A DNA stretch of 37,111 nt from a virus: the IMG/VR virus record IMGVR_UViG_3300046449_000138, positions 1 through 37,111 of that record. One strand, written 5' to 3'. The position numbers and the translations under genes are program-made. Each line of letters opens with the position of its first letter. Within the stretch, counting starts at the first letter, position 1. Positions 1 to 37,111 of this stretch are shown here, one piece after another. A model generated the notes under the pieces. The model did not search any database and was not told the DNA's origin. It saw only the letters and a list, made by a program, of their open reading frames with translations.

Positions 1-662
1 ACTTCAAATTCACCGAACCAGCGATTCGGGAAACGGGATTCAACTTCAGATGAGACTACGTCTAAAGGTATGGACGTATCGGTAGACTCTGGCGGCTTCG
101 ATGACACGGCCTTCGATAGGCAAGCGTGGATCACTTCAGTGGTAACCTGCTCTCCGGTTTTAACCCAGTCCTCCCCGAGTTCGAAATACTGATTAGGCCG
201 CAAAGAAGTATTGTCGAAGCCTGCAAATAGCTTGTCCATTTTAAGAGCCTTGTTCATATACTTCATGAATGACTCATACATAGGCGGGTCAATGGGTAAG
301 AGAGAATCAAACTCCCAAACTAGCCGCAGGTAACCACTCTCAGTCCGACTCGCCCACGTAGGGGCGGGGCTAGAAAAACACGCTTTCTCTAGTTTATCTT
401 CAAAGCTCACCCATTCAATGGGGGAGTCATAGTCAGCCACTACCCCGTGGATCTTATGGACAGGGTTATCATTACTGACTCGCTTGGAGGGGGCGCGCCC
501 TTCGACACAAGAATAGAAAACGTGGTCGGTAGTGGCCTTACTGCACCACTCTCGGTAGTCTGCTTTACTCTTAAACTTCGGTTTCGAAAGTTGAAGTCCG
601 TGGATTTTACTCGACTTCTCTGCTTTACTGTCGCGTAGGTTACGCAAATATCTGTAGGTCAT
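1..662 (-). CDS. Primase-polymerase-like protein (AEP type), 3' part cut by window edge
   Basis: I read this frame from the sequence: it opens at an ATG one base after the DNA polymerase stop and stays open for 220 codons to the window edge, where it is cut. The N-terminal part reads MTYRYLRNLRDSK. Around residues 72-80 is GVVADYDSP, which fits the metal-binding DxD motif of archaeo-eukaryotic-type (AEP) primases. About 30 residues later APTWASRTESGYLRLVW fits the 'P-T-x-SGxxHlvW' block of phage prim-pol proteins, though the usual histidine is an arginine or lost here. Near residues 150-165 is GFDNTSLRPNQYFELG. In that family the enzyme makes primers for replication. Its place directly behind the DNA polymerase in the same operon fits. 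The assignment rests on motif pattern only; the C-terminal half, which may hold a helicase domain, is not visible. Confidence 0.6.
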   Translation of the reverse strand, partial: MTYRYLRNLRDSKAEKSSKIHGLQLSKPKFKSKADYREWCSKATTDHVFYSCVEGRAPSKRVSNDNPVHKIHGVVADYDSPIEWVSFEDKLEKACFSSPAPTWASRTESGYLRLVWEFDSLLPIDPPMYESFMKYMNKALKMDKLFAGFDNTSLRPNQYFELGEDWVKTGEQVTTEVIHACLSKAVSSKPPESTDTSIPLDVVSSEVESRFPNRWFGEFE

Positions 663-663
663 G

Positions 664-2421
664 TTATTTTTTGTATTGTGTTAGGATTTCTCCTTCTGCA
701 TCCAGAGGAATATCGGGAATCCACTCAGGGGGAGTGGACATGATTTGGGTAATTTTTTGTAGGGTTTCTTCGGCTTTATCTTCATCACACTCGCAGATTA
801 CTTCATCATGAACGTGGAAGATAATGTCTATGCCAGCCTTGTCGATCTCTAACATCATGAAACTGAAAATATCTCTGGCCAAAGCCTGTGAGAGGTTCTC
901 CGCTAGGACTCCGCCCCATAGTTTCATGATCCTTTTCTGACCATTCCGGTTGATGCTGGAGACGAACTGAATTCGTCCTTGGGCCAGCGTCTTGCGGAGG
1001 TTGCCGTAATTTAGAGATCTGCCTGATGGAAGCGTTAGGGACAGACGACCAGCGTCATGCGATTTATCAACTTCCCTGTCCAGCTTCCTCCAGTATCGGG
1101 GAACCTTGAACAGCTTCTTACGGTAGAGGTCAACAGCGGCTCGGGCCTCAGTAAGAGACATGTCATACATCTCGGCAAAACGATTGGCACCCGCGCCGTA
1201 GCCGCAGCCTAAGACAAGAGCCTTAACTTTGTGGCGCAGCTTTCCGTCTTCCTTCTTCAGGACTCCTTTGTCCTTAGACCACAAGCCGAACTGGATAGCA
1301 AAGGCTTCGTAGATGTCGTCTGACGCTTCGATTGCGTCCATTGTAGCGCGGTCGCCCGAAAGCCAGCAAAGGGTGCGGACTTCGATCTGCGAGAGATCCA
1401 CGACAACCAGCCTCTTACCTTCAGGTGCGGTAATCAGGTTACGCATATTGACTCCGAACATCCCCTCTCTCGGTAGGTTCTGGAGGTTCAGGTTTCCGCC
1501 GCTGCCGCTAAAGCGTCCAGTGTGTCCCCCGAAATACATGATGCCGCCGTAGTATCGGTCGTCGGGCATCGTCGCATAATCAAAGCTATCGAGCTTCTTC
1601 TTGATGGTGTTGATTCTCCGCCAGTTTGTGACGGCCTCGATCCATTTGTATTTATGACCGTGAGCGCGAATCCACCTCTGGGCATCTACATCAGTTCTAG
1701 CCAGCGAGGCGGGAGGCTCGATCCCCATCTTGATGCAGTGTTCATCAAATGCCTTTCGACTGAGTAGGGGCTTGTCGTCACCCCAAGGAATTGCTTTCTC
1801 GGTCTCAAAGAGAAGCTCGTTGATTGTCTCTTTGGCTCTCTGTAGAGCTTCGATATCAATTGGGATTCCTCTCTGGACGAGGCGACGATTCGTGAGGCTG
1901 ATGTCCCGCTCAAACTGAGACCACTTAGACTCGTAAGCCTTCCACAGGCGGAGACAGAGAACAGAGTCCTTGAGGGCATACTCCTCTACTTCCTTCTGGA
2001 ACTCTTTAGTCATCCCCTCCCACGTCTTGCCGGACATGTTGTCGCGAGTGGATTTGGAGATCTCCATATCAAATGCCTCGGCAGTTGAGTTCTTTAGTGA
2101 ACGGGGTAACCCGCAAGCGGCCACCATGTCTGCGGTGCAGTGCCACTCGGCTGGTTCAACCTTCGGCCACCATTTCTGGGTTACACCATACAGGTAAAGG
2201 GTTTCATCAAAGCTGGCGTTATGGCTCAGGACGATATGTCCTTCTAGCAACGGCCAGTCAAAATCTTTGGGGTGGCCGACGAACTCGTATCCGTCGTCGC
2301 CGACGACGCTAACCATGTAAGCGTCGAAATCGTAATGGGAGAAGTAACCTAAGGGGCCGAGATGCCGGATTGAGCAGTTCTTGTCGTAGTAGGTTTCAAA
2401 GTCTAAGGCGTATGTAATCAT
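664..2421 (-). CDS. Family A DNA polymerase with 3'-5' exonuclease domain
   Basis: A 585-residue replicative DNA polymerase of the PolA/T7 type. The N-terminal DEDD exonuclease is visible: ALDFETYY (D7, E9) is Exo I, LSHNASFDE is Exo II and YALKDS is the Exo III YxxxD. The polymerase domain follows: VVDLSQIEVR is motif A, RHKVKALVLGCGYG is motif B (R-x3-K...YG) and FHVHDEV is motif C. There is no 5'-3' exonuclease domain, as usual for phage enzymes. The start follows an A-rich leader (AAATAAATAAATATG) without a Shine-Dalgarno sequence. It lies downstream of a strong hairpin (2442-2500) that may lower its expression relative to the genes before it. The primase-like gene starts one base after its stop. 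The family call is secure. Confidence 0.96.
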   Translation of the reverse strand: MITYALDFETYYDKNCSIRHLGPLGYFSHYDFDAYMVSVVGDDGYEFVGHPKDFDWPLLEGHIVLSHNASFDETLYLYGVTQKWWPKVEPAEWHCTADMVAACGLPRSLKNSTAEAFDMEISKSTRDNMSGKTWEGMTKEFQKEVEEYALKDSVLCLRLWKAYESKWSQFERDISLTNRRLVQRGIPIDIEALQRAKETINELLFETEKAIPWGDDKPLLSRKAFDEHCIKMGIEPPASLARTDVDAQRWIRAHGHKYKWIEAVTNWRRINTIKKKLDSFDYATMPDDRYYGGIMYFGGHTGRFSGSGGNLNLQNLPREGMFGVNMRNLITAPEGKRLVVVDLSQIEVRTLCWLSGDRATMDAIEASDDIYEAFAIQFGLWSKDKGVLKKEDGKLRHKVKALVLGCGYGAGANRFAEMYDMSLTEARAAVDLYRKKLFKVPRYWRKLDREVDKSHDAGRLSLTLPSGRSLNYGNLRKTLAQGRIQFVSSINRNGQKRIMKLWGGVLAENLSQALARDIFSFMMLEIDKAGIDIIFHVHDEVICECDEDKAEETLQKITQIMSTPPEWIPDIPLDAEGEILTQYKK

Positions 2422-2441
2422 ATTTATTTATTTGTGGGCAG

Positions 2442-2500
2442 AAAAAAGCCTACCTTGGAGTCTCGGATTCAATCCGAAACGATGACGCCAAGGCAGGCTT
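2442..2500 (-). terminator. Nested hairpin with U-tract, intrinsic terminator or attenuator
   Basis: The outer stem pairs AAGCCTaCCTTGG with CCAAGGcAGGCTT, 13 positions with one mismatch. Inside lies a second perfect stem, TCGGATT-C-AATCCGA. On the minus strand the outer stem is followed by six T residues, so it reads as a leftward intrinsic terminator. It sits between the 64-residue coiled-coil gene and the DNA polymerase, so it could separate or attenuate transcription of polymerase and primase. Confidence 0.7.
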
Positions 2501-2508
2501 GGTTACTA

Positions 2509-2703
2509 CTATTCAGATTCCAAGTCTAATTCGGTCTGCTCTCCCGTGACGTGATGGAGTGCTTCGCGAACTACCCTCAACTTTCGCAAGTTGGCTCCGA
2601 CTTGGGAGAGCTGATCCTCGACTTCAGCGATCATGCCGTCGAGCATCTCGATCTCTTCGAGGAGGAGATCGCGGGTTTTTTGTTCTTTCTCTTCGTTAGT
2701 CAT
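2509..2703 (-). CDS. Small coiled-coil protein, unknown function
   Basis: A 64-residue charged protein, rich in Glu and Leu, with a likely continuous coiled coil over residues 5-50 (LLLEEIEMLDGMIAEVEDQL). It has no cysteines and no membrane segment. Its ATG is two bases from the stop of the probable ssDNA-binding gene, so the two are translationally close. It is the last gene before the hairpin terminator at 2442-2500. I do not recognise a family. A role as a small partner of the replication proteins is inference from position only. Confidence 0.75.
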   Translation of the reverse strand: MTNEEKEQKTRDLLLEEIEMLDGMIAEVEDQLSQVGANLRKLRVVREALHHVTGEQTELDLESE

Positions 2704-2705
2704 AA

Positions 2706-3359
2706 CTAGGCTCTGAGAAAGTTTTTAACGAATGCGATAACGTCTTTATTGGTCTCTTCCTTTGTAACCGTGAGGCTAGGATTGAACCAAGTGTATTTGC
2801 CCTTCGTGAGTTCTTCTGACATGAAGTTCCAGACCTTACTGTAGATTGGAATTCCAGACTGGAACGCAGCGAAGGTAGCAAGACGCTTGTAAGTAGAACG
2901 GTATGCGTTCTTACCCACGTTAATCTTACCCAATGCATAGCTGTGGTCTCCGATGGGCAGTTGGAACGCATCGTCATCCTCATCATCGGGTTGGCGCATG
3001 AGGAGGGTGATCTCCGCAAACTCCGTCATGTCCCACTCAGACTCTAACTTGATTGCGTCGGATTGCTCGCGGGACCAAGCGATGCGGGGGATGTCTTCCT
3101 CGTCAAACGGGATGTTCTCCCGCCACCCTTTTTGGGCTGCGACAACAACAGTCTTAACTGGAACTTCCGGTGGCCCGATTTCATACATCTTGTCGAAAAG
3201 GATCGACCCGACAGGTGCGTCGGATTGAGACATCTTTTGGATGACGTTGATGCGTGGGATCTCGATGTCCTCTATGTCGATTTCGATTCCGCTTACGTTG
3301 GCCGAAAGACCGGTGTTGGTCTCGGTTGCAACGACTTCTTGGTTTTTGGTGTTAGCCAT
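2706..3359 (-). CDS. Probable phage ssDNA-binding/replication accessory protein
   Basis: A 217-residue protein. The N-terminal 25 residues look disordered, then IPRINVIQKMSQSDAPVGSI resembles the opening of phage proteins annotated as single-stranded DNA binding ('IPRixllQ..S' followed by a beta-rich core). The middle is acidic (PDDEDDDA around residue 125) and the C-terminus is compact and helical (KDVIAFVKNFLRA) without the acidic tail typical of SSB. It lies between a Cas4/RecB-like nuclease and the DNA polymerase, the usual place for an ssDNA-binding protein in phage replication modules. The assignment depends on this context and a weak motif; fold prediction would settle it. The start is an ATG behind an A-rich leader. 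Confidence 0.5.
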   Translation of the reverse strand: MANTKNQEVVATETNTGLSANVSGIEIDIEDIEIPRINVIQKMSQSDAPVGSILFDKMYEIGPPEVPVKTVVVAAQKGWRENIPFDEEDIPRIAWSREQSDAIKLESEWDMTEFAEITLLMRQPDDEDDDAFQLPIGDHSYALGKINVGKNAYRSTYKRLATFAAFQSGIPIYSKVWNFMSEELTKGKYTWFNPSLTVTKEETNKDVIAFVKNFLRA

Positions 3360-3383
3360 AATATCAGTTATTTTTGTTTTGGT

Positions 3384-4481
3384 TTATTGAGTCGCGACAC
3401 TGTGCCGCTCGTCAGATGTTTCTACGATTCCTGCATCTTCGCAAGCATCGAGGAAAGTTTGTTTGTCCGAAGGGGCCACTTTTTTGGCGACCTTCGCGAG
3501 GGGAAAGTTAACTTGGTCTAGCAGCGTGTCCAGATCAATTCCATGTTTATCTGCAATTTTTACAAAAGTAGCATTGTCAGAGATTTTTCGGATGCGTCCC
3601 ATCGACCGCAGCTTTAGTCCGTCGAGTTGCTCGCCGTTTTTAAGGGCGGCGAGTGTCTTGTGTTTAATAGAAGCTGCCCAGTTCTCGACGATCTTCGCGA
3701 TGTTAAATAGCTCAGAGAGTCGGGCCGGATTATCTACGTCAGTAGGGTCGATGTCTGGCAGAGTGGTATCGAGTTTCTTGGCGACACTGATAACGAGGCC
3801 TCCCAATGCGGGACAGCTATCTTCGTATTTGCAGAAGCGGCAATACTGAGTCGGGGTGCAGTCTTCCAGTTCCGGTGTGCCTGTTTCCCACTTAGGTCTA
3901 GTAGCTTCACCTGCTTTAATAACGCGGCTAAGGTCTGCAACTAGAGTAGGGAGATCGTCCCGCGTAAACGTGTGGTGCAGAGTTGCGTTATGTTGAGGCA
4001 CGTAAAACGCGAAGACGATCTCTTGAATGTCTGGATACTTCTGGAACGCTCCGGTAGTGTAGGCTTTCGCTTGCCAGTTCTTTTCTGGCGGGTCAATGAT
4101 CGAGATGCCTGTTTTGTAATCGGACATGACGGCTCGTTTTCCTCCTTTGAGGATCAGGAATCGGTCGCAGGTTCCCCACGTTGCGGTCCCGTCTAGCGCG
4201 ACCTCAACTTGGATCTCGTTAAGCTCTTCGTCGATCTCGCCGAAGTTCACCATGAACTCCTTCTCCATCTTGACGATATGCTCGTAGATCTCATGCTCCT
4301 GCTCGGTGTGTAGAGCAGAAGGGTCGAAGACTTCAAGTGCCTCGTGGATTCTGGTCCCCATCTCTGCGGCGGGTGACGTGCCGTCACGTCCTGTGTATCC
4401 CGCGCAAGCGGCTACATACTTTAGGCTGGACGGAGAAAACTCCGCGTGGCCTCTATCTGTGTGGTTTGGTTGGTTATTCAT
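3384..4481 (-). CDS. Cas4/RecB-like PD-(D/E)XK nuclease with Fe-S cysteine set (DUF2800-like)
   Basis: A 365-residue nuclease. The PD-(D/E)XK core is clear: GTRIHEAL (H46), GTCDRFLI (D106), MSDYKTG (D121, K123) and WQAKAY (Q137, Y141), the RecB-type order. Cysteines C26 and C214-x2-C217-x5-C223 match the four-cysteine 4Fe-4S signature of the AddB/Cas4 group. Proteins of this build sit next to DNA polymerase genes in many phages and are listed as DUF2800. They are thought to process DNA ends in replication or recombination. The C-terminal 130 residues are helical with no motif I can name. Start: ATG after TTTCTAAAATA, no Shine-Dalgarno. Four bases separate it from the nuclease gene upstream. 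Confidence 0.85.
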   Translation of the reverse strand: MNNQPNHTDRGHAEFSPSSLKYVAACAGYTGRDGTSPAAEMGTRIHEALEVFDPSALHTEQEHEIYEHIVKMEKEFMVNFGEIDEELNEIQVEVALDGTATWGTCDRFLILKGGKRAVMSDYKTGISIIDPPEKNWQAKAYTTGAFQKYPDIQEIVFAFYVPQHNATLHHTFTRDDLPTLVADLSRVIKAGEATRPKWETGTPELEDCTPTQYCRFCKYEDSCPALGGLVISVAKKLDTTLPDIDPTDVDNPARLSELFNIAKIVENWAASIKHKTLAALKNGEQLDGLKLRSMGRIRKISDNATFVKIADKHGIDLDTLLDQVNFPLAKVAKKVAPSDKQTFLDACEDAGIVETSDERHSVATQ

Positions 4482-4485
4482 TATT

Positions 4486-5049
4486 TTAGAAACCGTATTC
4501 AGGGTGTAATTCTTTTAGTTTGTTTTGATCAAGTCCGTATCCTTTCCCATAACCAAGGTCAATAAGATTGCCTTCTTTAATCAATTCTTCTTTGGATGCC
4601 CACCCGACAAATCTTACACAACGATTTTTGACAGTAGCGAGGACATAGACATCGATGTCTGGGTTTACTTTCCTAGTAGACAGAAGCATACCATCTAAAT
4701 GATTAGTAGATTTTACATCGTAGCGTTTGCCATTAAGGACGCCGTCGGCACTACCACTTCTAGGTTTCAGACCTAAGTCTGGGAATGTATTAAACGCTTT
4801 CGCAAAAGCATACTCAGCCTTCATACCCATCACGTCAGCCGTTGCGCCATCTTGGCTCCCCATTTTCGCGTCTTTAACGCGAGAACTTCTAGCGATCAGA
4901 GATCGTAATCTCCCTACTGTTTCGCATATTGTTATTTCGTCTGGTTCTAGGATCATTTTGATAATCCTACCTGCGCCTATATCTTCGCCCTCGCCCCTCT
5001 CTTTTGCGTATGCGAGATATTCACTAAGTGGTTTATATTTAATCTCCAT
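4486..5049 (-). CDS. Small PD-(D/E)XK-fold nuclease-like protein
   Basis: A 187-residue protein. E79 in MKAEYAFAKAF, D102 in SADGVL and D111-x-K113 in YDVKST have the spacing of a PD-(D/E)XK nuclease core (E...D...DxK), followed by beta strands (VYVLATV, CVRFVGW). Restriction-like folds of this size in phages are often annotated as endonucleases or Holliday-type enzymes. The substrate cannot be told from sequence. It precedes the larger Cas4-like nuclease by four bases, so the two are co-translated. Start: ATG after AAACTGAAACATA, an A-rich leader with no Shine-Dalgarno. Confidence 0.6.
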   Translation of the reverse strand: MEIKYKPLSEYLAYAKERGEGEDIGAGRIIKMILEPDEITICETVGRLRSLIARSSRVKDAKMGSQDGATADVMGMKAEYAFAKAFNTFPDLGLKPRSGSADGVLNGKRYDVKSTNHLDGMLLSTRKVNPDIDVYVLATVKNRCVRFVGWASKEELIKEGNLIDLGYGKGYGLDQNKLKELHPEYGF

Positions 5050-5075
5050 TATGTTTCAGTTTTAATGGTTGATTA

Positions 5076-5297
5076 TTAATACTTACGACGGGGGGTAGCG
5101 TATTGATCTTCGATCATAGCTTCTGCTATGCTCCATACTGTGCTAGCTAATTCTTGTCGATGAACCTCATCTGAGGGATCATAGCCGTTATCTCGGGCGA
5201 GCATTCCGGTTAAAGCCTGACCAGCGTAATAAGCTTTCAAGGTCATACCTCCGTTGTCGAATGCCATTGGATGGGGCCAGTTATTCTGTGTTTTCAT
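5076..5297 (-). CDS. Small conserved phage protein (GMTLxxYxAxxAL type), unknown function
   Basis: A 73-residue protein starting MKTQNNWPHP. The segment GMTLKAYYAGQALTGMLA followed by a C-terminal helix (STVWSIAEAMIEDQY) matches a small hypothetical protein common in phages of many hosts ('GMTLRDYFAAxALQGLL...A..AY..ADAML'). No function is established. An in-frame upstream non-ATG start would add 22 residues, but those are encoded inside the 47-residue gene before it, so I chose the ATG at 5297. It lies four bases after that gene's stop. Confidence 0.75.
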   Translation of the reverse strand: MKTQNNWPHPMAFDNGGMTLKAYYAGQALTGMLARDNGYDPSDEVHRQELASTVWSIAEAMIEDQYATPRRKY

Positions 5298-5301
5298 AAT
5301 T

Positions 5302-5445
5302 TTAGTTTTTTCTACTTTTCTTTTTCGTTGTTTTCTTTCCTTTAGCATACTTACCTTTAACAAAGGTAAGTGAATTACTTCTTGCCCAATCGGGACACAT
5401 CAATTTACCCGCCCTTACGGAGCGCGTTTTATCTACTGTTTTCAT
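5302..5445 (-). CDS. Very small basic protein, 47 residues, unknown
   Basis: Below the usual size cut-off. ATG at 5445, TAA at 5302-5304, protein beginning MKTVDKTRSVRAGKLMCPDW and ending in a Lys/Arg-rich tail (about 13 basic residues in the last 20). It fills an otherwise empty 180-bp gap in a tightly packed operon, and its stop lies four bases before the next ATG, which supports it being real. The single CP pair does not form a zinc site alone. The basic tail suggests nucleic-acid binding, which is inference. A perfect 10-bp hairpin (ACTTACCTTT-aac-AAAGGTAAGT, 5349-5371) lies within the coding region. Confidence 0.55.
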   Translation of the reverse strand: MKTVDKTRSVRAGKLMCPDWARSNSLTFVKGKYAKGKKTTKKKSRKN

Positions 5446-5474
5446 AAATTTATTTGGTATAAGAGGTTAATTGT

Positions 5475-5831
5475 CTATTTGGACCACGGGTAAGGTTTGG
5501 TGTACTTTGAATTTCGGTTTCTCGCTCTCCGACATTTGTCGGCTATCTCTAAGTCCAGAAGCTGCTTCGCTAACGACGGAGGGTCTGTATTTTTCACGAC
5601 TGGACTCTCCTCAAGGATTTCGATCTTTTTTTGCCTATGGATAGTTTTTTCTTCGGGGACGTAGCCGCCCGCTTTCCGGTATTCTTGGAAAGCGGCCTTG
5701 AACCATAAGCTATTCTTCTTATAGGTAGCCCACAGCTTCTCTGCCTCGCACCAATTGAGACCTCTCTTATAGGCTCTGTAGCCCGCCGTGCCAGCCCCGC
5801 TGTCAATGTCTCCTGCGTTAGTTATTTTCAT
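5475..5831 (-). CDS. Hypothetical basic protein, 118 residues
   Basis: Opens MKITNAGDIDSGAGTAG, followed by a helical, Lys/Arg/Trp-rich body and a basic C-terminus (CRRARNRNSKYTKPYPWSK). No membrane segment, no metal motif. The start ATG overlaps the stop of the preceding 54-residue gene as ATGA, so the two are translationally coupled. I do not recognise a family. The composition fits a nucleic-acid-binding phage protein, but nothing in the sequence proves it. Confidence 0.7.
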   Translation of the reverse strand: MKITNAGDIDSGAGTAGYRAYKRGLNWCEAEKLWATYKKNSLWFKAAFQEYRKAGGYVPEEKTIHRQKKIEILEESPVVKNTDPPSLAKQLLDLEIADKCRRARNRNSKYTKPYPWSK

Positions 5832-5992
5832 TTAGTGATAGTTGGTTCTAGTATTATTTTTACCTCACTCCAGAGGCGGTCACGCTTCTCAAGAATACGC
5901 TTCACCCTATGGGTCAGCATGTAGATCTCATCTTGAAGTAATTTGAGGCGAATTTTCTCTTTGTCTGAGAGGTATTTAGTCGGACAACTCAT
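5828..5992 (-). CDS. Small helical protein, 54 residues, unknown
   Basis: Too short for most gene finders. It starts MSCPTKYLSDKEKIRLKLLQ and is one long amphipathic helix (residues 8-45, alternating Lys/Arg/Glu with Leu/Ile), likely a coiled coil. It overlaps the 3' end of the winged-helix gene by 17 bases and its TGA overlaps the next ATG (ATGA). Such overlaps on both sides in one operon are strong evidence that the frame is used. No family recognised. Confidence 0.65.
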   Translation of the reverse strand: MSCPTKYLSDKEKIRLKLLQDEIYMLTHRVKRILEKRDRLWSEVKIILEPTITK

Positions 5993-6329
5993 AGTTAAGG
6001 TTCTGGTTCTTCGGGTTGATTTGGAGTGAACTGGAGAAGTTACTCAATACGTCCTTAGCGTAAGGAGTGGCATACCAGTAACCGACTTTATTTTTGACGC
6101 CGTTTTCCACCTCGTCTCTGAGTTCTTGTCGGGTCAGGTTTAGTTTTTGCAACGCGGCCATCGCCCCATAAATTTTGGGGCGGGAAGCCCTGAATGCTCT
6201 ACCAACTTCTCCCGTATCGACGCCATCCTTAGCTGCGATATACGCGAGCATCGAAACACGATCTGTTTGAGTGATCCCAGCTTCCAGCAGGTGTGCTACG
6301 GACACCGCTATATTTTTTAATTGTGTCAT
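5976..6329 (-). CDS. Small protein with winged-helix-like N-terminus, possible DNA-binding regulator
   Basis: 117 residues. Residues 15-65 (ITQTDRVSMLAYIAAKDGVDTGEVGRAFRASRPKIYGAMAALQKLNL) have the layout of a MarR-type winged helix: a helix, a helix-turn-helix with RASRPKIYGAMAAL as the recognition helix, then a wing-like segment ending in YWYATPYAKDVL. It lies directly after the SNF2-like helicase gene in the operon. It could be a phage transcription regulator or a replication accessory protein. The fold assignment is from pattern, not from a family match. Confidence 0.55.
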   Translation of the reverse strand: MTQLKNIAVSVAHLLEAGITQTDRVSMLAYIAAKDGVDTGEVGRAFRASRPKIYGAMAALQKLNLTRQELRDEVENGVKNKVGYWYATPYAKDVLSNFSSSLQINPKNQNLNYELSD

Positions 6330-6345
6330 GATTATTTTTCTGTTT

Positions 6346-7638
6346 TCATTGATGTAGGGTGTTTAAGTTATCCGACTTCTGTTCGATAACCCGCATAACA
6401 TGTTCTTCGATGGATTCGCTCGCAACAAGAATCTTCTGAATGGCATCACTTTTTGCTCCGTTCCGGTGAATGCGCCCTAACGCTTGCAAGTGATCCTTGA
6501 CGTTAAAGGTGGGCGAGATCAACGAGATCCGTTGGCGGTTACCGTTGATGTCGTGTAACGAGATACCAGTTCCGCCTGCCGCGATGTTCACGACGATGAC
6601 GTGTTCCTTATCGTCTTGGAAATCATCAATGACCTGCTGACGTTCGTCGGCAGTTTGCCCACCCACGATAGCGGGACACTCCAACAACTTCTGGAGCGTG
6701 TCAGCGGTATCGGTAAAGTTGACAAAGAGAACAACACTGTGTCCCTGCTCCACGTAGTCCTTAGCCATGTCGGCCATGTCTTTTGCCTTGAGGGACTCGG
6801 CTAGTTGTCTGGCTCTTAGCAAATTCACGAGAACCCAATCGCTGTCCTCCACCGTCCCGTCTTCCAAGAGGCGAGTGATAATCTCTGGAGTGATTCCGAG
6901 ATCCTTGTACGCCTTGGCGATCTTGGCAGCAGAGCCAAATGCTACAGGCTCCACAAATACACGGTTCGCCTTAAAGGAATCAGGGAAGTCGTCCACTGTG
7001 AGACGCTTCACGTTCCTGCTATACATGACCTTATTTAAGTCACTGAGTTTAGACTTAGCCCGAAGCTCCCATGCGTTCCACTCGTTCTGCCTACACCCAA
7101 ACTGCATCATCCAGCCAAACCAGCTTTTGGTTGTGTCGGTGGGTTTATTAAGGCTATGTAGGCCCAACGCGAATCCTAACGGGCGCATCTCAGTAGGGTC
7201 TTCGGCGGCGGTCGCGCTCATCGCGTGAATTGAATATCCTTGCGCCACTAGTGAGACCAGCAACTGGGCGTTCTGAGTGTATGGTCCTTTGCATTTGTGG
7301 ACCTCATCGACCAGCACGAGCGTGTCTTCTGGCAGATCCCACTTCATGATCTTCTTGCCACGCTTTGACATCCACTCTGTCTTTCCGGTTCGGATCTTCT
7401 CGTAGTTCAGAACGAAGATAGGCTCGATTCCCGTCTCCTTGAGTTCGCGCTCCCACGAAGGGATGACCGCCTTCGGGCAGATGACGGCAACGGGCCTGTT
7501 AAGGCTCTTCGCCAGATGGGCCGCTACGACGGTCTTGCCTGTCCCGACATGGCTAGTGTCTAGGGTGTTGCTGCCGCTTTTCTGTTTGATTGAAAAGAAG
7601 TCGAATGCTTCTTTTTGTTTCGGATATAGTGTCTTCAT
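6346..7638 (-). CDS. SNF2/DEAD-like superfamily 2 helicase
   Basis: A 430-residue ATP-dependent helicase or translocase. Walker A is HVGTGKT (residues 30-36), motif Ia ICPKAVIPSW, motif II VDEVH (D111-H114), motif III MSATAAE, a C-terminal lobe with VVLFVNFTDTAD, IVVNIAAGGTGISLHD (motif V) and QALGRIHRNGAKS (motif VI). The short length and SNF2-type motif VI match the small phage SNF2 helicases found beside DNA polymerase and nuclease genes. Likely role: unwinding or remodelling DNA during replication or recombination. Its leader (7639-7755) contains a partial copy of the ruvC-like gene's 3' end, described separately. The start is an ATG after CAAATAG. Confidence 0.92.
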   Translation of the reverse strand: MKTLYPKQKEAFDFFSIKQKSGSNTLDTSHVGTGKTVVAAHLAKSLNRPVAVICPKAVIPSWERELKETGIEPIFVLNYEKIRTGKTEWMSKRGKKIMKWDLPEDTLVLVDEVHKCKGPYTQNAQLLVSLVAQGYSIHAMSATAAEDPTEMRPLGFALGLHSLNKPTDTTKSWFGWMMQFGCRQNEWNAWELRAKSKLSDLNKVMYSRNVKRLTVDDFPDSFKANRVFVEPVAFGSAAKIAKAYKDLGITPEIITRLLEDGTVEDSDWVLVNLLRARQLAESLKAKDMADMAKDYVEQGHSVVLFVNFTDTADTLQKLLECPAIVGGQTADERQQVIDDFQDDKEHVIVVNIAAGGTGISLHDINGNRQRISLISPTFNVKDHLQALGRIHRNGAKSDAIQKILVASESIEEHVMRVIEQKSDNLNTLHQ

Positions 7639-7703
7639 CTATTTGAATTATTGTCTATGAACAGACATATAATTCAGAAGACCAACTCCGTCCAGAAAAA
7701 AGT

Positions 7704-7749
7704 TCAACTTTTTCTCCCACCCCAAATATAGCGGGCGATGAGGTAGGCG
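7704..7749. repeat. 46-bp direct repeat, left copy (orphan 3' end of the resolvase gene)
   Basis: Identical over 46 bp to 8236-8281, which encodes the last 14 residues and stop of the RuvC-like protein. Here the copy is non-coding and lies just downstream of the MORN gene stop. Weaker similarity continues for about 16 bases toward the helicase start. The two copies bracket the MORN gene, which indicates that this gene arrived by an event that duplicated the resolvase 3' end. Confidence 0.9.
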
Positions 7750-7755
7750 CCGAGA

Positions 7756-8190
7756 TCACTCTTCAATGACCTCGCCCGCAAAAATACGGCTAGCAATTTC
7801 TTGGTCATCCCCCTCGATCTTGTTGCCACTAGGATAATAGGCTCTAAAACCCCTAAACTTCGTTCCGTTCATCCAAACAAGTGATGCTTTTTTTTGGCCA
7901 TTCTCATACCAACAATCGAATTGGCCGTGTAACTTGCCGTCCTTGACCCCGCCTTTTGCGAGGAGTTTTCCGTTTACATAATGCCTAAGCACAACCCCGC
8001 TAAAGAGATTATCCTCACTCTCGATATCAGATGTGTAAAAAACATTGGCGGAACTCACATATAACTCGCTGCTGTTAACTGTCGGGCCTTCAGGATAGCC
8101 TCCCCCTCTATTGGCATATGCTTCAGCACCGTATTTAAATAGTAACGATGCGAATAGAACTATTATCGAGATTACCGCTAATTTTTTCAT
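7756..8190 (-). CDS. Exported or membrane-anchored MORN-repeat protein, likely phage moron
   Basis: 144 residues. The N-terminus (MKKLAVISIIVLFASLLF) is a signal peptide or membrane anchor. Residues 60-125 contain MORN_2-type repeats: LRHYVNGKLLAKGGVKDGKLHGQF, CWYENGQKKASLVWMNG and FRAYYPSGNKIEG, each with the 'yy.nG....g....G...G....' pattern found in bacterial YwqK-like proteins. Such proteins are rare in replication operons. The gene is bracketed by a 46-bp direct repeat (7704-7749 and 8236-8281), so it appears inserted. It would act in the cell envelope, perhaps changing host surface or superinfection; that is inference. The start is an ATG after CCAAATAG, like the helicase start. Confidence 0.8.
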   Translation of the reverse strand: MKKLAVISIIVLFASLLFKYGAEAYANRGGGYPEGPTVNSSELYVSSANVFYTSDIESEDNLFSGVVLRHYVNGKLLAKGGVKDGKLHGQFDCWYENGQKKASLVWMNGTKFRGFRAYYPSGNKIEGDDQEIASRIFAGEVIEE

Positions 8191-8235
8191 CTATTTGGTT
8201 TTAGGCTAGGCCCAAAGATTCGTCGAGAAATAAGA

Positions 8236-8281
8236 TCAACTTTTTCTCCCACCCCAAATATAGCGGGCGATGAGGTAGGCG
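8236..8281. repeat. 46-bp direct repeat, right copy (within resolvase 3' end)
   Basis: This copy is coding: it holds the last residues of the RuvC-like protein (AYLIARYIWGGRKS and stop). The matching orphan copy lies at 7704-7749 on the other side of the MORN gene. Confidence 0.9.
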
Positions 8282-8724
8282 TCGATCATGCCATCGTGTG
8301 GCGTCCGGCAGCGTTTATTAGCCAGCCAGTTCTCAGATGGCTCTAACTGGTTGGCGAGATTCAGGGCGACTTCTTTAGTCCTACCTTTAGGGACTCTGCC
8401 CAGCATGGCCTTCTGCCACTTGTGGACTGACACACGCATTATGTTTTCGTAGTCATGGGACTCGGCCATCCCTACTAACTTACCAAACGAGATCGCCATA
8501 GAGCGGACGGCTTGGCTGCTCTTCGCATGGGCCAGTGGTTCTTCTACCGCAAAAATAAAGGGCGTGTTTAGATCCATCAACCATTGGTGAACTTTACGGA
8601 TGTCAATTTCTTTCTTCTTCGACATCTGGAGCGTCGGCATACGAACCTTATCAATGAGGCTACCATCAAATTTAGATATTGCACAAAGTCCGCCATCTAA
8701 TCCGTTGTCGATTCCGACGATCAT
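8236..8724 (-). CDS. RuvC-like Holliday junction resolvase
   Basis: 162 residues, the normal size for phage RuvC-type nucleases. IVGIDNGLDGGL carries the first catalytic aspartate (D6), FAVEEPLA the glutamate (E61) and HDGMIDAYLIA the C-terminal acidic pair (D144, D148) with a preceding histidine, the RNase H-fold layout. It would cut branched DNA before packaging or during recombination. The start overlaps the stop of the DUF1599-like gene as ATGA. Its last 46 bases were duplicated when the MORN gene entered next to it. Confidence 0.88.
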   Translation of the reverse strand: MIVGIDNGLDGGLCAISKFDGSLIDKVRMPTLQMSKKKEIDIRKVHQWLMDLNTPFIFAVEEPLAHAKSSQAVRSMAISFGKLVGMAESHDYENIMRVSVHKWQKAMLGRVPKGRTKEVALNLANQLEPSENWLANKRCRTPHDGMIDAYLIARYIWGGRKS

Positions 8725-9107
8725 TTAGATTTCTCGGGACAATAGAGGTTGTCACACTCCCCGCCAGAAACTGGATTACTACAGGTGCCACACTCGCGTT
8801 CTTCGGTGAGTAACGCTTTAGCGAGGATCGAGTAGTTCACAAGATCCTCACACGCATCGTCCACTGACTCACCAGCCACCTTCAGCTCACCGTCGTTAAC
8901 GAACGACTTGATCCGCATCAGCTTATCCTGCATCCTCAACAGCAATCCCGTAACCGGATGGAGGCCCAATGACTTCGCTGACTTGAAGTTTGCTAAGGCG
9001 TCGAGTGTCTCAGCACCACCGCAGTAGTCGCTGTTCTTTGCCCTCATGATGTTGAGCGTTTTAGCGCACGTCTCTTCGTGAAGGCGGAATAGGGTTTCGG
9101 GTTTCAT
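8721..9107 (-). CDS. DUF1599-like protein (nucleotide-modification-associated domain) with C-terminal zinc-ribbon-like tail
   Basis: 128 residues from the ATG at 9107; the frame is open further upstream but that part overlaps the preceding gene. MRAKNSDYCGG...DALANFK and KLMRIKSF...ESVDDACEDLVNYSILAKALL match the DUF1599 pattern ('KN.DYg....a..NF', then 'RD/KL.Ri...', then 'D...DL.nYsil'), an all-alpha family thought to act in nucleotide metabolism or DNA base modification. After it comes a CGTC...C-x4-C tail (Cx2C-x8-Cx4C), suggestive of a small zinc site. Its start and stop both overlap neighbouring genes as ATGA, so it is tightly coupled to the resolvase. Confidence 0.75.
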   Translation of the reverse strand: MKPETLFRLHEETCAKTLNIMRAKNSDYCGGAETLDALANFKSAKSLGLHPVTGLLLRMQDKLMRIKSFVNDGELKVAGESVDDACEDLVNYSILAKALLTEERECGTCSNPVSGGECDNLYCPEKSK

Positions 9108-9331
9108 TTTGGTATTGAGTCGGCTCTTACGAGGAGTCCATTGCCCTCCGCTGGAACCAGAACTCTGATCCCTTTCGGCAGCGCCTGCAAGTAGAATACT
9201 TCGCGCCCGTTGCACGGATTCACCCGATACCACAGACCTCCAGCTTCGCTAACCGAAAATCGGAAGTCGGACCCCTCATCGATGCGGGTGATGAATTTCG
9301 GGTTTACCTCTGGCTGGCGGTCTCGGAACAT
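9104..9331 (-). CDS. Small hypothetical protein, 75 residues
   Basis: The ATG at 9331 gives a protein opening MFRDRQPEVNPKFITRIDEG, predicted to be mostly beta (FRFSVSEAGGLWYRV, VFYLQALPKGIRVLV). A GTG 69 bases further upstream is in frame but would overlap the terminase small subunit by 59 bases, so I prefer the ATG. The stop overlaps the next start (ATGA). No family recognised. Its place between terminase small subunit and nucleotide-metabolism genes gives no clear role. Confidence 0.65.
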   Translation of the reverse strand: MFRDRQPEVNPKFITRIDEGSDFRFSVSEAGGLWYRVNPCNGREVFYLQALPKGIRVLVPAEGNGLLVRADSIPK

Positions 9332-9341
9332 TACAACGCCA

Positions 9342-9986
9342 TTAAATCTCTTTTCCGGTATCCGCGTCAATCGTTTTTTTAGGTCTAATCGCACCACCAC
9401 CTTTATCCGCCTTGGAATTATTCAGGATCGAAATGTCGATCTGCATCTTACCTCCATTCCCGCCGCCCGTCTTCGCGTTAAGACCTAAGTTACGCCGAAT
9501 GAGCTGGTCGAGTTCCGACATCTCACGGATCGTCTTCGGGCCACGCAGTGTCTTAATCGAATCGCGAAGCAGTTTGATTCCAGCCGCCGCGATGTAGTGC
9601 TGGTATTTGTCAGCCGGAGAGTTCTGCGCCTCCGCGATTTCATTCAGGGTGACGTCCTCCGCTTTGGAAGCTTTAAATCTTTCTTCAACAATAGCAGAAC
9701 TCACGGTCTCATTGAAGTGTTCCTCGATGTCTTCCTTGAGCTGGTCCTTGTCAGCATCCGGTTTTAGATGCTCTTCCTTAACGCCGGTATTATGTATCAG
9801 GTTATCGAGAACTTTACCTCCGACCAAGTCCCCATTCACCTTGGCGGCGACCCCGTGCTTCTTGAGCCACTTGCGGATCGTGTTGCGGTGGACCCCAATG
9901 TGTTGACCAACCGCGCTATTACTGTAACCTTCTTTGTTTAGTCGAAGAGCTTCAGCCTCGCAGTCCCGTATAGGTTTTTCAGACAT
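9342..9986 (-). CDS. terS: Terminase small subunit-like DNA-binding protein
   Basis: 214 residues from the ATG at 9986. Residues 7-45 form a helix-turn-helix (EALRLNKEGYSNSAVGQHIGVHRNTIRKWLKKHG) typical of terminase small subunits, which recognise the packaging site. An acidic middle region and a helical segment (YQHYIAAAGIKLLRDSIKTL) that could drive oligomerisation follow. The strongest support is its position head-to-head with the large subunit gene. Unusually it is transcribed away from that gene, with only 10 bp between the two start codons. A transcription factor or RNAP-type sigma-like regulator with the same HTH remains possible. Confidence 0.7.
   Translation of the reverse strand: MSEKPIRDCEAEALRLNKEGYSNSAVGQHIGVHRNTIRKWLKKHGVAAKVNGDLVGGKVLDNLIHNTGVKEEHLKPDADKDQLKEDIEEHFNETVSSAIVEERFKASKAEDVTLNEIAEAQNSPADKYQHYIAAAGIKLLRDSIKTLRGPKTIREMSELDQLIRRNLGLNAKTGGGNGGKMQIDISILNNSKADKGGGAIRPKKTIDADTGKEI
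9903..9930 (+). promoter_or_regulatory. Possible promoter for the large terminase, inside terS
   Basis: TTGACC, 16 bases, then TAACCT, reading rightward inside the 5' part of the terminase small subunit gene. With only 10 bp between the divergent start codons, the promoter for the large subunit must lie within the small subunit gene or further away. The match to sigma70 boxes is moderate and this is a suggestion only. Confidence 0.3.
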
Positions 9987-9996
9987 CCACTTAATT

Positions 9997-11787
9997 ATGC
10001 CTTCAGAAGCAGACAAGCGCAAGCGCGTTCTAGAGCCGCGAATTGACCCGCAATCTAAGAAGATGGACATCGGCGGACTCATAATCCAACCGACCAGCCA
10101 GATAACCGCCCTCCTCTACGGGTTCGCACACCACCCTAATAATAAGGCGAGGGAGTTCTACTTCTGGCGGATCTGCGACGAACTCTGGAACCACGAGGAT
10201 CTGCCAGAGCCTATGATGGTCCGCCATCCTTGGGCCGAACAGATGATCCGTGCGGCGCTGAAGGATAAGTATCTCGCCATTGGTGGGTCAGCTAGTAGTG
10301 GTAAATCACACACGATGGCCGCATGGGGAATCGTCCAGTGGTTGAGCCAGCCACGCGATACATTGGTCCTGATGACCTCTACAACGCTGCGGGAAGCACG
10401 GAAAAGGATCTGGGGTTCAGTCATGTCCTTGCTGTCGGTGATCGACGGCGCACCAATCAAGATTCGGGATTCGATTGGAAACGCGGCCTACATCGATGAG
10501 AAAGGCACTCTTATCGAAAGAGCGGGTCTCTCACTTATCGCAGCCGAGAAGTCGAAGACGAGGGAAGCGATTGGCAAATTCATCGGGATCAAGCAGAAGC
10601 GCGTGATACTCATCGGTGACGAGCTATCGGAATTGTCAGAGGCTATCCTCAATGCGGGACTGTCTAACCTGTCTAAGAACCCGTCATTCCAGATGATCGG
10701 GATGTCTAACCCGAGTAGCCGCTTCGACGCTTTCGGAGTCTGGGCAGAGCCGAAGAAAGGCTGGGAGTCGATTGACACGCAGACTGCGGACGAGTGGCCC
10801 ACCAAATGGGGAGGCAAATACATCCGGCTCGATGGTGAGCGGAGTCCAAATATATTGTTAGGCGAGGTTAAGTATCCTTGGCTGCCCACCGCCGAGAAGC
10901 TGGAGGAGGACAGACTGCTTCTAGGACCAGAATCTCGCGGCTACATGCGGATGGTCCGCGCCATCTTCTTCGACAGCGACGAGACGACGGGGATCTACTC
11001 TGAAGCCGAGATGGTAAAGAGCGGAGCTTTGACAGATGTCGATTGGGCGGACAAGCCAACCACCGTCGCCGGAATCGATCCGGCGTTCACCAACGGTGGC
11101 GACAGGACGATTATGTACACCGCCGAGGTCGGCTACGCCCGTAACGGCCAATACGTCTGTAAGTTAGGTGAAGCGATCCACCTCAATGATGACGCGACCA
11201 ACAAGGCGATTCCCCGAACATACCAGATCGTCCACCAAATCATCGACCACTGCAAACGCCGCGATATCCTCCCCAATAACGTGGCGCTCGACTCGACCGG
11301 AGCGGGTGCGCCATTCTGCGACGTTCTGGCGGGTGAGTGGGAGAGTTCGTTTATGCGGGTCACTTTCGGCGGTAAAGCCTCCGACAAGCGGGTCTCCATG
11401 AATAGCCAGCTAACAGGCGCGGAACTCTACGTCAACAGAGTGTCAGAACTCTGGTTTGTCGGAAAAGAGCTGATGAGGACGAGGCAGATCTACGGAATAT
11501 CGTCCGATTTGGCCAAAGAAATGTGCGCTCGCAACTACGACATGGTCAAAACTGGGTCGCTAAAAGTGAAGATTGAGTCGAAACCGGAGTTCAAATCGCG
11601 CTTCGGGCGCAGTCCTGACTTGGCTGACGCCGCATTTCTGGCCCTCGATTGCGCCCGTCAGCGTCTGGGAATGGTGGCCGTAGATCCCCCGAAAGACAGC
11701 AGTGGTAAGGGATACAGGGAACCGGTTACGATTAAAAGCCTTAGCGGTGCGCTTGATAATCCCGAAACGAGTCTCTTGAATCAGTGA
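9997..11787 (+). CDS. terL: Terminase large subunit
   Basis: 596 residues from the ATG at 9997; the frame extends upstream into terS but has no better start. ATPase domain: Walker A GSASSGKS (97-104) and Walker B VILIGDE (D208, E209). Nuclease domain, RNase H fold: GIDPAF (D361), ALDSTGAG (D432) and SPDLADA (D544). It packages DNA into procapsids through the portal. It opens the rightward block and is followed three bases later by a 131-bp palindrome that probably ends its transcript. No Shine-Dalgarno sequence precedes the start (ACTTAATTATG). Confidence 0.95.
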   Translation: MPSEADKRKRVLEPRIDPQSKKMDIGGLIIQPTSQITALLYGFAHHPNNKAREFYFWRICDELWNHEDLPEPMMVRHPWAEQMIRAALKDKYLAIGGSASSGKSHTMAAWGIVQWLSQPRDTLVLMTSTTLREARKRIWGSVMSLLSVIDGAPIKIRDSIGNAAYIDEKGTLIERAGLSLIAAEKSKTREAIGKFIGIKQKRVILIGDELSELSEAILNAGLSNLSKNPSFQMIGMSNPSSRFDAFGVWAEPKKGWESIDTQTADEWPTKWGGKYIRLDGERSPNILLGEVKYPWLPTAEKLEEDRLLLGPESRGYMRMVRAIFFDSDETTGIYSEAEMVKSGALTDVDWADKPTTVAGIDPAFTNGGDRTIMYTAEVGYARNGQYVCKLGEAIHLNDDATNKAIPRTYQIVHQIIDHCKRRDILPNNVALDSTGAGAPFCDVLAGEWESSFMRVTFGGKASDKRVSMNSQLTGAELYVNRVSELWFVGKELMRTRQIYGISSDLAKEMCARNYDMVKTGSLKVKIESKPEFKSRFGRSPDLADAAFLALDCARQRLGMVAVDPPKDSSGKGYREPVTIKSLSGALDNPETSLLNQ

Positions 11788-11790
11788 CGT

Positions 11791-11921
11791 AATGCTGGAA
11801 AAACGGCATAGGGCATTTAAAAACTATTCTCTCTGACCCTTAGTTCTATAAAATATATACTATAGGACTAAGGGGCTAGGAGAATAGTTTTTAGATGCCC
11901 ACATGCCGTTTTTCCAGCATT
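11791..11921. terminator. 131-bp palindrome behind terL, likely bidirectional terminator (repeat copy 1)
   Basis: Three nested layers. The outer arms are a perfect 19-bp inverted repeat (AATGCTGGAAAAACGGCAT and its complement). Next come GGGCAT arms. The core (11819-11892) pairs AAAAACTATTCT...CCCTTAGTTCTATA with TATAGGACTAAGG...AGAATAGTTTTT around a short AT loop. A-tract and T-tract edges give U-runs on both strands, as in bidirectional intrinsic terminators. The core is nearly identical, in inverted orientation, to the copies at 33416-33490 and 33531-33603. Confidence 0.75.
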
Positions 11922-11938
11922 CGGCTAAATCCTTCCCG

Positions 11939-11967
11939 TTGACAGTTTCGTTGTATTCTGGTAAATT
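11939..11967 (+). promoter_or_regulatory. Sigma70-type promoter for the virion gene cluster
   Basis: TTGACA (11939-11944), a 17-base spacer, then TAAATT (11962-11967). It lies just after the palindromic terminator and about 55 bp before the next start codon, where a new promoter would be expected. The box sequences and spacing are close to consensus. Confidence 0.6.
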
Positions 11968-12021
11968 ACGCCTTGTGGCAATTAAACGATCCCGACGGGC
12001 CTGCAAACACCTTTGGTAATT

Positions 12022-12975
12022 ATGGCTACTAGAAAAGAGATACTCAAAAACGAGGGGCAGCAGGGAGATAATATCAGGCAGGACTTCTTCAAAAAACTGA
12101 AGAATTTATCAAGTAAAGGCAGCTTGACCGGAGAGGTGTATAGCCAAGCCAAAGAACAGCTTGGCAAGTATGGGGGGGTGTCCAGCGAAGCTTTTGAGTC
12201 CACAATGGCCAAACACTCAATTAAACCGTCCGACCCTAACGCTCAAGAGAGTGGTGGTTCAACTATGAAGCAGGACTTCTTCAAAAAAATGAAGGATTTG
12301 TCCAAGCGAGGCAAGCTGACCCCCGACATGTATAGCCAAGCCAAAGAACAGCTTGGCAAGTATGAGGGGGTGTCTGGCGAAGCTTTTGAGTCCACAATGG
12401 ATAAACACTTAATTAAGCCCTCAAACTTTGCCACTGCTGCCCCTACCTCTTCACCCGAAGAGGCCGCGCAGAATGTCATGTTCCAGAACGAATTTGGGAC
12501 TGGGCTTGGCTCGCTGGCCGCGATGCAGGATGACAACTACAAGCTTGGTAGTGGTTCACCGCTCAGTCAACCTGCTCGCGCTATTGGACCCGAAAGCGGG
12601 AAGTATCGCAGGTCCGCTCGCAGGCTTAGGCGGCAGGGGTATGGCGGGGCAGCACAAGAGATGGCTATGCGTGGAGAGGATAAACGTATGAATGAGTCCG
12701 CAATCGACACACCTGCTGCCCGTATGCAGCGCATGGTAGGTAAAATTCAAGTGTCGCGCGAAGCTAATAAGCAAGATAGTATTGCTTCTTCTTATACCGC
12801 TGGCACACCTGCCGCTCCAAAATCTTATGTAGGACAGCGTAAAGAAGACGGGAATTCCCGCGCTGAACAACGGAATACTGATTATAATAAGAGGAGGAGG
12901 AGTGGAGACAAAGTATCCGAAGACGATCTTACCTCGGGTAATAGGGAAAGATGGGGCTTACCGCCCAAAAGATGA
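12022..12975 (+). CDS. Hypothetical protein with internal 64-residue tandem duplication, probable virion component
   Basis: 317 residues from the ATG at 12022; a TTG nine bases earlier is in frame but weaker. Residues 20-145 hold two copies, 192 bp apart, of a unit built on QDFFKKxKxLS...YSQAKEQLGKY.GVS.EAFESTM.KH.IKPS. The copies share long identical DNA stretches, so the duplication is recent. The rest is polar, low in hydrophobic residues and rich in Arg, Gly and Ser toward the C-terminus (GKYRRSARRLRRQGYGG), probably disordered. It is the first gene after the promoter and precedes the giant protein, which suggests a structural or ejected protein. No family recognised. Confidence 0.75.
   Translation: MATRKEILKNEGQQGDNIRQDFFKKLKNLSSKGSLTGEVYSQAKEQLGKYGGVSSEAFESTMAKHSIKPSDPNAQESGGSTMKQDFFKKMKDLSKRGKLTPDMYSQAKEQLGKYEGVSGEAFESTMDKHLIKPSNFATAAPTSSPEEAAQNVMFQNEFGTGLGSLAAMQDDNYKLGSGSPLSQPARAIGPESGKYRRSARRLRRQGYGGAAQEMAMRGEDKRMNESAIDTPAARMQRMVGKIQVSREANKQDSIASSYTAGTPAAPKSYVGQRKEDGNSRAEQRNTDYNKRRRSGDKVSEDDLTSGNRERWGLPPKR
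12079..12424 (+). repeat. Tandem duplication of about 150 bp within a coding region, period 192 bp
   Basis: The unit starting CAGGACTTCTTCAAAAAA occurs at 12079 and 12271. A long central stretch (TATAGCCAAGCCAAAGAACA and onward) is identical. The 192-bp period keeps the reading frame (64 codons). Confidence 0.9.
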
Positions 12976-13006
12976 TGGCGAAGTAGACCCACTAGTTACA
13001 TAGAAA

Positions 13007-14014
13007 ATGGCTATTAATTACGATCAAGACATTGCGCCCCTCCGGCAGCAGTATTTCCCAATGCTCATGGGCGAAAGAGGCTTCGACCAAGCGATGAAGT
13101 ATCGCCAAGAGACGTTGATGCCTATGCAGATGCATACTATGAAGCTTGAGCAGCATTCAAGGTCGATGAGGTCTCAGGATCTCGCTTACGAGAAGCAAAA
13201 GATGGACCTACAGAAAGCCAAAGAAGCCGCGCAGAGGCAAAACGAGGCTTTAGAGTTCAGCCCAAAAATTGATTCGTTGGTTAACGGTATTCTCGACGAT
13301 GATACTCTAAGCCCGTTAGAGAAATCGGCAGAACTTAGTAGGGGTCTAGTAGATTATGCTCCTCATCTAGCGAACAGTCAACGCGCTACCAGCATCTTTG
13401 GAGCAGCGTTTAAGGCTGTAGATTCTCAGAAAGCCGTCGAATCAAAAGTCGAACAAGATAGGCTAAAGGCGAAGGCACTTGAGGAGAAAGAGCAGGCCGC
13501 TAATTACGCGAATATGCAAATGGCGATGGCCTCGGGGGACGATGTTTTGCGCGACGAATTGATAAACAAAGACGGTGTGTTGGATGATCGCGAAAGGGCC
13601 ATGCTAAGTAGTCAAGAATTGGAAGGCACTCGTGCAGCAGCAGCTATCCAAGCGGCACAACAAACAGCGGAGGTAGCGTCCCGTAAAGCAAGGTTCTCGA
13701 CGTATAAATCCTATTACGATATGGTTGTCGGCCAAAAGCCGCGAGAAATTTCGGCTGTTGGAAAAGCTGAAGCCATTTCTAGCGGGGATACTGCAAAGTT
13801 TGAACTAGAGAAAGGTAGTAGAGCTGTTTTAGAATCTATATTCTCTTTCGTGGACAGTGCTAACTACCCTCCCGCGAAAGTGCAGAGTATTTTATCTTCA
13901 ATGAGTGGGGCCGACTTGCATCGTTACCTCCTCTCATTACTGAGTAGTAAAATGGCAGAGAATTCCCCTACTACCAACGCAGCGAATCCTTTAGATGGAG
14001 CTTTCGACGAATAG
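13007..14014 (+). CDS. Coiled-coil protein, probable internal virion protein
   Basis: 335 residues. The opening (MAINYDQDIAPLRQQYFPMLMGERGFDQAMKYRQETLMPMQ) is followed by long Glu/Lys/Gln/Ala-rich helices at about residues 45-85 and 145-225, likely coiled coil. There is no signal peptide or membrane segment. Small helical proteins encoded just before a giant ejected protein are common in podovirus-type gene orders (internal virion proteins), so that role is inferred. No specific family recognised. Start: ATG after ACATAGAAA, no Shine-Dalgarno; the gap to the previous gene is 31 bases. Confidence 0.75.
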   Translation: MAINYDQDIAPLRQQYFPMLMGERGFDQAMKYRQETLMPMQMHTMKLEQHSRSMRSQDLAYEKQKMDLQKAKEAAQRQNEALEFSPKIDSLVNGILDDDTLSPLEKSAELSRGLVDYAPHLANSQRATSIFGAAFKAVDSQKAVESKVEQDRLKAKALEEKEQAANYANMQMAMASGDDVLRDELINKDGVLDDRERAMLSSQELEGTRAAAAIQAAQQTAEVASRKARFSTYKSYYDMVVGQKPREISAVGKAEAISSGDTAKFELEKGSRAVLESIFSFVDSANYPPAKVQSILSSMSGADLHRYLLSLLSSKMAENSPTTNAANPLDGAFDE

Positions 14015-14073
14015 ACTATTTCCAGATTGGGCTTAAAATCCCCTCACACATACACACATATATATTATCAGCT

Positions 14074-17000
14074 ATGACTGACTACGAGAAATTTTTTAGC
14101 TCACTAACTGGCTCTTCTGAGCCTGAATTTGAGAAATACTCAGCTTGGTCTTCTAAAAGATCTATTGAAGAAGAAGATGTAGACCGCCGCGTTAACTACG
14201 CAGATTATCTACGTAAAACGTATATTGATGCGGGGGCGATGTCAGTTAAAGCGGAGGGGGATATTCAAAGTTCGCTATATACGTCTTTAGTTAAGAATGG
14301 GGCATTAGAACAAGGGGACGTCGAAGGGTATAATGCTCTTACTGCGCCAAAAGGTATTTCTAGGGAAGCTAAGTTAGACATGATCCAAACTAGGATCAGT
14401 CAAGACGACCCTGATTGGACAACTATCACCGAGTTTAAAGAAGCTCAAAAAATGCGGGAAGAAGACCCTGAGTCTTTTGAGGAAGGCAGTTTCAATCAAT
14501 TGCAGGCCGAAACTGAGGAGGCTATCGAGCGTCAATATGACGTCGTAAAAAGACGTATGCTTAATTCGGAGGAGCTTCCTTTTATAGCTACCACGGACAA
14601 AGAAGGGAACCGGAGAATTATTGCGGGGAACTCTGCCCTAAAGTTTGACAACTTAAGTGATGCACTGGCAGCTTCTTCTGCGGGGGACGTCTCGTTGTCC
14701 GATGCTTATATTGCCCAAGAGCAACTAGTAATCCCTGCCGGAGCTACTGTCCCTCGTTTTAAGCTGCATCGTTACAACGAGGCCAAAGGAATGATTAATT
14801 CTTTGGTTAAGGATTCTCCCGACCTCAAAACTCAAATTGAAGCCCACGCAAAGAACCTCGCTGAATCAGAAGATGAGGGTGTGCTGGACTGGGCTAAAAG
14901 ACGAATTGAGGACATCGGGGAGTTTGTCAGCGGGGTTTTTGACGGAGAAGCCCAAGAAAATATTGAAGCTTTAGACGCGGCTCAAGAAATAGACAGGACG
15001 TCTACGATCCAGTCTATTGCAGAAAAGCTAAATATCAAAAGTGGCCTCACTCAAGGCGAAGAATACAGTGGGGGAGAAATCGAAGCGGCATACAGCCAGA
15101 TTGTTCTAGAGACCGCCGAAGCTGGTGGAATGTTTGAATTCTACGAGGGGGAAGAGGCAGGGAAGAATCTTAGGATTACTTCTTTTGGAGTTCCCGTAGT
15201 CCACTCTGCTGCAATGGTAAATGAAGGAGCTTTTAACGACATGTTGAAAGCCAGACCTGAGCTGCCAACAGAGACTCGCCAAATCTTAAGAGCAAACAGG
15301 ACAGTAGTCTTAGACCAAAATTTTGATGTTTATGCTAAAACTCTTAGTAGGAGTAGTGTTGACGACGAGTGGAACATCGCGCTTATGCAAGGCAGAGTTG
15401 ATGGCAAGGCGAACCATAAAATCTTGAACGATTTTTTAGCCAACGAAGATAACTACAGCGAGTTCACCGCTAAAGCGGCAGGCGTAGGTGCGTCGGTTCT
15501 TGATAGCTTTGGGACTCTCCTAGCTGCGATTCCCGCTGCTATGGGTAATGATATTGCTATTAACTATCTATCTGAATCCGCGCAGCGTAGTTCTGACCGG
15601 AGGGAAGTAGCTCAATTGTTCAACCAAGACTACGGGTATGGCCAAGAAATCTTGGAGACTATATCCCCTATGTTGGTGGACATTGCCGCCACGACTGTGC
15701 TGGCAGCGTTTACGGCTCCGGCGGCTGGCGCGGGGGGCGCTGCGTATGTTGCAGTAAGAGCTGGTTCTCTCGGAGCAGCTAAAGGGATTGTTAAAGGAGT
15801 AGTGGGCCATACAATTAAAACGGCTCCTACAAAGATTGCTACGCTAGGATTGGGGAAAGGAAAAAATTCACTGACGCTAGCTCAAGTTATTAAGGAGGCT
15901 GTGAAGACGGGGGACGCTAAGTTGACTAATGACGTTATGAAAGGGTTCAACAGCAACTTAGCTGAGAAGATCGGAATTACTTCAGCAGTGTTTGTCCCCG
16001 CAGCCACCAGATCAGGTGCAGCAACATACGGTAGTATCACTAACCACCTCCGGTCGAATACCGACTTGTCGGAAGAAGAAATTAGGGACAGGGCTTTAGG
16101 TGCTGGTTTAATGAGTGGCGCTATAACCGGAGTTATTACTTCTAGTTTCAGCTTCTTGGGTCGCGGGGGACTAGATGACGCCCTTTTACGTGGGATGTCT
16201 TTCCGAGAATTGAAAACGGCTACTGAAAAAGTAACGAGTTTCTCAGGAGGTATTAAGAACGAGACTATATCGAAAGCGATCCGTGAATCGGTTTCTAAAT
16301 CGATGAGTAAAAATGGCAAAATTGCTAGAGTGTTCTCAGTCGGTAAGAATTTCACTGACGAAGCTGCGGAAGAGGGACTTGACCAGTTCGTTAATAGCTT
16401 TGTAGAAGATGCAGCTCTAGATCAAGACACCCCACTACTAGAGAGACTGTCGCAGACATTCCACGCGGCTATGATTGGCGGCATCATGGGAGCAGGCGCT
16501 CCCGTGATCCAAAAAATTGGGTCAAAACTAAAAATTAACGAGCAGCGAAAGTTTGCACAAGTAGACCGTCTGTATAACGACATCGCCGAAGACGTAGAAT
16601 TTAATTTGCGGGATACTGGGAGTCCTGTTTCTGCGGCTGTTCTTAGCAGATATTTTAAACTAGGCGCAAAGGAAGCGGGGCAGAAATTACCTGCGGATAC
16701 GGAGGCGCCTAAATTAGCTACTACGCGGGCGGCTAATGAAGAGTCAGGGGAACCCCCACTCTTAACGCCTCTTGAGGCAGAGGCAGCAGAGGCAGCAGCA
16801 GAGGCAGCGGCAAAAGATGAAGCTATTCTAATTCAAAAAGCAGAAGCCGCAGAAGTTTCTTCTTTTGTTGAGGAGCTGCAACAAGTTGGACCTGAAGAAC
16901 TAAAGACAGCCGCTGATGCGTCTATCTCTAGTGCTAAAGCTGGGTTGTATCCTAATGCATCCCGACCAGCAACTAAGACACCTCAGATCGATCTGGCCTT

Positions 17001-20000
17001 TTTCCAAAAAGGTGACCAGTTAACCGAAGCAGAAGAACAAGAAGCTTCGGTAGTTCTTGAACTAGAGAACATTGGATTCCCAGTAAGGCTGACTTCAAGT
17101 AAGAATTATGGAGTTCCTTTGACTCGGCAAGATACTTCAAGCGTTTCAGATTACCTTGCTGAAAAAATATACAGTAAGTGGCCTTTGATTGAGTTAGACC
17201 CGAAACAAAAAACAACTAACTTTGAAGGGCCGCGAATTACTTACTTCAACCCTAAGACAGGACAGAAAGTAAAAAGCACAGTTATTAAGGGCAATCTAGA
17301 TGTCGAAGGTAGGGGGATATTTAATAATGACCCTGTCCTTATGGCCCACATGCTGGCCCAAGATATTCGAATCCCCGTTCCCGATTCCGTAAACATGTTC
17401 AACATTAACCCTTCGATCAAAGTCGTAGATGGTTACGTCAAACATGTGAAGAAGCCGCGTGTTTATGGTGTAGGGGTAGAGATTGTAGGTAGCGTGTTGA
17501 ATGACATTACCAATGCTCAAGTGGATCAAAGCCGCCTCGATGATCTCAAGAAGCTCCCATTCATCTCAGCAGGCATGGACAGTAAGGTTATGCCCCACGG
17601 AGCCACTCCTTTAAATGAACGTGGCTACTCCCTCCCTATTGGTTCTACTCTGTCAACATACGGAGACATCCATAATTCACTACTCGATTACGTGCAGTCG
17701 GTTTCTGGGGATACTAGTCTAATTAAGATTCACTTGAGGGACAGTCAGAAACAAGGATTAGACATGCTTGATGTTTCCGATACCGCGAGTGTGACTCCTG
17801 TTTTCGAGGCTTATCATGAATACGTCTTCCTTTTGAATTTGTTCTCCATGCGTGATACACTTGTCAAAAGCACGAAGCACAACTTCTCAGCCGGAGGCAT
17901 CTTAGCTGTGCCAAATAAGAAAGCTAGAAACTTCGCATCTAGAGATATAGCTACTCGCGCATCAATCGACGGTCTAGTAAAAGACGGAAAAGTTAATGCG
18001 TCGTTACTGGCTTCTACGCTTAAAGGTTTTGTGAAGGTAGGCGAAAGAGCATCCCACGCTAGTGTTGTCGAGGCTTTCATAAACCAGCAAATTTTAAATA
18101 ATGCTAACTTCGCTAATGGTATGATGCCGACGTTCCCGACCATCTTGCAAAAGAAGGTTAGGAAGTATATCGCGCAAGAAAAGAGCAGGAAGATGGCCCA
18201 ACAAAATTCTATTGTCTCATCTTTCTCTGACCTCAACCTCGATCCCGAAGTTTTTGGAGATCCCCTCACGGGCGGGATGAGATCCGAACAAATGACGAAC
18301 CTTGAAGGGGACATTATTGTGGACCCCTTCGCTGGTTCAGGGCAGATTGATCGTGATACGGATCTTAGCGAAGTGTCCCAAGCCGCTAGAGGAATAGCTA
18401 AGTTAAGCGTCGAAGAGATTGAAAACTCGCCCGAACTTACACAGTCCCTTAAAGACCTCTTTATTGAGGGTATTATCCCTAATGCGTCAGCCCGACAGGT
18501 CGCAGAGGTCGAAAAGATGAAGGTCTCTGATATCATAAGTTACATGGGGGACTTTCTTAGATCTGCTAACTATGAAACCGATGGCGGGTCACAGGCTCTT
18601 AAATTCAAGAAACTGTTGAAAGAAAACAAGCTGCTTGGTCAGGAGTCATTTAAACAAGCCGTCTATTTAAATTACTTATCAAACCTAGATAGCAACGACC
18701 CTCAATTTATTCTCGGTCTTCGCTTAATGCTAAAAGAATCCTTAGGTAAGGAAGTCTCCGATAGAGACGCCGTGGGTTTTGTTAAAGCAATCAACAAAAG
18801 CGCCCTGCTTCGTTTCTCAAGAAGCCACGTTTCAGGTAAGCAGCGAGCAATCTATGAGGCTGAAAACCTCCAAGAGATTGAGCGTTTAGGGCTGGAGTCC
18901 CAGAACCCCGAATCGGTTATCGAAGCCCTTAAAATCATATCGAAGACAAGTGATAGTAAGTCTCACAAATTGGTGGCGAACCTTTTGCTTGAGGACGAAG
19001 GCTTCGTCAGGAATGTGAGTTTCGAGATGACTCAAGTGGATGCTGATTTTGCGGGTAACTATTCCCGTTTAACGGATGGCAGCCACAACGTGCTAATCAA
19101 CACAAAAACAGGAAACGGACTCGGCCTAGAGAATGTCCTTCTTGAAGAGTATGTCCACGCTTTCTTAAACAACGTGGCTAACTTGCCGCTTGAGAACCTT
19201 ACCCCAAACCAAAAAACTGCGCGAACTCGACTGGAAGGGTTGTTTAAACTCGCTGAGAATGAGTATCGGAGAGGGCCATCTAATCCTTACATGGAAGATG
19301 CCTTTGAGAACTTCGATGAGTTCTTAGCTAAATTCCTCCTATCGCCTAAACTACAGGCGCTGATTAAAGATCTTGAGCCACCTAAAGCGCAGCGGGGATT
19401 CTTTACTAGAATTCTAGACGCTTTGGTATCGATGTTCCGAAAGGTATCTAAGTCTGAAGCTGCTGTTTACACAGCGGCTTTGGGAGATGTCATTACTTTG
19501 AGTAAGTCAGTAGCGAGAACACAGTCAGTTCCGATCTCTCAAGTAAGCGCGATGGTAGCAGAAGATGCCACACGAGTTGTCTCAGATAATGCAGAGTTGT
19601 ATGAATTCCTCGGAGACGTAGAGGCTCCGGTGTTGGAAACAGCACAGAGACCAACAGACCCCCAAGACGCGAATTTTGCTTCGTTCCTGTCTAAATCTAA
19701 AAAGGGATCGACGCGCAATAAGAAAGACCAAAGGGAATTTGAATCTCTTATGCTCCACCTCAAAAGCCGTTTACCTTACAATATGAAAGTGACGGAGGCC
19801 AAGAAAAAAGATCCGCAGGCAATGGATTCGCCAGCTTGGGCTTTAGGTAATGAGATCTTCATCAGACCCGACTTAATAATGGAGGCAGTCGAGGACATGG
19901 ATTCGGTTGGATCGCGTGTGTATGTTGAGAGTGTTATCAGTGAAGAAGTAGTCCACGTAGCGTCTTGGAATTCGCTTACTACCGCCGAAATAAATAGCTA

Positions 20001-23000
20001 CATCGGCCAACTAAGCTTAGATAATTTTAAGGACATCGCGGAGGAATACTACCTAGACCCTAATGCTCTAAAAGAAAATATAGCCCTCTTAGAATCGTCT
20101 ACAGAAGAGAACTTTACTGAGGAGCAGGAGAAAGAACTGACAATCCTCAAAAGGCGATTAGCCGAAGAGAAGCTCCGTATGCACCTACAGAAAGTGACTC
20201 GCGGGTTTACGACTGAGCAAGACATAGAATTCTGGACATCCAAGCCGTCTCTGATTCAGATGCTGTCGAGATACTTCAGAGGAATCTTCAGCAGGCTCGC
20301 TGCTATGCGCGAGATGAAGGGAGGGTCAGGAGCATTAGATTCTATGCTCCGTAAGATCCACGGTGAGATCCAGCTCATCAACGCTGGTTTCAACACAGTT
20401 CGCGCCAAGACTCCGTTTGACACGGCTAACCCCGAAGCCACGATGCTTGAGTTCAAACGCTTCATGGAGAATGATGTCCTTGGAGAAGCTCAAGCCTACG
20501 GTGAGGCAGTAGACCAGATCATAACTTTAGCTACTTCCTCACTTCCTGCGGATTCACTTAACCGAATTATGAGGAGGGCGCAACTAGCCGTAACTGATGG
20601 TCAATACTTCGTAGATGTTGAAGACAGCGTAGAATATTATGACGTCAAGAATCCCCATCCAGATACGGGTATGGATCACCAAGTTATTATGGACTCGTTA
20701 GAGAGTCTCAGCAATGATTCTTTAGAAATCACTGTAGAACAGGACGAGGAACGGTGGCGTGGTGAAGGTCTTGTGGTAAATGTCACTGATCTGAAAGCCG
20801 CTGATGGACAAGAGTCACGAGCCGCCATGTTGCAAATCCGGCTAGAAAGAGGAGGGGAAATCCACATCGACTGGATGAAAAATTACACCACGGCTGCGAG
20901 AAGTTTTTCAGGTGATTTCCTAAACGCAGTCGTTGCTACCGCAGACCAAACGGGGGTTAACGTCTTAACGACAACAGGGGGTGGGGACTACAAGAACGTC
21001 GCCATGAAAACAGCCCGAACGGAAGTATTAAGACACGTAGAAAATAAATTCGGGGTAGATGCACATGATGAACTAGCAACGATTATGCCTACCTTTACTG
21101 GAACGATGGTCGGTTACTCTATGTGGGGGAGGCGTGGTTTCGAGGTCGATGACCGGTCGAGAAAAGAGGTTCTTAGGAACTTGGAAAAGAATAGTTCCCC
21201 AACACCCGTACAAAAGACACACGAGAAATGGGTAATACTGAATAGTCTGAGGTTACCAAAAGCTACGGTAAGTACAATAAAAGAAAACCTTAGCCTTCCC
21301 CCTACCGAAGAACTAAGCGTTGAAGACCAACTAGATAGTGCTTTTGAAGAAGAAGAAGAAGGCCCAATCACTCAGGAAGAGAAGCAAGGGTTTGCCTTTT
21401 CCGAATTGAGCCTCGCGGAAAAACAAAGCGTTTTAGATTTTGCTGTGGAAACAGTAGATAGGTTGTTTAAAAAAGCTTCTGACAGTGCCACAGCTCTACT
21501 TGAATCCCCGAACGACGGAGAATTTGATTTGTTTGAGGCTATGCACGGGGGTGAAGTACCTACCAACAGAATTAACCAAAAACATTGGGTAAATACGGGC
21601 AACGAAACAGACTATGTATTCGACCTATCTCACGGGAGTAAGTCTTTGAAAGCTTTCTATAAAGGTGCAGCGGGTAAGGCTCTCTTAAAGGAGCGAACGA
21701 ACGAAAAGATCGCGGAAGCCATCACGGAATATCGATCTGAAATTAAAGACGCAGATCCTGAGAGCATTCAGTTAATAAAAGACAAGTACAACGATCTCGT
21801 CATGGATAAAGAGGGGGAGATTGGTTTGGACTTCCCGCTGTTTGCGTCTAGCCGAAATCCTAATCCGGTTTCTTCTGGAGATAAGTATGATTTCTCAATG
21901 ATACCAGAACTCCTTGAGATCTCTCAGTTGGAATACAAAACTTATAAGTCACCCAAAGGGGTAATGGCTCGTATGTTCCAAGGTGATCTAGGCTCCCCAA
22001 TTAAGAGTATGTTGGATCAACGAGACGAGTTCAAGAGGGGAGGGCTACACGTCCTTAAATCATTCCACCGTAAATTTAATGATGTCATTAAAGAAGACGG
22101 CATCATTCTGGATGATTCTACTCTTTTAACAATTGCAACTGCTCAGGGATATAACAAAGACTCGCTAGTTAAGAACAGTTTCTATGTAACTAAAGAAAGC
22201 GAGCATCGGGCTAGAGTCGAAAAGATTGAAGCAGACGATACTCTGACACGCGCACAAAAGAAAGTGCAGAAGGTTGCGTCAGAACAGACTTCCGCTGCCG
22301 AAATCGATTCAAAAGAACAGTCGGCTATTGCGGCGCGGAACTTAGAGACGGCGCAAGCTTTGAGTGATCTCGCCGCGAGGTCCCCCAGACTCGCATCACT
22401 GATAACTTCGATGCGGAGTGATCTTATCCAACCGCTACAAGAGAAGATTAAAGGAGCGGGTATTTCAGATGAACTGCGCGTCCGTATTGACCAGACAGGT
22501 GGTTTCTACATCACGAGGAGCTACCGGATGTTTAACGACCCGACGTTCGCTCAAAAGGTTAGGGAAGATCCTTTGTATGGCGCAGTCCGCGCAGAAGGCA
22601 TGGCCTTCTTTGACAAGGACATTAAGGACAAAGCTAGAGCCGCCGCGCTAAATCAGAATAAGTCTGCTGTAGAAGCTGACGACGCCGCAGATAAAGCTCT
22701 ACGTGATGCCCACGATAAAGCAGGAGCGGGGTCTACTCATGGAGAGAAAGCTCTTGAGGCTTTCATCCAAAGGTATGAAAGTGTCCACTCAGGCTCTCCC
22801 ATAACAAGCAGCCGCTACTCGAAAATAGCTAAAAATTTCTCCGAGAGAAAAGACCTACCAGAACAGTTGAGAAACATCCTCGGAGAGTATGGTCAGGAAG
22901 TTGGGACTGATCTTATCGCCCGAACTTATGCTACAGTTTCAACCATAGCTGCCGAACAAGTATTCAGAAGTAACATTGCCACTGTTGGTAAAGACCAAGG

Positions 23001-24921
23001 GTTCATGGTGGATGCTAAAACGTATGCCGCTGATCCCGATAAATACCCTGACTTCATTCAGATGAAATCGAACGCGAACAAGAACGACCCGTTCGCTTAC
23101 ATGTATGCTGAGAAGTCTTTAGTGGAGGATTTGGCAGATGTTATTAACCCAAGCTTCGCCAACTCTGGAGCCTCCACTGCTGAAGAGGTTGTATCCAAGA
23201 CGGCCTCTTTACTCCAAAACCTCACAGGTAAGTCTATGTTACTTAAAACATTAGGCTCAGTGGGTTTCTATGCGCGTAACATTCTAGGGAACGTAATGTT
23301 CTTCGGCCCAGCCAATGGTATTCCGTTGAGAAAGATGGGGTCAACTCTTGTTGATACTTTTAAGTTCTCGAAAGAACAGTTCAAGAATCCTGATGAGATG
23401 GATGCCGTCCTATCTGAATACGTCACACTAGGCGTATTAGGAGATGAGCTTCGCGCCGGAATGATCAAAGAACTTCTTGATGCCAATGCAGGTAGCAAGG
23501 ATTTCATGTCCCGACTAAACGAAGTCTTAGATGAAGCCCCTGTGATTGGGAAAGGTAAAAGCTTTATTGCATCCACTGAGAAGAAGCTGATGGGTCTATC
23601 CGCTTCGGTGGATGGAGCCTACAAGATAGCCTACTATGAGCATGAGCTAGGTGTGCTTCGTAAGGCTGCGGCCAACCATCCTAATACTAAGGTGGGTAAA
23701 ATGAAGGACTTCGAACTCAAGCGCATGGCCGCAGATAACGTCAAACGAACGGCGCAGTCGCTGAGTCAGGCTCCCCCTATCGTTCGCGCATTGAGTAAAT
23801 CGAGTTATGGTATGCTCTTCGCCCCGTTCATCCGCTTCAAAGCAGAAGTGCCGCGAATTGTTTATAACACTTGGGCGTTATCTAAAGAAGAGATATCTAG
23901 TGATAACCCTGACATTGTCAGGCGCGGCAAGCAGAGACGACGCGGACTTGTTACCGTCATAGGCGCAGTATCCTTGGCCGCTCCTGCGGCTCTCGCGGCT
24001 CTCTCAGGAATTGGGGGCGACGAAGACGAAGCTCTACGTAAGTCGATGCCAAGCTACTTACAGGGGCATAGCTTCTACTATTGGGGTAAAGGAAAAGACT
24101 TAATTTCAGTAGACCTCACATACCTCAATCCATTCTCGCTTGTGACTGACCCGTTCGCTCGCGCCTTCCAATCACTAGCACAAGGCAACTTAGATGGCGC
24201 AGTCTCCTCCTTCCTCAAAGGCGCGTTCTTTGACCAATACCTCGATGAGCAAATCCTCGCGGGAGCAGTAAATGACGCGATGAATAATTTGAACTCTACG
24301 ACAGGCAATCCCATCTGGATCTCCGAAGTGGATGGATTTGGGCCGTCTCTGTGGAAGGGATTAGGATACGTCGCAAAAACTGCCTACTCTCCGCGTATGC
24401 TGAGTGACGCAGTAGATGCTTACGAAGCCGTAGGCGGCGATTACAACAAATTCACGGACTCTCCTATCGGAGAGTTGGTCGAGGGAATGTTCCCCGTTAG
24501 ATTTCATCCAGTCGATGTCGAGAAGCAGCATCGTAATTTCCTGCGAGATCACCAAAGTAGGCTTCGGCTGGTCAGTGATAAGAAGTTCCTGCTCTACAGC
24601 GACAAGCCGATCTCCGAAAGCCAGATCCGTGACGTTTACACCGACGAATACGAAGGCCGAAAGAAGCTCAACAAGGAGCTTTACCGCGTCATGCGGGGCT
24701 TTGAGGGACTCGGCGTATCAAAACTTCAACAGGTGGCTACGATGAAGCAATTCGGATTCGGGAAAGATAAAGCGGCCCTCATCTCCCAAGGGGTGATGGA
24801 CCGCCTGACCCCAAACAAAGGCTTTATCGAAAATCTAATTGAGAGGGGTCACGCAGATAGGGTCAAACCTCTGTTTGAAGCGCGTGATAAAGAACCACGA
24901 TACTACAAACTAGAGGAATAG
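14074..24921 (+). CDS. Giant multidomain virion/ejection protein (polyvalent-protein type, LPD38-like C-terminus)
   Basis: 3,615 residues in one uninterrupted frame, 29% of the window. Visible parts in order: a polar N-terminal third with hydrophobic stretches near residues 475-500, 533-565, 675-697 and 793-812; an Ala/Glu-rich linker near 897-926; two zincin-like segments, LLEEYVHAF (E1691, E1692, H1695, possible third ligand E1749) and VISEEVVHV (E1957, E1958, H1961, possible E2032); a GNAT-like segment ending GYSMWGRRGF (2347-2356); coiled coil around 2720-2790; and a C-terminal region from about 3050 (GFYARNILGNVMFFGP) with a membrane-like stretch near 3292-3310, resembling the LPD38 domain of large polyvalent phage proteins. 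Such proteins are packaged and ejected with DNA. T7/N4-type RNA polymerase motifs are not seen. It ends eight bases from the convergent gene at 24930. Confidence 0.85.
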   Translation: MTDYEKFFSSLTGSSEPEFEKYSAWSSKRSIEEEDVDRRVNYADYLRKTYIDAGAMSVKAEGDIQSSLYTSLVKNGALEQGDVEGYNALTAPKGISREAKLDMIQTRISQDDPDWTTITEFKEAQKMREEDPESFEEGSFNQLQAETEEAIERQYDVVKRRMLNSEELPFIATTDKEGNRRIIAGNSALKFDNLSDALAASSAGDVSLSDAYIAQEQLVIPAGATVPRFKLHRYNEAKGMINSLVKDSPDLKTQIEAHAKNLAESEDEGVLDWAKRRIEDIGEFVSGVFDGEAQENIEALDAAQEIDRTSTIQSIAEKLNIKSGLTQGEEYSGGEIEAAYSQIVLETAEAGGMFEFYEGEEAGKNLRITSFGVPVVHSAAMVNEGAFNDMLKARPELPTETRQILRANRTVVLDQNFDVYAKTLSRSSVDDEWNIALMQGRVDGKANHKILNDFLANEDNYSEFTAKAAGVGASVLDSFGTLLAAIPAAMGNDIAINYLSESAQRSSDRREVAQLFNQDYGYGQEILETISPMLVDIAATTVLAAFTAPAAGAGGAAYVAVRAGSLGAAKGIVKGVVGHTIKTAPTKIATLGLGKGKNSLTLAQVIKEAVKTGDAKLTNDVMKGFNSNLAEKIGITSAVFVPAATRSGAATYGSITNHLRSNTDLSEEEIRDRALGAGLMSGAITGVITSSFSFLGRGGLDDALLRGMSFRELKTATEKVTSFSGGIKNETISKAIRESVSKSMSKNGKIARVFSVGKNFTDEAAEEGLDQFVNSFVEDAALDQDTPLLERLSQTFHAAMIGGIMGAGAPVIQKIGSKLKINEQRKFAQVDRLYNDIAEDVEFNLRDTGSPVSAAVLSRYFKLGAKEAGQKLPADTEAPKLATTRAANEESGEPPLLTPLEAEAAEAAAEAAAKDEAILIQKAEAAEVSSFVEELQQVGPEELKTAADASISSAKAGLYPNASRPATKTPQIDLAFFQKGDQLTEAEEQEASVVLELENIGFPVRLTSSKNYGVPLTRQDTSSVSDYLAEKIYSKWPLIELDPKQKTTNFEGPRITYFNPKTGQKVKSTVIKGNLDVEGRGIFNNDPVLMAHMLAQDIRIPVPDSVNMFNINPSIKVVDGYVKHVKKPRVYGVGVEIVGSVLNDITNAQVDQSRLDDLKKLPFISAGMDSKVMPHGATPLNERGYSLPIGSTLSTYGDIHNSLLDYVQSVSGDTSLIKIHLRDSQKQGLDMLDVSDTASVTPVFEAYHEYVFLLNLFSMRDTLVKSTKHNFSAGGILAVPNKKARNFASRDIATRASIDGLVKDGKVNASLLASTLKGFVKVGERASHASVVEAFINQQILNNANFANGMMPTFPTILQKKVRKYIAQEKSRKMAQQNSIVSSFSDLNLDPEVFGDPLTGGMRSEQMTNLEGDIIVDPFAGSGQIDRDTDLSEVSQAARGIAKLSVEEIENSPELTQSLKDLFIEGIIPNASARQVAEVEKMKVSDIISYMGDFLRSANYETDGGSQALKFKKLLKENKLLGQESFKQAVYLNYLSNLDSNDPQFILGLRLMLKESLGKEVSDRDAVGFVKAINKSALLRFSRSHVSGKQRAIYEAENLQEIERLGLESQNPESVIEALKIISKTSDSKSHKLVANLLLEDEGFVRNVSFEMTQVDADFAGNYSRLTDGSHNVLINTKTGNGLGLENVLLEEYVHAFLNNVANLPLENLTPNQKTARTRLEGLFKLAENEYRRGPSNPYMEDAFENFDEFLAKFLLSPKLQALIKDLEPPKAQRGFFTRILDALVSMFRKVSKSEAAVYTAALGDVITLSKSVARTQSVPISQVSAMVAEDATRVVSDNAELYEFLGDVEAPVLETAQRPTDPQDANFASFLSKSKKGSTRNKKDQREFESLMLHLKSRLPYNMKVTEAKKKDPQAMDSPAWALGNEIFIRPDLIMEAVEDMDSVGSRVYVESVISEEVVHVASWNSLTTAEINSYIGQLSLDNFKDIAEEYYLDPNALKENIALLESSTEENFTEEQEKELTILKRRLAEEKLRMHLQKVTRGFTTEQDIEFWTSKPSLIQMLSRYFRGIFSRLAAMREMKGGSGALDSMLRKIHGEIQLINAGFNTVRAKTPFDTANPEATMLEFKRFMENDVLGEAQAYGEAVDQIITLATSSLPADSLNRIMRRAQLAVTDGQYFVDVEDSVEYYDVKNPHPDTGMDHQVIMDSLESLSNDSLEITVEQDEERWRGEGLVVNVTDLKAADGQESRAAMLQIRLERGGEIHIDWMKNYTTAARSFSGDFLNAVVATADQTGVNVLTTTGGGDYKNVAMKTARTEVLRHVENKFGVDAHDELATIMPTFTGTMVGYSMWGRRGFEVDDRSRKEVLRNLEKNSSPTPVQKTHEKWVILNSLRLPKATVSTIKENLSLPPTEELSVEDQLDSAFEEEEEGPITQEEKQGFAFSELSLAEKQSVLDFAVETVDRLFKKASDSATALLESPNDGEFDLFEAMHGGEVPTNRINQKHWVNTGNETDYVFDLSHGSKSLKAFYKGAAGKALLKERTNEKIAEAITEYRSEIKDADPESIQLIKDKYNDLVMDKEGEIGLDFPLFASSRNPNPVSSGDKYDFSMIPELLEISQLEYKTYKSPKGVMARMFQGDLGSPIKSMLDQRDEFKRGGLHVLKSFHRKFNDVIKEDGIILDDSTLLTIATAQGYNKDSLVKNSFYVTKESEHRARVEKIEADDTLTRAQKKVQKVASEQTSAAEIDSKEQSAIAARNLETAQALSDLAARSPRLASLITSMRSDLIQPLQEKIKGAGISDELRVRIDQTGGFYITRSYRMFNDPTFAQKVREDPLYGAVRAEGMAFFDKDIKDKARAAALNQNKSAVEADDAADKALRDAHDKAGAGSTHGEKALEAFIQRYESVHSGSPITSSRYSKIAKNFSERKDLPEQLRNILGEYGQEVGTDLIARTYATVSTIAAEQVFRSNIATVGKDQGFMVDAKTYAADPDKYPDFIQMKSNANKNDPFAYMYAEKSLVEDLADVINPSFANSGASTAEEVVSKTASLLQNLTGKSMLLKTLGSVGFYARNILGNVMFFGPANGIPLRKMGSTLVDTFKFSKEQFKNPDEMDAVLSEYVTLGVLGDELRAGMIKELLDANAGSKDFMSRLNEVLDEAPVIGKGKSFIASTEKKLMGLSASVDGAYKIAYYEHELGVLRKAAANHPNTKVGKMKDFELKRMAADNVKRTAQSLSQAPPIVRALSKSSYGMLFAPFIRFKAEVPRIVYNTWALSKEEISSDNPDIVRRGKQRRRGLVTVIGAVSLAAPAALAALSGIGGDEDEALRKSMPSYLQGHSFYYWGKGKDLISVDLTYLNPFSLVTDPFARAFQSLAQGNLDGAVSSFLKGAFFDQYLDEQILAGAVNDAMNNLNSTTGNPIWISEVDGFGPSLWKGLGYVAKTAYSPRMLSDAVDAYEAVGGDYNKFTDSPIGELVEGMFPVRFHPVDVEKQHRNFLRDHQSRLRLVSDKKFLLYSDKPISESQIRDVYTDEYEGRKKLNKELYRVMRGFEGLGVSKLQQVATMKQFGFGKDKAALISQGVMDRLTPNKGFIENLIERGHADRVKPLFEARDKEPRYYKLEE

Positions 24922-24929
24922 ACGGGGCG

Positions 24930-25145
24930 TTACAGGCGGTCGATGTATTTCTTCAGGGACTCCTTCATCCCGTCGATAGTGTCTTTGTCAAACCACCGAA
25001 GGAAATCCAGAGCGGACATTTCGATACTGATGTGCTTCATCTCAGCCACCTCAAAGGTTAGCGTGAGGAGTCCGTCATTTGACGGCCCACTTGTGGCAAC
25101 GAGGTTTCCTTCGTAGTTATCGTGTTCTATATTTGTATTATTCAT
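24930..25145 (-). CDS. Small hypothetical protein, 71 residues
   Basis: Last gene of the leftward accessory block, converging with the giant protein gene eight bases away. The ATG at 25145 (MNNTNIEHDNYEGNLVATSG) follows an A-rich leader (AAAAAAACACTAAT), as for its neighbours. An ATG 30 bases upstream is in frame but overlaps the gene before. The C-terminal half is beta then alpha (LLTLTFEVAEMKHISIEMSALDFLRWF). No family recognised. Confidence 0.65.
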   Translation of the reverse strand: MNNTNIEHDNYEGNLVATSGPSNDGLLTLTFEVAEMKHISIEMSALDFLRWFDKDTIDGMKESLKKYIDRL

Positions 25146-25162
25146 ATTAGTGTTTTTTTGTT

Positions 25163-25423
25163 TTAGGTTGTCCATAAGGAATTTCCGACGAGCCGGACTG
25201 ACATATGCTCCTCAAGGTCAGCGACCTCGTTGAGCGTTTCGACCATCGGCCCGTATTCCTCCTCGTCTAGATAGAGGTGGCGGTGGAGCGCGTCTGTAGT
25301 GACCCAGACTTTGCCGGATTCTTTATGGTAATTAACCACGTCCCAGCCAGAGGTGAGGCCGAGATTCTTTTCAAGTCCAGCCTTCTTAAAGAAGGCCATT
25401 TCTATTGGCATTATTGTTTTCAT
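25163..25423 (-). CDS. Small hypothetical protein, 86 residues
   Basis: From the ATG at 25423 it reads MKTIMPIEMAFFKKAGLEKN, then TSGWDVVNYHKESGKVWVTT and a helical LYLDEEEYGPMVETLNEVADLEEHM. The frame is open upstream, but that part would overlap the next gene. No known motif; compact and acidic. It lies four bases downstream of the 74-residue gene and 17 bases before the next start, so it is part of the leftward operon. Confidence 0.65.
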   Translation of the reverse strand: MKTIMPIEMAFFKKAGLEKNLGLTSGWDVVNYHKESGKVWVTTDALHRHLYLDEEEYGPMVETLNEVADLEEHMSVRLVGNSLWTT

Positions 25424-25427
25424 ATTT

Positions 25428-25652
25428 TTAGTGGGGTATTTGTGCGTAGCCAAATTTTTCGAATTGTTCAGATAACTTGTTTGCTGCGCGTAGCGATACA
25501 GGGATTCTTGTTTTCTCTTTCCCATCGTCCCACTCAAACACCCTGTCAAACAGGTAGTCTGGCGCAACATCAGCAAGAGGGTTTGCAGGGATCACTTTGA
25601 AGGTGTTTTTGAAGTGACCAGTTAACTTAATTGTCTTTATTTCTGTATTCAT
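25428..25652 (-). CDS. Small hypothetical protein, 74 residues
   Basis: From the ATG at 25652: MNTEIKTIKLTGHFKNTFKV, then a beta-rich middle (DYLFDRVFEWDDGKEKTRIPVS) and a short C-terminal helix. The upstream in-frame extension runs through the hairpin element at 25660-25717 and is unlikely to be translated. No family recognised. Confidence 0.65.
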   Translation of the reverse strand: MNTEIKTIKLTGHFKNTFKVIPANPLADVAPDYLFDRVFEWDDGKEKTRIPVSLRAANKLSEQFEKFGYAQIPH

Positions 25653-25729
25653 ATTTGTGTCAGTGGGTTTATTAAGCACTGAGGACCACATAGTGTAAGG
25701 TATCACGTTACACTATGCGGGATCAGGGT
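25653..25729 (-). repeat. Two-hairpin intergenic element, copy at 25.7 kb
   Basis: Near the start codon of the downstream gene: TCAGTG (25660-25665) pairs with CACTGA (25677-25682). Next to the upstream gene's stop: CATAGTGTAA (25689-25698) pairs perfectly with TTACACTATG (25708-25717). The tail GCGGGATCAGGGTT abuts the stop codon. The same layout with other stem sequences recurs at 27175-27226 and 28437-28493. Confidence 0.8.
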
Positions 25730-25816
25730 TCAGGCTCCAAGTAGTTTCGAGAGTAGGTATAGGAGTAGCATGAAGATGCCGAAGGGGGCGGCGGCATTGA
25801 GGATGTCAACTATCAT
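25730..25816 (-). CDS. Membrane micro-protein, 28 residues
   Basis: Reads MIVDILNAAAPFGIFMLLLYL and ends LSKLLGA: a single hydrophobic helix with a charged tail. The ATG overlaps the stop of the 66-residue membrane protein by 11 bases. Its TGA is followed directly by the tail AACCCTGATCCCGC, the same arrangement as after the stops of the genes ending at 27241 and 28510, which supports it being a true gene end. With its partner it may form a membrane pair (holin- or spanin-like roles are possible but not shown). Confidence 0.5.
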   Translation of the reverse strand: MIVDILNAAAPFGIFMLLLYLLSKLLGA

Positions 25817-26006
25817 GCTTCCGGCGGTAGTGTTTGTGGATGCGCTTCATGTCAGCTAGGTAGACCATGCGCTTGTAACGCGCTCTATCTTTCCTTTGCC
25901 ATACGCTGGCAACAAGGATGCCGATGAGGACGGGTGCGCCCAAGAAGATGGCTAGGAGCAGCGCGATGTCTGGCCCTTTCATTCCGTGTAGTAGTTCAAT
26001 TATCAT
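25806..26006 (-). CDS. Small single-span membrane protein, 66 residues
   Basis: The ATG at 26006 gives MIIELLHGMKGPDIALLLAI with a transmembrane helix over residues 13-35 (IALLLAIFLGAPVLIGILVA), then a strongly basic tail (RKDRARYKRMVYLADMKRIHKHYRRKHDS). By the positive-inside rule the C-terminus is cytoplasmic. The frame is open further upstream, but that part lies in a hairpin element and the DUF932 gene. Its stop overlaps the 28-residue membrane gene. It could be a holin-like or membrane-targeting accessory protein; no family recognised. Confidence 0.65.
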   Translation of the reverse strand: MIIELLHGMKGPDIALLLAIFLGAPVLIGILVASVWQRKDRARYKRMVYLADMKRIHKHYRRKHDS

Positions 26007-26079
26007 TTTATTTTGTCTGGGTTGGGTAATTCCAACACCACCTAAAGCTCCGGCCCGTAGGCCAGAGCTTATGGTGGGG
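26007..26079 (-). repeat. Two-hairpin intergenic element, copy at 26.0 kb
   Basis: Hairpin 1: GTTGG (26021-26025) with CCAAC (26032-26036). Hairpin 2: AAGCTC-c-GGCC with GGCC-a-GAGCTT (26045-26070). It fills the gap between the DUF932 gene and the small membrane protein. Confidence 0.65.
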
Positions 26080-27144
26080 CTAGCCATTAAGGGAGGCTGC
26101 GAGAATACGGCGTGTGTCTTCCTCCAATGAGGTGGACTTAAACGCCTCACTCGTCAGGTGGTGGGCGAATTTCTCTTTGTTGGCGGCGGCGGTTCCGAAC
26201 TCGGATGAGTAGGCCTTTTTACCCGCCGATGCAGTGCGGCCTACGCCGTCACCTGATGTCCAGAATTCAGTCGCGCCGTTCAGCGCATCGTAGAGCGACT
26301 GGCCGCTGTTACCGCGCCCACTGACCGAGAGATCTGTGATCCCGTCGATCATGTTGAGCGAGCGGGTTTTAAACCCTTCCTCAAGCCGTTCGCCGCGCTT
26401 GAATGCTTCGGTGACGAAGAACCCACCGACAACCTGACGGATGTCAGAGGCATTAACTTTAACGGCTGCTAGCGTTTCCATCTTCTCGATGAAGACTTCA
26501 CGAGAGGTGAACACGTCATTGAGGTAGCGGCTGAGATCCGCGCATTTCGCCGCCGTGTCGCCCTTATGTCTGATCTTGAAATCGACGTTCTTCTTCTTAC
26601 CATTCACCGATGCCCTGAGCGTGTTCTGACACACCACTCGTGTCTGCGAATCATGGGCGAGGAAGGAGCCGCCATCGTGTGACGTGATGAAGTTCAGGTT
26701 GCTGTGAAACTTATCCCCGTTGACCATGAATCCGCCGTTATCATCGCCGACTGCAACGCTGATGAAGAATTTCTTCAGCCCGCCAAGGGTTCCGATACAG
26801 GACAGGGTGTAGTCAAGGCCGGTGCCTTTGAACGCCTCCGACATTGTCTCGAAGACCTGCTCGTTCTGAATGATCGAATACCGGTCTGTGACAACGTCCA
26901 GCGTTTGCTTCGCGCCATTCTTAGCGACGGTAGTCAACGCTCGAAAGTTTGGCACCATCAGCGGCGCACGGGTATCAACCTCGATAAATAGTGGAGTCTT
27001 CTCCACTGTAGGTAGGAGATCATAATCTTTCGCGACTTGCATCGTGATTGGCAATGGCGTTGTCTGATCCAGTCCGTGCCAAGTGGTATACTTGGAACCT
27101 TCAGGGCGGAGGACTGTATCGATCTCTGTAATATTGTGGCTCAT
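26080..27144 (-). CDS. DUF932 / phage-plasmid-like protein (TIGR03299 type)
   Basis: 354 residues, the usual length. The family pattern is visible: VVTDRYSIIQNEQVFETMSEAF near residues 85-107, FISVAVGDD, LNFITSHDGGSFLAHDSQTRVVCQNTLRA near 150-180, and a helical second half. DUF932 proteins are common in phages and plasmids; their biochemical role is unknown, and some are linked to DNA transfer or anti-defence regions. It is the largest gene of the leftward accessory block. Start: ATG after AATAGAAAATAAGATT, no Shine-Dalgarno. Confidence 0.88.
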   Translation of the reverse strand: MSHNITEIDTVLRPEGSKYTTWHGLDQTTPLPITMQVAKDYDLLPTVEKTPLFIEVDTRAPLMVPNFRALTTVAKNGAKQTLDVVTDRYSIIQNEQVFETMSEAFKGTGLDYTLSCIGTLGGLKKFFISVAVGDDNGGFMVNGDKFHSNLNFITSHDGGSFLAHDSQTRVVCQNTLRASVNGKKKNVDFKIRHKGDTAAKCADLSRYLNDVFTSREVFIEKMETLAAVKVNASDIRQVVGGFFVTEAFKRGERLEEGFKTRSLNMIDGITDLSVSGRGNSGQSLYDALNGATEFWTSGDGVGRTASAGKKAYSSEFGTAAANKEKFAHHLTSEAFKSTSLEEDTRRILAASLNG

Positions 27145-27240
27145 AATCTTATTTTCTATTGGTTTTTGGTTCGGTTCAGTGGGTCATTGTGACCCCTGAA
27201 TGCTACGCCATGCATGACACATGGCGCAGTGGTTCAGGGT
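27145..27240 (-). repeat. Two-hairpin intergenic element, copy at 27.2 kb
   Basis: Hairpin 1: TTCAG-t-GGGTCA (27175-27186) with TGACCC-CTGAA (27190-27200), three-base loop. Hairpin 2: CGCCATG (27206-27212) with CATGGCG (27220-27226). The tail GGTTCAGGGTT adjoins the stop codon of the upstream gene, as at 25.7 and 28.5 kb. The link GCTACGCC between the hairpins recurs at 28.87 and 29.86 kb. Confidence 0.8.
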
Positions 27241-27471
27241 TCATTCCGTCCACCAGCAGTATTGCCAACGACGGTCATCGCCCTGCCAGACAACGGCAGC
27301 ACGGTCATCCCTGTCTAGAGACCCGTCTGGCTGGACATAGTATGCGGAGGTGGGTTGACGTTGTCTCCACCGCAATTTGGTGAATTCTCCAAGTTCGGTG
27401 GTGGGGAACGTCGCAGAGCAACCCGCGCCTTTCTTGTTGTGCCAATGAGCTTGGCATCGTTCAGTTTTCAT
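27241..27471 (-). CDS. Small hypothetical protein, Trp- and Cys-containing, 76 residues
   Basis: Opens MKTERCQAHWHNKKGAGCSA; the C-x11-C and two histidines could bind metal. The C-terminus is Trp-rich (RWQYCWWTE). No family recognised. Both flanking gaps carry hairpins, so the gene looks like one unit of the cassette array. Confidence 0.6.
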   Translation of the reverse strand: MKTERCQAHWHNKKGAGCSATFPTTELGEFTKLRWRQRQPTSAYYVQPDGSLDRDDRAAVVWQGDDRRWQYCWWTE

Positions 27472-27543
27472 ATTGGTTATTGGTTATTGGTTTGAGGGGG
27501 TAAACTACTGAGTTGGCTCACAGTAGTCAAATTCTTTTCACGT
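27472..27543 (-). repeat. Intergenic hairpin with 7-bp tandem repeats
   Basis: TATTGGT occurs three times in tandem just upstream of a start codon (27471-27491). ACTACTG (27504-27510) pairs with CAGTAGT (27521-27527), with extra inner GAG/CTC pairing. It holds no gene. Confidence 0.65.
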
Positions 27544-27927
27544 TTATTTTAATTTGCTCACACCAAAGTAGATCTTCTTTGGCGCGGTTTCGAAGAAGTG
27601 GAGCAGGGCGGGGCATAGCCAGCCGACCATAGTCTCCCCGTATTGGCCGTCACCATCTAACGTGTAGACGTTACCGCCCTGTTCAGCCTCGACCCATGTG
27701 AGAGCATGGGTTGCGGCTGGGAAGACTCCCTTGCTGAACGTCAGCCGGAACCCGCTTTCAACGGACTCAGGATCGATGTCTACGTCCTCAAGGACGAAGT
27801 CGATGATCTCGCTCATGCCGCTGACAAATGCCTCTTCGACTAGGCCGTAGAGGTCATTGTCAAAAACCCATTGGCCGTGGATATAATAGGGAGCGAGTGA
27901 TGTGATTTGAGTATTGTTTTTAGTCAT
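27544..27927 (-). CDS. DUF6717-like protein
   Basis: 127 residues from the ATG at 27927 (MTKNNTQITSLAPYYIHGQW). The body matches the DUF6717 pattern seen in enterobacterial and phage proteins: LAPYYIHGQWVFDND..GLVEEAFVSG...IDFVL, then ESGFRLTFSKGVFP, LTWVEAEQGGNVY and GWLCPALLHFFETAPKKIYF. No function is established for the family. An in-frame upstream start would be read through a CCAA tandem repeat (27930-27957), which I regard as leader. Confidence 0.75.
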   Translation of the reverse strand: MTKNNTQITSLAPYYIHGQWVFDNDLYGLVEEAFVSGMSEIIDFVLEDVDIDPESVESGFRLTFSKGVFPAATHALTWVEAEQGGNVYTLDGDGQYGETMVGWLCPALLHFFETAPKKIYFGVSKLK

Positions 27928-27929
27928 AT

Positions 27930-27957
27930 TTTGGTTGGTTGGTTGGTTGGTTGGTTG
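27930..27957 (-). repeat. CCAA/GGTT tetranucleotide tandem repeat in the leader of the DUF6717-like gene
   Basis: Six GGTT-type units in a row (CCAA on the coding strand) end next to the start codon. Related CCAACCAA stretches occur in or before the first codons of genes at 28184, 29322, 30109 and 32819. Confidence 0.8.
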
Positions 27958-27968
27958 GGTTGTTGTTG

Positions 27969-28184
27969 TTATTTCCACACTGGGCGGAGGTTTGAGAAGT
28001 GAAGGAGAGCTTCGACTTCGAAAGGATTATCCTCTGGAGTAATCTTTACGGCTTGCGTCACGGTCCATAGGTGCGCGTTACTCCAAGTCATGCCATCTAG
28101 GAACAGGCTCTGAATGTGGTCCTCGACAACCTCCCGAGATGGGACGGCAATCTTGCTTTTTGTGTAGTTGGTTGGTTGGCTCAT
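27969..28184 (-). CDS. Small hypothetical protein, 71 residues
   Basis: Starts MSQPTNYTKSKIAVPSREVV; the first codons contain the CCAACCAAC motif shared by several genes here. A helical middle (EDHIQSLFLDGMTWSNAHLW) is followed by a short C-terminal part. No family recognised. It lies 14 bases from the next upstream gene, one of the few gaps without a hairpin. Confidence 0.6.
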   Translation of the reverse strand: MSQPTNYTKSKIAVPSREVVEDHIQSLFLDGMTWSNAHLWTVTQAVKITPEDNPFEVEALLHFSNLRPVWK

Positions 28185-28198
28185 GTTGTTTTGTTTGG

Positions 28199-28429
28199 TT
28201 AGTGGATTTCGGTTTCGTAACTGGCCCAGCCATGCTTCTCGGCGAGGCGGTCAGCGGCGGCGTTAGCGGCTGATTCAAACTCCACGCCCCTTGTTGGTAG
28301 TCTACCTGCTATTCGGGTAGACAGGTGGTGTATCGTGTCTCCGTCCCCCGCCTCGGCAACGAGGTAAGAGTGGGAGTAGCCGTAGTCGGCGCGGACTGTG
28401 ATTCCTATTGTATTATTATCGGTATTCAT
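28199..28429 (-). CDS. Small hypothetical protein, 76 residues
   Basis: Starts MNTDNNTIGITVRADYGYSH, beta-rich N-terminal half, helical C-terminal half (ESAANAAADRLAEKHGW). No family recognised. The start is preceded by the two-hairpin element at 28430-28509. Confidence 0.6.
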   Translation of the reverse strand: MNTDNNTIGITVRADYGYSHSYLVAEAGDGDTIHHLSTRIAGRLPTRGVEFESAANAAADRLAEKHGWASYETEIH

Positions 28430-28509
28430 TTTATTGTCAGTGAGGTTAATAAAACACTGATGGCCGCATCCTGTAACGTCATACAGGATGCGGGAATCAG
28501 GGTTCGGGG
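28430..28509 (-). repeat. Two-hairpin intergenic element, copy at 28.45 kb
   Basis: Hairpin 1: TCAGTG (28437-28442) with CACTGA (28455-28460), the same 6-bp stem as at 25.66 kb. Hairpin 2: CCGCATCCTGTA (28464-28475) with TACAGGATGCGG (28482-28493), 12 bp perfect. The tail GAATCAGGGTT precedes the upstream gene's stop. Confidence 0.85.
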
Positions 28510-28842
28510 TTAACTCCGCGCAGCTTTCGCCATGCGGTCATATGTTTGCAGATGCTGGTCTGGACTGTGGTATCCGTGGAGGAGTATCCCGACATTGTTC
28601 CCGTCTTTGTCGATGGGACGGTAGTTGTTCGTGCCTACCCATTCATCGGCTCGGACCATCCATAGCTGGATGGCTGCTTGGGCCTTTTTCCATTTGTCCG
28701 ACCCCTTGCGAGGCCGCTTGTCGTAGAAGGTGAAGTCCTGCACTTTGGCGATGGCTTGTGCTGGCGAGGTCGAATACCCCCACCCATATGGGGCGACGGC
28801 GAGGAAGTTGATGGCGGCAGTAGTAGTGTTTGTTTTATTCAT
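28510..28842 (-). CDS. Hypothetical protein, 110 residues
   Basis: Starts MNKTNTTTAAINFLAVAPYG. Contains WGYSTSPAQAIAKVQDFTFYDKRPRKGS and AIQLWMVRADEWVGTNNYRPID; the 'GW(G)...s..eAi......' build resembles small phage proteins of unknown role. The ATG directly follows the hairpin stem at 28843-28878, so the hairpin may control initiation. No family recognised. Confidence 0.65.
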   Translation of the reverse strand: MNKTNTTTAAINFLAVAPYGWGYSTSPAQAIAKVQDFTFYDKRPRKGSDKWKKAQAAIQLWMVRADEWVGTNNYRPIDKDGNNVGILLHGYHSPDQHLQTYDRMAKAARS

Positions 28843-28908
28843 AGCTCTCAGCTACCAGTCCGCTGGTGGCTGAGAGCTACGCCCCGCATGGCGGGGACAT
28901 AGGGTTGG
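28843..28908 (-). repeat. Two-hairpin intergenic element, copy at 28.87 kb
   Basis: Hairpin 1: AGCTCTCAGC-t-ACCAG (28843-28858) with CTGGT-g-GCTGAGAGCT (28863-28878), 15 paired positions ending at the start codon. Hairpin 2: CCCCGC (28882-28887) with GCGGGG (28891-28896). The copy at 29820-29887 shares its layout and part of its sequence. Confidence 0.85.
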
Positions 28909-29322
28909 CTATGCATCGAAGACCTCTGCGTGGGTGATTGCGCTCTTAAGCTCTCGATCTGAAGCGAGCAGAGACTCCCTCCAATCGTTAGATGTGCGGA
29001 AATCGCCGCCGCCATCTACATACTCATCCCGCTCAGTGGATGAGTCGAACCGGTGGTAGTTCGCACCGTAGCGGTCGCCAGTGTTGGCACAGACAGCTAC
29101 TCCCAATGCGTAGCTCACGCAGTAGTAGTGTTTTGCAGGAGGAGTTGGGGCGGCAAAGCGGAGTTCGGCGCGATTGATCCAGCGGAGGACATCGCCCACT
29201 TGGACGGTGGTATCAGCATCAAATTTGCTCGAAGAGAGGTAATCCCTCAAGTCGTTGAGCGTCTGGGCGGCGGCGGCAAGTGTATCGGTATCAGTCATAA
29301 TGGTTGGTTGTTTGTCTATCAT
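28909..29322 (-). CDS. Hypothetical protein sharing a module with the gene at 31873-32145
   Basis: 137 residues from the ATG at 29322; an ATG 24 bases downstream (MTDTDTLAAAAQTL) is equally possible. Near residues 25-55, LRDYLSSSKFDADTTVQVGDVLRWINRAEL is clearly related to LRAYLQSSKFYEDPTVQTADVLRRLDEVRL in the 90-residue protein encoded at 31873, so the two are paralogous over about 30 residues. The C-terminal part (HYYCVSYALGVAVCANTGDRYGANYHRF) is unique. Family unknown. Confidence 0.6.
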   Translation of the reverse strand: MIDKQPTIMTDTDTLAAAAQTLNDLRDYLSSSKFDADTTVQVGDVLRWINRAELRFAAPTPPAKHYYCVSYALGVAVCANTGDRYGANYHRFDSSTERDEYVDGGGDFRTSNDWRESLLASDRELKSAITHAEVFDA

Positions 29323-29332
29323 CGGTTGGGTT

Positions 29333-29418
29333 TCAATTTCAAAGGACAGCAAGACCTTCAGCCACTCCCTTTTAAAGGGAGCAGCGCAGGCTGCTGGTGT
29401 GTGTGTGTGTGTGTGTGT
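29333..29418 (-). repeat. Family I intergenic repeat, copy A, with (GT)11 microsatellite
   Basis: Contains AAAGGACAGCAAGACCTTCA, the hairpin CTCCCTTTTAAAGGGAG, and GCAGC-gcag-GCTGC followed by TGGTGT. The 22-base GT run (29397-29418) ends at the stop codon of the upstream gene. The other copies lie at 30108, 31812, 32389 and 32815. Confidence 0.9.
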
Positions 29419-29819
29419 CAGTTTTCGATCACGCGACGTATCCTAATCCCTTCCACAGAGACGCGAAGTGTGTTTAGGAGGCGGGTTTGAACGCCGTTCA
29501 ATGCTCCAACTTCCTTGAGGAAGTTGAGTGCCTCTGCCTCCCGCCCTTCATCGGCTTCCTCTGCCACGCTTCGGGCAAAGAGATTATCTTTCACTGTCTC
29601 CAGTTCACTGGTTAATCCATTAAGAACCCCATCAACCCTGCTTTGCAGGGTGGTCGAGTTAGTTACTCCGACCTTCTCCTTAAGGAGCAGATCGAGTTCT
29701 TGCAATCTTCTTATAGCCTCAGAGAGGCCGAGTGATCCGGTTTGATGGTCCACATTAGCGTCTGGCAACGCATACTTGAACACTTCTTGAACAACTGTTT
29801 TTGCTTTTGTTTTTGTCAT
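29418..29819 (-). CDS. Helical hypothetical protein, 133 residues
   Basis: The ATG at 29819 gives MTKTKAKTVVQEVFKYALPD, then mostly helix with heptad-like Leu/Val spacing (GLSEAIRRLQELDLLLKEKV, VDGVLNGLTSELETVKDNLF), likely coiled coil. No cysteines or membrane segment. The ATG directly follows the hairpin at 29820-29855, as in the gene at 28842. Its stop is followed directly by an 11-unit CA run. No family recognised. Confidence 0.65.
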   Translation of the reverse strand: MTKTKAKTVVQEVFKYALPDANVDHQTGSLGLSEAIRRLQELDLLLKEKVGVTNSTTLQSRVDGVLNGLTSELETVKDNLFARSVAEEADEGREAEALNFLKEVGALNGVQTRLLNTLRVSVEGIRIRRVIEN

Positions 29820-29887
29820 AGCTCGCAACCACCGGATGTCCAGTAGCTGTGAGCTACGCCCCGCCGTGGCGGGGTGCAGGGTTTCGC
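29820..29887 (-). repeat. Two-hairpin intergenic element, copy at 29.85 kb
   Basis: Hairpin 1: AGCTCgCA (29820-29827) with TGTGAGCT (29848-29855), ending at the start codon. Hairpin 2: CCCCGCC (29859-29865) with GGCGGGG (29868-29874), two-base loop. The link CTACGCC and tail CAGGGTT are shared with the other copies. Confidence 0.85.
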
Positions 29888-30109
29888 CTACCAAAACATC
29901 ATCGCTCCGACTTTGTCGGATTCTTTGGTTAGGACGTAGTCGGGATCATGTGTTAGGTTAACGACTCCTCCGAGGTCGAGGTTGCTGAGTTTAGCAGCTT
30001 GGGTCTCTGCATCCCTACGAGACGTAGCTCTCACAGTGTTATAACCTCCTCGACCCCAGTTGAAATGCCAGTTTGTCGGTTGGTTTGTTTGGTTGGTTTT
30101 TGTTGTCAT
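29888..30109 (-). CDS. Small hypothetical protein, 73 residues
   Basis: Starts MTTKTNQTNQPTNWHFNWGR. The first seven codons are also the start of the 122-residue protein at 32819, and the DNA match continues into the Family I repeat upstream of both. The body RATSRRDAETQAAKLSNLDL looks like the 'v.a.s..eA...A' motif of small phage proteins. No function known. Confidence 0.6.
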   Translation of the reverse strand: MTTKTNQTNQPTNWHFNWGRGGYNTVRATSRRDAETQAAKLSNLDLGGVVNLTHDPDYVLTKESDKVGAMMFW

Positions 30110-30187
30110 CAATTTCAAAGGACAGCAAGACCTTCAGCCACTCCCTTTAAAAGGGAGCAGCGCAGGCTGCTGGTGTGTGTGTGTGTT
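30108..30187 (-). repeat. Family I intergenic repeat, copy B, with (GT)7
   Basis: AAAGGACAGCAAGACCTTCA, the hairpin CTCCCTTTAAAAGGGAG, GCAGC-gcag-GCTGC, then seven GT units (30173-30186). It overlaps the stop of the upstream gene and the start of the downstream gene. Confidence 0.9.
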
Positions 30188-30623
30188 AGCCTTTGGCGAT
30201 CTGGCGGAGGATCTCGTGGCCATCGATGGTCGGGTGGTTACGCAGACGGTGTAGCTGTGAGTAGGTATCGCAACCCACTGTAGTGGAGCCAGCCCTGTAC
30301 CAGTCCCTCAAAAGATGGTCTGTCCAATCCCATCGGCCAGAGGCCATTGCGTATGTTAAAAGCGGGGCGGTAAACCGCTCCAGCCCCTCATATCCGGCGG
30401 TGACAAAGGTGATACGGGCGGACTGTCTTTGGACGAAGTCCATACGCATCGTCTTAAATGCGTCCAGTGCGTCATCGGTGAAATAGCTCGCATCTCCTCT
30501 CTTACCCTTTGGGTAAATCTCAATCTCTCCGTCAAGTTTCTTGACGATGTATCCACGCTTCTTGGCGGCAGTCTTAAGTTCGGTTAGGGGCATCTTTTCG
30601 GCGGGTGTATATTTAGTTATCAT
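30186..30623 (-). CDS. Hypothetical protein, 145 residues
   Basis: Starts MITKYTPAEKMPLTELKTAA. The first 50 residues (KKRGYIVKKLDGEIEIYPKGKR...SYFTDDALDAFKTM) alternate helix and strand; the rest is helical with LLTYAMASGRWDWTDHLLRDWY. No cysteine pairs or membrane segment. No family recognised. A 14-bp tandem triplet lies in its leader. Confidence 0.65.
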   Translation of the reverse strand: MITKYTPAEKMPLTELKTAAKKRGYIVKKLDGEIEIYPKGKRGDASYFTDDALDAFKTMRMDFVQRQSARITFVTAGYEGLERFTAPLLTYAMASGRWDWTDHLLRDWYRAGSTTVGCDTYSQLHRLRNHPTIDGHEILRQIAKG

Positions 30624-30634
30624 AATTTATTATG

Positions 30635-30676
30635 GGTTCAGTGTTAGTGGTTCAGTGTTAGTGGTTCAGTGTTAGT
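30635..30676. repeat. Three tandem 14-bp repeats
   Basis: GGTTCAGTGTTAGT repeated exactly three times (30635, 30649, 30663) between two genes. The third unit overlaps the stop codon of the upstream Gp88-like gene. The unit resembles the GGTTCAGTG pieces found in other leaders of this block. Confidence 0.9.
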
Positions 30677-31556
30677 GAGTCAGGATGACTACGTCAGCTT
30701 TGTTGTCGCTGCCGCAGAAGTGGCCTTGTGGGGTGCAGTCACCACATAGGCCGGAACATACGAAGACACGCTTCAATCCCGCCTCTTTGGCGTATTGGCG
30801 GGCCTTTGATCGGTAGTCTGCCGTATTGTATTCGGCCCCTCCTTTGGAGCCGATGGCCTTGAACCAGCCTCTTGTGATCGGCAGGGCAAGAACACGTCTT
30901 GCAATCCCGCTGTTCTCATTGAACCTGCTGCCGTTGGACAGATTCAAACGGTAGTTTGTTGGCCACTCTCCAGCATAGCTGGCAAGTTCTTCCCAAGACT
31001 TGGAGTAGCCGTAGGCTTTCAAGATCGGCTTCTTACGGAGTAAGGTCATCCACTTGTCTACCGTTTCGACAGAGTCGAAGTCACCGTCTACGAAGAGCCG
31101 GAAGTCAATCTTCGATTGTGACTTGAACTGTCTGGTCTGGATGACACGGTCAAGCTCTGCTTCGACAAGGTCGAACCGGAATCTCTGTAAGAGACTGTTA
31201 CGAAGTTGTCGGAAGAACGGGTGAACATTCCTCCAGCCTTTCAGGCTATAACAGAAGTTCTTGCATTCTCCGGCTCCGCCGCAGTCAAGTAGCGGCATGG
31301 ATGACCAGCTTAGAAACGGTAGTTTCTTGTTGCCATTAGCGGCAAAGGCTTTGCCTTTCACGCCAAGGGCAATTCCGGCTTCGTGATTAATGACTAGCGA
31401 ATGCTGCCAAATTATGAAGTTTGCAAAGCACGATCTCCAGTGGGGGCTGGCAGTCTTAATCTCTTGTGGCATAGCCACAGTCTTTCCTTCTTTGGTTGCT
31501 GCCAAGGCAGCTTGTGAGAAGGCTATCAATGTTTTATGTTTTACGGTAGTAGTCAT
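30672..31556 (-). CDS. Gp88-like phage protein with cysteine-rich motif
   Basis: 294 residues from the ATG at 31556. The segment DCGGAGECKNFCYSLKGWRN (C92, C98, C102) followed by FFRQLRNSLLQRFRFDLVEAEL matches the Gp88 family known from mycobacteriophages, as do FRLFVDGDFDS and YRLNLSNGSRF in the middle. A second cysteine cluster, CSGLCGDC...C, lies near the C-terminus. The cysteine pattern suggests a metal or Fe-S site. The biochemical role of Gp88 is not known. Start: ATG after AACAACTGAAACCCAAAACATT, a C/A-rich leader. Confidence 0.75.
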   Translation of the reverse strand: MTTTVKHKTLIAFSQAALAATKEGKTVAMPQEIKTASPHWRSCFANFIIWQHSLVINHEAGIALGVKGKAFAANGNKKLPFLSWSSMPLLDCGGAGECKNFCYSLKGWRNVHPFFRQLRNSLLQRFRFDLVEAELDRVIQTRQFKSQSKIDFRLFVDGDFDSVETVDKWMTLLRKKPILKAYGYSKSWEELASYAGEWPTNYRLNLSNGSRFNENSGIARRVLALPITRGWFKAIGSKGGAEYNTADYRSKARQYAKEAGLKRVFVCSGLCGDCTPQGHFCGSDNKADVVILTH

Positions 31557-31576
31557 AATGTTTTGGGTTTCAGTTG

Positions 31577-31801
31577 TTAAAGCAGAGGCCAAGCTTTCTT
31601 ACCATCGAAGATGGTCCATCTTTGGCGGTCGTGGACAAGGAACAGAGTTCCTTTCTTCCACTGGTCGTTAACGGTCGCCGATGTTGGCCGATACCCTTTT
31701 AGGGTAAAGAGGATGATGATCAGCCTGTCTAGCAGCGAGAGCCGCGAGAAGCTGAAGAGATTATTTTTGAGGAATTTCGTGTTTGTCATGGTTTCAGTCA
31801 T
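31577..31801 (-). CDS. Small hypothetical protein with hydrophobic segment, 74 residues
   Basis: Starts MTETMTNTKFLKNNLFSFSR; an internal ATG at 31789 is also possible. LLDRLIIILFTLKGYR may be a membrane-associated helix. The C-terminal half (WKKGTLFLVHDRQRWTIFDGKKAWPLL) is beta-rich. Its stop lies 20 bases before the Gp88-like start, so the two are probably co-translated. No family recognised. Confidence 0.55.
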   Translation of the reverse strand: MTETMTNTKFLKNNLFSFSRLSLLDRLIIILFTLKGYRPTSATVNDQWKKGTLFLVHDRQRWTIFDGKKAWPLL

Positions 31802-31811
31802 TGTTCAGTTG

Positions 31812-31874
31812 TTAAAGGACGGTAAAGCCTCAAGCCACTCCCTTTTAAAGGGAGCAGCGTGGGCTGCTGGTGTT
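31812..31874 (-). repeat. Family I intergenic repeat, copy C
   Basis: AAAGGACGGTAAAGCCTCAA, the hairpin CTCCCTTTTAAAGGGAG, GCAGC-gtgg-GCTGC and TGGTGT, ending at the upstream gene's stop. Compared with copy A it has GG for CA and TG for CA at several places, while the stems stay intact. Confidence 0.9.
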
Positions 31875-32145
31875 AGCCGTTCGTGATGGAGTCAAGAGCT
31901 TCAGAGGCATCCATCAAAGCTGACCATTTAGCGATAGTCTCATCATAGGTCAGTCTGACTTCGTCAAGGCGACGAAGAACATCGGCAGTCTGCACCGTAG
32001 GATCTTCGTAGAACTTTGAGCTTTGAAGGTAAGCTCTTAGCTCTGTAAGAGCTAGGTGAGCTTTATTTATTTCGAGCTTTAGCTCGGTGTTTTCTTGCGC
32101 CAATTCGGCTTTTGTTGTTCCTGCAATTTGTATTGTTTTTGTCAT
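31873..32145 (-). CDS. Coiled-coil hypothetical protein, 90 residues, paralogous to part of the gene at 28909
   Basis: Starts MTKTIQIAGTTKAELAQENT. Residues 12-35 (KAELAQENTELKLEINKAHLAL) are a likely coiled coil. LTELRAYLQSSKF...TVQTADVLRRLDEVRL is the module shared with the 137-residue protein at 28909-29322. Function unknown. The duplication inside one block suggests shuffling of small genes. Confidence 0.65.
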   Translation of the reverse strand: MTKTIQIAGTTKAELAQENTELKLEINKAHLALTELRAYLQSSKFYEDPTVQTADVLRRLDEVRLTYDETIAKWSALMDASEALDSITNG

Positions 32146-32164
32146 AACTTGTTATGGTTCGGGA

Positions 32165-32383
32165 TTAGAGGTTCGTGTTTCGGGATTCGTGGTTCAATCG
32201 TTGGAGAATCCTAACGATTTGAGGGTATCGTTCTTCAGAACGTGTTACATTCTCAAGAGCCTTTCCCAAAGACGTGTTGAACACGCGCCTTTGGTAGGGG
32301 TTCATTCCCTTGAGTATTTTGCTAGTCTCTGCTACAGCAGCAGACATTTGTTTGTCAGTAGTTTCAGTTATCATTTCTTTCAT
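32165..32383 (-). CDS. Small helical protein, 72 residues
   Basis: Starts MKEMITETTDKQMSAAVAET; almost entirely helical and polar (NPYQRRVFNTSLGKALENVT). The leader ACCGATGA resembles that of the gene at 29322; both follow a Family I repeat. No family recognised. Confidence 0.55.
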   Translation of the reverse strand: MKEMITETTDKQMSAAVAETSKILKGMNPYQRRVFNTSLGKALENVTRSEERYPQIVRILQRLNHESRNTNL

Positions 32384-32388
32384 CGGTT

Positions 32389-32452
32389 TTTAAAGGACGG
32401 TAAAGCCTCAAGCCACTCCCTTTAAAAGGGAGCAGCGTGGGCTGCTGGTGTT
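32389..32452 (-). repeat. Family I intergenic repeat, copy D
   Basis: AAAGGACGGTAAAGCCTCAA, the hairpin CTCCCTTTAAAAGGGAG, GCAGC-gtgg-GCTGC, TGGTGT. It is nearly identical to copy C and fills the whole gap between two genes. Confidence 0.9.
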
Positions 32453-32819
32453 AGGCGAGCAGGTCCGCCTCGTCTGCGGCCTCGATGAGGCCGTCTTGGA
32501 TGTCCTTGTAAAGGACAACCCACAGCCCACGCTGCTCGACCTCTTCTATCGAAGAGACGATGTCGCCCATCGCCTCCTTGATGTGGAGGTAATGGTCGCC
32601 ATCGGCTCTTTGAGCCTTTGGATCGAAGAGTCTTAGGACGTAAGTCCTAATCTCTTTTGCTTCATCATCAGAGAGTAATCTCTGATTGAGTGTTGCCATA
32701 GCGGCATCGAATACCTCAAAGGTCTCATGCTGGAAGGCTGTCGTAAAGACAGTGATTGTTGGCAGGGTGGCCAGCATTCTTTCGAAGCCATTTGGCATTT
32801 GGTTGGTTTTTGTTGTCAT
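32451..32819 (-). CDS. Hypothetical protein, 122 residues, first gene of the leftward accessory block
   Basis: Starts MTTKTNQMPNGFERMLATLP at 32819; the frame is open for 66 more codons upstream, but that part lies in the repeat-rich control region. Mostly helical and acidic, ending EEVEQRGLWVVLYKDIQDGLIEAADEADLLA. No known motif. As the most upstream gene it would be expressed first from a promoter in 32820-33160. The first seven residues match those of the protein starting at 30109. Confidence 0.6.
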   Translation of the reverse strand: MTTKTNQMPNGFERMLATLPTITVFTTAFQHETFEVFDAAMATLNQRLLSDDEAKEIRTYVLRLFDPKAQRADGDHYLHIKEAMGDIVSSIEEVEQRGLWVVLYKDIQDGLIEAADEADLLA

Positions 32820-32890
32820 CAACTCCAAAGGACAGCAAGACCCTTCTCCAATCCCTCTTCGAGGGATACGCGGGCTGCGCTCGCGCTCAC
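32815..32890 (-). repeat. Family I intergenic repeat, copy E (diverged)
   Basis: AAAGGACAGCAAGACCCTTC with the hairpin ATCCCTCTTCGAGGGAT in place of CTCCCTTTTAAAGGGAG, then a GC-rich CGCGGGCTGCGC segment. The stem sequence changed but pairing is kept. It lies in the leader of the first gene of the block. Confidence 0.75.
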
Positions 32891-33126
32891 GCGTAAGAGG
32901 ATCAAGGATCAAGGAAGAGGGAATCGCGTGTGATGCAAGGCGAAGTTTACCTTTCAGGTAGCTCAACCGAATCCTGAATCCCTGATCCTCGAATCCTTTT
33001 GCGTGTTTCGCGGTCAAGGAAGAGGGATCAGGGAATCAGGGATCAGGGAATCAGGGACACGCCACGGGTGGGTAGGCGGGTTTTTGTGCGCGCGCGAACG
33101 TATATATATGTATATTTAGAAAAAAA
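32891..33126. other. Iteron-like repeats and AT-rich stretch, candidate origin or control region
   Basis: This non-coding gap between divergent blocks holds AGGATCA twice (32898-32911), the inverted CTGAATCCCTGATCC (32974-32988), and a 15-bp direct repeat GGGATCAGGGAATCA twice in tandem (33024-33053). It also has AAGGAAGAGGGA twice, a CG-alternating tract (GCGCGCGCG) and an AT-rich segment (33100-33128) with TATATATATGTATAT. Clustered iterons beside an AT-rich stretch are typical of replication origins. Transcription factor operators are the alternative. No gene seen. Confidence 0.5.
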
Positions 33127-33154
33127 TTGACGGGCCTCCCGTCTCGGTTAGAGT
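33127..33154 (+). promoter_or_regulatory. Possible promoter with overlapping dyad, near-leaderless
   Basis: TTGACG (33127-33132), 16 bases, TAGAGT (33149-33154). The ATG of the next gene lies only five bases after the -10-like box, so the transcript would be leaderless or nearly so. A perfect dyad GACGGG-cct-CCCGTC (33129-33143) overlaps the -35 box and could be an operator. Confidence 0.4.
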
Positions 33155-33159
33155 AAGTC

Positions 33160-33417
33160 ATGGCCAAATATGCCCCAAAAGAGAAGCGAGAATACTACTT
33201 GAGGAACCGAGAAAAGAGACTTGAATACCAAAATGAGTATTATCGGAAGACGAAATACAGCTATTCTCGGAGGATGGACATAGGCAAAGTCCTTGAACCT
33301 GACGAGTATAAGGCGTTCAAAAAGCGTGTAAGTAGCTACAACAAAGAGTATTACCGCAAAAACAAAGATAGAATTATGGAGAAGCGGCTGGAGCGGAGTT
33401 TGCGAAAGTCGAAATAA
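33160..33417 (+). CDS. Small, strongly basic Tyr/Arg/Lys-rich protein, probable nucleic-acid-binding
   Basis: 85 residues, about 40% Lys/Arg, with repeated patterns NREKRLEYQNEYYRK and YNKEYYRKNKDRIMEKRLER. Phage proteins with such 'Y..N.e+...q.eYyRknk' stretches sometimes carry an HNH domain afterward; none is present here. It is the first gene of the rightward block. Its last codons (GCGAAAGTCGAAATAA) are copied 115 bp downstream together with the palindromic terminator. Function unknown; DNA or RNA binding is inferred from charge. Confidence 0.65.
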   Translation: MAKYAPKEKREYYLRNREKRLEYQNEYYRKTKYSYSRRMDIGKVLEPDEYKAFKKRVSSYNKEYYRKNKDRIMEKRLERSLRKSK

Positions 33418-33490
33418 AAACTATTCTTCTGGACCCTTAGTCCTATAGTATATATTTTATAGAACTAAGGGTCAGAGAGAATAGTTTTTT
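33416..33490. terminator. Palindromic bidirectional terminator-like element, copy 2
   Basis: AAAAACTATTCT...ACCCTTAGTCCTATA pairs with TATAGAACTAAGGGT...AGAATAGTTTTTT; about 32-bp arms and an AT loop. It starts at the stop codon of the basic protein gene. A- and T-tracts on the edges allow termination in both directions. It is the reverse complement of the core at 11819-11892 with few differences. Confidence 0.75.
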
Positions 33491-33530
33491 AATGCCCTCC
33501 CGAAAAAGGGCCAAAAGCGAAAGTCGAAAT

Positions 33531-33603
33531 AAAAACTTTCCTTCTGGACCCTTAGTCCTATAGTATATATTTTATAGAACTAAGGGTCAGAGAGAATAGT
33601 TTT
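33531..33603. terminator. Palindromic bidirectional terminator-like element, copy 3
   Basis: Same element as copy 2, with two changes in the 5' arm (ACTTTCCTTC for ACTATTCTTC) that weaken the outer stem. It is followed by a further small hairpin, ATGCTGT-aaaa-ACAGCAT (33613-33630), which takes the place of the outer arms of copy 1. Nothing else is visible up to the start at 33652. Confidence 0.7.
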
Positions 33604-33651
33604 CAAATGCCCTATGCTGTAAAAACAGCATTACAGCGACACAACGATTAA

Positions 33652-34083
33652 ATGAGAATACCAAAAGGATGGAAACAGATAGAGGGCGCCTCTAATTACG
33701 CCCTATCGACGGATGACTACATCTACAGTTTGAAATCAGGCAAGCCGATTTCGCGGAGGTGGCGTAATCACCGCTACTGGTCGTCGGTCACTTGTGATGA
33801 TGGCAAGTATAGGCAGATTGCCCACGACGAATTAAAAGGTGTCTCTCACGGCCTGCCTGACGAAGAGATGAAGATCGTAGAGGGTTACCCTGACTACAAG
33901 GTCACCCCCTACGGGGCGGTCTGGAAATACCGGAAGACCCCCAAAAAGTATCGTAATAACCCCTTTATCGTGGAGACTAAGGATATTGGGGATAAAGAGT
34001 ATGCGCGTATATCTACTGAGGACGGGAGACGCCACTGGGTCCGCATGGAGAAGATCATGGCCGATGCCTACCCAAATGATTGA
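33652..34083 (+). CDS. Double NUMOD4-like DNA-binding protein without nuclease domain
   Basis: 143 residues with two similar halves. Residues 5-62 (GWKQIEGASNYALSTDDYIYSLKSGK...YRQIAHDEL) and 71-140 (EMKIVEGYPDYKVTPYGAVWKYRKT...HWVRMEKIMADAY) both follow the NUMOD4 pattern ('W..I.g...Y.vs..G.v.S......v.l....+....vh.lva.aF'). NUMOD4 is the DNA-binding module of phage homing endonucleases, where an HNH domain follows; here none is present. It may be a remnant of a homing nuclease or a DNA-binding protein in its own right. It lies 32 bases before the portal gene. Confidence 0.65.
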   Translation: MRIPKGWKQIEGASNYALSTDDYIYSLKSGKPISRRWRNHRYWSSVTCDDGKYRQIAHDELKGVSHGLPDEEMKIVEGYPDYKVTPYGAVWKYRKTPKKYRNNPFIVETKDIGDKEYARISTEDGRRHWVRMEKIMADAYPND

Positions 34084-34115
34084 CATTGTTCGTCAAATCA
34101 ATATACTCCTCAAGT

Positions 34116-36335
34116 ATGTCAAACTTAATTGACTTGGACGGCCTCGACTTAGGTAGCCTCGATGAAAAAGGGAAACCTGTTGAAACACGTCTCAAGGATG
34201 TCAAAGCCGCTGTCGGTATCTTTGCGACCTTGCTCCGCGCCGATGAGAAGTCTGCTGTTAACCGTTCTCGGATTGACAGCATGTTTGACGGTGTTGCCCC
34301 CTACAATGAATCACAGTTAACGGCTAGTGGTCAGGGACTCAAGACCAACTTGAACTTCGGAGAAGCCCAGCGTCTGCTGGACATCTCTCTTTCGGCCTAC
34401 GTTGACCTCTACAGCTCTCTGGAGCGACTAGTGGAAGTCAAGGCCACGACGGGTGAGAGGAGCGAGGTGGGGCCAAAGGAGGACATCGTAGCACAAGAGC
34501 TGACAGACCTCTTCCGGCGCTGGCCAGAGTTCCACAGCAGCTACCTTCGCCTCTGCACACAGTTCGTTAAGCATGGAGTCGGCATCGCCTACTTCGACTC
34601 GCCGGAAGACTGGAAATTCCGTGTCGGCGGTTTCGCTGATATCCTGATCCCGCGTCAGTCTACTGCATCGGAGAACGGTATCGATATTGCCGTTGGTCGC
34701 CGCCAGTATCACCTGCACGAGCTTTACCATTTTATTAAGAACGAGAAGGCCGCTAAGGCGGTCGGCTGGAACATCGAGGAGGTCAAGAGGGTCATGATGG
34801 AGAACGTCAAGACATCGGGCCGCTCCTCGTCCGGCAACTCCTACTCTGACTACGAATCGTTACAGGCGGAGATCAAGAACAACGATCTCTACACTGGAAT
34901 CCAGAACCCTACCGTTGACGTTCTCCACTACTGGGTAAGAGAAATCGACGGTAGCGTGAGTCACTACATATCCGCTGAGTCTAACCCTAAAGAGTTTCTA
35001 TACAAGAAGGTCAGCCGCTACGAGTCGCCTGAACAGGCTTACATCTTCTTCACTTATGGAGTTGGTAGCAATGGCACTTATCATTCGATCCGAGGATTGG
35101 GCCAGCGGATTTTCTCTCACGTCCAGACGAGTAACCGCCTGCGCTGCCAGCAGATTGATGGTGCGATGTTGGCGTCGTCCGTGATGATCCAGCCGGAGAA
35201 CCAGCGCTCGTTGGACGAACTCAGCTTCACCTTCTACGGTGCGTATGCCGTGATGTCGCCTAATGTTAAGATCATTGAGAAGGCTATCCCGAACTTAGGC
35301 ACGGCGGTCCAGCCTGCGCTACAAGACCTGACGCAGCAGTTGGCGCTTAACACTGACACCATGTCGCCGTATGGATCGACTCAGACTTCGCCCTACAAGA
35401 ACCAGATGCAGGTTGTGTCGGACATGGATGTGGCTACAAGGATTAGTGGTTCGACGCTGAACCTATTCTACTCAAGTTGGACTCGCCTGATGCGCGAGAT
35501 GGTCCGCCGTATTGTTAAGGTCAAGCGACCCGATGCGGCAGTTAAGGATTTCTTCGACCGCTGTGAGAAGCGCGGAGTAGAAAAAGAATTCATTAAGAAA
35601 TTAGATGCAGCACAGACCAAAGCGGTTCGTTCCATTGGAAACGGATCTCATGCAAACAGGCTTGTCTCGCTACGCGAGCTTCAAGGAATTAGTGGCCAAT
35701 TCGACGACGTTGGTCGCCGCAACCTTACTCGTGACATCGTTAGCACTAGGGTCGGTCATGATCTCGCGGATCGCTACGTTCCGGCGCAAGAGGATGACAG
35801 GCAGACGGTAGACACGAAGATTGCCTACTTCGAGAACCAGCAGTTGCAGCAGGGCAATCCGGTTCCGGTTGTGTCGAGTGAGATGCACGGCCAGCACATG
35901 CAGTTGCACGTCCCGTTGCTCCAGCAGTTCATTCAGGCTATCAACGAAGGTCAAGCAGACCCGCAGCAGGTTCTTCCTGCGTTGCAGGCACTTTACCAGC
36001 ACATCGGAGAGACCGCTCAGTATGCAGCCGGAGATCCTGCGCTGGAGCCTGTAGTGGCGAACGCCAAGCAGGTTTTGCAGTATGCTGAGGAGGCGATCAA
36101 CAACACCATGAAGGCGCTGGAGAAGGTCCAGAGAGAGCAACAGCAAATTTCTGAAGAAGAGGGTGGACAACCTCAGACGTCTGAGGTAGACATGAAGCTA
36201 CAGAAGGCGCAAGTCGATATGCAGATCACGCAGCAGAAGGCTGAACTTGACATGGCTATTAAGCAGAAAAAGTTCGACCAAGAGCAAGCGATCCGCGATG
36301 CCGAAGCCGCCTTGAGCTTCCGTGAACAACAGTAA
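34116..36335 (+). CDS. Portal protein
   Basis: 739 residues from the ATG at 34116 (MSNLIDLDGLDLGSLDEKGK); a TTG 36 bases earlier is in frame but lies next to the previous gene's stop. Typical portal features: N-terminal helical region with SRIDSMFDGVAPYN, a central alpha/beta core with VDVLHYWVREIDGSV and YHSIRGLGQRIFSHVQTSNRLRCQQIDGAML (the helical stem and crown region), and a long Gln/Glu-rich coiled-coil C-terminus (600-739). The size fits large podovirus-type portals. It forms the dodecameric channel for DNA entry. It overlaps the next gene by one base (TAATG). Confidence 0.85.
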   Translation: MSNLIDLDGLDLGSLDEKGKPVETRLKDVKAAVGIFATLLRADEKSAVNRSRIDSMFDGVAPYNESQLTASGQGLKTNLNFGEAQRLLDISLSAYVDLYSSLERLVEVKATTGERSEVGPKEDIVAQELTDLFRRWPEFHSSYLRLCTQFVKHGVGIAYFDSPEDWKFRVGGFADILIPRQSTASENGIDIAVGRRQYHLHELYHFIKNEKAAKAVGWNIEEVKRVMMENVKTSGRSSSGNSYSDYESLQAEIKNNDLYTGIQNPTVDVLHYWVREIDGSVSHYISAESNPKEFLYKKVSRYESPEQAYIFFTYGVGSNGTYHSIRGLGQRIFSHVQTSNRLRCQQIDGAMLASSVMIQPENQRSLDELSFTFYGAYAVMSPNVKIIEKAIPNLGTAVQPALQDLTQQLALNTDTMSPYGSTQTSPYKNQMQVVSDMDVATRISGSTLNLFYSSWTRLMREMVRRIVKVKRPDAAVKDFFDRCEKRGVEKEFIKKLDAAQTKAVRSIGNGSHANRLVSLRELQGISGQFDDVGRRNLTRDIVSTRVGHDLADRYVPAQEDDRQTVDTKIAYFENQQLQQGNPVPVVSSEMHGQHMQLHVPLLQQFIQAINEGQADPQQVLPALQALYQHIGETAQYAAGDPALEPVVANAKQVLQYAEEAINNTMKALEKVQREQQQISEEEGGQPQTSEVDMKLQKAQVDMQITQQKAELDMAIKQKKFDQEQAIRDAEAALSFREQQ

Positions 36336-36631
36336 TGCCAGCTAAAAAGAAAGCCACAGTTCCAGTTAAGCTGGAACACTGGTTCAACGACTTGAAGTCA
36401 GTCACAAGGCTGCGGGAGATCATTGACGATCCCTCCCTGCAACAGGCTATCGCAATTTTGAAAGAGGCATCTGGCCCGACCGTCACGTCGTTGGATACAG
36501 ACCCGCAAGCGAACAGCCATAAACTGGCTTGGTATGCGGGTTACAGGGACGCCTTTAATGATCTGGAGAAGCTGACACGTCGGCCCTCCACCACTAAAAC
36601 TAACCAACCAGACGAATGGACGCACCTGTAA
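36335..36631 (+). CDS. Small hypothetical protein between portal and scaffold
   Basis: 98 residues, starting MPAKKKATVPVKLEHWFNDL. SHKLAWYAGYRDAFNDLEKL near residues 60-80 matches a pattern seen in small phage proteins encoded next to the portal ('A..aG..dal..LE.l'). The start overlaps the portal stop, and the stop overlaps the next start by 16 bases, so all three genes are coupled. It probably serves head assembly; no name is established. Confidence 0.7.
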   Translation: MPAKKKATVPVKLEHWFNDLKSVTRLREIIDDPSLQQAIAILKEASGPTVTSLDTDPQANSHKLAWYAGYRDAFNDLEKLTRRPSTTKTNQPDEWTHL

Positions 36632-37111
36632 TTGAAGCCGCCGTAGAAGAAGCACCATCTAACGTAGACTCCTTGCCGGATGCTACTGAAGCACTTTCCT
36701 TTGAATCCTCTCTGGAGGCGGCGTTTGCTAACCTTGATCAAGCACCGGAACCGGAGCCAGTTGTGGAACCGGAGCCGGTAGAGGATACATCGGTAGAGGA
36801 TACAGCGGTAGAGGATACAGCGGTAGAGGATACAGCGGTAGAGGAATCGGATGACCCAATTGAGAACCTGACCGATGACATTGGTGATGAGTGGACCCCG
36901 AAGGCGGCGAACCGTTTCAAGGAACTCAAGACTGAACTCAAGACCAACCGTTCTGAGTTGGAACAGTTGCGCCAGCAGTCTAAAGAATACGAGTCGAAGA
37001 TTCAGGAGCTGACGGGACTTACTGAGAGTAAGGACATGGATCAGATGCAGGAGAAGCTTGCCCAGTATGAGCAGGAGAAGGCGCTGACTAATCTGGAGCA
37101 GACGCAGGCTT
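36616..37111 (+). CDS. Acidic scaffold-like protein, cut by the right window edge
   Basis: I read this frame from the sequence; 165 codons are visible and it stays open to the edge. It starts MDAPVIEAAVEEAPSNVDSL, followed by an acidic, Pro-rich region (PEPEPVVEPEPVEDT) and four tandem VEDT(S/A) units. From residue 105 a likely coiled coil begins (RFKELKTELKTNRSELEQLR and onward). The acidic N-terminus, coiled coil and position right after the portal are typical of phage scaffolding proteins, which guide capsid assembly. The major capsid gene would be expected next. Confidence 0.7.
   Translation, partial: MDAPVIEAAVEEAPSNVDSLPDATEALSFESSLEAAFANLDQAPEPEPVVEPEPVEDTSVEDTAVEDTAVEDTAVEESDDPIENLTDDIGDEWTPKAANRFKELKTELKTNRSELEQLRQQSKEYESKIQELTGLTESKDMDQMQEKLAQYEQEKALTNLEQTQA
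36778..36837 (+). repeat. Four tandem 15-bp repeats inside the scaffold-like gene
   Basis: GTAGAGGATACA(T/G)CG repeated four times, encoding VEDTS then VEDTA three times. The first unit differs by one base. Copy number can change by slippage without breaking the frame. Confidence 0.95.

Follow-up and report, generated by a model that had tools for sequence, protein, structure and literature searches.

A leftward array of small genes with folded gaps

The window, by which we mean the whole 37,111-nucleotide stretch of the IMG/VR virus record IMGVR_UViG_3300046449_000138, carries about 20 small genes in one block read leftward on the minus strand, from 32819 down to 24930, as an earlier sequence-only reading had described (Table 1). 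A giant open reading frame at 14074-24921 gave no Pfam or PHROG match. The conserved sequence that borders the array upstream, whose match in L007 is weaker and longer, is probably the region where the leftward transcript starts. Adjacent genes are mostly unrelated, as had been stated, except that genes 31873-32145 and 28909-29322 fall into one homology cluster and may therefore be paralogues. The 354-aa gene is presumably DUF932-like.

Table 1 Features of the small-gene array and its surroundings
Feature	Position	Strand	Details
Conserved sequence, upstream end of array	33055..33130	-	74-85% identity over ~75 nt in L005, L006, L008, L009
Small-gene array, ~20 genes read leftward	24930..32819	-	ORF calls with codon model
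Family A, diverged copy	32820..32889	-	precedes gene 32451-32819; direct-repeat copy
Family A hairpin	32384..32450	-	z=-3.7; family also in G001-G003, L159
Family A hairpin	31802..31872	-	z=-3.8
Apparently inserted gene	31577..31801	-	between A element and GP88-family gene; flanking direct repeats
GP88-family gene, Pfam PF17338	30672..31556	-	E=5e-16; 92-93% identity in L005-L007
Tandem 14-mer leader, no hairpin	30624..30671	-	direct-repeat family D5; z=-0.3
Family A hairpin	30110..30185	-	downstream of (CA)n run; z=-3.2
Family B double hairpin	29820..29887	-	z=-6.6; second stem ends on AUG 29817-29819
Family A hairpin	29323..29417	-	downstream of (CA)n run; z=-3.0
Family B double hairpin	28843..28908	-	z=-7.1; second stem ends on AUG 28840-28842
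Family C hairpin	28430..28509	-	z=-7.3
AACC-repeat leader, unstructured, no hairpin	27928..27968	-	MFE 0
Hairpin F, weak	27472..27543	-	A/C-rich leader; z=-2.1
Family D element	27145..27240	-	precedes gene 26080-27144; z=-5.0; covariation over 9 copies
354-aa gene, PHROG 1221	26080..27144	-	E=1e-30; 73-76% identity in L008-L011
Family E hairpin	26007..26079	-	z=-5.5
Family C hairpin, second copy	25653..25731	-	fold -18.6 kcal/mol; 16-nt arms 88% complementary

To quantify folding, 12 gaps of 40-140 nt were scored against dinucleotide shuffles. Ten of them reached z<-2 and nine z<-3, compared with 17% and 6% of 432 coding control windows of 80 nt, and the strongest folds of the block were located nearly all in gaps. 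Exceptions to the earlier statement that nearly every gap longer than 40 bp contains hairpins were two leaders without a hairpin (30624-30671 and 27928-27968) and one weak hairpin (27472-27543). Six families, A-F, were recognised in the window, all placed between a stop and the next start, and families A, B, and C each recur in more than one gap; the observation as a whole, of hairpins in gaps that are related to each other, was confirmed. Hairpin length was 17.0 bp (sd 3.8), and the geometry is alike across families of unrelated sequence: often a small internal loop separates 11-12 bp of upper stem from a lower stem of 5-7 bp. The median spacing was 11 nt from stop to hairpin and 25 nt from hairpin to AUG. 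An A/C-rich leader usually follows the hairpin, while in family B the stem ends on the AUG instead.

Shine-Dalgarno sites are nearly absent from the window genes, the upstream regions of which are A-rich. Sigma-70-like sites (9/12 match) occurred in one of 54 elements against 2.2 in shuffles, a promoter scan of the window returned 7 sites where 6.5 were expected, and a T tract followed the stem in only three of the 54 elements. With promoter matches at chance level and T tracts almost absent, we rejected intrinsic terminators and promoters as the content of the spacers. No element matched Rfam at the gathering score, and the tRNA search found none.

RNA-level conservation and the start codon of family B

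Gene-sense RNA folded better than its complement in 37 of the 54 elements (p=0.009, as inflated as every p value taken over copies, because the copies are related), compared with 44% in coding controls. G-U pairs outnumbered A-C pairs by 70 to 9 in four families, a count biased by structures derived partly on the gene-sense strand. In family D, 98.4% of cells were paired, with seven pairs changed on both sides and an invariant CCUGAA; in family B, the corresponding figures were 96.5% and eight pairs, and the invariant sequence was GUAGCU/AGCUAUG. Judged by this covariation, families B and D are RNA structures. The covariation support for family A is weaker: both-side changes appeared at one pair among 10 copies and at three pairs among 16, the diverged copy at 32820..32889 contributing such changes in A6. 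Family A also contains the invariant sequence CUCCCUUU and a nearly invariant palindrome, CTCCCTTTWAAAGGGAG. The copies at 29323..29417 and 30110..30185 are 98% identical over a 66-nt core, and copies of this family are more similar within genomes than between them (0.77 vs 0.69, p=0.0045), a pattern that was not seen for families B, D, or G.

The start codons behind the two family B elements of the window are predicted to be almost completely paired, with unpaired probabilities of 0.005-0.027 (29817-29819) and 0.019-0.088 (28840-28842). In each of the 12 aligned copies the stem closes on the AUG, and the unpaired probability of its A did not exceed 0.024 in any of 16 copies. The hairpins apparently act as portable RNA control modules, among which some bury the start codon. 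In most copies, the segment before the first hairpin of family B can pair with GUAGCU (combined p=1.5e-7, over related copies); the AUG-closed fold is favoured over this competing 1:2 pairing by 2.8-14.8 kcal/mol. Family B offers a testable case of start-codon locking in which Shine-Dalgarno pairing goes unused.

Independent exchange of genes and hairpins among relatives

The relatives of this phage have portal proteins that are 78-94% identical, whereas their array genes differ strongly; the hairpin families recur there. Orthologous genes were found with a family A element, a family B element, or none, and likewise with a D element, another one, or none. Conversely, one family D copy stands 100% identical ahead of two different genes, and the family E pattern precedes another gene in G012 and G014. 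Genes and hairpins therefore move separately: orthologues carry differing elements or none, and one and the same element is found ahead of different genes. The proposal that a gene is gained or lost as a unit with its structured spacer was accordingly only half right, and the orthologue comparison rules out a fixed tie of one gene to one spacer. Relatives having the same gene without the hairpin, named beforehand as speaking against the sequence-only reading, do occur. Hairpins are mostly missing from the whole arrays of G012, G032, and G036 and from some array genes, so the modules are not essential.

Gene 31577..31801 is flanked by 13-nt direct repeats, TTTAACAACTGAA, which derive from the tail of the A element (31804-31816 and 31569-31581), and G002 and G003 have a single copy of this repeat immediately before the GP88 gene. 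This gene looks as if it had been inserted between the A-tail repeats. Given this insertion, the swaps between A, B, and no element, and the identical D copy, the portable unit looks like hairpin, leader, start codon, and first codons rather than gene plus spacer. IMG/VR pattern scans placed the A, B, and G cores exclusively in this group of uncultured marine phages, which comprises hundreds of metagenomic contigs; the cultured phages searched included no close relative and no terminase match. Within such closely related phages, RNA border modules and genes exchange independently, and this illustrates concretely, at the level of sequence, how small-gene arrays of phages can acquire genes and keep them expressed.

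Possible roles of the border hairpins

The explanation we tentatively favour, at somewhat less than an even chance, is that the spacers act in cis as portable RNA modules where the cistrons of a single leftward polycistronic message meet, the message being cut or insulated at each of them. An early polycistronic RNA would span the array, and a nuclease specific for dsRNA, with host RNase III as the likeliest candidate, would cut each module, or the hairpin would insulate the message there; each downstream gene would thereby acquire a 5' leader of its own. Freeing the locked AUG of family B would need a cut or an opening of the stem, making the B genes conditional. New genes could join behind a module and be expressed, because the module would bring leader and start codon, and A/C-rich start regions and repeated tails may supply short homologies for such joins. 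The anatomy, namely stop-to-start placement, RNA-level covariation, absence of promoters, and few T tracts, fits a polycistron cut at each hairpin, one of the options raised from the sequence. The specificity of RNase III is not readable from sequence, and about 17 bp is rather short for the E. coli enzyme. One Opitutae MAG in which related phage contigs occur contains an RNase III gene, the host of the present phage being uncertain; none was detected in 14 phage records by a profile that also missed some control genomes. In shape, the hairpins resemble the RNase III sites of T7. Those sites likewise lie between early genes of one polycistron (PMC4858673, PMC9135205), which here is a putative single transcript; unlike them, the present hairpins form many sequence families, B ends on the AUG, and cleavage is only predicted. 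T7-type RNA polymerase (PF00940) gave no match here, in a search that had no positive control. N4-like hairpin promoters would call for a virion RNA polymerase; besides the PF00940 search, the observation that bears on them is the giant open reading frame at 14074-24921 with neither a Pfam nor a PHROG match.

The family-specific invariant sequence exceeds what a nuclease reading only shape would need, which hints at a specific binder. The hairpins could accordingly be translational operators, through which an RNA-binding protein of the phage or its host, or else a bistable switch, co-regulates the genes of each family, A and B being phage-type-specific versions of one regulon. The AUG within the B stem, the pairing potential of GUAGCU, and orthologues that carry A in one phage and B in another, with no searched record besides the window having both, agree with this idea. 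However, the upper stems vary freely, the competing B pairing is the weaker one, and no RNA-binding protein was recognised among the window proteins scanned; moreover, A and B occur together in the window. We consider this reading possible but rather unlikely. The replicase operator of MS2 is a hairpin containing the start codon, as in family B, which differs in preceding many different genes and in having no known binding protein. Because the competing pairing is thermodynamically disfavoured, we keep it only within a further, doubtful proposal: family B may be a portable start-codon lock, with the AUG held in a 17-19-bp stem and no Shine-Dalgarno sequence, that toggles with the competing pairing just past the upstream stop, so that a ribosome finishing the upstream gene, or a nuclease cut, decides whether the downstream gene opens. 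This logic, in which a middle segment can pair to either side, upstream or downstream, may recur, for example in family D. About equally doubtful are passive insulators or mRNA stabilisers, shielding upstream 3' ends and separating gene borders with neither cutting nor regulation: the hairpin spacing and the open A/C-rich leader behind it in most families agree with such a role, which leaves the buried AUG of family B and the fixed family sequences unexplained.

Recombination sites or mobile cassettes, with hairpins that exist to promote gene exchange, appear improbable. The strong differences in gene content despite similar portals, the direct-repeat insertion, and the frequent loss of homology at most a few tens of bases from a stop or a start speak for them, yet selection alone also predicts the last of these, elements swap independently of genes, covariation and stop-to-start position indicate an RNA role, and no integrase was found. 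Integron arrays likewise combine variable, small, unrelated genes with structured spacers, but here genes and spacers move separately and tyrosine recombinases were found in none of 14 records (controls positive in 14/14), which upholds the earlier judgement that this is not a known integron. Still less credible are DNA palindromes bound by a repressor, similar to stoperators. The case is strongest for family A, with its palindrome and little covariation, although the A stems contain G-U pairs, families B and D show covariation, and the elements as a whole show a sense-strand preference.

Returning to portable RNA modules, the promoter early stem-loops (PeSLs) of T4-like phages (Arbiol 2010, Comeau 2014), each an early promoter with a terminator stem-loop, are, as far as the account in PMC4503421 goes, mobile intergenic cassettes of variable small-gene regions tied to gene shuffling; the present elements likewise precede different genes in related phages. 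Set against that account, they differ in lacking the early promoter (1/54 vs 2.2 shuffled) and mostly the terminator T tract (3/54), in forming several families, in the start codon within B, and in belonging to another phage group. In cluster K mycobacteriophages, the 13-bp SAS lies immediately upstream of start codons, and SAS/ESAS resemble the present elements in this position, in their inverted repeats, in a consensus that varies between phages, and in a suspected role in translation start (PMC3203893). ESAS mostly keep to one gene family across phages (PMC3203893), whereas here orthologues swap or lack their elements.

Structured gaps in the leftward array

About 20 minus-strand genes make up the array, gene starts throughout being predictions, and 12 of its gaps (40-140 nt) were scored by fold z-scores against dinucleotide shuffles. 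The results showed z < -3 in 9/12 gaps, against 6% of coding windows, which bears out the leftward array with structured gaps described in the sequence-only reading; its wider statement, that nearly every gap above 40 bp holds a hairpin, fits these nine but not two gaps of A/C-rich repeats, which hold none. The window hairpins were grouped into families A (four copies and a diverged fifth), B (two), C (two) and D, E and F (one each), rarer elements being assigned by pattern. Relatives also carry A, B and D, and E occurs in two related records (G012 and G014), there before another gene.

Features of the window
Feature	Position	Strand
Terminator-like hairpin	2422-2508	-
Terminase	9997-11787	
Palindromes, ~80 nt	33418-33651	+
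Palindromes, ~80 nt	11788-12012	
3615-aa ORF	14074-24921	
Array	24930-32819	-
354-aa gene (PHROG 1221)	26080-27144	-
A/C-rich repeat gap	27928-27968	
Paralogue candidates	28909-29322; 31873-32145	-
A/C-rich repeat gap, leader CATAATAAATTATG	30624-30671	
GP88 gene (PF17338)	30672-31556	-
Gene between TTTAACAACTGAA copies	31577-31801	-
Leader CATAACAAGTTATG	32146-32160	
Gene with A or B	32165-32383	-
Diverged A copy	32820-32889	
Rightward gene block	from 33160	+

Comparison of the copies suggests that the elements act at the RNA rather than the DNA level. In family D, standard pairs fill 98.4% of cells and 7 pairs have changed on both sides, compared with 4.1 in shuffles; its upper stem varies freely and CCUGAA/UUCAGG is nearly fixed. 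Family B is 96.5% paired, with 8 such pairs. The support is weaker for family A because it is nearly invariant, its 16 copies giving 3 pairs with both-side change (a count reached in 0/500 shuffles). Furthermore, the gene-sense strand folded better than its complement in 37/54 elements (p=0.009; coding windows, 44%) and in 30/44 after grouping (p=0.03). Element copies are related to each other, which makes any significance figure over copies too strong. G-U outnumbered A-C pairs 70 to 9 in the four aligned families, a comparison biased towards G-U because their structures come in part from the gene-sense strand itself. The main hairpin spans 42 nt with 17.0 bp (sd 3.8), a figure to which competing MFE folds add noise, and in many non-B elements an internal loop of 1-3 nt separates an upper stem of 11-12 bp from a lower one of 5-7 bp. 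Median distances are 11 nt from stop to hairpin and 25 nt from hairpin to AUG.

Homology clustering puts two of the array genes together, so they may be paralogues. The leaders CATAATAAATTATG and CATAACAAGTTATG, the latter also present in the related phage G002, form short inverted repeats that take in the start codon.

Exchange of hairpin modules

Comparison of relatives shows that the RNA hairpins at the borders between cistrons are modules exchanged independently of the genes. Orthologues of one array gene have A in the window and G003 but B in G007, and the D element before a 219-aa gene (G005) is identical to that before a 38-aa gene (G021), which bears out only in part the earlier proposal that a gene and its structured spacer are gained and lost as a unit. 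The expectation that relatives with the same genes keep hairpins held in part: in the 354-aa gene family, five phages have D and two another hairpin, but two have none (two more have an unscored long gap). For the GP88 gene, the sequence directly upstream is an A element in G001 and G002 and a partial or overlapping one in G003; in the window this gene follows a gap of 20 nt. Since two copies of TTTAACAACTGAA, the A-element tail, flank the neighbouring window gene and a single copy directly precedes the GP88 gene in G002 and G003, that neighbour looks like an insertion at an A module. In G006, a B element opens an 11-codon reading frame about 40 nt before the next real gene, as if the module had brought a remnant of another gene along.

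The window portal protein was matched in 15/48 related records, in nearly every case across most of its length and at 78-94% identity; one match is short and partial and lies at the end of a contig. With genes called by one common method, array gene content varied widely, and all arrays together held 54 gap elements with z < -3; arrays G012, G032 and G036 had few hairpins and short gaps. Homology between arrays often stops near stop and start codons, which could arise from selection alone. IMG/VR pattern scans for the A, B and G cores of the modules gave no matches outside this phage group, so they appear to be an innovation of the group itself and not a class found widely.

Proposed processing or regulation, and start codons

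We prefer a leftward polycistron that would be processed or insulated at the hairpins, host RNase III being the likeliest cutter, because the elements recall the T7 early region in their placement, in sharing a shape without sequence identity and in lacking promoter or terminator signals; that region has RNase III processing sites (PMC4858673), ten in T7 (PMC9135205). An RNase III profile matched in an Opitutae MAG and in none of 14 phage records, although it also missed some control genomes. The main rival is that the hairpins are translational operators regulating gene sets, since the fixed sequence in every family goes beyond shape and since A and B seem to mark types of phage (B in 7, A in 3 and both in 0 of 48 searched records); the window, however, has both. 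N4-type hairpin promoters are conceivable in principle, but no polymerase domain was recognised in the 3615-aa ORF, which had no Pfam or PHROG match, and the PF00940 polymerase profile gave no match in a search run without a positive control.

Among known systems, the PeSLs of T4-like phages lie closest in evolution and position, but the array elements lack the promoter and terminator that PeSLs have (PMC4503421). As inverted repeats before start codons, the ESAS of cluster K mycobacteriophages (PMC3203893) come closest, yet they mostly remain with their gene families, whereas array elements swap between orthologues. An integron, already discounted in the sequence-only reading, was ruled out because no tyrosine recombinase was found in 14 records.

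Shine-Dalgarno sequences are almost absent from window genes, upstream regions are A-rich, and an open A/C-rich leader lies 3' of most hairpins. The second stem of family B closes on the AUG in 12/12 aligned copies (pairs C-G, G-U or A-U, and U-A), and the predicted unpaired probability of its A is <=0.024 (16 copies); with the AUG so buried, some form of stem opening should be needed before these genes start.

Phage group and candidate host

The window is an IMG/VR virus record of 37,111 bases, whose leftward replication genes comprise a family A DNA polymerase, a DUF2800 exonuclease, a helicase and a resolvase. For the terminase, IMG/VR contains 434 relatives and the cultured phage collection none; its start is probably ATG 9997 rather than TTG 9934, since several relatives carry a stop codon in the upstream part. 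Three terminase relatives lie in draft-genome contigs, two of an uncultured Opitutae bacterium and one of Altibacter. GC content (48.1 against 49.0%) and tetranucleotides both give the phage a better match with the Opitutae sample, in which Shine-Dalgarno sites are few (16% of 19 genes); Bacteroidota and some Verrucomicrobiota are named as scarce in them (PMC10783764). Because binning can misplace phage contigs, this is a weak hint of an Opitutae host.

The position of the giant ORF looks highly variable, since the convergent ORF in the relatives' loci has about 1830-2552 aa as called, against 3615 aa. About 1 kb without called genes lies upstream of the first array gene at locus L011:1-430 and in G005 and G021, all phages with B elements; it is partly conserved (82-92%) and is a possible non-coding RNA. 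The hairpin upstream of the DNA polymerase gene differs from those of the array: it is strong, a T run follows it, and it resembles an intrinsic terminator. Near-perfect palindromes (AAACTATTCTC...GACCCTTAGT...ATATA...ACTAAGGGTC...GAGAATAGTTTTT) occur in many relatives and are possibly bidirectional terminators; two of the copies are direct, and a third, inverted, is nested in a terminator-like hairpin.
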